Below, one piece after another: positions 1-64,000 of a DNA stretch of 64,000 nucleotides. The stretch spans positions 56,050,431-56,114,430 of the forward strand of contig JASFXZ010000002.1 of the NCBI GenBank assembly GCA_032209605.1, given 5' to 3'. This stretch comes from Mactromeris polynyma. Its lineage: Eukaryota > Mollusca > Bivalvia > Venerida > Mactridae. Each line of letters begins with the position of its first letter. Position 1 is the first letter of the stretch. Made by a program: the position numbers and the translations under genes. The notes beneath the pieces are model-generated. The model saw only the letters and a list, made by a program, of their open reading frames with translations, made no database searches and had not been told where the DNA came from.

Positions 1-317
1 TGACTTGGCAAGATGACATCACATTTACTAAAAGTAATGTTGTACATGTTGTATTTGATTCAATTAATATTAATCTACAAATTGACTGTGAGTAAATAAT
101 TATAATACTAATTTAAACATTCGGTACTCTATGAAAATCAAATCATTACGTCTTATGTATGTGACATTCCTTGTACCAACGTACTGTCTCTCTTTCCAAG
201 ATGATGTTAAATGATCATTTGATTTTTTCCAGGTCATAACAAGAAGACGAAATCAACATTGATGCAAGATCCACAAAGGGAAAAGTAAGTCTAGTATGTA
301 AAAGAGAGATTAAGTTA

Positions 318-385
318 CTTCATGGAACGCCACATACGCAAAAAAATGCCTCCCCACACAGACCCCTGGGAAAACTAAGGTATAC
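318..385 (+). repeat. Dispersed repeat family R1, partial copy
   Basis: Partial copy of a roughly 125-bp repeat recognised by the words GGAACGCCACATAC and CCACACAGACC. Fuller copies lie at 7788-7915, 53925-54050 and 61528-61650, with short pieces at 54838-54875 and, inverted, at 38174-38212. No reading frame is shared between copies. A small open stretch at 232-283 flanked by AG and GTAAGT lies just before it but has no recognisable product. Confidence 0.6.
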
Positions 386-479
386 ATGAACTGTTTATAC
401 GTAATCTCTTTTTATAAAGAAGCTTTAAGTTTAAATAAACGAGTCAAATACACAGCCTGGGTAGTTTATTAATTAATGT

Positions 480-662
480 AGAAACTATTCCAGCTATCAG
501 GGTGATGAAGACTCCAGGCGAACTCCTGAGTAGAACCCTCGACCTTCTGCTAGTTGGCGTGCTTTCTTACAAATTATATATCCGGAATGGGTTTCGAACC
601 CGCAGCTGCCAGGGGTATGCGTCATGAAGTTAGCGTCAATAACCTCTCGGCCATGGAGGCCA
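480..662 (-). repeat. tRNA-derived SINE-like element
   Basis: Read on the minus strand, the copy starts with an A-box-like TGGCCGAGAGGTTA and, about 45 bases later, a B-box-like GGGTTCGAAACCC, the pattern of a Ser/Leu-type tRNA head. A non-tRNA body follows. The body (TATATAATTTGTAAGAAAG and the GATGAAG end) matches the copy at 13672-13850, so this is a dispersed SINE family and not a tRNA gene. Confidence 0.6.
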
Positions 663-719
663 CTACGTAATTGTTATACCATATATGATCTTATTTAGTT
701 TATCAATCGACGTCGCGAT

Positions 720-1000
720 GGGGACATTTCGGCTTCAAGAATTCTCAAATCCAAATTCGAGAAATTCACTAGTTCAACTTCATGAAATGAACGAGTTCAA
801 CTTCATGAAGATGAAATCGTGAATTCGCGAAGTTGAAATTATGAATTCTTGAAAATAAAATCTTGAATTCGTGAAATTCAAGTCGTGAAGATAAAATTGT
901 TAATTCGTGAAGTTGTAATCGTGAATTCGTGAAGTTGAAATCATGAAGTCAAGAAGTTAAATTCGCGAATTCATTAAGTTGAAATCGCGATTTTTTTAAG
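720..1000. repeat. Degenerate tandem repeat rich in GTGAATTCGTGAA
   Basis: About a dozen imperfect 20-25 bp units built from words such as GAAGTTGAAATCGTGAATTC. Several contain the palindrome GAATTC. No coding frame is seen. It looks like a decaying minisatellite. Confidence 0.6.
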
Positions 1001-2290
1001 CTAAATGTCACCACCAGGCTTTCGTTCCATCAATCAAACTTACTTGCATTCAGTGACGAAAAATTTAATGTAATTTAACTTCAATGTCTCTAATTATGCT
1101 TATTTTGTTCTTGCAACGTATTCATGCTCAAAAATATGTGTTAGCTTTTGTAAAGATCGTTGATTCATTCAGAGCATATCCACAAAATATACTTCCCATG
1201 AATGTCACTAAACATGAGCGATTGAAATAGTCAGTTGATACCATACAATCTTTATAGACTGTTCAGCAATTAAGCATTAGACTTAAACAAATTTAAAAAA
1301 AGACTGTTGTTTGCCCTTGAATCACCAGAAATGGTACATTGTGCATTTGTTTCGCTACATCGGGCATATCTGACTATTTTTACCGTGGTTACAGTTATAA
1401 TATTGCACTATACAATGTACTTTCAACTCAGAAGAAATGATAATCTATTAGAATTAAAAATGTTTTAAAGGGAATAAAACATTGTTTAACTCGACCGAAT
1501 AAAGTTTTAATTTTGCGTTGAAATTTCCTAACACGTTGCAGTATTTCTGACCCTTTTTATCAAGTATTTAATCTAGATGTATGATTAGTACATTTGTATT
1601 TTATGTATGTATGGATATAATGACGTATTCTGATGTATTGGCTGCCATATACATGTATTTATGTCGTTTGTTTTCGTATGCACTTTGTGATGAATTGTCA
1701 TTATCAACTTAATGTATAAGTAATTTGTATATCGTACGCAAAACGATAATTACTTGTATTCGAAGACTATGTGTTACCGTAAGCACTGGGTTATCATTCA
1801 CAAACAATTTAGGACTGAAACTCAGACTAAGACTTCAATATTGCAAAAGTTAAATTGACAAGCCGTTCGTTTTCATTCATTCTAAACGAATGACATTTTG
1901 TCTGAATATTTGATATTATTCACTCTATATTTTGATACAGTTTTATAAAAAATATATACTTTTATAACAAAATTGGAGCAAAAAGAACATTTTAAATGTT
2001 AAAGTCTAAGTCCGACTTTCAGTCTGAATTTGTTTGTGCATAAGGCCCCAGGTATGTTGATAGTATTGATATTTGATGCATATTTTTGTGAATTGTTTAA
2101 TATCTGTCAAATAATCTTCATAGTTTTTGTATTACAATGTATAGTATTTTGCAATATCTCCTGCAAAGTTGTGATATATATGTCATTTTATATAACATCT
2201 TTTGAGATGCTTTTACATGTGGTGTTAAGTATTTGTCAAATTACCTTTTATGACATGATATTTAAGTATGTTTCTAACATAGTTTAAGAC
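1001..2290. other. AT-rich intergenic DNA, nothing recognised
   Basis: No supported exon, RNA gene or repeat. The 85-codon open frame at 2030-2287 is low-complexity, hydrophobic AT-rich sequence with no family resemblance, and I do not regard it as a gene. Confidence 0.5.
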
Positions 2291-2299
2291 TATTAAGAT

Positions 2300-2955
2300 C
2301 TAAACGTTCTAATGCAAGTTATTCATTTCTCTTAGAACGTTCTAAGATATTTGATCAATTTCTCTTAAAACGTTCTAAGGTTTTTGAATCAATATCTCTT
2401 AGAACGTTCTAAGATATGTTGGTCATTCTCTCTTAGAACGTTCTAAGGTTTTCGATTATTTCCTCTTATAACGATCTCAGATATTTGGCCATTTTCTCTT
2501 AGAACGTTTTATGATTTTTTGATCATTTTCTGTTAGAACGATCTCAGATATTTGGCCATTATCTCTCAGAACGTTCTAAGGTTTTTGAGTCAATTTCCCT
2601 TAGAACGTTCTAAGGTTTTTGAGTCAATTTCTCTTAGACCTTTTATAAGGTTTTCGAGTCAATATATCTTACATCGTTCTAAGTTTTTTGGTCAATTTCT
2701 CTTAGATCGTTCTAAGTTTTTGAGTCAAATTCTCTTAGAACGTTCTAAGGTTTTTGACTCAATTTCTCTTAGAACGTTCTAAAGTTTTCGAGTCAATTTC
2801 TCTTAGATCGTTATAAGTGTTTTGATCAATTTCTCTTAGAACGTTCTTAGGTTTTTGCGTCAATTTCTCTTAGAACGTTCTAAGGGTTTTGAGTGAATTT
2901 CTGTTAAAAACTGTTATGTTTTTTTGATCAATTTCTCATAGAACGTTCTAAGATA
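2300..2955. repeat. Tandem array of about 20 units with palindrome AGAACGTTCT
   Basis: Units of about 33 bp follow the pattern TTTCTCTTAGAACGTTCTAAG then GTTTTTGAGTCAA. The palindrome fits the heat-shock element core nGAAnnTTCn, so each intact unit holds one potential dyad. Several units have point changes (AGATCG, AGAACGATCT). The array lies about 250 bp beyond the 3' side of exon 1 copy A0. A regulatory role is only a possibility. Confidence 0.8.
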
Positions 2956-3203
2956 TTGCATGTTTTCGTGTTTTGCTAATGAAATTATGTGTAATTTTAT
3001 TAGAAATATTATGAAAATAAAGAGAGTTTGGAAACCATTCGTACTTTTTCGTCTTCATTTTCATTTTTTATGTGCATTATACACAGTAAAAAAGCCTTAA
3101 AACAGGGGTAAAACTGGGAGTAGAGTACGAAGTCCTTTTTTAAAATATAACGAGTTATATAATCATTAAAATGTTGTTCAAACAAAAAAGTAATTTAATT
3201 TAC

Positions 3204-3294
3204 CTGCAAAATGGGGATCGTCGCATTGTCGAATTAATGTATTTTCAACCACGTGTAGTTTAATAATGTATAATAAAATCCACAAATACATCAT
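3204..3294 (-). CDS. First-exon copy of lectin receptor (A0), signal-peptide exon
   Basis: A 91-nt exon on the minus strand, starting with two adjacent ATG codons and ending in phase 1 at a GTAAAT donor. It encodes a hydrophobic leader (MMYLWILLYIIKL) and ends with CDDPHFA plus one base. It has the same length, phase and ending as exon 1 of gene A (12178-12268) and no stop codon. No F5/8C, membrane or tail exon was found between here and the left edge. It is therefore either the 5' end of a gene continuing past position 1 or an orphan exon left by partial duplication. Confidence 0.6.
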
Positions 3295-3379
3295 TTTTCA
3301 TAGATACAAATCCTGGTTTACTGTCGGCACTTTAAGTAAAACTTGCATGTAACACTGCGCAGATTTCCAGTTCATGTGA

Positions 3380-3565
3380 CACATTATTTGTGAAAACGAA
3401 CATATCAGCAAATTACTGTCATACGATAAGACAATAGTACGGAAGATAATAACTGTACATGCTGAAACTACGCTTCTTCAGTGATACTTTAAGATTCAAA
3501 CAATTAAATCAAGCAGTATTGTTCGATACCAAACATTATCTTTTGGACAACTAAATTTTACAGTG
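3380..3565 (-). promoter_or_regulatory. Upstream block of A0, conserved with gene A
   Basis: On the plus strand this block contains CAGCAAATTACTGTCATACG and further shared words. It matches 12600-12800 upstream of gene A exon 1. Because both copies sit just 5' of the same first exon, they probably hold the 5' UTR and promoter. No clear TATA box is seen. Confidence 0.4.
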
Positions 3566-4197
3566 TGCTTTGGGTGTTTAAACTCGAATAGTTGAGGCTC
3601 GAATACAATATATACCTCAAACAGGTTCTTAAATCCCGATGAAATTCCTTCTTATTTCATATTATCTAACAGTAGATCCCTCATTCGGAGGTAGGTCGAA
3701 CACTCGAACATTTGGGGTCCCTATCATTTCATAAATTCAGCACCATAGATAGGTCGAACATTACTGTACTTAACATCTTTGATTGATCGTTTGACATCCT
3801 TTTGTTTGTTGGCGCTTATTTCTTAGTAGACCCACTAAATATTTAATATACAAGCGGGAAATATTTATTGAATTGTAGAGTGAATAAACTTCTAGAACAA
3901 CACTTTATCTTCGTTTATAAATATCTTAAACAAAAGTGCAAACCTCTTTGTAAAATTCGTCGAAGTGTCAATATTGATATAAATTCGACCGTAAATTTAT
4001 TATCTTCATCATTTCATAATGCATAATGTATGTTTGATTCTAATCACGAATTGATGCATGCTCTTATTGTACATATTCCATGAACGGTGCCTGTGGTATT
4101 ACTATGCGTCTAAAAGAGAACTTGTCGTTATAATTCCGTGATGTAAAAAGGAATAAACGAATTGTGCGACGAAATTTGTCTGTTTTAGTTATCCTTT

Positions 4198-4315
4198 TTC
4201 TTTTTCGACGCAGCCGTACTCACACGGCTTTGCTATTTGCATATCAGATTTGTGTGAACCAATCACATTCTTACTTTAACTACTAAGCCAACTTCTCTTC
4301 AACCGAACAACGTTT
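4198..4315. repeat. Dispersed repeat R2, copy 1
   Basis: Shares CGCAGCCGTACT, GGCTTTGC, AACCAATCA and TTCTCTTCAACCGAACAA in the same order with 60590-60710. The two copies are diverged but collinear over about 115 bp. Function unknown. Confidence 0.55.
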
Positions 4316-4749
4316 GTTTATTCTGTAATATTATTTTGCATGATTCAATGCTTATTTCAATGGGGGCATATTTAGTAAATATTTAAGTTCATGGAAAGAT
4401 TGTGAATTCGAGTTCTCTAGAAATTCAGATTTTAGCTCGTCTATCCATTTTGATTTCTCAAAATAAGATCACCTTTTTGTGTAGATTGACGGGCGATACA
4501 TTAGACACGAGAGATAGTTATATCAAGATCGATAAGTCAATGACCGTCTGAATCAAGTTCGATTACTTCATTTTAATTATGTAAGAACTAATTGAAGAAA
4601 TTGTGTAGTCAATAACCGATTTCTGTCTTAATTTCCTATTCGTCCATTAAAATGAATAAGTGATTGTTTCAACAAATTTCTAATAACTTGTGCCCAATAT
4701 TATTCGTTTTTTTGTGCATTTGGGTAGTCTATCACGTGGAATATTTAGT

Positions 4750-5841
4750 TTAATTGATCATATTAAATGAGTCAAATGTATTGTCATCCAAATCCAAAGC
4801 GTTCAAAAATGCATCGACCTCTACATAATCAGGAATATTTGAGGTATGACCATTAGTGTCACCAGTAAGAATAAAAAATAATGCGAACAACTTTATAGGG
4901 CAATATCTTTTTAAAGCAAAAAAAATCGTCTTCGTTATCAAAAACGTTATATATCAGGCAGAATAAAGATTACATCAATTAATAATTTAATATTAATGTT
5001 ATGCCAAGACGACTCAATAGTAAACCAATAAATATATTACCACTTTGATTCGACAATTTTAGGTTTGGCAACAATTAAATTATGGAAAAAAGGATTCATT
5101 CCTCCAGACTTGCGTTTATATTTTCTAGTTTAGGTTTTGAAGAACATGTGTAATTGGGGATGTTAATTACATCATACTGGTCAAGTTTAGTTTCAGTTAT
5201 ACAAAGAATTAAATATTTTCTGGATACAATATTCTTGGTTTTAAACCACAAACATTAAGAGTTCAATGTTTAATGATTTGTTCATCAGGAGTAGTTTGTA
5301 GAAATATTTATAAATGAGTTCGTGCTCGGGATGTATCCGAACGAATTTCATTAATAAAAATCCAAGTGTGCACCAGTATCCCATTTAGTTAAAACATCAT
5401 CAAATACGCAATAAATACTTTGTAAATGAACACAAACTTTTTGTGTGGAACAACACAGTAAGTTTATACAATCCTCGCAGATGAACACAATCCCCGGGAT
5501 TTCCAATATTCGCTTGTCGGGATCTTTAGTCAAGGATGATTTGTCACGGCTTGGTGAGTTAGTTCTTCAGTCTCTGAGAGGTTTGTGGACCTCCAATATA
5601 TAACCTGGTTTAGATTTGAGGGGCTTTGCGGATCGGGTTTTGCATACCGGGGTGACTTCTTTGGTTGATTCTTAATTTTGGTTTCTATAGAAATGCTGAC
5701 TTCGTCATCGTCCTGCATGTTTTCCTCATCGGAACTAGCTTCCTCCACTGTATATGATATGTTTGAGTTAGCCAGCACTGACGCTTCACCGGGGATAGTC
5801 AGTTCGTACATACACATGTATATCATAGAAGTCTCGAACAA
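4750..5841 (-). mobile_element. LINE relic (ORF1-like piece and endonuclease piece)
   Basis: Three minus-strand open pieces in series. The first (5841-5530) is an acidic, low-complexity stretch. The second (5533-5351) contains CEDCINLLCC, a possible zinc-binding remnant, and joins the first by a frame change. The third (4941-4750) contains GDTNGHTSNIPDY, which resembles the GDxN motif of LINE apurinic-type endonucleases. Reading frames are broken by shifts and stops. The relic interrupts the segment that is otherwise shared between 3.2-6.5 kb and 12.2-13.5 kb, so it inserted after, or into one copy of, that duplication. The endonuclease assignment is moderate and the ORF1 assignment weak. Confidence 0.45.
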
Positions 5842-5919
5842 TAGCGAACTATTGACTAGATTCGACGGCAGGTCGAGGTTTCGAAGTTCTACTGAATTAT
5901 TATGTTAATATTACATTAC

Positions 5920-6460
5920 GTTGAAACTGACTAAACAATTATACATATATGCCTAAAGGTCAGGATCAGGTACGTATTTACGAACAATAATGCCTTCAAC
6001 GCTGCTGAAATAGATATATCTAGAAATGTTGACATACTACAGTCAAAAGTGTGATTTCAAACCTCTATAAAGGGTCAATTAATATTACTGCATCGTTATG
6101 TGTTTCACGTTTTGTATATTTGTACAAATTTCAATTACATGTTTATAGGGTTTTCTGTGTTTGATTGGAACCAAGTTTTATGCTTACTTGATTCTATGAA
6201 AACACGTGAGTCCCAAACATGTAACACGTATATGTATAGCAATCCTTACTCACATATTCTTGTACATTTTGACGCCAATGAAAACGCTATGTACATGTAT
6301 TGAAAATGGTAAAATGTGGAACATAAAATCAAAATGATGTGCATAACTCATTCGGTTTATTGTCTTCTCATTCTGAGATGATGATAGCAAAAATATACAC
6401 AAAACATGTTATTCAAAGTGTTGAATATATCTTACACAGATGGAACAAACGAAATTATTA
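5920..6460. repeat. Segmental duplication, partner of 13075-13475
   Basis: Collinear matches include CTGACTAAACAATTA, CCAATGAAAACG / CCATGAAAACGG, GATAATAGCAAAAATA and GAAACAAACGAAAT-like words. Together with the exon-1 and upstream copies it shows that the block left of gene A was duplicated. No gene is seen inside. Confidence 0.5.
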
Positions 6461-6467
6461 CAATATA

Positions 6468-6690
6468 TATATATATGCTTTTTCAACTTTCAACTTTCCC
6501 CTTTTACTTATTCAACTTTCAACATTCGACTCTTGCCCAAATTACTTTTTCAACTTTCTCCATTTACTAATTTAACTTTTAACATTCAACATCTAATTTT
6601 CGTCATTTGCTTACTCAACTTTCAACATTCAAATTCCGCCCCATGTGTTTTTTCATCGTTCAACTTTCGCCATTTACGTATTAAAATTTA
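6468..6690. repeat. Degenerate tandem repeat TTCAACTTTCAACATTC
   Basis: About four imperfect units of 50-60 bp with words TTCAACTTTCAACATTC and CCATTTACT, preceded by a short TA run. The open frames across it are low-complexity. Confidence 0.6.
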
Positions 6691-6699
6691 AACAATCAA

Positions 6700-7539
6700 T
6701 ACTAACATAAGAGTTGTATTATGAATATTTTTTTAAAATGTGCAAGCTGGTCTGTGAAAACGATTCTGGTAAAAGAAAGTGAAAAGGTTAACAAATACAA
6801 TGCGATACGTAGTTCATCAACGGTTTATGTAACTGTCGATAGGTTTTGGAGAACATGAGGCACTAGCAGTTTCGAAACTGCTATGTCTCTTATAATTAAA
6901 TCATGAGCATAAATTTTGTTTTTGAAATAATTTTAATGCCGTAGCATGTTTACCAAAACATACATATCAGTGTTTTGACATTGCATCAAGTCATTCTGAC
7001 AACTGAAACAATAAATAAACAAATTTACATGGCAGATCCATAGCTAAAATGATAATCATTCTAACCAACTGTAAAGTGTCGCATAAACAAAACATACAAC
7101 CATTTTCCGAATATGATCCCCACCATTATTGCTGCTGGTAATAAAATGTCCGATGGCAACAAACATGGGTCGATATAAGACGCTTTGGTAAGGTTGTAGC
7201 GACATGTATTATTTGTCTTACACCACCATTTCATACTCCTCACATTGTACATCTGTAGGTCTGTTTGCGTCTAGTGGTGCTGAGAATTAATCATAGATAT
7301 ATACTATACTAGTTGTGTCTGGATTGTGGATTTTTGTAACATAAATATAATTATTATGACTGTATGAGAATAGTGTTGCCTGAATATGCAGCATTTTAAT
7401 CTATAATCGGGTTCCTGTCTATATTCGCCATTGTAATATATTGCTTTAAATAAATAAAATGTCAGAATGTTGTTGCAGAAGCATTAATATAACATACAAC
7501 CGGTGATGCACATACGTTAGCGATAGCTCATGCAAACAG
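6700..7539. other. 3' flank of gene A, partly conserved with gene B
   Basis: From about 7190 to 7539 the sequence is alignable with 49550-49851, the 3' flank of gene B (for example AATAAAATGTCAGAATGT and the GTACATCTGTA region). It probably includes the 3' UTR. Left of 7190 the similarity stops and nothing is recognised. Confidence 0.5.
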
Positions 7540-7559
7540 TTATCCGTAGAAAATTACCT
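7540..7559 (-). CDS. Gene A exon 6 (terminal)
   Basis: Short terminal exon after acceptor TTCTCAG, coding EVIFYG then TAA. The matching exon of gene B codes EVISYGQLFA then TGA. The exon is tiny, so it rests on the phase match and on conservation of acceptor and sequence between the two paralogues. Confidence 0.6.
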
Positions 7560-10500
7560 CTGAGAAAGTAAATTACATGCCTGGCAAAAGTTTGTTATGT
7601 ATAAGGTACTGGAACATTAAAAGTACCCTATTTGAAATCAAAGTGCGTCATACTGGGAACAAATGCTACAATATGTCTATATTCTATCCAAGGTAGCAGT
7701 TTAGTCTACCAAGACTCACTTACACACTCTATACTGTTCACACTGCTGTATTCAATATTTATTAAAATAGAGAGAATAAGTTTCTACAGAGAACGCCACA
7801 TACATATTAAGAATATGCCTCTCCACACAGACCTCCGGGAAAACAACATTCCATAAAACCTAAGGCATTGTAGGAGGCGCAACGGTAAATACGTAAGGGA
7901 ACAGGGGCACAAGGAACATAGTTATACTGGTCAAAAGATCTATACCGCCATTTTGTAGTTTTTGAATATTCACTGTATTATGATAATGGGCTCTGAAACG
8001 ACGAACGTGATTTTTTGCAAGTTTACATTGACTTTATTCAATAGTTAAATTCATTTGAATCTTAAATTGTGTAGCTCGATGCAAACATCACAACATCAAC
8101 GGAATCTGTATCCAGTAGCTTTTTTAGAAACTGTGGCAAAAAGTACTGATGGGTTAACACTTTTGATCAGTATATTTGACTATGTAATATATATATTGTC
8201 AGCAGTTTATTTAATTCTGAGAATTAAACTATCAATGTAATTTGGTAACTTATTTGGTATTTTCATTCGTTTTGAAACCTCCTCTCTTTGCATAGACCTG
8301 TTTAAGGGAAGTTCTGATTTGTTAATGTTGCCATCCCTGTGTCACATTTATCCACTTTTAAAATTATTTTATCATATTTAAAACTAAAAGCAGCTAACAT
8401 ACCCGGTGTGATTTGGTCATATGATTGAGCATTTCTATTCACATTCTCTAAGTCTGTATAACTCATTTCTTTGGGTATTCTTCTACAATGTCGAAGATCG
8501 AATATGAAATAAAATTCGGCGAATATATATAAAAATCACTGCTATAATATGATTGGAATTATACAAACTAAGTTAATTGATGTATAGAGGATATTGAATG
8601 AGTGATAAATATTCAAATCGAATGAATTAAATATTCTTTTTATCACATATCCGACACAATAAAAATGTAGGATGGGTGTTTCCCCCTACCTTATTTTTTC
8701 GGTTGACTTTAAGAAGCGACCCATTAGAAAAGTGTTTGGGCATATAGATAATTCTCGCCACCCTGCTCAAGAATATGCATGTATACATATAAAAATAAAG
8801 AAAAATACAATTACAACTATAATGTGTAGGTATCGACACACCTACTAAAGGAATATATGATATTACACGAGTAGTCATAAATAACTGACATTCTGTAAAC
8901 GATAAAACGAGCCTTTGGTCCAATTAGTATGAACATTTATCGAGGCGTATTTTGCTACTGATTACATCGGCCTCATGGCAATGAGCGTCGCTTGATATTC
9001 TCGAGTTCGGCAAGGACGTTGCAATAATGACAAACATAAAAAAGTATGTAATTGGATTTCACTTTGTGGAAAGTCAACATGTATTTTTAATGAAGCCTTA
9101 TCAGTCGATGCTGAAACCTACCTGTATTTGACAAACCAAATTGTCAACAATAACGTAGTTGCTATGACAGCACCACCAACACCAGAAATAGCTCCAACAA
9201 CAAAATACTCCTCCGATTTATTATTATCGGTCACCTCTCCTCCCAACTGGTCTGTGACAGTCCAATTTTTTGAAATCGCTGAAATGATGTAAAGAATGAA
9301 ATACAAATAATATTCAATTTTGCAACGATCTCCTGTTGGATTGGACATTTGGTGGGTGGGCAAATGGAAACCTTATTGAAATGCTTTCACGTTTGGTAAG
9401 TTATATAATGTACATGTATTCAAGTAAACTGAACTACCGAAAGAGATTGATGTAAACCTGTCCAAATCATGTTCTTCGTTTCAGACCACTCTTTTCACCA
9501 GTGTAAGTTAAGATCAATTGTATACACATACTAGGAAACTTGACGAATGTATAGTGTGTAATTATCAAACATGAATTTACAAACGAGAATGGTCAAATGT
9601 AAGTATCAGTAATAGTACTAACGATAATGATTTAGTGACGATTATTAATATGATGAGACAAAAATACAAATACAAAATTTTTAAGTTGTTGTACGTACGT
9701 GTATAAATCTCAACTTCACAAACGGTTACCATGGAGGTTCCTTCATCAACCCATATGTTGGAATTGGGAGGTACAGAAATCATTGCTGACTTGAATTCTA
9801 CTTTGTCGTATTTGTTAATGCGCAGCATAATGATACGTTTATTGTATTGTTGCAATTTGGAATCATTGTATAATGTTCTTCCCTCATTGAGCCCTTCAAC
9901 GAAGCCTGTTACTTCGAAATTTTTCAATCGAAACCGATCTAAAATGAATTGCTCATATCAATATTGCTGAAGTCATTAATCCTACAATATAAATTATCTA
10001 ACATCAATTGAAGCCAAATGACCACATTGTCAGAAATAGTTGAAGTTGTCATGCTAACCCGCCAATAGTTGGGTACATTTTAAACCTGGTCAATTCAGAG
10101 CAATAATTCTAACAGGCATTAATTGAATGAAATAATTCGGCACATAAATGATAGTTAAATTAAGTGCAAAGCAGTAGTATTGGATTTTTATACACTTTTT
10201 CTAAATAATTTCAGTTTTGTTTGGCGGTCGCTTGACCTGACCAGAATTTTTGAGATACAAACCGGTTCTTACCAGTTCTTTTTCAAGCAACTGACAATTT
10301 CCTACACGAATCTAAGGTGAAAGAACAAACAAATTTGAATGTACAAAGTATTAACTTCAATCAAAGTGTTACGGAGGACGCACACCTCATCGAGGGTTCA
10401 AATCTATGTTCTTCAGATTGGTAGTCGAACATTCTATCAACGGATGGGCTTTAATAATAGATACTAGTTGTCAATACCAACAATAAAACATACTATGCTC

Positions 10501-12268
10501 ATTACTCCGGCTATAAATGATAATTCCAGAAATGATGTATGGTTTGTCGAAGTGAACACGCCACCACGAAGTTCCATTGCTCGGACAAGAGTGTGCACAT
10601 GTGCCATACTCGGAACTTGTGTCGGTATTGCCATCGACAGCATTACTTGCTATTGCATCATCATAATCTCCAGATTGTCCGGTTTCTTGTCCGAGAGCGA
10701 TATTCCTTCCTAAAATATAAGAAAGAATTCAAAGGACTGAATGTCCGTGGAGGCGCTTCCAATGCAAGCTGAATGTTTTGTATAGTATCGTATTAGAAAT
10801 TAATACGTGCCTATTCGAGTAAACTCATTCGCCAAAAATGACACAAAACTTCCAGAAAAGCCGTTTATATCAAGACTCCCGCCATTCCACAATTGCTACA
10901 TCCTTGACAAATACTTTTCAAATCTATTATAAAATCAGAGGATTTTACATGTACTTTTTCGTGAGATGATGAATATGGCGGTACTTCGAGTAGACCATCT
11001 GGTTAACGATTATAGCAATGAAATGCTAAATCGCCTCAAAAACGGGCGATTTACTGTATGGTATAGCTGACGGTATAACCAGAAGCAATTAACTAACGTC
11101 TGATTTAAACTATACCATAAGCTTAAAAACCTAGATTCAGACATGCTTTATTAAACATCTATATAACAGGCAATAACCATGACCATGATATATTTGAGGA
11201 TACCTCAACACCGTGATAAGTATCTTGACTGATTACAGACATAGGTCGATTATATTAAATGTAAATTGTGATTTTGTGGACCTGGTTACATGCATGATAT
11301 TATGTTTCCTATCGTAAAGGACATCTTCCGTTTCTACTCAGACAACGCTCAATAGTCAATGTCCTGCAGCTGCATCCAAACAGACTACGACCTAATTGTT
11401 AATAATATATCTGTCCCAACAACAACCGCCATGTCATTTATGTGTAGCCGAAACATATGCGATACCAGGACAGCAACCATAGGGACACTTTTATAAGAAG
11501 AGCCATGCTGGATAATGTTGTCCCATATGTCACTGAGTAGTATGACCCAAATATTGTCAACCTAAGAATGTTTTCAAATACATTTCTTCCGCGTTTTTCA
11601 CCACGCAGTCACTTAAGCGGCTACAATAAAACCATTGATCTGTATATCAAAGTGTACGCTCGATCTTATCTGTATAGATAAGTTAAGTTTATTTATGTCT
11701 AACCTTTGTACGTGATTGTTACAAATATACATAATATATATATAAAATGATAAAAATGTAATTCATGCACGAAACCACTCAATCTGAGTTATGAGAGACA
11801 AGATAATAAGACATAACATTACAATCTGTATAATTTTATGTGAAATCTCTGTCGAGTTCTGTATGCGATCAAACATGCAAATGCTTCAAAAATTATTACC
11901 GTTTTATAAAATTCCACACGTTTAGACGATAACAAATTCCATTGATAATCACAATGTACACTGATTAGTAAAAATGATACGGTACTCAGTGTAAGATGGC
12001 CTTTGTATTTAATACGTTACTAAAGCAGACATTTAGCCAAGGCGTATTTATCGTTTAAATATTGTAAGATGAAATCCGGTTGTATACGTGTTAATCAATT
12101 ACATGTATAATGTCCCGATTTCAACTGCAAATATAAGCATACAAATTATGAACCTACAAAAAAGTCATTCATTTTACCTGCAAAATGGGGATCGTCGCAG
12201 TGTCGAAATACTGTATTTGCAACCACGTGTAGTCTCATAACGAATAATAAAATCCAAAAATACATCAT
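7540..12268 (-). CDS. Gene A: transmembrane fucolectin (F5/8C) receptor with ITAM-like tail
   Basis: Six exons on the minus strand: 12268-12178, 10709-10494, 9938-9699, 9278-9122, 8482-8403, 7559-7540. The joined frame is 804 nt (267 residues plus stop) with all splice phases compatible. Order: hydrophobic leader (MMYFWILLFVMRL), F5/8-type C domain of the fucolectin/tachylectin-4 type at about 31-182 (NIALGQ, AVDGN, CAHS, WWRV, CEVEIY), a short juxtamembrane stretch, a helix at about 208-232 and a tail with Y243TDL, nine residues, Y256DQI. Family knowledge: FTP domains bind fucose and other sugars. ITAM tyrosines recruit SH2 kinases when phosphorylated, but here the motif match is the only evidence. 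It lacks the sushi exon of paralogue B. The start was chosen because the leader follows it directly, although an upstream in-frame ATG exists at 12361. Confidence 0.8.
7788..7915 (+). repeat. Dispersed repeat family R1
   Basis: Near-complete copy inside the last intron of gene A, running from GAACGCCACATACAT to GGGAACAGGGGC. It is absent from the same intron of gene B. Confidence 0.65.
8403..8482 (-). CDS. Gene A exon 5 (ITAM-like tail)
   Basis: 80 nt, acceptor ATTGTAG, donor GTATGT, same length and phases as exon 6 of gene B. It encodes MSYTDLENVNRNAQSYDQIT. Both tyrosines and their +3 aliphatic residues match gene B. Confidence 0.75.
9122..9278 (-). CDS. Gene A exon 4 (juxtamembrane and transmembrane)
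   Basis: 157 nt, enters in phase 1, leaves in phase 2, acceptor TTTCAG, donor GTAGGT. It encodes a polar stretch (VTDNNKSEE) and a helix with a small-residue patch (SGVGGA), ending WFVKYR. It corresponds to exon 5 of gene B. Confidence 0.8.
9699..9938 (-). CDS. Gene A exon 3 (second half of FTP domain)
   Basis: 240 nt, phase 1 at both ends, acceptor TTTTAG, donor GTACGT. It encodes RLKNFEVTGF, LYNDSKLQQY and the closing TVCEVEIYT strand. Confidence 0.8.
10494..10709 (-). CDS. Gene A exon 2 (first half of FTP domain)
   Basis: 216 nt, phase 1 at both ends, acceptor TTTTAG, donor GTATGT. It encodes RNIALGQ, AVDGNTDT, CAHSC and WWRVHFDKPY, hallmark positions of the domain. The sugar-site signature RxD is read here as RSN, unlike RND in gene B. 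Confidence 0.8.
12178..12268 (-). CDS. Gene A exon 1 (signal peptide)
   Basis: 91 nt, ATG ATG start, phase 1 end before GTAAAA. It encodes a leader followed by CDDPHFA. The split Gly codon is completed by exon 2, giving the start of the lectin domain (G-R-N-I-A-L-G). Confidence 0.75.
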
Positions 12269-12599
12269 TTTTTGTAGAAAAAATCCTAGTTTACTGACAG
12301 CACTTTTAGTAAAACTTTCATATGTACGGACTTCCTTTTTGCGAATCGAATGTCGTTTCACTTATTTGTCTGTACATGTATAATGTATGAGGTCAACATA
12401 CTAAAACGACGTTTCTTTTTTTAGAAGTATTTTATATACAAGTGATACGGAAAGATACGTTTTTGATTGAATTGCACATGAACGACCATCGACAAAGTTA
12501 AAAACTTCGAACAATACAGAATTTTACCATCATATTGATGGTTTGTTACCAAGCTCATTTGCATTTTGAAACGCCTATTTGTATAGCCGATACATATTT

Positions 12600-12800
12600 T
12601 TAACATGACACGAACCTATCAGCAAATTACTGTCATACGATAAGACAAGCGTAATAACGGAAGATAACAATTGCCCCGGATATAACTACACTCCTTAAGG
12701 GATACTTTGAGGTCTAAACAATTGAACCATTAAGGTGACCAGGTCAAGCGGTATTGGTTCGACAGCAATCGTTATCTTTAGGACAAAACAATAAAGTGTG
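12600..12800 (-). promoter_or_regulatory. Upstream block of gene A, conserved with A0
   Basis: Collinear with 3380-3565 (CAGCAAATTACTGTCATACG, GATAAGACAA, GGAAGATAA and GGACAA words). It lies 0.3-0.5 kb 5' of the gene A start codon and is a candidate promoter region. No single element can be named. Confidence 0.4.
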
Positions 12801-13074
12801 TTTCGAGTTTTATTTAATTGTTGTTTTGTTAAAGATGTATCTGACTCATTTGAATTATTTTAAATGGACTTCAATCAGTAGTGTTGTTACATAGGCTTTT
12901 TTTAATTTCATGATCATAAAAATCCTTTTCAACAAATACAGAGGAATACGTTATTAGTGTATTATTTGATTATGCATATTTATTGATGTTTTAACTATAT
13001 ATTCTTCATGTATGTTTAGGTAAACAAATGAACAAAATTACATGTATGAGCATAATAAAACTTTAATATTGTTT

Positions 13075-13475
13075 CGTTACACTAAAACTGACTAAACAAT
13101 TAAACATAAATGCGGACTGCATTTGGCGAAACAACATCAAAATTGACGAGTTTCATTTATGTATATTTTCGATTCATTGTGCCAGATCTGAACCAGTTGT
13201 TATGCAAACATTGATACTATACAAGCATGTGGTTACCCAACACATTACGTGTTTATGTATTGTTATCCTTGGCATACCTACCTTTGAACAAACTCACATT
13301 ATCTTGCACATTTTACGCCCATGAAAACGGTAACTGTTAGGAAAATCTGTGCATTACTCGTTCGATTAACTGACCTTTTTCTAAGTTGATAATAGCAAAA
13401 ATAAACATAAAGCATGTTATTTCAGATTGTTTATTTTATCTTACAGAGAAGAAACAAACGAAATGAATACAATAT
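13075..13475. repeat. Segmental duplication, partner of 5920-6460
   Basis: Diverged copy of the block described at 5920. The order of shared words is the same, which extends the duplication that also copied exon 1 and its upstream region. Confidence 0.5.
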
Positions 13476-13671
13476 AGGCATGCGATTTACAACATTTAAA
13501 ACAAACACGTAGATAAAGTAATCACAACACACTAAAAAAGAAACCAATCAAACACATTGTAATTGAAGATGAGAGACTGTTATCATAAAAGGAGCATAAG
13601 AGTGTATAAAAGTGTTTGAACTTGACACAAATTATAAGTAGTATCATTTTATTATCCCCTAATTCCAGGTT

Positions 13672-13850
13672 GCGCATAATTCCACCTATTAAGGTGGATG
13701 AAGCCCCTGGACAGAATCAACGAGCTTCCGTGATAAACGATGAATGGTTTTCTTACCAATTATATATTCGGGGTGAGATTCGTAACGCAGCGATGAGGGC
13801 AAGTGATTTGAAGTCAACGACTCTAACCTATTGACCACAGAGCACCCCTT
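13672..13850 (-). repeat. tRNA-derived SINE-like element, second copy
   Basis: Minus-strand copy of the family at 480-662. The body (TATATAATTGGTAAGAAAAC, then CTTCATCC) is conserved, while the tRNA-like head is more decayed, with the B box reading TTACGAATCTC. Confidence 0.55.
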
Positions 13851-14063
13851 CCCACCCCGATATTTTACCCGTTGTGATAAACACCAGCTCCATCATACTA
13901 TACACTCTACAGAGAGCGACCTACGCCAGCACGATTGTACTTTATGCTGTTTCAATGTGTATACAAGATTTTAGTTAATTGAAACAAAAAATGGAATACA
14001 TGGAACGTAATGCGCAGTACTATTGCATTATTGTCTAAACATATTTATCGTAATACACTTGTA

Positions 14064-14241
14064 CAGTAAAACCTCACTTAAAGACCACCTCAATAATAAT
14101 ACCACCTCAAAATTAAGAACACATATTTCAAGTCCGTTTTCACTGGTTTGCTCTATATTAAACCTCAATATTAAGACCACCTCAATATTAAGACCAGTTT
14201 TCAAGGGTCCCAATGGTGGTCTTATTATTGAGGTTTTACTG
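14064..14241. mobile_element. 178-bp MITE with CAGTAAAACCTC ends
   Basis: Terminal inverted repeats CAGTAAAACCTC and GAGGTTTTACTG lie between TA dinucleotides, as expected of Tc1/mariner-type elements. Inside are inverted copies of AATATTAAGACCACC. No coding capacity. A diverged relative lies at 24132-24304. Confidence 0.8.
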
Positions 14242-14259
14242 TATATAAAATAACGAACG

Positions 14260-15895
14260 TGGATAGGCCCAGAGTAAGTCAATTTTGGCTTTACGCATAA
14301 CGCGGCTTATTTTAAAATGTTACATACATGTAGTTAATATAAATAACCAAATACATACATATAACATAAAACGCGCACTTTTCTCTAATTACAAGCACAC
14401 ATAAAACAAATATTGATTAACACAATTCGTGACAACTATTCACATTTGGTGACATGAAATGTTTAGTCCGTGTCTGTATCTGTCGTGACGATAAAAGGTG
14501 ACAGGAAAGCCTGTAAAATCATTGCTGGAAGAATGCCGACCTTTGAAATCAATACATGTATATGCAATAGACATTAGCCTTCGTTATCATAGTAGTGTAG
14601 TCATTAAGTGCGCCTGTCATCAACTTGTCCGTCACCCTCTATATCAGGTTGTTGAGCTGGGGAAACAATGTACAGTGACTTGGTGGACATAATATTATCA
14701 TAATGTACCAACGTATAGCATCCTAAATATTTTAATCGTATAAGAGGTTAATATTGAAATAGTATTGTGTGCTTACAATCGTTACTGATAATATCCTTTA
14801 TCAAGCCATACTTAATGATGTTTCTGGACAGAAGTGTCTGTCTTTCCTGTACTTGTTTGATGGACTATTTTCACTCGACAACAAGTGTCGATCAACTTAA
14901 CGATATTGATGCGGAATACTTTTAATCATTAGAACTAAACAGACGTACATTTATGTACATACAACTGCGACAATAATTCGTCAGTAGTTAAACATCTAGT
15001 TACTGTCAATAAGGATGTGTAGTACCATCACAGATACATATGTCTACATTCAAATCATAAATTAGGACATACGGATTTATTCCGTTCCAGTCCAGCGTTA
15101 ACAATGTGCGGATTTTAAAAAGTCAGCGTCCACTATACATACGAAGGTCGAGAATATATGACGTGACGAAAACCCAAAATGTAGGTTACCATTTGCAACT
15201 CGATGACTTTCATTTTACAGTGAACGAATGTTACTGTTTTTGGCTAGTACATAAGTATTCATGTGATCTCTGTTCGAACATGTTTCGTTAAGTCAATCGA
15301 GAACACATAAGCCTGGGATTGTTGAAAGAAAACTGCTGATTGCTAAACGGATATTTGTTTATAAAGAATTTAAAAACGATATAACAAATAAAAATAAATC
15401 ACATCTAATTGAAATTGAACACGCTCCACTTTAGTTGTATTCAACGGCAAATTCCTAACAGCCATCAACGCATCGAATAACTGATGTATCAGTATGAAAT
15501 ATAAATCTTTTTATAGAACCCAGTAACACAGGAAGAAACTCGTCCAATTATTGTCAAACCAATATAGAATACAAACAAGCGTATTTTGTCTAAACAACGT
15601 TACTTTAAGAAATGTTTATATTTGGGTCTTAAATATTAATTTGAACGCTTGAAATGGGTCATAGTATCTAACATGTTTGCATGTAAACTTATGTGGCCTG
15701 GAGAGAGCATTTTATGCACTACGGTGAATTCTGTCAGACGAATAACAAATAAAATAAGGCTATTCTCATTTTCGTACATAAATAAGCAAATAATTATGTG
15801 TAACTTATAACTAGGAAGCGTTTTATTGCGCATAAATGTTGCAAAAAATAATTTTAGATTGAACCTCGGTATATCATTTTTACTTAGTGACGTCA
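14260..15895. other. AT-rich intergenic DNA, nothing recognised
   Basis: No exon with family resemblance and no repeat I can define. Open frames are short and unsupported. Confidence 0.45.
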
Positions 15896-16287
15896 GTCTA
15901 AGGCAGCCGTCCACTACAGCCCCGATGCTTTGCGGAAGGGTTGCCGATAAAAATTGCTAGTTTCGGGAACCTTTCGGGATCATTAATCAATAAATGGGCG
16001 AAGCTTTGCCATCGGGCTCGTTCGGCATGTATTCGCGGGGTGGCATACGAAAGGTTGCGGTATAAACGGCGAAACATAGCCGAATGCGACGTGGAAGAAT
16101 GCCGACAGTTCCGGAATTGGCTCCCGAATGTTTCCCGATCGTGCGGAAAGGTTGCGGTAACATTGCAGAATATGCTGAAGAGTTGCCGAATCGTTGGCGA
16201 TAGAATGCTGAAATGATGCCGATTTGAGAGTCGGGTTATATAACAATGCCGAAATACTATTTTATTGGCAGTTGCTAATGGGACACC

Positions 16288-16690
16288 ATGAATGTTAGAG
16301 GCCTTCACCTTGCACTTCAGTTTCAAATCCAAGCTGAAAATGGATGGTATGCTTGCCTTGGCATTGTATTTAAGACAGAGAAGAAGAATACGTCATCGAT
16401 GGTGGGTCCACCCCTGGCTCACAGACGACAGGTGGCTTCAGTATGGACTGTACAATACATTGATGCAGGATTACGCCAACAATGTTTGACGACATACTCC
16501 AGCGTCTAACGCCTCGCATTCAGAAAAAGGACACCAGGTTCCGTAACGCCCTTCCTGCTGGCCTAAAGCTTGCGATGACGCTAAGGTACATGGCATCTGG
16601 GGACACGTACGCCTCCTTGGTGTATGCCATTTTGTCCCAGAAGTGTGTACTGCCCTGCTTTAGGAGTATAAGGATGAAGTTCTGGCCATT
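16288..16690 (+). pseudogene. Harbinger transposase N-terminal fragment, left arm
   Basis: Begins MNVRGLHLALQFQIQA as in the right arm, shifts frame, continues with LALALYLRQRR and RHRWWVHPWL, and has lost a segment that the right arm retains. It then reads FDDILQRLTPRIQKKDTRFR, a central helix region, ASGDTYASL, and in another frame PEVCTALL before a stop. These blocks match the PIF/Harbinger transposase (HARBI1) N-terminal region. The DDE nuclease region is absent. Confidence 0.8.
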
Positions 16691-16715
16691 TCCAATAGTT
16701 TTTTTCTTCTTAAAC

Positions 16716-16960
16716 TTTAAAATTTGGATGCCGAAGTTTTTTCGATCTCGATTTGGCCCGAAGTGCCGAGAAGGTTTCCAGAAGTGTTAAGGAAGGACAC
16801 GGAAAGGTTCCAGAACATCGCGAAGACATGCCGAAACATCCCGATTTTGTGAATGCCGCTTTCGCGAACCCTTCGAGGGCACTTCTGGGAACCTTCTCGG
16901 CACTTCGGGCCAAATCGGGATCGAAAAAACTTCGGCATCCAAGTTTTAAAATTTGGACAC
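16716..16960. repeat. Nested palindrome inside the Harbinger element
   Basis: Two arms of about 75 bp face each other: TTTAAAATTTGGATGCCGAA on the left and its inverse near 16935-16955, with GGCCCGAAGTGCCGAGAAGG also inverted. It lies between the long arms of the parent element and may be a second foldback or a product of the rearrangement that formed it. Confidence 0.75.
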
Positions 16961-17362
16961 CGAAAGTTTTATTCGGGACGGCTTCGTGATCTTCGGCAAA
17001 CCATCGGCAACCATTCGGGACGTTCGGGAACCCATCGCCATTAACTCGGCATCTTCGGAAAGCCTTCTGCGAGGCTTCGTAATCTTTTATCCAACCCGAG
17101 CGGTCCCTGAAGGAAGCTGAATCGATGCCGAAAGCTCTGGAAGAGTTCTGTTTCGCGTATACACGCGGAAACTATGCTGATCATGTAATGAAAAGATGCC
17201 GAATCGTCGCTGAAGATGCCGATTGTCAGCAGAAGGGATGCCGAGCAGGAGCCGTATTTCCCGAACTATAAAAGAGCGACAGCAGAAGCGATGCCGTCAG
17301 TTTGCCGATAGTTTTCGAATTGACAACATCGACATTTTTGTTGTGAATTGAACACCATATAG

Positions 17363-17737
17363 TCATGGTGCGAGGCAAGGGCAAGATGCCATGTACATCA
17401 GCGTCATTGCAAGCTTTAGGCCAGCAGGAAGGGCGTTACGGAACCTGGCGTCCTTTTTCTGAATGCGAGGCGTTAGACGCTGGAGTATGTCGTCGAACCT
17501 TGTTGGCGTGATCCTCAAATACTTTTTGAAGGGGGTGACATCTTCATCTCTGAGTTCCTGCATCAATGCATGGTACTGTCCATACTGAAGCCTCCTTTCG
17601 TCTGTGAGCCAGGGTCGGACCCACCATCGATGACGTCTTTTTCTTCTCTGTCTCAAATACAATGCCAAGGCAAGCATGGCATCCATTTGGGCTTGGATTT
17701 GAAACTGAAGTGCAAGGTGAAGGCCTCTAACATTCAT
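17363..17737 (-). pseudogene. Harbinger transposase N-terminal fragment, right arm
   Basis: An open frame of 124 residues on the minus strand: MNVRGLHLALQFQIQAQ, RHRWWVRPWLTDERR, ELRDEDVTPFKKYLRITP, FDDILQRLTPRIQKKDARFR, then LPAGLKLAMTLMYMA, where homology breaks off. It is the N-terminal third of a typical HARBI1-like transposase, without catalytic residues. It is better preserved than the left-arm copy. Confidence 0.8.
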
Positions 17738-18318
17738 GGTGTCCCACTAGCAACTGATAACAAAATAGTAGTTCGGCATCGTTTATATACCCCGACTCCG
17801 AAATCAGCAACATTTCAGCATTCTATCGCCAACGATTCGGCAACTCTTCAGCATTCGGGAGCCAATTCCGGAACTGTCGGCATTCTTCCGCGTCGCATTC
17901 GGCTACTTTGGATGGGTTTCGGCGTTTATACCGCAACCTTTCGTATGCCACTCCGCGAATACATGCCGAACGAGCCCGATGGCAAAGCTTCGCCCATTTA
18001 TTGATCAATGATCCCGAAAGTTTCCCGAAACTAGCAAAATTTTATCGGCAACCCTTCCGCAAAGCATCGGGGCTGTAATGGACGACAGGCTTAAGAGAGA
18101 ATTCACTGTTTAAACTCTGCGTTGATAGAGCGTATATAGCGTACGTCTGCTTTATCAGATTATGATTGTGTGACCTGGTTTTCCTGAATTGACGTAATCT
18201 CTAGAAGAGATTGGACATTACTCAGCAGCGATTAAATAGTATATTTGATCAGACAGCCAAATATCTACCCGCACGAGGACGCTAAACATAGATCAACTTT
18301 GGTAGGGCCTGATATTGA

Positions 18319-18326
18319 TATAAATA
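18319..18326 (+). promoter_or_regulatory. Candidate TATA box of Toll gene 1
   Basis: TATAAATA, 128 bp before the start codon, in a region conserved in unit 2. In unit 2 the same place reads TTTAAATA, so the box is weakened there. Confidence 0.4.
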
Positions 18327-18453
18327 CAGATTTCCGTTCGACACTTAAATTGAAAGACGGAAGTCAATATTTAAAGCACACTCATATAGTTTACTTTAAA
18401 GCCTGTTGATAATTTGTACGGACTAGTGAATATAGCAGTGCATTCAATTAAAC

Positions 18454-20547
18454 ATGAAGATAAATGCTGTAACAGTTTTCGTGATTATATGGTTTCTCTT
18501 GGTAGAAATGGGGAGGATAAAATGTGTGGAATTAGATGGTGGTTGTGTTTTTGTTGGAACAGAAGTGTATTGCGTGCATAGAAATCTATCATACATACCT
18601 GAACTACCTACCAATGTAACTGGTCTTAGGTTTAATCATAACTTTCTACCCAACGTCACGAAATCAACTTTCGAAAATATCAGCAATCCGGAACGTATTC
18701 TTTATCTGTGTCTGGCATACAATAAAATAACGACTATCAGCGACGATTCATTTGACAGTTTTACCAGAATCACTTACTTAGAGCTTTCCGGTAATCATAT
18801 AGAGAACTTCTACTTGAAACAGTTACTTGGAGTTTTATGTCACAGGAATTTTACTCTCTCCTTGCATTCTATGGGTGAAGAGTTTACGTCTGACAACACG
18901 TTTTCTTTAATGAATATGTGCAACTTGGGCGGGCTTTATTTGACGCGAAATGATTTCGTAAACGTTTCGCAAAGTATTATTAAACATTTTGATAATGTTC
19001 AAGTTCTGTATTTCGACCACAATAGAATTAAAGAATTTCAACTAGTGTACATGAAACGATTGAAAGTGCTTTCCATTAACCATAATCATTTGACCCACTT
19101 TCCAAACTTCTGTCTTGATAATGACTCTTTACAAACACTGGTTCCAAACATTAATCAACTGTTTATAACGTACAACAGAATTATGGAACTGAGTTCCCAA
19201 CACTTTAAGTGTCTCAGATCCTTGACTACTTTAGACATTTCCGGAAATTATTTTGTAGTCTTCCAAAACGATATGCTTCTTAATCTACCCTCTATTCGAG
19301 AATTGAAAATTGGAACCAACCATGGACATTTGGCCTATGCCGAGAAATATGCATTTCGTTCGAAAACCCTCGAAGGTCTGGCATTTAGCCAGGATGGACA
19401 AGCAACTACAATATTTCGCTCAATAAACGACACTTTTAAATATTCGCCAAATCTGGCATACTTGCATTTAGCTTACATAAGTATGGAGATACCAACAAGC
19501 TCATTACACGGACTGTTTGCACCCTTAGATAAACTGGAGTATTTTATATGCTACGCCTGCAAAATTCGACATGATCCGTCCATTATTCTAGACAACAAAG
19601 ACAATTTAATGGAGATAAATTTGGACAATAACCTCATTGATTATGTTAATAATTCATTGATAAATTCCAAACGGTTTTTGAAATATCTTATGTTCAAAGG
19701 AAACAAACTAGTCCACTTATCTTCAACTGCTTTTCCCGTTGATATGCTTAACAGACTTAAAGTTGTCGACTTCTCGAACAATCCATTTTCATGTGATTGT
19801 GCTCTTGAATGGTTTATTGACTGGCTAAAAACAGCCAACAGGTCAAAGGTAAAACACTTGGAAAGATACAAGTGTGCATCTCCTAAAAAATATGTCGGAA
19901 GATTGTTACTCGATATTAAATTCTCATACTTGGAATGTCATCCATTGAAAATATGGATGTGGGTGATCATAGTTGGTTTACCCACTCTACTTTTGTTACT
20001 TATTATTTCAACAATTCTGTATCGCAATCGATGGAATATTAAACATTATATATATCTGTTTCGGAAACGAAAGAACTATATTCCTATTGAAGGTGCCAAT
20101 TTATTGTATGATGCATTTGTGTCCTATAATCAGAAAGATTCAGTTTGGGTGTTTGATAGATTAGTTCCGATACTTGAAACTGAATCTAATTGTACACTAT
20201 GCGTACATGAGAGGGATTTCCACCTCGGAGCGTATATTAATGACAACATTGTTCAGCGCATCAAAGAAAGCAAACGGATGATTATAGTTTTATCGGACGC
20301 CTTTGCAACAAGTGGTTGGTGCATGTTTGAACTGAAAATCGCACTTTCTAAACACATTCAAGACGAATTTGAAGTTATTGTTATTCTTTTGCAAACGATC
20401 AAAGGCAGAAACATGAATGATTCCATCAAAAGTCTTTTGGAGATGACAACCTACTTAGAATGGACAGAAGATGTTGTTGGTGAAGACTTGTTCTGGAAAA
20501 AACTTCGAGATGCTATGTGCGTAGGAAATAAAAATAACACTGATTAG
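18454..20547 (+). CDS. Toll-like receptor 1 (LRR-TM-TIR), intronless
   Basis: 697 residues in one exon. A signal peptide (FVIIWFLLVEMG) is followed by a short N-terminal cysteine cap, leucine-rich repeats with LxxLxLxxNxI-like units to about residue 440, and a C-terminal cap (NPFSCDC..LEWFIDWL, later cysteines in YKC and LEC). A single membrane helix lies at about 500-524 and a TIR domain at about 550-690. TIR box 1 is YDAFVSY, box 2 is HERDFHLGAY and box 3 is LFWKKLRDAM. Toll receptors dimerise on ligand and recruit adaptors through TIR-TIR contact. The BB-loop proline of RDxxPG is Leu here, as in the paralogue. It has a nine-residue tail after DAM that the paralogue lacks. Confidence 0.95.
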   Translation: MKINAVTVFVIIWFLLVEMGRIKCVELDGGCVFVGTEVYCVHRNLSYIPELPTNVTGLRFNHNFLPNVTKSTFENISNPERILYLCLAYNKITTISDDSFDSFTRITYLELSGNHIENFYLKQLLGVLCHRNFTLSLHSMGEEFTSDNTFSLMNMCNLGGLYLTRNDFVNVSQSIIKHFDNVQVLYFDHNRIKEFQLVYMKRLKVLSINHNHLTHFPNFCLDNDSLQTLVPNINQLFITYNRIMELSSQHFKCLRSLTTLDISGNYFVVFQNDMLLNLPSIRELKIGTNHGHLAYAEKYAFRSKTLEGLAFSQDGQATTIFRSINDTFKYSPNLAYLHLAYISMEIPTSSLHGLFAPLDKLEYFICYACKIRHDPSIILDNKDNLMEINLDNNLIDYVNNSLINSKRFLKYLMFKGNKLVHLSSTAFPVDMLNRLKVVDFSNNPFSCDCALEWFIDWLKTANRSKVKHLERYKCASPKKYVGRLLLDIKFSYLECHPLKIWMWVIIVGLPTLLLLLIISTILYRNRWNIKHYIYLFRKRKNYIPIEGANLLYDAFVSYNQKDSVWVFDRLVPILETESNCTLCVHERDFHLGAYINDNIVQRIKESKRMIIVLSDAFATSGWCMFELKIALSKHIQDEFEVIVILLQTIKGRNMNDSIKSLLEMTTYLEWTEDVVGEDLFWKKLRDAMCVGNKNNTD

Positions 20548-20639
20548 ATTGCATTGAATGATCAATTGGCTGTTACAAATTTGTTATATTCTCTTAACCT
20601 GTTGAAGTTTTTAGTTGTTTGGTAAATTCCGACAGTCGC

Positions 20640-20720
20640 ATCGGTTAACTACGTTTACTCGCTTAACTACGTTTGCGTATTAACTACGTTTGCGTCTTAA
20701 CTACGGAAGTAGTATGCGAA
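20640..20720 (+). repeat. Short repeat TTAACTACGTTTGCG
   Basis: Four imperfect copies of TTAACTACGTTTGCG. Related CGGCCAACTACG words recur at 20733, 20972 and 28492, linking this block with 28470-28550. Confidence 0.6.
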
Positions 20721-20983
20721 AACCCTCGGCCAACTACGTCCAGTGCAATTGGTCATTTACATATTACGCGTGTGCATGGGAAATTCAAGTATCCGTCATC
20801 GTTCCGTTGCATATCGACGATTTACGGAAAATGTTTAAATTGAATACTTCATTGTCAACTGTTAATTATTAATGATAAGAGTAACGAAGTGGTACGGAAA
20901 TAACTGTCGAGAATGCATTATACTATAAGGGGAGATCACTGCGTAGGCATTTCCTCATTCGGAAAACCTCAGCCAACTACGCA

Positions 20984-22558
20984 ATGACAGCCAACAAAAT
21001 GGTGGCCTCCATGAAAACGCTTGATGATGATGCCAAAACAACAGAAAAAACATGCTACACTACATCATACAGGTAAATTTTAAGTAAGATTCTGATCTTT
21101 ATAAGTCGTCCGAGGTCGGGTCGAGCGAATCATTAAAAATGCATATACATTATCAAGATGCATGCAAATGACCTTTACAACAGGCTAAATTACTCATTTA
21201 CTGTGTGGGGGTTAGATGACCACCCCGTTAGCTGAGTCGGCAAAGGGGTTTGTGGGTTTGAACCCAACATCTCGCAAACTTTTCCCTCTTTCTTTACTTC
21301 AATTGATCAATAGTGGCAACAGTGTTTGACGGCCCGTGGTGGTAGAGTCTCTCATGCCGGAAGGAGGAGAAGTGTCGTGTTGTGTGGTTAGACAGAGGCC
21401 AAGTTAGCTCAGTCGATTGAGCGCTGTACTAGTGTTTAGGGGGCCCACATCCGGCACACTTTCCCCTTGATTTACTTAAATTGTTACAAATGTATGATCA
21501 GCCAATTTTGTGATATACAGAGCATATGTGCAATCAAGAAAATATCCACTACCATATACTTATCTGGGCCTATTTATCTCCTGTTTAATTAAACATATTT
21601 ATTTGTCTAAATTGTCATGTAATATACAGTAAATACAAGATTACAAAGTGCATGTCATTGACAAGTGGATAGAATTGGAAGCTAAATCTCCTGTTTTATC
21701 CTTTACATATATGCTGAATGCCAAGTAAGGGAGATATAAATACCATTTGTACATCTTGGGCATGATTCGGCCCGGAATTAAACCCATGACCTCCAGCTCT
21801 TAAATCAGAGTACCTGACGAGTGACTGTGTAAACACATTGCGGCGCATTCATTTACACAACTTTCTTTATTGTACTGTGAACAAGACACTGGATAATAAA
21901 TATTTTTTGTTGAAAATATTTTTTAACAGAACTTTACCAGTGTTGGCATAGTTCTTATTAGGTCTATTCTTATACATAGCTTCAAAGTTCTTAATTGTGA
22001 TTCTTCTTCGCAGCCATGATTGACAGATGATGAATTTCAGTCCAGATGAATTATGATCTACATTATAATTTATATGAGATTCCAGAATCGCATATTGTAA
22101 GAGTTTAGAATGGTGTAATGGAACTACTGCTACTGTTCGAAGCCATAATTCTTTGTTGAAACAGCCATGTTGGCAGCAAATGACATATTTCAGGATGGCA
22201 ATCAGGGTAAGTTTGAACAAAAAGTTGATCAAAATTCAAATGTGTATTGAATTAATTTAATGCATGATTTATTTGGTTTCATCATGCCAAAAGTACTTAT
22301 GTTTTCTATTTGCAATTTTGTAAGAAACTGAGAAAAGTGAAAAAATTACCTTGGTAAATAAAGTAAATATGCCTGTATTTATGAAAATTACTTTCAACAT
22401 TTTCTGTTTTCTTGTTTTTTAGTGATACTGCTGAAGAAAGATTGTCTTTTATTTTTTGTGGGCACAGTATTTTTGTTCATGAATATAATTCTGGCAAACC
22501 CTCGAGATTGTTTACCTTTCAGTATGTGTTACTGCCACCTGACAGTTGCAAATTGTGA
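20984..22558 (+). CDS. Candidate two-exon reading frame of unknown function
   Basis: Piece 1 (20984-21072) opens with ATG and runs 29 codons plus two bases to a GTAAAT donor. Piece 2 (22423-22558) follows a strong pyrimidine tract and acceptor (TTGTTTTTTAG), keeps the frame, and runs to TGA at 22556. Joined they give 74 residues with SFIFCGHSIFVHEY, which has a beta-strand look but no family I can name. An internal GTATGT at 22521 could instead be a donor to a further exon that I cannot find. It may be the 5' end of a truncated gene carried in with the extra DNA. Low confidence. Confidence 0.25.
21220..21292 (+). repeat. tRNA-like repeat
   Basis: GTTAGCTGAGTCGGCAAAGG (A-box-like) and GTGGGTTTGAACCCA (B-box-like) in correct order, but the anticodon arm is missing. 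SINE head or tRNA relic. Confidence 0.5.
21396..21460 (+). repeat. tRNA-like repeat, decayed
   Basis: GTTAGCTCAGTCGATTGAGC matches a D-arm/A-box, while the expected B box is decayed to GGGGGCCCACATCCG. Probably a SINE remnant close to the one at 21220. Confidence 0.45.
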
Positions 22559-24131
22559 CATGTATTGTAAATCCTAAACATGTGGCAGAAATCCTTAAAT
22601 ATTTCTATGTTATAATTACAGTCGCTGTTTCTAGACACATTTTTGATACTTTTTGTAGGAATATATCTTTGCAAATTTATTTTTCCTGTAGAAAAGTGTT
22701 ACATTTATGAGTTTATCTCAAAATGATAAGCATGAAAATAATGTACTGATATTACAATGTAGATCTATGTAGTTTTCTGGAAATTGCTCTTCAGTCTGGT
22801 TGACCAGACATAGCACATTTTCACATAAAATTGTGTCATGAAGGCATGAATGTTATGATGGGTTAAATATAATATTATGGAACTTCTGTAATTTATGTCA
22901 TATTTTTTTGTGAAATAAGCATTGTCAAGGAAACGTCTCATTATTAACATGGAAAAAAATATAGTAGTATTTCTGAAGGTGTCTCTTCTACAAATGACAA
23001 GTGTATTGACAGTACAAATTTTGTTGCAACATTTTTAAATCAAAGTGCTATTTTCTCTTCCTAACGAAACATAAATGGAGTATTATAATTTTACAAATGA
23101 AATGTAGATGTGGAATTATGTCATACTGTAGTGAATAGGATTTCAAAGGTCTTGAGCCAAACTCAGTTTTACAGGTTTTTTCCTGAATATGAATTATTTT
23201 GTCAGTTCCCAATATTTATCCAAAGTTTTTAAAGAATAATACCTCTAGTCTACATATATTGATATTCAGCTATTTTTCTCACATAAAATTTTGTGTTATG
23301 GAATTGATGATGGTTAAGCTTTCTAATTTTTGGCTTTGCCAGAGAGCTTATGTCATTGGGAATTGTCTATTGTGTGTGTCTGTGTATAACGGATGAGTTT
23401 GTTCGAAAACTGTTTATTTTTAACAGAGTTTGTCTTTATTATCTGTTATTAGCTGTTAGATTTTTACTGGTCTATGATTCCCACAAAACTGCAGATACTG
23501 CATTTGCACAATCTTTTCATTGATAAGTGGGCTGTTCTTGGTTCACATTTACATGAAATTATTCAACTTATTACATTGAAAACTAATTTTCTAGAAACTA
23601 ATAAAGTTTTGAAAGAAAGTGGAGCGATGTTGCTCACTTAAGTTGCTGAGCATTTTTCTTTCTGTGAGACTGGTTAGTTTATGCATACTTCTTTTACATA
23701 AATTGTATAGTCAAGCTTTTAACTCTTGATGATTGTTTTACTAAATACATGTAGTTAAAAAGTTTAATTAAATAAGTTTTACAAAATAATGGTATTTATA
23801 TAGTAGTCTATTATGCCTTGTATTTAATATTATACGCCATCAAGGTGAATACTAGAATCACCCTATCGATTGGTTTGTCTGTCCAATGTAAAACATATGC
23901 AGTTTGTGTGGCTAACTACTTCTTCAGTTTTCAAAGGATTGCAATGAACTTTGGTAATACAAGTACCATGATATATGATTTGTAGATGTACAAGACATAA
24001 ATTAACTGTGCATCCCATCAACATTTTTTAGTATTATGTCCCTTTTAACTGTGTCTCCTTTCAGAACATATATATGTAATAACATTGTAGTTTATGTTGC
24101 AAACTACGTTAGTTAGTAAGCTCGACATATA

Positions 24132-24304
24132 CACTCAAACCTCACTTAAAGATGACCTAAATAACGAGACCACCTCAAAATTAAGAAAATTTTCAAGTTC
24201 ATTTTCAATGTTTTGCTCTTTATTCAACCTCAATATTAAAGTCATCCAATAAGAAAACCATTTTTCATGAGTCCCAATGGTGGTCTTAATATTGAGGTTA
24301 TTCT
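24132..24304. mobile_element. MITE, diverged relative of 14064-14241
   Basis: Starts with CACTCAAACCTCACTTAAAG after TA, ends with GAGGTTATTCTG before TA. The interior words ACCACCTCAAAATTAAGAA and CCCAATGGTGGTCTTAA are shared with the first copy. Confidence 0.75.
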
Positions 24305-24815
24305 GTAACTAACATGACTGTACTGTTTACTTCTTCCCCATCCCTTCTTCTGACTGTCTATAACAATTATGTTTATACAATCTTATGTATACAACTCCTA
24401 TATTATTCAATATACTGACATAACTAAGTGTTCTTGACAGGCTATTGTGATTGGTAAATCTATGTCCAAGTGACATCTGTGTTCTGCGGTGAGTCCCTCG
24501 CTGTCAGTAATTTCTATGCTTTGATCATTGTTAAATGCTCACAATGGCTTTGTATTTCTATACAAAAACGCATTGTGTAAATTCAATTAATTTCAATAAG
24601 CATCTTCGAGTAAATCACTTCGCCCTAATATCGAATTGCACTTGTACAAAATGACCAGACGTTACCTTGGTATTTTACTATGCACTTTCTGTGAATCTGT
24701 GAAACACAAAACCAGTGTTCAACACCGAACAACTTCAGTGCTTTCAGCGCTTTGATTACCCAATGTGCGCATAGTTCCAGAAAAAATGTTGAATGGCTAC
24801 GGAATGCTAACAAAT

Positions 24816-27550
24816 GTGTTATATTCACTTGACCTGTTGAATATTCTACTCTATGTGCGCATAGTTTCAGAAAATTGTTGAATGGCTACTGTATGCCAAC
24901 AAATTTGTTTGGAATTCATTTGACGCGGGCCTTTTGTAAGCTGTGTGCAATTCGATTAAGCTTAATGTCATGTTGCAATATACCACATCGCATTTTGGTA
25001 TCTTTAATGAAAGCACTTTCTATGAAATTGAAAACCACTTGTTTGAACGAATGCAAGATGAACATAATTGTAGTGTAAGAACGGAATTTAGTACAGTATT
25101 AGTATGCAACCTGTCTAGAGCTGCTACATCCTTTGGAAGATTCAATACTGCTGTTAAGAAGTTGCTGCTTTAGAAAGGTTAAATTATAAGTAAGGTAAAA
25201 ATTATAATGATGTTGAAGAAAAGCTATTATTTTATCGACTATCTATATTTCCTTATATTTTATTAATTTTTAGTAAAGTATCCTGACCAATAATTAAACT
25301 TATTAATTAATAACACGATTAGAAAAATCATTATCCATATTGTAAAAACAATACATAACTATTACCTTTAAACCACATACAAAATATAATAATCCTTTCT
25401 TTGTATTACTTAGAAAATCACTTTCAACACTCCTTTTTGTAAATACATGTAGAATGAAACACGCATTTATAATATGTATATATCAGGGCATCGTTTTCAC
25501 AATACTTCCGTGGACGACTTTTTCAGTGTTTGCTTAACTGTTTAATTGTAGGAATGTATATATATGTTCAACTCAGACCAGCGCATTTATTTTGTATTTA
25601 TTTTCATTGTAAATTTAAGCCATGTTCCATATTGTGAGTTAACTAAGTTTAATGTTGATATTTTTCTCTTTTGTAAATACCTCTACCCATTGTGTTTTGT
25701 TATAATGTACATTATGTTGCTATGAAACATGTTATGTTTTAATGCAATAAACTTTTTGTATTGTATTGTATTATAAAATTAATTATAATCGATATTGCAA
25801 AGTATTATATTTTCTTTTCTGTGTAAATGTTATAATTTATCAGTGAGTAGCAACTGAAACATATGAAATCACGTAATTAATTTTAAAAGTTTATAAAAAC
25901 AGTATGCGATTGAAAAAATCAATATTTAAACGACTAATTCCACCAGCCCATACACCAAAACTGAACATATATACATACAACCTACATTGCTCGATGCGGA
26001 AAGAGATTTGCCCTTGCACCTCATTAACTGCTAGTGGTAAATGTGTTGCTGTTTTCCTAGTGTGTTTGATTGTTTAGGAGTCTAAAAAGGGTGAAAAGGA
26101 AATTAACTGAATAAATAGCTACGAGTGAATATCATTGTGTTTAACATTTGATTTTTTCCTTCGAACGTTGTAAATACATCTATCAAATTACCCATATAAG
26201 TAATAAATGGCATAATTCCTTTCATAACTAGAAACCACCATTGACCTATTGCATTGGACAGATGGTATAGCAACGTGGTAGAAATTATTCATTGCAACGA
26301 TGTAGGCGATGTATTCCATTTCTTACATGTCTCTCTCTTTCAGAACTTTAGGTTGTTTATAACTCAGTATAATAAACAATATGACTTCACTCGACCAATC
26401 GTCATGAACATTATTAAAACAGACTGTAAACAATAGCTGACTAATGTCAGAAAATCTTGTATCACTTCAAATAATCAAACGATGTCTGACATAGAGCATC
26501 AACTCTTTAATTTCTACACCATATACCATAATTGATAAAGCTTTCCATGTTCTAGACATATACTACTATTTAAATACATCTGTATAATAATTATATTTGT
26601 ATATTTGAATGAAAAACAATGTATACTCAGCACATTTAAAAAATAACAAAACTGATTTTCTTAACTTATGTGGATTCACGTAGGGATACAGGAAAATAAC
26701 TACACATTGTATTATTTCATGTTTATGCAACATATACGATATATTTCATTGCAAATATTGGGTATTTGCTTATATAATAAGTTTCAAAATGCAATAAAAT
26801 GACGCTCTACAAACATTTGAAGGTCTGAAACTGTGCGTTTTTAAATGTACTGAGTATATTATATTTGTGTCATATTATTATGATGTATTATTGTGTAAAT
26901 ATGACTTATTGTTTGTTGTTGTTACTGTATGTTTGCTACTGCTATCAATTGTATATGAATAGTGTACAAGTATAATTTATACATGTATATAGTTGTTTTC
27001 TTTTATCATGATTCTCTGTATTTAATGCGTGAGAAAATGCTGTCCTATTCGGACTTCATGCAAAATATGTAAATGAACTTGAAACGATGTACACGTATAT
27101 ACACATTTCATTCAAAATCAAATATTTATTTTGTCATGATTGGTTTTGATAACAAGTATTATTATCATTTAGAAATGAATTTGATTTTGTCTTGTTTATA
27201 CAATCTGACTTGTGTGAAAACAGAAATAATACAATGTTCATCTTAACATGTTATCATGTTTTCATTTGAATCAACTTATGTAATCTCGCTATCACCTTCA
27301 TCCTGACAAACATCGACGCGGAAATTAAGCACCTTTCCATACTTTTTCTGAATAAACACTTCAGTTGCAAATATTGATAAGTATTTATCAAATCTTCATA
27401 TTAATGTATCAAAAATTACCACCAGCCACAATAAACTGAATAATACATCTGAATGACTTGTTTGTTTATCTATTAACTCTAAATGGCAAAACTAAGTGTT
27501 CGTGCGTTTACTTCCGAGCTACATATTTAGTTATACAGGCACGTCTTTAA
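24816..27550 (+). other. 3' flank of Toll unit 1, matching 33640-36385
   Basis: Collinear with the flank of unit 2 at nearly every base by eye, with small indels. It holds no convincing gene. One conserved open frame is listed separately (26254-26436). Confidence 0.7.
26254..26436 (+). pseudogene. Shortened copy of the small flank ORF
   Basis: 60 codons, matching the first part of 35114-35395. A change to CAATAG stops the frame here. Either a decayed small gene or non-coding sequence that is open by chance. Confidence 0.2.
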
Positions 27551-30239
27551 CTTTTACGTCTGATATAGTGCGCCCAACATATGAATGCACGATAACAATG
27601 ACAAAACGTCATTAGTTGGATCAGTCCATGTCAAATTACAGGTTAGTTCAATGATCATGATCATATAGGCGCACTTCCTGACTTTTAAAAAGAACATATA
27701 AATACATAGATATCAGATCAGCGTGTTTATTACATAGCGTAATGGATACGCATCATAATCTCAACGCAGATTATCTGGCTTCGAATCAGTTATTTTTAGC
27801 TCGAAAGTATCATTCTTCTCACGATATATGTGTGGGTGTATCGCAGCAAACTAGATTAATATGTGTTAACAGAACACTATTTTGGCAGAAAAGATCGAAA
27901 AGCATTTCGTGTTGTCGCACAGAGACATTTTTTGCATAAGTTCATGACTTCTGTGTACAAGAGGCTTCTATGAAGCAGCCTGTGATTCTGTTGTCTTCAC
28001 CAAGAAAATGAACTGCAATGACTGGGGTCCAGAAAGGACGTTGTCGCGAATTAAAAGGACGGCAGTGAAATACGTTTCAAGACAAACAAGAAGTAACAAG
28101 TAACATATCACTGAATTGCGTTGATCTCGCTGTGGTTCGCTAGACAGTAAATGATATGATTTTAAACAAGATTCATCACCCGTTTTTGGACGGTACCGCT
28201 CAGGTCTATAGTAGTGTGGCAATTTGAGAGGCATACAACAATTGGTTCCCGTTTTCAAAACAGTAAAACGGCTGAAAGCCGGTAACATGTCCAAAACGTC
28301 CACATCCTAATTACTACGCAACGAAAGTAGTTCCATAGTTCACCGAACGAAATAATATCATAAACATTTCAATTAAATGAAAAGTTGAAAAGGTGACCTG
28401 CTAAAGTGGTTTGTGAACTTATTAGCTGGAGTTCAGATGGGGTTTAAAGCAATGTATTAATACACACGAGTTTGCATTCGGAAAACCTCGGCCAACTACG
28501 TCAAGTTCATAGAGTTACGAAGTGGTACGGAAATATCCGAGAGCTGACGAGAATGACGAGTTTGTTTACTGTTTTGGGTGTGCTCATTATACAATTCAAT
28601 GAACGAAAAATGTTTGTCTCTTTTATATTTTTTAATGATGGTACATTCTTGTACTTCATTCATGAAGTACTTACTAAATGTATATCTCGTTGTATTCCTT
28701 ATTAATTTCATAAATCGTCATCGTTTTGTAAAGTGCATATTTTAAGAGCGTCGACTGTTTTGTTTAGTAAAGATCCATCCTTTTCGCCGGTTGGTGAAAC
28801 TGCGTGACAGAAATACAATCAGACGGGTACCCTAACATACCGGTTCTCAAGACTTAAAATGCCAGGTTAGCGCTATAAACGCGATAAATTCGATAAGCGA
28901 CGCACGTAGAAGAGTGTACCCAGGTTCAGATTGCGTTTAAAGGATACATACAAATCGATGACAATTACTGTTGTTGTTGTTCTTTATTGCGGTTTATCGT
29001 AGATACGGTCTCGTTGTGCACGACTACGAAAATTATCGGTGTCATCTTTCTACGTACATCTCACGCTGTACTTGACAACTTAATTGAAAAAAAAACACTA
29101 CAACAAGATAACTCATAACCTATGACAAGCTAGTGTTTATGCATGGGCATACTGATTTTACTCTAATTTCGTGTAAATATAATTTAATATGTCATTTTAA
29201 AATTAAATATTCACAAGTTTACTTTACATAAAGGGTCTGATATCTTTGTATTTCATTTATTAACAATCGTGACAAACATTTCACTTGTTTTACATTTTTA
29301 AGGTTCTACCATTATTACTGACCACTTTTCTTTATTTCGGTTTGAAAATCTAGCATTTCTATATCAAGTCGAATAGAAGATCTGTTGGAAAAAATGTTTA
29401 CTATTTTTTCAATAATGTTTTATTCTTTTTCGCATTTCTGTCTTATGTTTTAGTTTTATTCCATAGCCAATAGTCCATGCAAACCATGTTACCTATTTAC
29501 ACATACGTGGATATTTTAAAACTGTTTAGTTACAAAACGGAAACTTGTATGCAACGAGTTGCAAGCTTGGCTACAGAGACGAGTGGTACCGTCCCACAAC
29601 ACTTTTGTGCTTTGATCAATAACTCCAGCACAGACATTGCTGGTTAGTCATTCTAAACAGTATATACATGCTAAAGCAATATTATGCACACGAGCTTGTT
29701 CAATATTGCTATGCTTATGTTATTGTTTTAATTGTTCAAAATAAAAAGAATTTAAAAATGATGATAACAAAGAACCGAATATGAATTGAAATAAAATATA
29801 ACTTACCTATAAGAGGATAAATTAAAAAAATTATTTTCTAGAACTATAAAATATTTTATTACTGTGAATAAAAATAAAACATATATGTGAGGCTCGAACC
29901 AGTAACCTCTATAGATTGCAAAGTAGCAACTGGCCTAATTGAGCTACAGAGGTACACGCAACTACACACTTGAATAATTGTTCATGTTTCGAACATTTTG
30001 TACGACACAAGCGTTTATTGAACGAGACTTTAAATGATTACCCCTTTTTATGAAAAGTGAAACTGTCGGCTAATTAGTCGATTCTAAGAAAAAGTGTACA
30101 ACCATGAGTCAATGTCTCCCCGATTGACTTTAAATTACTCAATCACTGATAGCAATGAATACTAAAGCGCAAACTTATATTAAAAACATTTACTTTAAAA
30201 GTGCCCTTTTTATGTAAATCTCATTGTTCCAATTAAAAA
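27551..30239. other. Spacer between the two Toll units
   Basis: Unique DNA relative to the duplication. It includes a block near 28470-28550 related to 20730-20990 (CGGAAAACCTCGGCC and AGTGGTACGGAAATA) and a tRNA-like repeat at 29886. A 111-codon minus-strand open frame (27968-28303) has no family resemblance. No gene is supported. Confidence 0.5.
29886..29955 (-). repeat. tRNA-like repeat
   Basis: On the minus strand CTGTAGCTCAATTAGGCCAG and TACTGGTTCGAGCC are placed like A and B boxes, but the T stem does not pair. Treated as a SINE relic. Confidence 0.45.
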
Positions 30240-30384
30240 TAAGAGAGAAGTCACTGTTTAAACTTTGTGTTGATAGAGCGTATATAGCGTACGTCTGCTA
30301 TATATGATTATGATTGTGTGACGTCAAAACCTGGTTTTGTTGAATGACGCTATCTCTAGAAGATGTTGAACATCACACAGCAAT

Positions 30385-30619
30385 CAATTTGTATGATAAA
30401 ATAGATCGAGTGTCTGTCGGTAAGTAAATTGTTATGTTGAATTAAATTGTTATATTGAGATACAATGTGAAATCTTATTTGTATGCATGTTATTATGGTG
30501 TGCAAATGTTAAATTTTAATTATTATTATGTTTTGTTTACAGAAGGCCACATTGAAAATATGATGTTTTTATAGTTATATATTATATCATAATGTGTTAC
30601 AACCTTCTTAAAATAAAGA

Positions 30620-30652
<33 letters not shown>

Positions 30653-30830
30653 ATAGTATATTTGAAATAAAGTCATGTTTGAGAAACACGAAAAATCGGT
30701 CAATGGCGCTACCGGGAATCGAACCCAGGTCTACGGATTGCCGGTCCTTTATGCTAACCACTACACCACAGCGACCTGACGTCATTTTCGTGTAAATGTA
30801 TCATATATAAATTTATGATTAAGGTAAACT
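30385..30830. other. Extra DNA in the upstream region of Toll unit 2
   Basis: In unit 1 the words CAGCGATTAAATAGTATATTTG and CAGCCAAATATCTACCCGC are adjacent, while here they are separated by about 450 bp. The extra block carries the tRNA-like SINE, a TTA microsatellite (about 30617-30650), and a second AAATAGTATATTTGA at 30652. Confidence 0.55.
30704..30775 (-). repeat. tRNA-like SINE head with near-complete cloverleaf
   Basis: A 72-nt minus-strand sequence with a seven-base acceptor stem with one mismatch (GTCGCTG / TAGCGCC), D arm GTGTAGTGGTTAGCAT and T arm CTGGGTTCGATTCCCGG. The anticodon loop is CCGGCAA, with C instead of the universal T33. It is followed by unrelated sequence and an (AAT)n tail, so a SINE is more likely than a functional tRNA gene. 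Confidence 0.6.
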
Positions 30831-31038
30831 ACACTTTGGACAACCAAATATCTACCCGCTCGAGAACGCTAAACATCTATGGGAGGGCCTGATATTAATT
30901 TAAATACAGTTTTCCGTTCGACACTTAAAAGACGGAAGTCAATATTTAAAGCACACTCGTTTAGTTTAGTTTACAGCCTGTTGATAATAAATTGTATGGA
31001 CTAGTGAATATAGCAGTGCATTCAAAATAATTCAATTA

Positions 31039-31430
31039 AACAGAAACATAAATGCTGAAATACTTTTCGTGGTGATATTGTTTCTCTTGGTAGGAATGGG
31101 GAGGATTAAATGTGTGGAATTAGATGGTGGTTGTGTTTTTGTTGGAACAGAAGTGTATTGCGTGCATAGAAATATATCATACATTTAGGAGCAACTTGAG
31201 CAGACTTCTTTTGACGCGAAATAATTTCGTGAACGTTTCGCATAGTATTATTAAACATTTTGATAATGTTCAAGTTCAGTATTTCGACTACAATAGAATT
31301 AAAGATTTCAATTAGTGTACTTGAAACGATTGAAAGTGCTTTCCATTAATCATAATCATTTGACCCACTTTCCAAACTTTTGTCTTGGTCATGACTCTTC
31401 ATCAACACTGGTTCCAAAGATTATAAATCA
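31039..31430 (+). pseudogene. Truncated Toll-like receptor fragment
   Basis: Starts like the Toll genes (leader, VELDGGCVFVGTEVYC) but the ATG is changed (AACAGAAACATAAATG). After the codons for about residue 52 it jumps, out of frame, to about residue 160 (LLLTRNNFVNV), meets an early stop after YNRIKDFN, and ends near residue 230 at AAGATTATA. The tail matches Toll 2 more closely (CATGACTCTTCATCAACACT). It is a deletion product of an extra tandem copy, not a functional gene. Confidence 0.9.
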
Positions 31431-31515
31431 CACTCGTATAGTTTAGTTTACAGCCTGTTGATAATTCGTATGGACTAGTGAATATAGCAGTGTATTCAAA
31501 ATAATTCAATTAAAC
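31427..31515 (+). promoter_or_regulatory. Proximal upstream/5' UTR copy of Toll gene 2
   Basis: CACTCGTATAGTTTAGTTT..GCCTGTTGATAA..GGACTAGTGAATATAGCAGTG is a second copy of 30954-31038 and matches 18378-18450 in unit 1. Toll 2 therefore has only this short stretch of original upstream DNA directly before it, with the fragment in between. Confidence 0.6.
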
Positions 31516-33582
31516 ATGAAGATAAATGCTGAAATAGTTTTCGTCATTATATTGTTTCTCTTGATAGAAATGGAGAGGATCAAATGTGTGGAACTAGATG
31601 GTGGTTGTGTTTTTGTTGGAACAGAAGTGCATTGTAGGTACAGAAATCTATCATACATACCTGAAATACCTACCAATGTAGCTGGTCTTCTGTTTACTGA
31701 TAACTTTCTTCCCAACGTTACGAAAGAAACTTTCGAAAATATCAGCAATCCGGAACGTATTCTTTATCTGTGTCTGGCATACAACAAAATAAAGACTATC
31801 AGCGAGGACTCATTTGACAGTTTTACCAGAATCACTTACTTAGAGCTTTCCGGTAATCATATAGAGAACTTCTACTTGAAACAACTACTTGGAGTTTTAT
31901 GTCACAGGAATTTTACTCTCTGCTTAAATTCTATGGGTATAGAGTTAACGTCTGAAAACACGTTTTCTTTAATGAATATGTGCGACTTGAAGAAACTTCA
32001 TTTGAGGCGAAATGATTTCGTGAATGTTACGAAAAGTATTATAAAACATTTTGATAATGTTGAAGCTCTACATTTCGACCATAATAGAATTAAAGAATTT
32101 CAATTAGTGTACATGAAACGTTTGAAAGAGCTTTCCCTTAGCCATAACCATTTGACCGACTTTCCAAATTTCTGTCTTGGTCATGACTCTTCATCAACAC
32201 TGGTTCCAAAGATTATAACACTGTATGTAAAGTACAACAGAATTATGGAACTTGGTTCCCAACACTTTAAATGTCTCTCATCCTTGATTTATTTAGACAT
32301 TTCCGGAAATTATTTTATAGTCTTCCCAAATGATATGCTTCTTAATCTGCCATCCATTCGAGAATTGGGAATTCAAACCAACCATGGTCATTTGGCCCAT
32401 ACCGAGAAATATGCATTTCGTTCGAAAACCCTCGAAGATCTGGCATTTGGCCAGAATGGACAAGCAACTACAATATTTCGCTCAATCAATGACACTTTTA
32501 AATATTCTCCAAATCTGGCATACTTGCATTTAGAATACATAAATATGGAGATACCAACAAGCTCATTATACGGTATGTTTGCACCGTTAGATAAGCTGGA
32601 AAATTTTACTTGCTACGCCTGCAAAATTCAACATGACCCGTCCATTATTCTCGACAACAAAGACAATTTAAAAAAGATAGATTTGGACAATAACCTCATT
32701 GATAATGTAAATAATACATTGATAAATTCCAAACGGTTTTTGAAATATCTTATGTTCAAAAGAAACAAACTAGCCCACTTATCTTCATCTGTTTTTCCCG
32801 TTGATATGCTTAACAGACTAAAACTTGTCGACTTCTCAGAAAATCCATTTTCATGTGACTGTGCTCTTGAATGGTTTATTGACTGGCTAAAAACAGCCAA
32901 CAGGTCAAGGTTAAGACACTTGGAAAGATACAAGTGTGCATCTCCTCAAAAATATGTTGGAAGATTGTTACTCGATATTAAATTCTCATACTTGGAGTGT
33001 CATCCATTGAAAATGTGGATGTGGGTGATCATAGTTGGTTTACCCACTCTAATTGTGTTACTTGCTATTTCAACAATTCTGTATCGTAATCGATGGAGTA
33101 TTAAACATTATATTTATCTTTTTCGGAAACGAAAGAACTATATTCCTATTGAAGGTGCCAATTTATTGTATGATGCATTTGTGTCCTATAATCAGAGAGA
33201 TTCAGGTTGGGTGTGTGATAGATTAGTTCCGACACTTGAAACTGAATTAAATTGTACACTCTGTGTACATGAGAGGGATTTTCACCTCGGAGCGTATATT
33301 AATGACAACATTGTTGAGCGCATCGATGAAAGCAAACGGATGATTATAGTTTTATCGGACGCCTTTGCAACAAGTGGTTGGTGCATGTTTGAACTGAAAA
33401 TCGCACTTTCTAAACACATTCAAGATGGATTTGAAGTTATTGTTATTCTTTTGCAAACGATCAAAGGTAGAAACATGAATAATTCCATCAAAAGTCTTTT
33501 GGAGATGACAACCTACTTAGAATGGACAGAAGATGTTGTTGGTGAAGACTTGTTCTGGAAGAAACTTCGAGATGCTATGTGA
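31516..33582 (+). CDS. Toll-like receptor 2 (LRR-TM-TIR), intronless
   Basis: 688 residues, same layout as Toll 1: signal peptide (FVIILFLLIEME), N-terminal cap, LRR array, C-terminal cap (NPFSCDCALEWFIDWL), membrane helix (WVIIVGLPTLIVLLAIST) and TIR with YDAFVSYNQRD, HERDFHLGAY and LFWKKLRDAM. It ends right after DAM because the next codon is TGA where Toll 1 has TGC. An AATAAA follows within about 10 bp. Amino-acid changes between the two are spread through the LRRs, while the TIR is nearly identical, as expected if the ectodomain diversifies and signalling is kept. Confidence 0.95.
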   Translation: MKINAEIVFVIILFLLIEMERIKCVELDGGCVFVGTEVHCRYRNLSYIPEIPTNVAGLLFTDNFLPNVTKETFENISNPERILYLCLAYNKIKTISEDSFDSFTRITYLELSGNHIENFYLKQLLGVLCHRNFTLCLNSMGIELTSENTFSLMNMCDLKKLHLRRNDFVNVTKSIIKHFDNVEALHFDHNRIKEFQLVYMKRLKELSLSHNHLTDFPNFCLGHDSSSTLVPKIITLYVKYNRIMELGSQHFKCLSSLIYLDISGNYFIVFPNDMLLNLPSIRELGIQTNHGHLAHTEKYAFRSKTLEDLAFGQNGQATTIFRSINDTFKYSPNLAYLHLEYINMEIPTSSLYGMFAPLDKLENFTCYACKIQHDPSIILDNKDNLKKIDLDNNLIDNVNNTLINSKRFLKYLMFKRNKLAHLSSSVFPVDMLNRLKLVDFSENPFSCDCALEWFIDWLKTANRSRLRHLERYKCASPQKYVGRLLLDIKFSYLECHPLKMWMWVIIVGLPTLIVLLAISTILYRNRWSIKHYIYLFRKRKNYIPIEGANLLYDAFVSYNQRDSGWVCDRLVPTLETELNCTLCVHERDFHLGAYINDNIVERIDESKRMIIVLSDAFATSGWCMFELKIALSKHIQDGFEVIVILLQTIKGRNMNNSIKSLLEMTTYLEWTEDVVGEDLFWKKLRDAM

Positions 33583-33639
33583 TAAGGAAATAAAAGTAAC
33601 ACAGATTAGATTGCATTAAATGATCCGAATGGCTGTTAA

Positions 33640-36385
33640 AAATTTGTTATATTCACTTTACATGTTGAATATTCTACTCTATTTGCGCATAGTTTCAAAT
33701 AAGTGTTGAATGGCTACTGTATGCCAACAAATGTGTTTGGAATTCATTTGACGCGGACCTTTTGTAAGCTGTGTGCAATTCGATTAAGCTTAATGTCATA
33801 TTGCAATATACCACATCGCATTTTGGTCTCTTTAATGAAAGCACTTTACAGTGAAAAAACATGTCTATGAAATTGAAAAACACTTGTTTGAACGAATGCA
33901 AGATGAACACAATTGTATTGTAAGAACGGAATTTAGTAGAGTATTAGTATTAAAGTGCTACCTGTCTATAGCTGCTACATCCTTTGGAAGATTCAATACT
34001 GCTGTTAAGAAGTTGCTGCTTTAGAAAGGTTAAATTATAAGTAAAGTTTTACCACGGTAAAAATTATAATGATGTTGAAGAAAAGCTATTATTTTATCGA
34101 CTATCTATATTTCCTTATATTTTATTATTTTTTAGTAAAGTATCCTGACCAATAATTAAACTTATTAATTAATAACACGATTAGAAAAATCATTATCCAT
34201 ATTGTAAAAACAAGACATAACTATTACCTTTACACCACATGAAAAATATAATAATCCTTTCTTTGTGTAACTTAGAAAATCACTTTCAACACTCCTTTTT
34301 GTAAATACATGTAGAATGAAACACGCATTTATAGTATGTATATATCAGGGCATCGTTTTCACAATACTTCCGTGGACGACTTTTTCAGTGTTTGCTTAAC
34401 TGTTTAATTGTAGGAATGTATATATATTATCAACTCGGACCAGCGCATTTATTTTATATTTATTTTCATTGTCAATTTAAGTCGTGTTCCATATTGTGAG
34501 TTAACTAAGTTTAATGTTGATATTTTGCTCTTCTGTAAATACCTCTACCCATTGTGTTTTGTTATAATGTACATTATGTTGCTATGAAACATGTTATGTT
34601 TTAATGCAATACACTTTTTGTATTGTATTGTATTATAAAATTAATTATAATCTATATTGCAAAGTATTATATTTTCTTTTCTGTGTAAATGTTATAATTT
34701 ATCAGTGAGTAGCAACTGAAACATATGAAGTCACGTAATTAATTTTAAAAGTTTATAAAAACAGTATGCGATTGAAAAAAACAATATTTAAACGACCAAT
34801 TCCACCAGCCCATACACCAAAACTGAACATATATACATACAACCTACATTGCCCAATGCGGAAAGAGATTTGCCCTTGCACCTCATTAACTCCTAGTGGT
34901 AAATGTGTTGCTGTTTTCCTAGTGTGTTTGATTGTTTAGGAGTCAGAAAGGGTAAAAAAGAAATTAACTGAATAAATAGCTACGAGTGAATATCATTGTG
35001 TTTAACATTTGATTTTTTCCTTCGAACGTTGTAAATACATCTATCAATTACCCATATAGGTAATAAATGGCATAATTCCTTTCATAACTAGAAGCCACCA
35101 TTGACCTATTGCATTGGACAGATGGTATACCAACGTGGTAGAAATTATTCATTGCAACGATGTAGGCGATGTATTCCATTTCTTACATGTCTCTCTCTTT
35201 CCGAACTTTAAGTTGTTTATAACTCAGTATAATAAACAATATGACTTCACTCGACCAATCGCCATGAACATGATTAAAACAGACAGTAAAAAAGAGCTGA
35301 CTAATGTCAGAAAATCTTGTATCACTTCAAATAATCAAACGATGTCTGACATAGAGCATCAACTCTTTAATTTCTACACCATATACCATAATTGATAAAG
35401 CTTTCCATGTTCTAGACATGTACTGCTATTTAAATACATCTGTATAATAATTATATTTGTATATTTGAATGAAAAACAATGTATACTCAGCACATTTAAA
35501 AAAGAACAAAACAGAATTTCTTAACATATACGGATTCACGTAGGGATACAGGAAAATAACCACACATTGTATTATTTCATGTTTATGCAACATATACGAT
35601 ATATTTTATTGCAAATATTGGGTATTTGCTTATATAATATGTTTCAAAATGCAATAAAATGACGCTTTACAAACATTTGCAGATATGAAACTGTGCGTAA
35701 ATGTACTGAGTAAATTATATTTGTGTCATATTATTATGATGTACTATTGTGTAAATATGACTTAATATGTGTTGTTGTTACTGTATGTTTGCTACTGCTA
35801 TCAATTGTATATGAATAGTGTACAAGTATAATTTATACATGTATATAGTTGTTTTCTTTTATCACGATTCTCTGTATATTTTTAAGCGTGAGAAAATGCT
35901 GTCCTATTCGGACTTCCTGCAAAATATGTAAATGAACTTGAAACGTGGTACACGTATATACACATTTCATTCGAAATCAAATATTTAATCTGTCATGATT
36001 GGTTTTGATAACGAGTATTATTATCATTTAGAAATAAATTTGATTTTGTCTTGTTTATACAATCTGACTTGTGTGAAAACAGAAATACAATGTACATATT
36101 AACATGTTATCAGGTGCTCATTTGAATCAAACTAATGTTATATCTCTATCACCTTCATCCTGGCAAACATCGACGCGGAAATTAAGCATCTTTCCCTACT
36201 TTCTGAATAAACACTTCAGTTGTAATATTGATAAGTATATATCAAATCTTCACATCAAATGTTTCAAAAATCTACCACAATCCACAATAATCTGAATAAT
36301 ACATCTGAAGGACTTGCTTGTTTATCTAATTGACAAAACTAAGTGTTTACTTCAGAGCTACACTTTAGTTATACAGACACGTTCA
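33640..36385 (+). other. 3' flank of Toll unit 2
   Basis: Non-coding apart from the small open frame at 35114-35395. Matches 24816-27550. Confidence 0.6.
35114..35395 (+). CDS. Small ORF in duplicated flank, unknown
   Basis: 93 codons (starts MDRWYTNVVEIIHCNDVGD). The unit 1 copy is stopped after 60. No signal peptide, motif or family is recognisable, and no promoter or splice evidence exists. Listed because it is open in the otherwise AT-rich flank, but it may be chance. Confidence 0.2.
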   Translation: MDRWYTNVVEIIHCNDVGDVFHFLHVSLFPNFKLFITQYNKQYDFTRPIAMNMIKTDSKKELTNVRKSCITSNNQTMSDIEHQLFNFYTIYHN

Positions 36386-39300
36386 CTGTTCATTACTAAA
36401 GATGTACTCCTAACTACATGTATATGATACAGTCAAATTAAGTAAATTCAACAAGTTGATTGTACTTGAATTTAAAAAAAGTCCTATAATTATACTGCAA
36501 CTTAACAATTATAACTACTGAACTGTCACTAACATTTAGGATGACGTCTACAACATTATAGTATTGGATGACTACAGAAGACCTAACCCGAGGATGCTAT
36601 TACAAAACGGATGAACACTTACGTATTTATCAAGAATTAACAGTAAAATGCATCTAAATCATGAAGAAACTTGCCTTTCAAAGATGGAATATAGACACTG
36701 GAAATCTTTGTGATGGAAAAGTTAAGACTGTGAAGATTTATTTTCAAATACTTAGAAAACTATCAAAATAAAATATTAAAGAAAAAAAAGCAAAATTGAC
36801 AAAACAGTAAAATAGAAAATTCAAAAGATAACCTGAAGTAGTAAATTGTTTGTAAATATTGTTTTATTACCTATTTTTTTACAATATATTTGAGGTTTGA
36901 TGGTGCTATTTTTAAAATTTGCAAAAAGCAACAGGACTGTATTATATTGACATTGTTCACATAAAGTGTTGATACTGAGCGGATTATTATTACTTGGAGA
37001 ATGATTTGAAGTAACATTATGTATAATCATGCATTTTACCAAATATAGTTACATTAAAAGTTTATTTTTATTTTTATGTTTATCTAATTATATTCAATAC
37101 TATGGCTGATCCTATCAGTTGCATAAGTTATATACTTTGATCAGTACCATGACAAAGGTTGCGTATAGTATAATATGAATGTTCTTTGCTATCATTGAAT
37201 ACTAATTTGGGTATGATTTCAATAGTTGCATAAAAATACTCGTGCATTCTACCCAAAATACTAAGTTGTATGAATTGATTATTACGTTAATTATTAAATA
37301 CTATGCCTGATCCTTTCTGTTGCATAAATTATACTTTGATCAGTACAGCAACAAATGTTGCATATATATAGCAGATATTAGAAATTTGATTAATTATTAT
37401 TGTGAATTCTTACAAGGGCTTAATTATTATTCAAAGTTGCATGACTATCCTACAAGGCCATAACTTATTTATATATTACATTTGGTTTTGAAAAAAAAAT
37501 GCAATCATGTACATTGTTGATGCTATACATAGGCTATGACTGCATGTACTTTTGTTTATTAATGTGTATTATGTGCAGGTGGTTTTTAAAAGAAGTATAT
37601 GTTATGTTTATTGATTTCACATAATACCATTCATTATATTACTGTGTTTTTATAAACATTTAAAGTTGTACATGTTTTGGCTTTTACTGCATTTACATTT
37701 ATTAGTTAAAGTATATTGCAAGTAAAATTTAGGTTGAAGTGTATATTTTTTATTTCACATAATGCCATGCTAATTTATTGCTAATTCTTCAGACATTAAG
37801 TTGTATATTTTTGTATTAGTAGTTTTATTGATGAGGGGGGGGGTGAAAATAAAAGTATTCTGTCAGGGGCAGTTTCCAACACCACCCCCACCCGCTCCCC
37901 CCGCTGAATTTGTTTATGTAATTTATTTTTCATTATACCTTTGAAACTTAACACGAGCGTCAGGCACCGGCAGGTGGTGTTCTTGTTAAATACGATAACA
38001 GGTATGATGCTGTAAAGCCTTTACCTATATAAGCCATTCTTGAAGACTTCAATCAAGTAGATTGTTGCTGCAAAACTTTAGCAATTCATTCATTGCCAAA
38101 CATGATACTTCATAAATATGGTACATAACATTAAATAATATTTTTGTGATGAATCCAGTGTATATAAACCTACGTGGGGAGGCACTGTCTTATGTATGTG
38201 GCGTTTCCAGTATCTACGTATTCTCTTTCTTTTATATAATTACAGTTTATCAGTAATTAATTTCTATATGTTATGCATTTCTTATCTTGTTCAGACTTCT
38301 GTTCAGGTTATATATTTAGTACCTGTATCATATCATAAGCATACACAACTCTCAAAATTCTGTTTAGACTTCATATTGCAAATGAGTTTAATTGGTGTAT
38401 AACTAGAGCGCAATAGTTATAGACTAATTATCCAGATTCATTTGATAGAAAAATCTTTCATGGAAAATTCATTTTAGAATATATAAAATAAATGAATAAA
38501 TGCTTTTATTCCTAATTGTCAACATTATCTCGGCATATTATTGCATTACTCATATTCCTTTTCATGTCCCGGTGTCTATAATAATATTTTTCAATTTCAG
38601 GTATGTTATAATATGCTTACTGTTATAATTAAGTATGAGCTTAAACCATATTGTTTCTCTTTGATATTATTAATATTAATATTCACTATCATTTGGGTTT
38701 AAATGTCGGTTTTGTAATAAACGAATTACTGTGTCTATCATACAGATATTAGTTAACATTTTTGTATATTCAGGATCGTCTCAACACATATACAAAATTG
38801 TATTTAACTGTCTCACAAAGTGAAGTAAAATCATAACAGGACATAGGTACGGCCATGCGGCGCACATATCAACGTCATAACGTCGTTTTTGGATTTTGAA
38901 TTGCATATTCATCTATGCTCTTGTTTTAATATTGATTGTATTCTTAATTTTGCTTAGTTTTCACATGTCTATGTATTTTATACTGTTTGTTGGATTGTAA
39001 TGTTAATAATATAACCTCCCTGTTATTTTCTTATTCATGCTGAATGCGTCTGTTGATAATTCAAAAGCCTGATCTGATGACTTTTAACTGTACTTACACA
39101 CACACATATAATATACAATGTACTTCCATTACATAATATTTGATTATTATTTTTTGCCTAAAAATAGAAAAAAAAATTATGAAAAGCTTTGTAAGATTAA
39201 CGGATGCATTTCCAGGTGAAATCGCTGAATTAATCATATCTTTTATCGTCCACAGGTAAACTATTGCTTGTTATTTTAATGTATCTTGTTATCCATGTCG

Positions 39301-39850
39301 GTCAATAGCTATACATAGCTAATGTTTGTTTTTATGTACAACCGACTTTAAATAAAACTTTTTCTTGTATATCATCGCCATTTTCAAATTTTTGTGATCA
39401 TAAAGAGCAAACTATTGGAGTTCGATTTTGTTGATGAAACCTGGATCCAATATATACATGTATGTGTATATTGGTCCCAGATGAAACACGAGATTATTTT
39501 ATTATTGAAAATTAACATGTGTTAGGCAAATGTTTTCTTATGAAATAAAATAGAAAAAAGAAGGAATTCGTTTTACTTGACTTTTGTAATAAACACTTTG
39601 TCATGCAATTTCCACATTGCAAAAGCATAGCAGATTTTTATAATTATTTATATTAACATTAAAATATTGGTTTGATTTTCATCTATGTAATGTATCCACC
39701 ATTATTGAAACTTTAATAACAATAAATAATTATTTTTTGTTGCACGGTTATCTCAGGATTTGTGTAGCAGGACCTCCTTATGTCTTGTTTTAAGAAGGTT
39801 TTACGATATGGATCGGGTCTGTGGGACAAAATTTTAAGAGAACATTTATA
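36386..39850. other. AT-rich intergenic DNA with small local duplications
   Basis: Contains the direct repeats at 37080-37480, a G run near 37835, an inverted R1 piece (38174-38212), and no supported gene. Confidence 0.45.
37080..37480 (+). repeat. Two-copy direct repeat, about 200 bp
   Basis: TACTATG.CTGATCCT..TGTTGCATAA..TACTTTGATCAGTAC occurs at about 37098 and again at about 37300. Both copies are diverged. Confidence 0.5.
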
Positions 39851-39896
39851 CTCGTCATGGCGTCCCCTACTATCCCTTCCCAGGCCCGTATCCACA

Positions 39897-39910
39897 GGGG
39901 GGGGGGGGGG
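39897..39910 (+). repeat. Run of 14 G
   Basis: A homopolymer followed by CAGGCCCGGATTCATGGG. Such runs are prone to sequencing length error. Confidence 0.8.
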
Positions 39911-40024
39911 CAGGCCCGGATTCATGGGGGGCAAGCGGTATTGCCCCTCCCCCCAGTCGGCTGTGGAGTGACCTTTTTCTATACCGAATATAAAATTATT
40001 TCCACTGACTAGGTCTTAAGGTTA

Positions 40025-40480
40025 CTATTCTTTGAGCACTTAAAATGCAATACATTAATTTATGGTCGATTTCCTCTTGTATACTACCAGTAGAATAGAA
40101 AGAAGTGCAATAAATGTTGGCCAACTGTTGTGATCATTGGCCTTGAGACCGTCTTGAAGAATCATAAATATGCTTTTCACTCTACACCACACAGGCGCTT
40201 TCAATTTCCTTATCATGTATATATATATATATATACATGACACGGACATATAATATGGTTTATTTGTCCTTGTACATGATACGGAAAATTATTCATATAT
40301 ATATTGTTTTTCAAGAACAAGCCTACTTTCGTATTTGCACATTTTCTTTAGAAGTTGTTCAAAAAACAATGTTAATATTATTATATTAAAGCTACACATT
40401 TGATATTAGACGAATGTGCATACACTTTACCGATAAATCCCATGTGATGATGGTAACTGAACTAACTGCTAACACAATTT
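40025..40480 (+). repeat. Diverged direct repeat, copy 1
   Basis: Collinear with 40835-41460: CTACCAGTA, GTGCAATAAATG / GTGCAAAAACAG, CTTTTCACTCTACA / CCTTTCACTCTACA, CCTTATCATGTATATA, CGGACATA, and ATAAATCCCA. Non-coding. Confidence 0.55.
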
Positions 40481-40689
40481 TATTCTCTAACTAAATTGAC
40501 GTGTTTATGATATGTAAATGTTTTGTTATCAGATATTACAAAAGAAATAGATCTAATAAAATATAAAACTATTTCCATGCTGGTCACTTCAGGCTTATTT
40601 TACTTTGCCACCAGAAACCCATATGTCGAGCGTACATTTCCCGGGTTACTAACCTGTACTAGCATATTATTCGTATTAAATGTAACTCG

Positions 40690-40785
40690 ACCAACTTTCT
40701 CGCATGCAAAAGAGGTGACTCGAACCGTGACCTCCTGTTCTGAAGGCCGATGCTCTACCACGTCAGTTATTGTCGTTGACATTTG
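40690..40785 (-). repeat. tRNA-like repeat
   Basis: On the minus strand GACGTGGTAGAGCATCGGCC and GGTCACGGTTCGAGTCACC form A- and B-box-like elements with a plausible spacing. The acceptor stem is not convincing. SINE head between the two copies of the direct repeat. Confidence 0.5.
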
Positions 40786-40834
40786 AGTATTTCAGGGAGG
40801 TTACCTAAACCTGCTTTTAGGATCCGGGCCTGGG

Positions 40835-41460
40835 GTAACTTTTCTTTTAGCATTTTAAGTACAATACATCCATTTATTATCAATATCCTCTTTACTACCA
40901 GTATAGCGGAAGCAATTAGTGCAAAAACAGTTAGCCCCCTGTTGTGCACCTTAGCCTTTTGTGACCGTCAAGTAGCATCGTATGCCTTTCACTCTACATA
41001 AGCCAGGCACTTTCAAATTCCTTATCATGTATATACAGAAAGCGTCTGTAAAACACATTGATGTTATTTATTGTCTACGCTCAAACTGGTCTTTCCTTTT
41101 GGCTACTTTGTCCTGTATAAACACTGGTGTCAACTTTTGGTACAAATATATGTAATACACCTTTTTTAATTTATTGGTCACATTCAAAAAAGGTCATACA
41201 CAAATTTATGTATTTTAAAGACAGACACCTGCCAATTAGACATTCAGATACCTGGTGCAAAGGTGTGAACAACATCATATCTAAGGTAGTGACACAGTAA
41301 ACTCTCACGGAGTGTAATTTCTAAATTTACTAATTTAATTCCATAACCACGGACATAATAAACCTTTTTATATGGTGTATATGTCCGTGCAATAACGAAT
41401 GATTTAAACTGATTTATAAATCCCACTGTATGGTGATAATTAATGGCTCAAGAAAACAAT
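40835..41460 (+). repeat. Diverged direct repeat, copy 2
   Basis: See copy 1 at 40025. This copy is longer, with extra sequence at about 41050-41330. Confidence 0.5.
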
Positions 41461-42382
41461 AAATTCCCCCGCCTAAACATATTTAAATTTTCAATATTTG
41501 TATACGATTGAAAAGACGATACATTGAGGTTTCCAAATCTGCTTGAAACTTTTGAATATGTTAAAAAATATAGAAATAATCATAATAAATACGTAGCGTT
41601 CCCCATCTAATCAATGCAATTAAGACGACTGGAAATATCGATTTTTGGCCGATGCGATAAGCGATATTGTTGGACATGCAATTTCAAACAGGACTGGAAT
41701 AATTTGCGCTACTAAATACATGTCTGAGTGAGAGAGTTACGGTAGGAATCCACATGCACATAGCAAGTATTTGAATCTATTCGTGATTGAAACATTACAT
41801 AGTAACGAATTATTATTTAAATTCTTAAGGACTACGATAATGTTTGACGTCCATTAGTTTCACAGATAACAATACTCTATCGAAAAGTCTAAAAAAACAT
41901 TAAGTAAAATGCCTTCTCTGGCCTTGTGAAACTCTTTTTTGGGGGACACGTCAAGGTAATCGCAAAGAACGGTCTATTGGTGGCAAAATCTCACATTGAC
42001 TTCATGTCCAAACACTTGGATTCAACCGATTCAACCAATATCTTAATTTGTTTTTTGTTTTCATCGGGTTTTACTGTTCCAACTCCTTTTCAGTCATATA
42101 CGGCGTAGCCTACTGATATATTAAAGGGGTTTTAAATGTTGACCTTTTTTTAGTTACGGCATTAACAATTTATTAAGCATAAATTACCGACTGGCAATAA
42201 TAAACTTAGTAGAAATAAATATATAACCATTGTTTCATAGCTTTATAGTTTATATTAATTAATCCATAAGTTATTGCAAAAGAGGAGATCATTTTTGCTC
42301 ATCCCGGTAAATTTATATTTTGGGCCGCACTGTTTAGAATCCATGCAATAGTCAATACTCAAACAGCAACCATTCCATGCCT

Positions 42383-42555
42383 CGATCTCCAGAAGCATCT
42401 CAATTTGAGATAAATCTCAGCTCAAATATAATGTCTCAAATTGTTGAGAATTTCCTCATCTAAGACCAGACTCAAAATCGGTAGTACAAAACGAAAAAAG
42501 ATGAGATTGAGCTGAGATTTCTATTTGAGATGCTTTGAGAAAACGGGGCCTGAGC
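42383..42555. mobile_element. Foldback MITE with CATCTCAAxTxGAGAT ends
   Basis: Left AGAAGCATCTCAATTTGAGA..AATCTCAGCTCAA and right TTGAGCTGAGATTTCTATTT..GAGATGCTTTGAGAAAACG are inverted copies. No coding capacity. Confidence 0.7.
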
Positions 42556-42769
42556 GGTTCTCCTATTGTTACATATTATTTATGTTTGTTTCTTAAGTCC
42601 CTTTTGCTCTTGTAATTGTTTACAACCATGTATGTTTATTTTCATGTCTTATTATGAGTAGGTCTGTTCAAGTGGTGGCATCGCACCTTGCTTATGTGGC
42701 ATTTCCGACATGACTTCTATATTCATACATTGAAAGCGGACACGATATGTTTGATTGCCACATCCAATA

Positions 42770-43740
42770 CAAAGACAAAGCATATAATTTAGTAATACAA
42801 CATAATATATTATTGCCGCAACTAAACACAATAACAGAGCAAATAATTTAGCTGATTTAAATACAGCTTAATATATTAGTACCGCAACCAAATATAAAGA
42901 AAAGAGCGAACAATTCAGCAAATTAAAAACAACATAATGTATTATTACCGCTACCATATAAAGTAAAAGATCGAATAATTCAGTAAATTAAAAACAACAT
43001 AATGTATTAGTACCGCTACCATATAAAGTAAAAGATCGAATAATTCAGTAAATTAAAAAAAAACAAATGTATTATTACCGCTACCATATAAAGTAAAAGA
43101 TCGAATAATTCAGTAAATTAAAAACAACATAATGTAATATTGCCGCTACCATATAAAGTAAAATATCGCATAATTCAGTAAATTAAAAAACAACATAATG
43201 TAATATTGCCGCTACCATATAAAGTAAAATATCGAATAATTCAGTAAATTAAAAAACAACATAATGTTATATTGCCGCTACCATATAAAGTAAAAGAGCG
43301 AATAATTCAGTAAATTAAAAACAACATAATATATTATTACCGCAACCAAATAAAAGAAAAGAGCGTATAATTCAGTAAATTAAAAAAAAATATATAGTGT
43401 TGCCACAACTAAATACAAGAACAAAGCAAATAATTTTGTAATTAAAATATAGCTTAATAACTAGATAATTACCACTATCAAATACAAGCAGAGAGCTATT
43501 GATTTTGTAATTTAAATGTAAATACAATAAGAGATTACATAGTTTTGTAATTTAAATATAGCTTAATATATTATTACCGCTACCAAATACAAGAACAGCG
43601 CAAATAATTTTGTAATTTAAATGTAAATACAATAACAGATTACATAATTTTGTAATTTAGATATAACTTAATGTATTATTACCGCAACCAAATACAAAAG
43701 CAGATCTAACGATTCAGTAATTTAAATGTAAATATAAGAA
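42770..43740. repeat. Satellite, about 65-bp unit, about 14 copies
   Basis: Units such as ACCGCTACCATATAAAGTAA..GATCGAATAATTCAGTAA..AACATAATGTATTATT repeat head to tail. The central copies are nearly identical, the edge copies diverged. Confidence 0.85.
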
Positions 43741-44835
43741 TATAGCAAATAATTAAGTAATTAGATACAGCCAATTCCCATTCATTTCACTCATTTGCAC
43801 ATAAAACACGAAGATGATCGTAAACGCCTTGATTGTGCCGGAAGAAAATATTGTGTCTGTCGTGAAAAACAGATTATGTGTCATTGGAAACAGAAACAAT
43901 TTGTTTCTAAAATAATTGATAACGCTAGGGACTAAGGCCATAATAGGTTCATCAAAATATGTCTGATCGTCCGATGATAAATGTTTGTCTCTCCCCGGAT
44001 AATACAGCCATGATGTATGATAGCAAGGATTGAACATAAAATCGTAAAATCTGATTAATTTTTAAAGCATTATTTGTCTTTCATATCATACTTTGGTCTG
44101 ATTTTAATTAAGTTTTGATTTATATTCCTGATTGGCTTGTACATGCATTCTTCTCTTCCTGCACTTTCCTTCAAATAGCTAAACAACATGCTTCAATCAA
44201 AACAATACCTTCAATGTTAGTGTGTGTAGTCAGTAGTAATTGCATTGTTCAGTATAAAACAATACATACAAGTTTAATCGCGGTAAATATTGAAGCGTTG
44301 GTATTCCTTAAATCCGAAGCATGCGCTAGGGACTTTTTTGGCAAATTCACATTTTTATGTATAATTAATTTAAGATAAATAGAGCGTATGTTCTCAATAC
44401 TGTCATAACTTTTACTGAACTAAAATCTGAGTGGAATGTGCTTTGTCTCGTTGCAACATAATTATATATAGATAGTATGTTTCTAAATTTCCATCGACTG
44501 ACGTTTAGGATACAAGAAAAGAACTGGACACGATATGTTTGCACGTGAACGCAACATGTATGCTAAATTTCATGACAATTGACAGGTATTTTCATTAAAA
44601 ATGAGTTTCAAAAATAATAAAAATGAATTGAAAGAACTTATAATGGTTGGTAAAAAAATGTGCGTGTTTTAAAAGTACTGAGTACAGTAGAATACGCACG
44701 CCTCTTGCGCACTTAACCCAAAATTCAATAATTTAACTGATTTAGAAAAACTATAATTTGGTTTTACAAATATTACATTCACTAGAATTAGTGTCAAACA
44801 AGAAATATCTTGAAAAAAAGATGGTCAGCGCAATT
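43741..44835. other. Intergenic DNA, nothing recognised
   Basis: Open frames on both strands (for example 43753-44037 minus and 44115-44378 plus) lack family features and splice support. Confidence 0.4.
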
Positions 44836-44837
44836 TG

Positions 44838-45350
44838 AAAAGTCTCAACAAATGGTATTGCAAAACGGGTTCTTCAACATGATGTCTTTCTGGCAGAAAT
44901 TTTCCTTTTCAATGTTCTGAAATAAGACATATTTTACATAAGAAGACTGGTTTCCAGTTAATTCATGATGAAATAAGACGTTAATGTCAACTTTGACATT
45001 TTTATTACAAAACGAGTCTCAAAAAATGGTATTACAAAACGGGTTCTTTAACATGATGTCTTTCTGGCAGAAATATTACTTTTCAATGTTCTAAAATAGT
45101 TTCCAGTTAATTCATGATGAAATAAAACGTTTCTGTCAACTTATTACAAAACGGGTTGAGTCTCAAAAAATAGTATTACAAAACGGGTTCTTTAAAATGA
45201 TGTCTTTATTGTTCGAGTTTTCCATCGAAGTCTTGTAAAATAAGACTCATTTTACAATTGTAGACTGGCTGCCAGTTATTTTATGATGAAATAAGGCGAC
45301 AATGTCAACTTTGAAATCTTTATAACAAAACGGGTTTTTATTACAAAACG
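44838..45350 (+). repeat. Three-copy tandem repeat, about 160-180 bp
   Basis: Each unit has ATTACAAAACGGGTTCTT, ATGATGTCTTTCTGGCAGAA, CCAGTTAATTCATGATGAAA and a GTCAACTTTGACATT segment. The third copy is diverged. Confidence 0.8.
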
Positions 45351-45599
45351 GGTTGCAACAGTGATGTCACTATTTGCAAGCAGGAAACAATATTTACTTC
45401 TTATGGTCTCGTTTTCATATTACCATATGGGGGGAATATTGCCAACTGCCAGTACATGGTGAAGTCACATGAGATGTTTTCTACAAAATAACGTCACTTA
45501 CAGAAAAAGTTGGAAATCGTACAGCGGCGCTCATATAAGCTTAAAAAGCTTGTATTTATACACAGTTAATACAACTGTACAAATAATTTGAAGGTTTAA

Positions 45600-46020
45600 G
45601 GATGGAATACAACTAACAACTACTAGCTGTGTATTCGCTACATCATACTATTATGCGAATAAACATCTGAACTCACAACTAATAGCTGTCATATCCGAAC
45701 TCACATCTTACTTCTGGCTATGTTTTTTTCGAATAAACATCTGAACTAACAACTACTAGCTGTGTATTCGCTACATCATAATATTATGCGAATAAACATT
45801 TAAACTCACAACTAATAGCTGTGTATTCATTCCATCATTTCCGAAGTCACATCTAACTTCTGGCTATGTTTTTTCGAATAAACATCTGAACTAACAACTG
45901 CTAGTTGTGCATTCGCCGCATCATATGCGAATAAACATATGAACACACAACTAATAGCTGTGTATTCATTCCATCATATCCGGACTCACATCGAACTTCT
46001 GGATATGTTTTTTGAATACA
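45600..46020 (+). repeat. Three-copy tandem repeat, about 140 bp
   Basis: Units contain AACTACTAGCTGTGTATTCG, GCGAATAAACATCTGAACT, CACAACTAATAGCTGT and TTCTGGCTATGTTTTTT. The array runs up to the LINE endonuclease relic. Confidence 0.75.
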
Positions 46021-46839
46021 TATCTGAACTAATAACTTACAACTAACATCCAACTTCACAGACCTTCTTTTATTTGGGTTTCGTAATTTCAATGAAATTG
46101 CTGGATGATCTGTATACTCTATACACGCAGGACCCGAAGTGTAAACGAGAGGAATTAAGTTTGAGTCTATCAGCCATATATCTATTATACTTTTTTCTAT
46201 ATTATTTTTTCTTCACCACGTGTATTGAGTTTTGTTTTAATTATTTATCCTCCATATGTCTTTGAGTTTAAACAGTTTTATCAATTTGGACAGATTTTTA
46301 ACTGTTTTGATTTTAGATTGTTTACATGTTTGGCTATTTGTATACTGGTGTTGTACTGGTGTTTTGTTTATTTAATCTGTCTTTTTCATCAAGGTTGTCA
46401 TTTATGTGGCCCCCTAACAGAATCATCCCCTGTGCGTCATGTTCAATAATTGTTTGTAACATGTTGAAGTAGGAGTTTCTATTTCTGTAATCAGTGTTCG
46501 CGTAGACATTAACTAATGTGTAGGTATTATTTTCAATGATAATGTTTATTAAAATATAGCGACCATTTGTATCTAGTTTGAAGTTAATAGTATCGCAAGA
46601 TAATGTTTTGTTTATTAAAATAGAACAACCTCTGCTTAAATTATTTCCGTAGGCATTATATATATGCCATTCATGGAATTCAACATCTAACATTGGGGAC
46701 ATGTCAGGAGTAAAATGTGATTCTTGAATGAAAACGATGTCTGCTTTTTGCACTGAGATATACAGTTTGAAGCGTGCTCTTTTTTATTGTCTCTAAGTCC
46801 CTGACGGTTCAGGGAGAGAATATGAAAATGGTCAGTCAT
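46020..46839 (-). mobile_element. LINE 5' relic (start and endonuclease domain)
   Basis: On the minus strand it begins MTDHFHILSLNRQGLRDNKK and, after a one-base shift, reads ADIVFIQESHF (endonuclease motif with catalytic Glu), LVNVYANT and GMILLGGHINDN (where GDFND is expected, so the Asp is replaced by His). Then come broken frames with DIWR, SIIDIWLI and finally KLRNPNKRR. This matches the apurinic endonuclease of non-LTR retrotransposons. It lies 3' of the RT relic, so the two are not parts of one intact copy. Confidence 0.8.
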
Positions 46840-47408
46840 GTGACGAGCAAACAATATTTAGTACATACATAGTTAAATTGTATGAAAAGATTACTGTTAT
46901 TCTTACTTCCATGTGCAGAGCATACATTTACATAGATAGATAATTTATTGCAAATTCAGTAAGCCAACGGCCCATGTGAACATAAATACATGTACATACA
47001 ATTTCACATTACAGACGTAACAAGTGGCAACTAGTCAATATCAAGAAAACGTATACATTTATCTTAATGTAAGAATTAAGTGAGACGAAAGTTACATGTT
47101 TTAGATATTGAGCCACATTAAAGAATACGAGAAGACGAGAACAAATAAGAAAGCGAAATCGTTCGGCGGGGGCGGAGAAGGTGTACACTTTATAGTGATT
47201 TGCTTGATATAACATGTTGTAGGAACAAATGAAATGAGACAAACAGCAATTTGTAAACATAGAAAATAATCATACATCGTTAACATAACAACACAAAACA
47301 TATATTTTTACATTTGTAAGTTATATAATAACTACATTTCACACTGAAATATGGTCAGTGAATCACGTAATTGAAAAGCTTTGAATATATATGCGCTCAG
47401 GCCATTTA

Positions 47409-49090
47409 TTAAAAACTCGTTTTTGGTTTCAAATAATTCTTTAAGCTTATACATATTTGGACGTGACCAGTAATATGTTTTATGTATTTCTTGCGTAGAT
47501 CAATATATAAAGAACATTCTAAAATTAAGTGATACTCGTCTTCAATTTTGTTGCAGATTAAACATTTTCTTTCATCTCTTGGGATACTTCTAGGTTTATG
47601 CCATCTAGCGGACTCTATTTTTAAATTATTCGATGAAAATTTTAATCTTGTCATCGCGATCCTAAATTTACTAATGTTAATATATTTCAGATAAAATTGA
47701 TACTAAAAATGAATAACCAAATGCGCCCTACTCGAGTTTTCTAAACGACTCTGACAATTTTGAATACTAGTGTCTATAAGCCGTTGTTTAAAAATGTTTA
47801 AAAATACTTCAGTGTCACCAACGGTTTGTGCTAACCAGACCTCGTGACCTAACTCTGACAACAGATTACGGACTAATGTAAAATGGAATGACATAAGAAT
47901 CTACTTTCAGCACATTGTATATAATTTTACAAAATTTAATTTCACTGCACGATTGTATTTTCAGCCAATATTTAATTATTCTGATGAATCTATATTATGC
48001 CAATTCAAATCTGCCTAATACACCGCTCACAAAGTCGTTCTGAGTACACCTTTTAACGTTTAAAATTCGTTTACAGTATTGGGTATATACCCTTTCTGCA
48101 TTACTTGTTTTGTGAAAACCCCACACTTCACAGGAATAATTCATAATAGGCAAAATCAATTTGTCAAAGAGTTCTAAATTATGACCAACAGATACATAAG
48201 GAAAATTAAGAAGATATCTGTTTAATTTAAAAATTGCTTTTTGTGCTTTACCTGCTACAGAACACTGTGTTACATTAAAGGATCCACCCTGTGTAAAAAC
48301 TTTACCTAGATATGAAAAAGAACTTACAATTTCTACACCGAAAGTGAATTTAGTATCGCGCGGCAGTAATCCCGCTTTTCTAAAAACAACTACTTTTGTT
48401 TTTTTGACATTGATTTTTAACTTCCATCTATTGCAATAATCGAATAATAAATCGAATCCTTTCTGAAGCCCTTCGGCTGACTCTGAAATAATTACAATGT
48501 CGTCAGCATATAGTAAGATAAATAATTTTGTCATTAAAACATCAATACATACAAAGTTGTTTAAACACAGATATTCTTCTAGATCGTTCAAAAACATAGA
48601 AAACAGAAATGGGGACAAACATTCACCTTGGCGTACGCCTAACATACCACTCGATTTTCGTCCGAGGCATTCTTTCTATAATCAATTAAAACGGATAAAA
48701 ATTGATACCGTTTCTAAGCACAATCATCACTAAACCATGATTTGTTATAATTTGGTGAAACATTTTCATGGCTGTAATTATCTATAGGACGCTTGAATAA
48801 TTCATCGGTTGTACTACACATAAGACATGAAAATGATTCTAAATTCGACTCAATTTCTTCACAATTTGTACAGTTTTTCACTTTGGCGACAATAATATTT
48901 AAATTAACAGTAAAATTTTTATTACTAATAGAATTAATATATGTCTCCTTCATATCGTTGCACCATGTATATCTATAATCAACATATTTAAAATCAACGG
49001 CATCAGTTTGATCATTGTCGTGGCCATTATCGATAACAGAAGTTGTGTTTTCTAGTGTTAAATCAATGACACATAAAATGACATATACCA
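47409..49090 (-). mobile_element. LINE relic (reverse transcriptase and C-terminal domain)
   Basis: Pieces on the minus strand: linker to 48714 (ends YNKSWFSDDCA), then directly the later half of the reverse transcriptase (48645-47995) with GVRQGECLSPFLFSMFLNDL, LLYADDIVII and WKLKINVKKTKVVVF. After stops come a helical stretch (47894-47703) and a C-terminal zinc knuckle CLICN..HLILEC (47654-47409). The early RT blocks are missing: the linker joins the RT part with a stop at the junction. A dead copy, subfamily not assigned. Confidence 0.85.
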
Positions 49091-49289
49091 GTATACATAC
49101 GCGCCTGTACGTTCATATATAAATATGCAAACTGAAGTATATACATACATCGGTATATCTAATCAAAACACGAGTGTTCAAGTAACATACGTTTGACCGT
49201 GATATTGAGAAAATATCATATAGCTCTATAAACAAATAGGAAAAATAAAACAATTCGTGTTTACATGAAACAATGTATAAATGTCATAT

Positions 49290-49502
49290 TCAGATATAGT
49301 TTTCGATATAATTCTGTCCCAAAAGGAGGGTAAATTCATGATCTGTATCGTAGTCCATTATACGTTGTTTACTAACTAGTTTGTACATTTCGTTTGTTGC
49401 GTGATTTTTCGTGACTTCGTTTAACATCTCAGCCAGGGTGGATGGAGGTCGTAATGCTGACCCTGATCGTGGTTTGTCAGATGTGCTTGTTTCGTTCGGC
49501 AC
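49290..49502 (-). CDS. Unassigned 70-codon frame, possible alternative last exon of gene B
   Basis: Encodes SGSALRPPSTLAEMLNEVT then YDTDHEFTLLLGQNY and a stop, a composition more protein-like than other open frames here. A candidate acceptor (TATCTGACAAG) just upstream gives a frame compatible with the phase 2 donor of gene B exon 5, which would replace the ITAM-like tail. The acceptor is weak and gene A has no equivalent. It could also be unrelated. Confidence 0.2.
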   Translation of the reverse strand: MPNETSTSDKPRSGSALRPPSTLAEMLNEVTKNHATNEMYKLVSKQRIMDYDTDHEFTLLLGQNYIENYI

Positions 49503-49851
49503 GCTTGTCAGATATATTTTGGTCAGGTTGTAGGGAAGAATATTATTCGTGTTACACTACTATTTCATACACCCCACATTGTACATCTGTATGATTGTTT
49601 GCACCTGCGAATTAATAATAGATTATATATACATTTTTAATACAATATAATAGCATTGTCTAGAGTGGGGTTCTGTGTAACATAATTATAATTATTATAA
49701 CTGTATAAGAATATTGTTCAGCATCATTTTAATCTATAATCGAATTATTGTCCTTACTCGTTATTGTTATATATTGCTTTACATAAATAAAATGTCAGAA
49801 TGTAGTTGTAGAATAATAAATATAACATACAATCGGTGATTTAGCGATACC

Positions 49852-49883
49852 TCATGCAAATAGTTGTCCGTAGGAAATTACCT
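49852..49883 (-). CDS. Gene B exon 7 (terminal)
   Basis: Codes EVISYGQLFA then TGA after acceptor ATATCAG. The start of this exon and its acceptor are conserved with gene A. Confidence 0.6.
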
Positions 49884-52800
49884 CTGATATTGCAAATTAA
49901 AACGGTTTGTTATGTATATGGTACTGGAATAGATCAAGTACACTAGTTGCAATCAGTGCTACACTATGTCTATATTCTATCCAAAGAATCAATTAATTGA
50001 TTAGAAATTATTGCAAAGATTTTGACTTTTTATTTGGTGTATTTGCATTCGTTTTGATGCCTCCTCACTTTGCCGAGACCTGCTTAAAGGAATTTGTGAA
50101 TGTGGCATTCTTTGTGTCACATTTTAACTTATATAATGATTCAAACGATTGATAATTGTCCTAATTAAAACTCAAAGGTAACATTAAAAGCAGTCAACAT
50201 ACCAGGCGTGATTTGGTCATACGATGGAGCACTTCTATTCACATTATGTAAGTCTGTATAGCTACTGTCTTTGGTTGTTCTTCTACAATGTCGAAGATCG
50301 ATCATGAAATAAAAGCAGGCGAATATGTTACTATAATCACTGCTATAATATGATAAGAAACAAAAAAGCATTAACCAAATTCAATATACATGTACACTAA
50401 AGGCTTTTCTAATCGGTCACACTACGTTTCGGCTCTTTATCAACATTGGTAGAAATCTGAAACCGTAATAATAAGGTTTTTGTACAATCATCTGTGAATT
50501 GTTGATTGAAATAGAATATGTTGAGGGTAAGAACGAATTATACAAATTAAACTCATTGATGAATAGATGATATCGAATGAGTATTGTATTAGTATTGAAT
50601 TTATTGAACGAGTTGAATATAATAATACGGGGCGAACCTTCATGACTTTACATTTAGTTATTGATTTAATTTGTGGTTATTTTTATTCTGACGTGTATAT
50701 TTTAGTTACTTAGAACACGGTGATTATAAGGCTACTTAGATTCTTCGTGCTGGAGTATACACAATGTGTCTGTTGTTATGTACGTACTGGTTATTTGCTT
50801 TTAATAATGAATTATTGCCTAATTAGTCAATTTATGTGTATGTGTTGGATACCAAAGTCCGTATAACTATTACATGTGAGGTTAGCTAGCTGTTAAATCG
50901 ATTTTAATCCCCGATATTTTTACTGACAGTTCCAAGGCTGTAAATCGCTGAATGTTTTTTTTATTTCGATTTGTGTTTTAGATATATATTAAATTTCCCT
51001 TTTCACATGTTCAATTCTTTCATGTGATATAGTGTTCATGTTATTTTCTCCCCTCTTTCGGCCTATTATTGCCAGCTTTCTTGACTTGTCCTGTGATGTA
51101 TTCCATCCATTAACCCCAGTTGTCCTTTATGGTCGATTAGGCCATTGCTTGCGCCCATGTTCCCTTGCTCAGGAATATACATGTATATACATAAAGACAA
51201 GTACAATGGCAACTACACTGTGTAGGTATCGACACAGCTACTAAAGGAATATAGGAAATTACATGAACAGTCATAAACAACTAAGATTATTCAGTAATGG
51301 ATAAATCGAGCCTATGGGTCTATACCATGGACATTTATCAAGGCTTTTACATTGGCGTGATGACGATGAGCGTCGTTTGATATTCTCGAGTTCCGTGCGG
51401 ATGTTTCAATAATAACGCAGGCGCATATAAAACGATTGTACTCGGATTTTACTTTGTGGAAAGTACGATGTTGTTTGTAACTATGTCGCATCTACTGACA
51501 TTTGCTTCGATTTTGCACAAATATAATACTATCTATCAATGCCCAGAGTTATTGTGACAGTTGTTAGTTGTTGCAACAGATTCTTAATTGTTTTAATGTT
51601 AAAATTTACCTGTTCTTAACAAACCAAATTGCCAGAAATACCATTGTTGCAATAAACGCACCACCAATACCAGACATGATTCCGACCAAAGGAACCGAAA
51701 GTGTCGATTTATTGCTATCTGAGACCTCTGCTGTGGCAGCACCTGCGGATTATAAACGTAGAGCTTAAAATAATGCCTACCAAGTAGCTCTGTGAGGTAT
51801 GTTAGATAGTGACTGTTTTCTTATAAGAAAATGAAATTTCAATAACTAGGAGCGAGGTATTCATTGGAGATGTTGATCAGTGTTTTGGACAGTTTTTAAA
51901 CTTGGAAAATGCGTATCAGAGCAAATCAGGTTTTGACAGAAGCATTATTTAAAATGAAACAGCTGAGCACAGTACAAAAACGCAAAGTTGCCAAATGCAA
52001 GGTGTTTATATCAAAGACGTCTTTGTAAGGCTATCCTAACATCCATTAACTATCTAGAGGCAAGAATATGGAAACGCTGCTCAAAGGTTTATGATTTACA
52101 GTAAAACCTCAGTTTTACAGTTTTCTTATAAGAAAATGAAATTTCAATAATTACGAGCGAGGCATTCATTGGAGATTTTAACAGATTTTAGGACAGTTTT
52201 TAAACTTGGAAAATACGTATTAGACCAAACAAGGTTTCGACCGAAGTATTATCTAAAATCAAACAGCTCAGCACAGAACAAAAATGTAAAGTTGCCAAAT
52301 GCATGTGTTACTGTCAAAAAAGTGTTTACGAGGCTGTCCTAACATCCGTTAACTTTGTAGAGGGAAGAAGATTGAAACACTGCTCAAATGTTTTTGATCT
52401 ATCATGTTAGAAATAGGAAACGGACACATAAATGTATAAATGCGGTGTATATATTGTAGAGCTGCTATATAGCTTTTGTGAATATGTAGATTACCTTTTT
52501 TCATGCAATACATATCTTCTCCACTCCATGAACCATTTGTCAGACACGTGCGTCGAATGTTAGGTAAATTTGGGACAAAACCTTTGTCACACTTGAGTTT
52601 GATAACATCATCTACTTCATATCCGTCGTATTTGGAAGTGGTCGATCCATTTAGCACGTAAACGCCATTGAACGTTTCTACATGTTGACACGAGGAGTCT
52701 GTTTAAACAGATAACATTGTAAACGAAAGGTGTTGTAGATGTATTGATTATTCACGACATGGCTGATTGATACAATTAAGGATGGAAGCAGTATTCAACA

Positions 52801-55800
52801 AGTATTCCTAACATGTATATATTCAGCGAATGCACAATACAGTAAACTCTCGTTATAACGACCATGTTTGTTCCCAGGATATGTTTCATTGCATCGACTA
52901 TGTGGTTATAGCGAACTTTGACAAATGAAGTAAGGTGCACATTTGTTTACCCTGGATTTGTCTCGTTGAATGAACATTTTATTGTGAGGAATGTCAGTGT
53001 AACGAGAGCTGACTGTTAACACATATCTATAAATACATGCACATATAACTGTACACAAGTAATTGCATTTGTAAGAAAAAAACAACATTTTTTTCTTCAT
53101 AGATAAAACTCATAAATAGACTATACGGAGGATAAGGCAAAACATATTAAACTTATTTTGTCTTCCTCCAATCATATGATGAATATGATAATTGATTCTG
53201 GTAGAAATAATTAATTACGTCTGGAAACCAATGAATATTTCTTATCAACTGACCATTGTTTATAACTGTATTATGTTTAATTCGTCTTAAGGTATTCCAT
53301 CCATACTGGACACTTCTCCAACGGCAAATGAAACTTGTATTGATTCAAGCTGTACTATAATGCGGATAAAAATTTAAAATTTCATAAATTTTACCTTTCT
53401 TAAAAAATTACGACCGTTTTTCTATGTAAACTTCCTTCATGATAAACGTTAGCTTTATAAAAAAGCCCAGTAAATGGAAAATTAACATTTCACTTCTCAT
53501 TTTGAAATACTTCTATATTAGGAAAGCATCTTTGTACTAATCAGATATGTAGAATAAGGTTATGTAAGAAACAGCTACAAGAAATTCAAAGAAAATGTTA
53601 GTTTTTTACATTTATGCATATAGCATTTAAAAAATGGGCAAATTTCCTTTCAAAATTACAATAGTATTAATAGCAGATGACCTAAACTAACTTGATGTAT
53701 CAATAGGGCATCAAATTGCCTGTAATAAAATTATTTATCTAACACAGATAATTTCAAACTTTCAGAGACTTTTACCATCCGGTTACAGTGCGATTGCTTT
53801 TGAACAGAAGGACGTACACATTTTTCTGAGAAAAATTAACACTTCCTAGTGGTTTTGTTTGCTTTTTCACAAGTATTGGTCTTTTTCAAGAAAATTTAAC
53901 TTAGAGAGATAATAAGTTGCTACAGGGAACGCCACATACATAAGACAGTGCCTCTCCACACAGACCTCCGAGTGAACAACAATCCATAAAACATAAGTCA
54001 CTTGATGAGGTTAAAGTGTACATACGTTAGGGAACAGAGGCGCTACGAATGGCTTGGCAGACCATCAGAAATAACTAGGAGAGTCAAAGAGGACAAACAG
54101 TAAAAAGGGGGAAATTGATGGATCACAGAACAAGTCAAGACAGCTAGTTACTGGCCAAAAAATAACATGAACACTATATAAAGTGACAGAATTGCACAGG
54201 GGAATGGGAAATATAACATATATATACATCTAAACCACATATCGAAAAAATAACCATACATCTAATTACAGCCTTTGAACTGTCAGTAAACGTATTGATG
54301 GGGTTAAATCGATTCACCTCACACTTAATCGCTATATGGTCATTGATACTTTGATTTCCAACATATAAACATAAATTGACTAAGTAGGCAGTAACTAATC
54401 ATTTAAATCAGTTAACCATTACGTACATAACAACAGGCACACTGTAATTAATCCAGCAGGAAGAAACAAGCAGCCTAATACTGACCATGCTCCTAGTAAC
54501 TAATAATATTAGAATGTAAAATAACCATAACATATCAAATTAATAACTTTATGTAAAGTAAAGTCAACCGGATAATGTAGTTAATAATGAAACAATTCTT
54601 AGATACTAGTGATAGGGAAATGGAATTTTAAAAATATAGACAAATGGAAATATATCTATTAAGAATTTAAACTAAAACAAAAAATACGACAGTACCCAAT
54701 GAGTATTAAGATGCGTTATAAAACAACATTATAGAGAATAAAGTTTTCTTTGAAGAACCAAATGATGTCATATTACGTTATATGTATCATAAAATGTTGA
54801 TGACATCATAAAAAGAAAGGCCTAGCTGTCACAGGGTATATCATATACATAAGACCGTGCCTCCCAGATATCCCCCAATGATAAGTACCATTAGGACAAT
54901 AAGTATAATTTTATGAAATGCTGTCATAATGAAGAAAGTAACCTGGAAATATGGCCCAATGTACATAATGCATAGAAAAGAGGATAGTTCATTAATAAAA
55001 ACGAAAAAATGATCAACCCAACTAATACTTCGACATACATAGACAAACACTGGACAGAACAAAACAAAATGAAACAAGGAAATCACCAACGTAAACCCGA
55101 AACAACACAACCCAATCTCAAAAGGGCTGGTCAATAGTTTTAAGATGTCCAGATGGTAAAGTTATTGTAATTATTAGAAGTAAGTAATAATAATAATGAC
55201 TGTGCAATAATAATAAAATAATAATAATGATAATGACTGTGCAACAAAACCATGGTAATGTGTGGTCTCAATAACTTAATTATTTATTTTCAATATATTG
55301 TCACTGAATTACCTCCCTTTATGAAATATTTCAAGTTTTTAATTATTGCAATTATTTGTTTTGAGTAAAACGTGTTGAAGCAATTTCGAATAGGATTTTC
55401 TAATTTAAATAAATTAAAAACGGTAATATTTTTATATTAAATTTTGTATTTTGCTTAAGCCTCAGTCACACCGGATCGTACGTTTTCTGGATCGTGCGAC
55501 TGGTGGCAATTTGGCCAAGGTACGACCAATCGGCAATGTTTGCTACGATCTCCATTTCCGATCGCATAGTGCGATTGCTCTAACGACGGGTGGTAGGTCA
55601 TCGTACGATCGGTGGTGCGCGTGTTCGTGCGATCACCAACGATTGGAGAAGATCAATCGCGAGATCAATCGTAGGAAAGCGTGCGATCAGCGACCTATCG
55701 TACGATCAATCGTGGCGACCTGCGACCACTCGCACGATCGATCGCAACCAGAGGTCGCACGATTACCTACGATTATTCTTGCGATCGATCTTCTCCAATC

Positions 55801-57713
55801 GTTGGTGATCGCACGAACACGCGCACCACCGATCGTACGATGACCTACCACCAATCTTAAGAGCAATCGACAGGTGACACTACAAATTGTCAGGTGGCGG
55901 GACCGGTAGCACGATCAATCGTGCGACCACTTGACCCACGATCATGCACGACTGGTGGTACGACCATGTAAGACCTGTCTGCGACCTCTTACGATTTGGA
56001 ATCGCAGGTCGGAAGTTTTGAACATGACCATCGACCTTGCTGCGACTGATTTTGCTCTGGCGATCACCCACAACCTCTGCGACCAGTTGTGCGCCCTATG
56101 TACGATTTGCCCATGATTTCAAATTGTTTCGATCGCAGCTATGTCATACATATACAATGGAAACGACGTACTTCAATTATGGGTGGAATACCTTAATTTC
56201 CGGTGAAAACGAAAGTAGAATACATGCTGCACGAAGGTAGCTTCAATACATGAGTTTTTGAGTCATGACGATCGAATATTCGAATACCTGATTTGCCATT
56301 TGTTGACCCCCCCCCCCCCACTAGTTTAAACAATTTACAACAACCAATTAATCGGTACCAGCTTAACACAGTTGAGAATTGATACAGAGGGGAAGAGAAC
56401 TCCAGAAGTACACTATGTGTACTTGCATTACACTTACATGTATATACCTGAACTTCGCACAAGTGTAACACTGATTTGCCAGAGTCAAAAGTCTGATGCC
56501 GCCTCGGTGGTACCGAAATCTTCAACGATTTAAATTTCGTCAGGTTGTAACGATCATTCTTTATTTTGATTGTTTCTTTACTGTATTGTTGCAATGTGGA
56601 GTCGTTATACAAAACATAAGCTTTATTGCTCAATCCATAGCCGGTTATCTCGAAGTCTTTGAGACGGCGACTATCTGTAATAAATTGTGTTTATAGTATT
56701 GTTTACAACTGCAATAAAGTGTATAGTCAATAAAGGTCACCGACCAAAATACATATATTTTATAATTTAGACGCATTATCAAAATGGGGATAATTTGGAG
56801 ACAAAAACAGAGAATGATTTGGGTATGGGATTAAAACTAATTATTGTGCAAGACTCCCTTGACAAAAATCTATAAAATAAAATTTTTATGTACATGTATC
56901 AAGGCTAACATACTTATCGTATCATTTCTAGGGTATATGATAACTCCCGAACTTGTGTATGGCTTATCGAAATACACGCGCCACCACGCGCTTGTCTTAC
57001 TTGCGGCAGTGTGTGCGCATGATCCAGACTCGAAGGCTGTGGCCGTATTGCCATCCACAGCTTTTCTAGCTACGAATGTATTGTATGTTCCAGATTGTTT
57101 CGCACGCTGTCCGAGCGCGATATTTCTTCCTGAATAATGAAGAAAAAAAACCAGAATTGGTCATAAAAAATATATACATTGTACCTCCAATAATAACCTG
57201 TCGGAGATAAGTGGATAGTAAAGCAGGTATCCGAGTTTAGCACAGTAATAGAAGGAACAACAATTGTAGCTTTCATTTCATTAATTGAATGTTTAGGATT
57301 GTATGTTTACTGGTGACAGAAATAACAGTATTATTCGACTCTGTGATAAGTATCTTTCACAAGTATATAAAACAATGGTTGGATGATTACAACATAACTT
57401 GAGAATCTTTATTCTTGTCCCTCGTTGATAAGAAAGGAGAACCATGTCACAATTATCCGTCGTATTTGGAAGTGGTGATATACATCGTGTTGATAAGTGA
57501 CAGTGTACTTGGAATGTTTTGTGTTAGCATTTCTATGGGATGAAATTATCATAAATCAAAGTAATATTTAGTCAGGTGAATCAATAAAATTGCAAATAAT
57601 CCTTTACCTGTAAAGTATGAAGTTTCACAGCCAGGAAATGATACGATTTTGCCAACTTGTAGTCCAATCAAGAAAGGAGTAAGACAAGACACCCATAAAC
57701 AGTTCTTCAACAT
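49852..57713 (-). CDS. Gene B: transmembrane fucolectin-sushi receptor with ITAM-like tail
   Basis: Seven exons on the minus strand: 57713-57608, 57129-56914, 56674-56438, 52698-52495, 51742-51610, 50282-50203, 49883-49852. The joined frame is 1008 nt (335 residues plus stop), all phases compatible. Order: leader (WVSCLTPFLIGLQVG), F5/8-type C fucolectin domain at about 36-186 (NIALGQ, AVDGN, CAHT, WWRV, CEVQVY), one sushi/CCP domain at about 187-254 with four cysteines and the conserved Trp, a helix at about 271-296, and a tail with Y307TDL, nine residues, Y320DQI. The RxDx4R part of the fucose-site signature is present (RNDTINSR). It probably acts at the surface as a glycan-recognising receptor. 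Signalling through the tail is inferred from the motif only. Confidence 0.85.
50203..50282 (-). CDS. Gene B exon 6 (ITAM-like tail)
   Basis: 80 nt, acceptor CATTGTAG, donor GTATGT. Codes SSYTDLHNVNRSAPSYDQIT. The first tyrosine also fits the ITIM consensus SxYxxL. Confidence 0.8.
51610..51742 (-). CDS. Gene B exon 5 (transmembrane)
   Basis: 133 nt, acceptor CCGCAG, donor GTAAAT, phase 1 in and phase 2 out. The helix contains SGIGGAF and ends IWFVKNR, as in gene A. Confidence 0.85.
51812..52405. repeat. Tandem duplication of about 290 bp in gene B intron
   Basis: GTTTTCTTATAAGAAAATGA begins each of two diverged copies (51812-52098 and 52118-52405). Both end with ATGG/ATTG..AAACxCTGCTCAAA. 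It lies between the sushi and transmembrane exons. Confidence 0.75.
52495..52698 (-). CDS. Gene B exon 4 (sushi/CCP domain)
   Basis: 204 nt, symmetric phase 1-1, acceptor TTTAAACAG, donor GTAATC. Cysteines in SSCQHV, KLKCDKGF, RRTCLTNGSW and MYCMKK follow the CCP pattern. The exon has no counterpart in gene A. Confidence 0.85.
52840..53015. mobile_element. MITE with CAGTAAACTCTCGTTATAACG end
   Basis: The left CAGTAAACTCTCGTTA and the right TAACGAGAGCTGACTG are inverted copies, with TA before the left end. Mariner/pogo-like ends. In the intron between the FTP and sushi exons. Confidence 0.65.
53925..54050 (+). repeat. Dispersed repeat family R1
   Basis: TTGCTACAGGGAACGCCACA..CACACAGACCTCCG..GTACATACGTTAGGGAACAG. 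Inside the long gene B intron. A short further piece lies at 54838-54875. Confidence 0.65.
54876..55450. other. Intron 3 of gene B, nothing specific
   Basis: AT-rich sequence with two AATAAT-rich stretches near 55185-55245, each next to GACTGTGCAA. No exon. Confidence 0.4.
55455..56130. mobile_element. CpG-rich foldback element built of CGATCG/CGTACG words
   Basis: In an AT-rich intron this block is dense in GATCG, CGTACG and GCGACC. GGTGGTAGGTCATCGTACGA (55588) and its inverse (about 55833-55852) mark arms of at least 68 bp that continue through GCACGAACACGCGCACCACC. The left end GCCTCAGTCACACCGGATCG looks like a MITE terminus, while the right end is unclear. The open frames through it are products of the palindrome. 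Confidence 0.65.
56307..56319 (+). repeat. Run of 13 C
   Basis: Homopolymer in the gene B intron just 3' of exon 3. Length uncertain in any assembly. Confidence 0.8.
56438..56674 (-). CDS. Gene B exon 3 (second half of FTP domain)
   Basis: 237 nt, acceptor TTACAG, donor GTAAGT, phase 1 at both ends. Codes RRLKDFEITGYG, VLYNDSTLQQY and HLCEVQVYT. Confidence 0.85.
56914..57129 (-). CDS. Gene B exon 2 (first half of FTP domain)
   Basis: 216 nt as in gene A, acceptor TATTCAG, donor GTATGT. Codes RNIALGQRAKQSGTY, AVDGN, SCAHT and WWRVYFDKPY. Confidence 0.85.
57608..57713 (-). CDS. Gene B exon 1 (signal peptide)
   Basis: 106 nt, ends ..TTT ACA G before GTAAAG (phase 1). The leader is unlike those of A and A0, while the phase is the same, so the exon was exchanged or has diverged strongly. 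Confidence 0.75.
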
Positions 57714-57835
57714 TTTCCCTTTTTTTCACAAAAACATGCACTTTTTCAATTAATAACAATCACTGCAACCACTTGTAAATAACAACACAATAACAACAGC
57801 TTACATTCACAATTGATGGATCTTGTGATATGTGA

Positions 57836-57846
57836 TATATAAATTT
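57836..57846 (-). promoter_or_regulatory. Candidate TATA box of gene B
   Basis: Minus strand ATTTATATATC about 125 bp upstream of the gene B start codon. Position is plausible, no other evidence. Confidence 0.3.
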
Positions 57847-58439
57847 TCTTGAGATATTTTTTAATTCATGTGATATCAATTAATTATTATGCCTCTCTAT
57901 GTCATGCCACCAACACGTATATCCACAATGGAAATAAAGAGTCTACTCTTTGTTGTGCTATCCTATGTGTTGGTGTGTATGGCACTGATGTTATCCACAC
58001 GTCACAAGTATTATTTTAATACTATTGCATGTTTTAATTATACATGTATCATGTACTCCACTACCGAAATAAATGTTATTATTATTATATTATTATAAGA
58101 TTTTAACACTTGAACTTTACATTGATTCACGGAAACGTGAAAGGAAGTTTATCTTTGTATGAATCAAGATATACGATAAACCAGTGCTCGCAAACTATAA
58201 ATCGAACCACATGTAAATACTTCAAAATAAAACAATCAGCGGCTCTCGATTGAATAAATTATGTTTAAATGGGTCTATAACGTATGGCCCCGACACTGTT
58301 AAAGATTTGCACGTATTGATTTAAGATAATGTATCTATTGCGTTAAATAACGATTAGAAAAATATAGATCGAAAAACTAAAACCTCTATGAAATTATATC
58401 AAACAGTGGCCCACGATGGCCTGACTCTCTTCTGCCTAT

Positions 58440-58720
58440 ATTGTACATCTGAATCTTTGATCATCATGGATCTGGACAAGACGATTTTCAAAGTTGTAGA
58501 CCCTACATTATATAACACGTGACTCAAAGGGCGGGGCATAATTTGAACAATCTTGGTTGGAGACCACTAAAATATGCTATTTACCATAGTCCTAGGCTGT
58601 GCGGTTGCGAGGAAGATTATTCCAAAAAAAATCCCTACAGTGGCATGATTTGAACTAGCTTGATAGAGAACTACTCGACAATGTTAAATAACAAATATGA
58701 AGGTATTTTGTATGGTGGCA
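58440..58720 (+). repeat. Dispersed/tandem repeat with TTTGAACAATCTTGG
   Basis: Words TGGACAAGACGATTTTCAAAG, GGGCGGGGCATAATTTGAAC and TTGGTTGGAGACCACTA recur in 59440-59940, with the foldback block inserted between. Units are about 150 bp. Confidence 0.6.
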
Positions 58721-58724
58721 TATA

Positions 58725-59395
58725 TTTGCTACCAGTTAACTACTTATCTAAGACGAAAATTTGTCTGATAGTGCCCACAACTGCCACCACGTACCCACTT
58801 AAACCCAGTACGGAAAATCTATTTAGATGAGTGTTAAGTACTTAACGCGATAGATATCTAGTTAGCTACATAATAATCTAGTTAATTAAGTGGATAACGC
58901 GTTCAGTATCTAGTTAACGACATAATTATCTAGTTAATTAGACAGGTGACGCATTAGCTTAATAAATTTAAGTAACTGTTAAATAAACGCGATAAGTATC
59001 TAATTGACAACATAATTTTCTAGTTAATTAAGTGGTTAACGAGTTAAGTATCTATATATCTAGTTAACTAGATAATTAACTAGATAATTATGTCGTTAAC
59101 TAGATACTGAACGCGTTATCCACTTAATTAATTATATTATTATGTAGCTAACTAGATATTTATCGCGTTAACTACTTAACACATATCTAAAATAGATTGG
59201 TGGGTAAGTGGTGGCAGTTGTGGGCACTATCAGACAATTTTTCGTGTTAAGATATTTATCTGGTAAGAAACTTTATCACGATGCTTATCTAGTTAACCAC
59301 ATAATTATCTTGTTAATTAAGTAGTTATCTAGTTTCCTTAACGTGCTAACCAGATAATTATCTAGTTAATTAAGTAGTTAACTGGTGGCAGAAAC
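58725..59395. mobile_element. Foldback element of TAGTTAACTAGATAATTA words
   Basis: Two arms of about 200 bp face each other: TTGTCTGATAGTGCCCACAA and the ACTGCCACCA that follows (left, from about 58760) and their inverse (about 59205-59245). The interior repeats of CTAGTTAATTAAGTGG and AACGCGTTCAGTATCTAGTT are inverted in the right arm. It probably begins at CCAGTTAACTAC (about 58730) and ends at GTAGTTAACTGG (about 59375). It sits inside the neighbouring repeat array, so it is an insertion there. Confidence 0.7.
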
Positions 59396-59439
59396 ATGCA
59401 ACCATAACTTTGGTACTGTAAAATATCTGACTCCAGGCC

Positions 59440-59940
59440 AGAACCCATATTGACTCCAGGGGCAATAATTGAACAAACTTGGTAGAGAACACCACTGAAC
59501 AATGTTTCAAATATTTCCCTAAATAAGTTTATAGACAACATGTGACCCCGAGGCGGTGAAAGTAATTATTTGAACAAGCTTGGCAGAGGGCCACTAAACA
59601 ATACTACATACATAATATGAAAGCTATAGGCCATATTGTGTTGAACCAGTAGGTTTTTAAAGTGTTCATATTTCCCTATATAAGTCGATTGAAATATGTG
59701 ACCCTCAGGACGGGACTAGCGTTGATCCCGGGGGCATGATATGAACAATCTTGGTAGAAGACCACTAGACAATACCTCATACCAAATATAAAATCTCTGT
59801 GTCTTTTGGTTCTGGACAAGAAGATTTTCGTACATAAGTAGAGCCAGTATTGATCCCAGTGAAATGATTTGAACAATCTTGGTAGAGGACCAATAAACAC
59901 TAAATATGAATGCTGTGGACAAGATGATTTTTAAAGTTTT
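59440..59940 (+). repeat. Tandem copies of the TTTGAACAATCTTGG repeat
   Basis: Three to four diverged units with GGGGGCATGATATGAACAAT, TTGGTAGA.GACCACTA and GGACAAGAAGATTTTCGTAC. Continuation of the array at 58440. Confidence 0.65.
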
Positions 59941-59944
59941 CAAT

Positions 59945-61520
59945 TTTAAAATCCATTTTAACTCCTATGACATACTTATGCAAAAGACAGTAATCATTTA
60001 AAGAACCATAGGTTGCTTCCTTTTTAGTCAAAATTGACCTAGCGCTTTAGAAAGACATGTCGTTTGAATGAAAAGTCAACATATATTTTATTAACCTCCA
60101 TATATAGGAGAGCAGAACATATATATGGCCACTATGAGCTAAAAGGCAGTTTCAGTTGTAATAGATCCACGAGTGAAATAAAATTCGATCGTCCATCGAA
60201 ATCAACTGATATTCTTTTTATGTTATGCTTTTTTAAAGAATTAAACATTATATTGACCAATAACTACTCGAGCGTCTCATTTACTACCCTGTGCGGTGCC
60301 TCTGTATCCGCTTTACAGCCATATCGATTTTTCAACAACCGCTGACAAAATAGTGCGAAACAGTATTCCATATCACAATAACAAACATTTCAATCATTCA
60401 GACTTAAATGTAAAATATTCTTAAATATATCCAAGGCTTTTCAAATAAACTATTGTATATATCACCGTGTACATCGTAGGGCTAAATGTGATTCGAATTA
60501 ATATTGTGTTCTACTAAATCTCAAAATATGTTTTTAAATTGAGTGACTGTCTATTTAATAGTAAATGTTATAATCTATGTTGTTACGATGATTTTTCGGC
60601 GCAGCCGTACTAACATGGCTTTGCAATTTGGATTCAGTGTTTTGTAAACCAATCAAATCTTACGTTATCCACCAAGGCAATTTCTCTTCAACCGAACAAT
60701 GTGTGTAACCTTGACGCAGATTGGTTAACATTTCGTTAAGGCCTATATATTTGTTTACAGAACCTAAAAACATTAATTTGTTTATTGTTATGTATTTTCT
60801 CTTCCGAAGCAAAGTAATAAACACAATTATTGCGTAAATGGTGTTCTGTTTGCAAAGAAAAATCTTGATCACGATAAAGGCGTTATTCTTATTATTGTAA
60901 ACATGACATTGTTGTATGAAAACCAGATGAACAGAAAGTGTTTACCTTAACAACTGCGTCGGAAAGAGGATCGTGTAGTGTGTTTCAAGATTTATCCAGT
61001 ACGTAGTGTTGTTAGTCATCCCCACGGGGAATTATTCGGTGTTGAAATTAAGAATACTTTCTTGGTTTTATGTACCAGTCGTGAACATCTTTATTGTTTT
61101 AATCAGATAAATCGCTATGTAACAAGTTTTTTAACATGAATGTCTGAGATCACAACTTATGCAATAAGTAATGATGAACTATACTGAAACAGACTATACT
61201 GTGTCTATGAATAATCACATCATGGAATTATTGATATCCAGTCTCCTACGCAGTGATCTCCCAGGTATCTGTATCTGAAGTATAGCGTAATTGAATGACC
61301 GGCAGTTGTAAGTTTTATGCATTTTTTTATGTTGTACAACATTTTAACATTCAGATTGCAACAAATTTGCATAGTTCAAGTTGCGCCGACCATCTTTTTT
61401 AAAGATATGTCTTGTTTGTACTGCTTTATATAACTGCTGCACTTGCCTGTCTATACCCTAAAACTATGTATTACATGTTTTCATTTTATTAGTTTAGTTG
61501 GGTAATTAAAAGAGAGTGAA
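59945..61520. other. Intergenic DNA; one R2 repeat, no gene
   Basis: Apart from the R2 copy at 60590-60710, no exon or repeat could be supported. The 93-codon frame at 60064-60345 has no recognisable features. Confidence 0.4.
60590..60710. repeat. Dispersed repeat R2, copy 2
   Basis: Collinear with 4198-4315 (CGCAGCCGTACTAACATGGC, AACCAATCAAATCTTAC and TTCTCTTCAACCGAACAATG). Confidence 0.55.
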
Positions 61521-61527
61521 TCAGTTG

Positions 61528-61650
61528 CTACAGGGAACGCCGCATAAACCAGACAGTGCCTCTCCACAGAGACTTCCGCGGAAACAACAATCCATAAAAC
61601 ATAGGCATTTGAGGAGGCTATATTGTACATACGTAAGGGAACAGGGGCCA
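61528..61650 (+). repeat. Dispersed repeat family R1, full copy
   Basis: TTGCTACAGGGAACGCCGCA through GTACATACGTAAGGGAACAG. The best copy for defining the family boundaries. Confidence 0.65.
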
Positions 61651-62179
61651 TATAGAAAATATTATTTATATGTTGTTTTTGTGTAAATTTATAATGTGTC
61701 ATCTTCGATAAATACACAATGTATTAGTATTATATTGTTATATTGGCATGATGTTAGCTGTAGAGTACTACGAGTGGAATTACTGGCAGGACTTGTTACG
61801 AGTGTTACAGCAACAGTGGTACTGTATTGCCTCTACTGCCAACTGTACAGCGGTAAGTTATAGTTGGTGAATTGAAACGAACATTAGAAAAAAAAACATT
61901 AAATGTAATTACAATGTCGTTTTCCTTCGTGGATTGAAAAGGTCATGATGTTTGCCAACCAAATTGTTTAACAAATATAATACACATACGCATTAAAATA
62001 ACTAAAAAAGAATCTTATAATATTACAAGATATTGTACTATTTAATCAGAAAGGTGTGGTTCATTTATAAAGATGTTCGTCAGAAATACTGTATTAAGAT
62101 TCTAACACGGTTGCATAAGAATTTAACCTAAGCAAAAAGAGTACAAAGTGTTAAATAACTATGTGTATCGAATGCGCGT

Positions 62180-62311
62180 CTAATGTTGATCATCGCCAGT
62201 TGGTTCCTTAGAGACTTTATACGTCGCTTTTGGCTTCCGAACACATCTATACACAAACGCCGAGAGGAACAGCACACTTATCACCCCAAAATAACAACCG
62301 TATACCGTAAA
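62180..62311 (-). CDS. SLC19-like last exon
   Basis: 132 nt after acceptor TTTTTTCAG: last helix (VISVLFLSAFVY), a basic stretch (RKPKATYK) and the stop. TTTAAT at 62041-62046, which is ATTAAA on the coding strand, may serve as polyadenylation signal. Confidence 0.8.
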   Translation of the reverse strand, partial: FTVYGCYFGVISVLFLSAFVYRCVRKPKATYKVSKEPTGDDQH

Positions 62312-63823
62312 CTGAAAAAACACATTAAAATAAAACTATTAGATTATTCGTATAACCATCGAAATAAAGAGTTAAGACAAGTAACTAAAAAGTCACGAAA
62401 CTAAATTATGTATTATTCTCTCTAAGAAAATCGACAATGATGTATTCGCAGTCTTCTGACGAACACATCGTTGTGAAGTCACTTCTTGACTGCATAAAAT
62501 GAGTTAGTACTGGCTGGAATCCTATGAACAATAATACGGTCAACTTGTCCTCGCGCATGTGCGAAATATCGTCATTAGACTGCTCGCAACATAAAATCTC
62601 TGACTTCAGAGAAGTAAAAAACGCAATACCCGCTTGATTAGCTCAGTCGGTAGAAAACTGGTCTGCTAGCCTGGGGGTTGCAGTTTCGAATGCCGAACGA
62701 GGAGCATATTTTTTCCGTTACAATTTGGTTGAACATGATACATCCTACGTCATTTGTATTTAACCCCTGACACTCGTGCTGGTAGTTGTATGTTGCTTGC
62801 GGAGGAACAGGTTAGTACTGATTGGTAACCGGTGTGAAACTCCGGCACACAAAACCAAAGACAACACGAGTATTGCAATTGTTTGAAGTCGTGTTAACTA
62901 GGTACATCATGGTCTGAAACATACCTGGTCAAATACTCCTAACCCAAGTCCAGCTTTGTCAACAACAATAACGGTCAGTATCGTCTCTAGTACTAACGAT
63001 GCAAACATATTACATCCAAACACAAGACCATATCTATTCTTGACAAGATGTTGAGCGATTTGTGCCCTGCAACACAACACATAATTTAGTTTATCATTAT
63101 TTAATCAAACACCAACAGGAGCGTTAAAATAAATGTTATTCAATAATACACAATGCTATTGTTAACATCGATTTAGAAAGTTTACAAATTACATTAATTT
63201 CTATTGATAACAGCTTCCTGGGTTCCACCTCGCCCAAAGCGGAATTGGATTTCATACACTTTGGATCATGAGTCAGACACTGTACTCCTCGACTACTATA
63301 AAGTTACACTAAATTACAATACAAACGTGGTATTTACAAGGCAACTAGAACTACCACTCCTCAATTCGTCTCATCGCATACACATGTAGATGCATTTTCA
63401 GAGAAAACATTAAACAATTAATTACCGACAGCGTAAGAGTTCTTCTATCCGCGATCCATTATTTTGCTCTTAAATATATTATGCACATTGTACACACAAG
63501 AGATTATTTTTCTATCTGGGGTACTCAAACAATGGACATGATCATTGCGCGGATCGTCGTGTACGTCTTATCACTCTACACTTCATTTGAAGGCATGCAT
63601 TATGGGATTTTGAGCAGACGGCATACTTACGTAGCAATTGTAATAACTGTAACATATGACATTCGGAAGAGCACATACATAGCATAGGCGACCCAAATAC
63701 TGGATGTATGCGCCATTATTATCAGAAATGCTGCATTCCCGGCACAAACACCAGCCATAAACAGTTCAGCCTTGTTGGACCATTCTATAGGTAAAAAGCC
63801 AACCAGCATAACTGTACCACTTC
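62180..63823 (-). CDS. SLC19-family (folate/thiamine) transporter, 3' part
   Basis: Three minus-strand exons, 63823-63631, 63066-62925 and 62311-62180, join in frame to the stop and cover the last membrane helices of a major-facilitator carrier. The order GFLPIEW, then VAYAMYVLFRMSYVTVITIA, then AQIAQHLVKNRYGLVFG, then LTVIVVDKAGLGL, then FTVYGCYFGVISVLFL fits the C-terminal part of reduced folate/thiamine carriers (SLC19A1-3), where ERYALVFG-type and TVIVVD segments are characteristic. The 5' exons lie beyond the right edge. The end is KVSKEPTGDDQH then TAG. Folate versus thiamine cannot be decided from this part. Confidence 0.85.
62630..62702 (+). repeat. tRNA-like SINE head in SLC19-like intron
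   Basis: GATTAGCTCAGTCGGTAGAA (A box) and GGTTGCAGTTTCGAATGCCG (imperfect B box) in tRNA spacing. The acceptor ends do not pair, so a repeat rather than a tRNA gene. Confidence 0.5.
62925..63066 (-). CDS. SLC19-like exon (penultimate)
   Basis: 142 nt, acceptor GTTGCAG, donor GTATGT, ends in phase 0. Codes QHLVKNRYGLVFGCN and ETILTVIVVDKAG. Confidence 0.85.
63631..63823 (-). CDS. SLC19-like exon (internal)
   Basis: 193 nt, acceptor TATTTTAG, donor GTAAGT, leaves in phase 2. Two predicted membrane helices (ELFMAGVCAGNAAFLIIMA and the VAYAMYVLF region). Confidence 0.85.
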
Positions 63824-64000
63824 CTAAAATAAAGCCACAACCTGTCACGGATAAATGTCTAACGTATATCTAGCACTTTGTAGACTAACCCACATATATA
63901 TTTATTTTTATCATTGACACGATTATTTATGAACAGGTTCTGGCCTAGCTCTTAGATACGATGTCACAGGTTATGTATATTCGTCTTTGTTTATTGATTA

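Follow-up and report, generated by a model that had tools for sequence, protein, structure and literature searches.

Receptors that carry their own tyrosine signalling motif are known from vertebrates and invertebrates, and immune receptors of vertebrates activate Syk kinases through a paired tyrosine motif. In vertebrates, Dectin-1 joins sugar recognition to a Syk-binding tail, and FcgammaRIIA has its own ITAM with long spacing. The closest described systems are those of the oyster Crassostrea gigas. As far as the accessible text of the reports goes, the tyrosine motif of the transmembrane C-type lectins CgCLec-TM1 and CgCLec-HTM, a hemITAM or non-classical ITAM, associates with Syk, activates ERK and induces IL-17 (PMC13027682, PMC12842671), and CgIgIT2, with five immunoglobulin domains and a classic ITAM of its own, recognises Vibrio and LPS and acts via ERK (PMC11999971). 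In Drosophila, the clearance and damage receptor Draper (Draper/CED-1) bears its own ITAM and acts with Src42A and with Shark, a kinase of Syk type (PMC4503800, accessible part). The Drosophila proteins furrowed and CG9095 combine an F-type lectin (FTP) domain, CCP domains and a predicted transmembrane (TM) helix; they also have a C-type lectin domain, with many CCPs in furrowed, and the accessible part of their description mentions no ITAM (PMC5712786). Invertebrates, molluscs among them, have Syk/Zap70-type kinases alongside CARD-CC/Bcl10, and according to the available text ITAM-containing upstream receptors were inferred for the Syk-CARD-CC-Bcl10 axis from this co-occurrence (PMC5978004).

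Here we describe two adjacent minus-strand genes, A (12268-7540) and B (57713-49852), in a 64,000-nucleotide window (C112:56050431-56114430) of the Mactromeris polynyma genome (793 Mb, 299 contigs). Gene A is predicted to encode a signal peptide, an FTP domain, a TM helix and a short tail; B adds one CCP. Like the two oyster C-type lectins, as these are described in the accessible text, A and B would be bivalve transmembrane lectin receptors with a cytoplasmic tyrosine motif, but with an F-type lectin and a tyrosine pair; like CgIgIT2 they have an ITAM-type motif of their own, under an F-type lectin instead of immunoglobulin domains. The FTP, CCP and TM elements of B are shared with furrowed and CG9095 as partially described, and with Draper A and B share the invertebrate habit of bearing the tyrosine motif on the receptor itself. 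The ectodomain of Draper is of EGF type, unlike A and B, and those of Dectin-1 and FcgammaRIIA are unrelated to them.

An earlier note on this DNA knew of no described receptor class with this layout. No F-type lectin receptor with an ITAM was found in the open-licence literature, which leaves most subscription papers outside, so that one may exist in print; the accessible parts of PMC10140915, PMC8905726, PMC9505182, PMC10253181 and PMC11399299 contain nothing on F-type lectins with ITAMs. Because oyster C-type-lectin and immunoglobulin receptors already signal via ITAMs or hemITAMs, we regard A and B as a variant: coupling a lectin to Syk is an established principle, and the apparently new element is the predicted F-type lectin head on a paired-tyrosine tail.

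Table 1. Exons and related features of genes A, B and C, in window positions unless marked otherwise.
Feature	Coordinates	Strand	Details
B exon 1, start codon and signal peptide	57608..57713	-	ATG ending 57713; donor GTAAAG; in frame
B exon 2, FTP first half; AVDGN calcium-type motif and SCAH	56914..57129	-	PF22633 5.1e-10, PF00754 2.9e-9
B exon 3, FTP second half, CEVQVYT end	56438..56674	-	phase 1-1; 47% to A exon 3
B exon 4, CCP/Sushi	52495..52698	-	PF00084 5.4e-7; symmetric phase 1-1
B exon 5, juxtamembrane and TM (LVGIMSGIGGAFIATMVFLAIWFV)	51610..51742	-	19-residue stretch of mean hydropathy 2.07; similar in A, C and Mactra
B exon 6, 80 nt; YTDL 50260-50249, YDQI 50221-50210	50203..50282	-	alignable to Mactra tail
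B exon 7, tail end EVISYGQLFA-stop; YGQL 49872-49861; stop 49854-49852	49852..49883	-	splice model
A exon 1, signal peptide	12178..12268	-	splice model
A exon 2, FTP first half	10494..10709	-	PF22633 1.4e-9
A exon 3, FTP second half	9699..9938	-	85% identical to exon 3 of gene C
A exon 4, juxtamembrane and TM	9122..9278	-	splice model; TM+tail query match
A exon 5, 80 nt; YTDL 8460-8449, YDQI 8421-8410	8403..8482	-	splice model; TM+tail query match
A exon 6, EVIFYG-stop; stop TAA 7542-7540	7540..7559	-	matching B codon CAA 49866-49864
A/B shared tract: intron, tail exons, 3' flank	B 49518..51476; A 7184-9087	.	aligned blocks 80-86% identical outside exons
Orphan exon 1, same family	3199..3294	-	DNA identity to A 84% across 3157-3348 (192 nt) and 72% in the upstream stretch 3396-3550
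Gene C exons: signal, FTP, TM	56038531-56038621, 56037025-56037246, 56035358-56035597, 56034780-56034921 (contig coordinates)	-	

Rebuilt from the DNA, all introns of both genes are GT-AG with compatible phases, and the reading frame is kept at every junction, giving predicted proteins of 267 (A) and 335 (B) amino acids. The earlier note had proposed that all exons join in frame and that an 80-nt exon of identical length and phase encodes YTDL, nine residues and YDQI in both tails; the rebuilt models close at 49852-57713 and 7540-12268 (first and last coding bases, stop included), the 80-nt exon is entered in phase 2 and left in phase 1 in each gene, and YTDL-x9-YDQI is confirmed to the base. 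No counterpart of the CCP exon of B was found in A or C, and its symmetric phase is as expected of frame-neutral exon insertion or loss. The TM stretches of A and B contain no charged residue and thus give no sign of adaptor pairing.

Domain searches bore out the assignments of the ectodomain, with an F5/8-type FTP above the Pfam cut-off in A and B, a Sushi (CCP) domain in B, and PF22633 above cut-off in A, B, a third gene C and a protein of Mactra antiquata (both described below). The closest solved relative of B by sequence in the PDB is the F-type lectin FBP32 (3cqo, 7.3e-20); the matches also include 1k12, an entry titled ‘LECTIN’, which we take to be eel agglutinin. The calcium motif h2DGx is present as AVDGN in A, B and Mactra and as AVDGD in C. 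The canonical fucose motif, as given in the accessible part of its source, is H...RxDx4(R/K) with 24 residues between H and R (PMC5712786). Gene B has the H, RND, x4 and R with 27 residues lying between H and R, a loop slightly longer than that of FBP32 (26 residues, counted in the alignment). In A and Mactra the D is replaced by N and the R/K by F, which departs from the canonical motif, and C reads RRRIHYQY at this site. The earlier note had assigned sugar recognition to the FTP domains of both genes; since A and Mactra lack two motif residues, the motif backs it only for B. The string RSN..NRFRLKNF, which A and Mactra have in common, may speak for a derived ligand preference that has been maintained, and not for decay; any lectin activity of A and B is putative.

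After the TM helix, 35 residues follow in A and 39 in B. Two Yxx(L/I) motifs 6-12 residues apart, the looser ITAM-like pattern, occur in the tails of A, B and Mactra at a spacing of nine; B has a further pair at six, YDQI-x6-YGQL, formed with a third YxxL that the earlier account did not include. Gene A has no third YxxL because a TAA stop stands where B reads CAA. Under the strict ITAM rule, 6-8 residues lie between the motifs. By this rule only YDQI-x6-YGQL of B qualifies and the x9 pairs of A and Mactra fall outside. When the tails were shuffled, pairs at the looser spacing (YxxL/I, 6-12, YxxL/I) arose in 1.5% of cases for A and 0.6% for B, and pairs spaced by exactly nine in 0.2% (A) and 0.09% (B); random 36-mers held a 6-12 pair in 0.28%. 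A hemITAM is a single YxxL after an acidic run; the pattern of three acidic residues, x and YxxL had no match in the tails, which hold two or more motifs. Neither a PDB search with the tail nor a protein database search with TM and tail alone returned a relative of the tail.

The likeness between the tails of A and B has to be read against the DNA around them. Within the tail exon, 7 of 26 residues differ, and the chance of finding the four key residues unchanged is P = 0.26, or P = 0.048 for all eight motif residues. At the DNA level 13 of 80 nucleotides differ, none of them among the 24 motif nucleotides (13 of 56 others; P = 0.006, in a test that includes synonymous sites and a motif picked after the fact). 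The FTP codons are under coding constraint (dN/dS 0.16, dN 0.39, dS 2.48, near saturation), and the tail, with few sites, gives no clear purifying selection (dN/dS 0.59, dN 0.14, dS 0.24; 4 synonymous and 10 nonsynonymous changes). Three non-coding blocks beside the tail are 83-86% identical in best local alignments (distance 0.16-0.19), or 80-81% in ungapped identity under a looser alignment, and the shared tract consists of several such aligned blocks with unmatched stretches between. The TM exon has a dS of 0.81, far above this neutral flank (P between 3e-5 and 2e-4). Because the tail and its non-coding neighbours diverged about equally, the likeness of the A and B tails stems mainly from DNA that they shared until recently, and the tails have therefore had little time to differ. 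Tail conservation between A and B as proof of selection is thus ruled out by equally similar flanking introns, and taken alone the comparison is suggestive, not strong.

A more distant comparison was found in another bivalve of the Venerida. A profile of A and B drew six hits (E <= 10) from 2911 candidates, the best being the hypothetical protein P0002 of Mactra antiquata (334 aa, E 1.2e-66), which covers 90% of the query at a listed identity of 32%. The other five cover 22-47% of the query: one is a fucolectin-like protein of catfish, and four, listed with no organism, bear FTP-type Pfam domains; a search with B alone matched 1 of 1090 candidates, the catfish fucolectin. The Mactra protein consists of an FTP domain (54% identical to A, 42% to B), a threonine-rich linker in place of the CCP, a similar glycine-rich TM helix and an 86-residue tail with YNDL-x9-YEQL followed by YNYI-x6-YEQM. 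The nine residues between the first two motifs agree with A at one position and with B at two, and the tyrosines, the +3 aliphatic residues and the spacing are all kept. Shuffling the Mactra tail recreated the x9 pair in 0.16% of cases and a pair at any spacing of 6-12 in 1.1%, and the alignment score to the Mactra tail was equalled by 3 of 5000 shuffles for B and 95 of 5000 for A. The earlier claim that the tyrosines and +3 aliphatics persist amid change therefore loses most of its weight between A and B, whose likeness is largely recent shared DNA, and gains it from Mactra, where both tyrosines are kept in the one full-length homologue found, a predicted database protein; the Mactra tail is better evidence for the motif than A versus B. 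The earlier note had named orthologues with freely varying tyrosines as a refutation; this single homologue goes against that outcome, in a sample too small to carry much weight.

We favour, with a probability of roughly 0.6, the reading that A and B are type I bivalve membrane receptors with an FTP domain outside and an ITAM-like tail, signalling directly through a Syk-type kinase without an adaptor. The F-type lectin domain, with one CCP in B, would face outwards, anchored by a single TM helix, and the 35-39 residue tail would present YTDL-x9-YDQI inside, to which B would add the strictly spaced YDQI-x6-YGQL. Ligand-driven clustering would lead Src-family kinases to phosphorylate the tail tyrosines, on which a Syk-type tandem-SH2 kinase could dock with no adaptor needed. 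We infer transcription, ligand, phosphorylation, kinase docking and immune role alike. In addition to the C-type lectin and immunoglobulin receptors of the oyster, A and B would then be candidates for the upstream receptors of the Syk-CARD-CC-Bcl10 axis in invertebrates, and F-type lectins would join the ectodomains coupled to ITAM-like tails.

The same tails could serve an endocytic or sorting lectin, in which YxxPhi signals for AP-2 would drive uptake of glycan-bearing particles and signalling would be secondary or absent. The tyrosine motifs of A, B and Mactra all fit YxxPhi, and scavenging lectins are common in filter feeders; one YxxPhi would be enough, yet Mactra keeps the pair and its 9-residue spacing and not the linker, and we consider this role unlikely. 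An ITIM-like inhibitory receptor recruiting an SH2 phosphatase, for which Drosophila offers a precedent in Draper-II, whose ITIM opposes Draper-I (PMC4503800, accessible part), appears improbable: the consensus [SIVL]xYxx[ILV] matches two sites in B (SSYTDL, ISYGQL) and one in Mactra (SVYNDL), but none in A, no second motif (YDQI/YEQL) of the three proteins agrees with it, and a spacing that has been maintained suggests a partner with tandem SH2 domains.

The probability is similarly small that the tail exon lies outside the mature transcript and that the genes stop at the TM exon, giving tail-less membrane lectins, as C may. Read-through past the TM exon meets an immediate stop in A, B and C, ATTAAA stands just past this exon in A (9086) and B (51592), more ATTAAA/AATAAA signals lie in the intron of B, and C has no recognisable tail exon within 4.3 kb. 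Against this, FTP, TM and a similar tail are united in one protein model in Mactra, the donors (GTAGGT/GTAAAT) and acceptors are intact, and ATTAAA also occurs about 120-145 nt beyond the tail stop in A and B; a KxRxxPK string across the TM/tail exon junction in both A and Mactra further supports the splice. That the A/B likeness reflects recent duplication only, the Mactra match being luck and the tyrosines without function, would suit the flanking introns, the tail dN/dS and the lack in A of the last YxxL of B, but is very improbable given the rarity of the x9 pair and of the B-Mactra score among shuffles and the absence of differences from the motif nucleotides.

For the kinase side of the direct-signalling reading, a human SYK tandem-SH2 fragment gave seven matches in the genome, including SH2 exons at 44.1 Mb of contig C1 and one on contig C146. 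At C1:3957382-3960915, pieces of N-SH2, inter-SH2 and C-SH2 stand in order, and two scanned pieces are SH2 by Pfam; we call this locus Syk-like from its tandem-SH2 region.

A genome search with the TM and tail sequence (E <= 10) gave seven matches from seven candidates. Five are exons of the three genes, the TM exon in A, B and C and the tail exon in A and B; the other two, on contigs C168 and C259, are weak (E 0.027), contain four stops apiece and were attributed to chance. This search did not show the tail to be a widely shared module of the genome. The third TM exon, that of gene C, lies 15.5 kb left of the window. The head of C is a recent sister of that of A (FTP dS 0.20 for A-C versus 1.84 for B-C; TM exon 0.36 for A-C). 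No recognisable tail exon follows in the 4.3 kb after the TM exon of C, whose homology to A ends about 80 nt before the tail exon; two ITAM-like strings in these 4.3 kb lack any exon context and were put down to chance. Gene A thus combines a head resembling that of C with a tail resembling that of B. Within the TM-tail intron, A matches B and C about equally well (near 80% each), so the boundary of shared DNA is not sharp. No FTP exon was matched between the orphan exon 1 and the left end of the window.

In an FTP tree of six sequences A grouped with Mactra (support 0.885), B standing closer to the outgroups, and its conflict with the tails is a pattern that gene conversion or unequal crossing-over would give. 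A, B and C appear to form a small array, with alike tails under heads of very different age. We tentatively suggest, as a speculative extension, a ‘one tail, several heads’ array in which recombination in or near the TM-tail intron homogenises the ITAM cassette and makes A a mosaic, tail-less C proteins are possible decoys, and the output feeds Syk-CARD-CC-Bcl10. Such an array would illustrate how an antibody-less animal may fit old recognition heads to one signalling tail and make tail-less copies. The array stands beside two tandem Toll-like receptors.

Across the genome, the FTP of A gave 53 matches at E <= 0.01, six of which are exons of A, B and C; the remainder lie elsewhere and are 28-42% identical. 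In 20 stretches around a subset of these other FTP clusters (6-10 kb each, their placement guessed, so that 3' ends may be missed), no A/B-type TM or tail exon was found at E < 0.05, and we rejected these clusters as further receptors of the A/B type. Viral contigs gave 168 pattern matches and no confirmed case. Among the 20 stretches, one (L021) had a single weak signal-peptide match, and an exon recurring in the loci of contigs C267 and C256 proved to be a PAN domain.

The two tandem Toll-like receptors in the window share 594 of 688 aligned residues, with a dS of 0.146 and a dN/dS of 0.49. The pair is about as old as the tail tract, the recently shared DNA around the tail exons of receptor genes A and B, and because the ages are about equal, a single segmental duplication perhaps lies behind both.

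Features within and near the window (window positions unless marked C112, the contig)
Feature	Position	Strand	Remarks
Minisatellite-like repeat	2303-2957		
Orphan signal-peptide exon	3199-3294	-	84% identity with A across 192 nt
Open frame, 124 residues	5530-5904	-	Between orphan exon and gene A
Toll-like receptor, single-exon, first of pair	18457-20544	+	LRR and TIR by Pfam
Toll-like receptor, single-exon, second of pair	31465-33582	+	Similar in sequence to the first copy
LINE-type remnants	46334-46783 and 47995-48675	-	Endonuclease-like and reverse transcriptase open frames
Inverted repeat	55572-55869		In gene B's FTP-CCP intron; ~82% identity to own complement
Third receptor gene, C (L036)	C112:56034080-56038621		Outside window; lectin head and TM

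Past the orphan exon, where the minisatellite-like repeat comes next, no lectin exon was matched up to the window's left end. The 124-residue open frame contains several tyrosines (YELT, YTVE) and had no match in a Pfam scan. For the LINE-type remnants, the endonuclease-like assignment has a Pfam score below the cut-off.

Gene C has a lectin head and TM and no recognisable tail, and is a candidate decoy. Genome-wide, at least 83 matches to the F-type lectin domain (FTP) were found at E <= 0.001, and further FTP genes are clustered, for example at C112:13.3-13.4 Mb and on three other contigs (C267:21.86-22.01 Mb, C234:34.69-34.83 Mb and C256:16.2 Mb), with a PAN domain in at least one family among them.

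The tail of P0002, the Mactra antiquata homologue, closes with YNYI-x6-YEQM; YxxM is the PI3K-type SH2 consensus.
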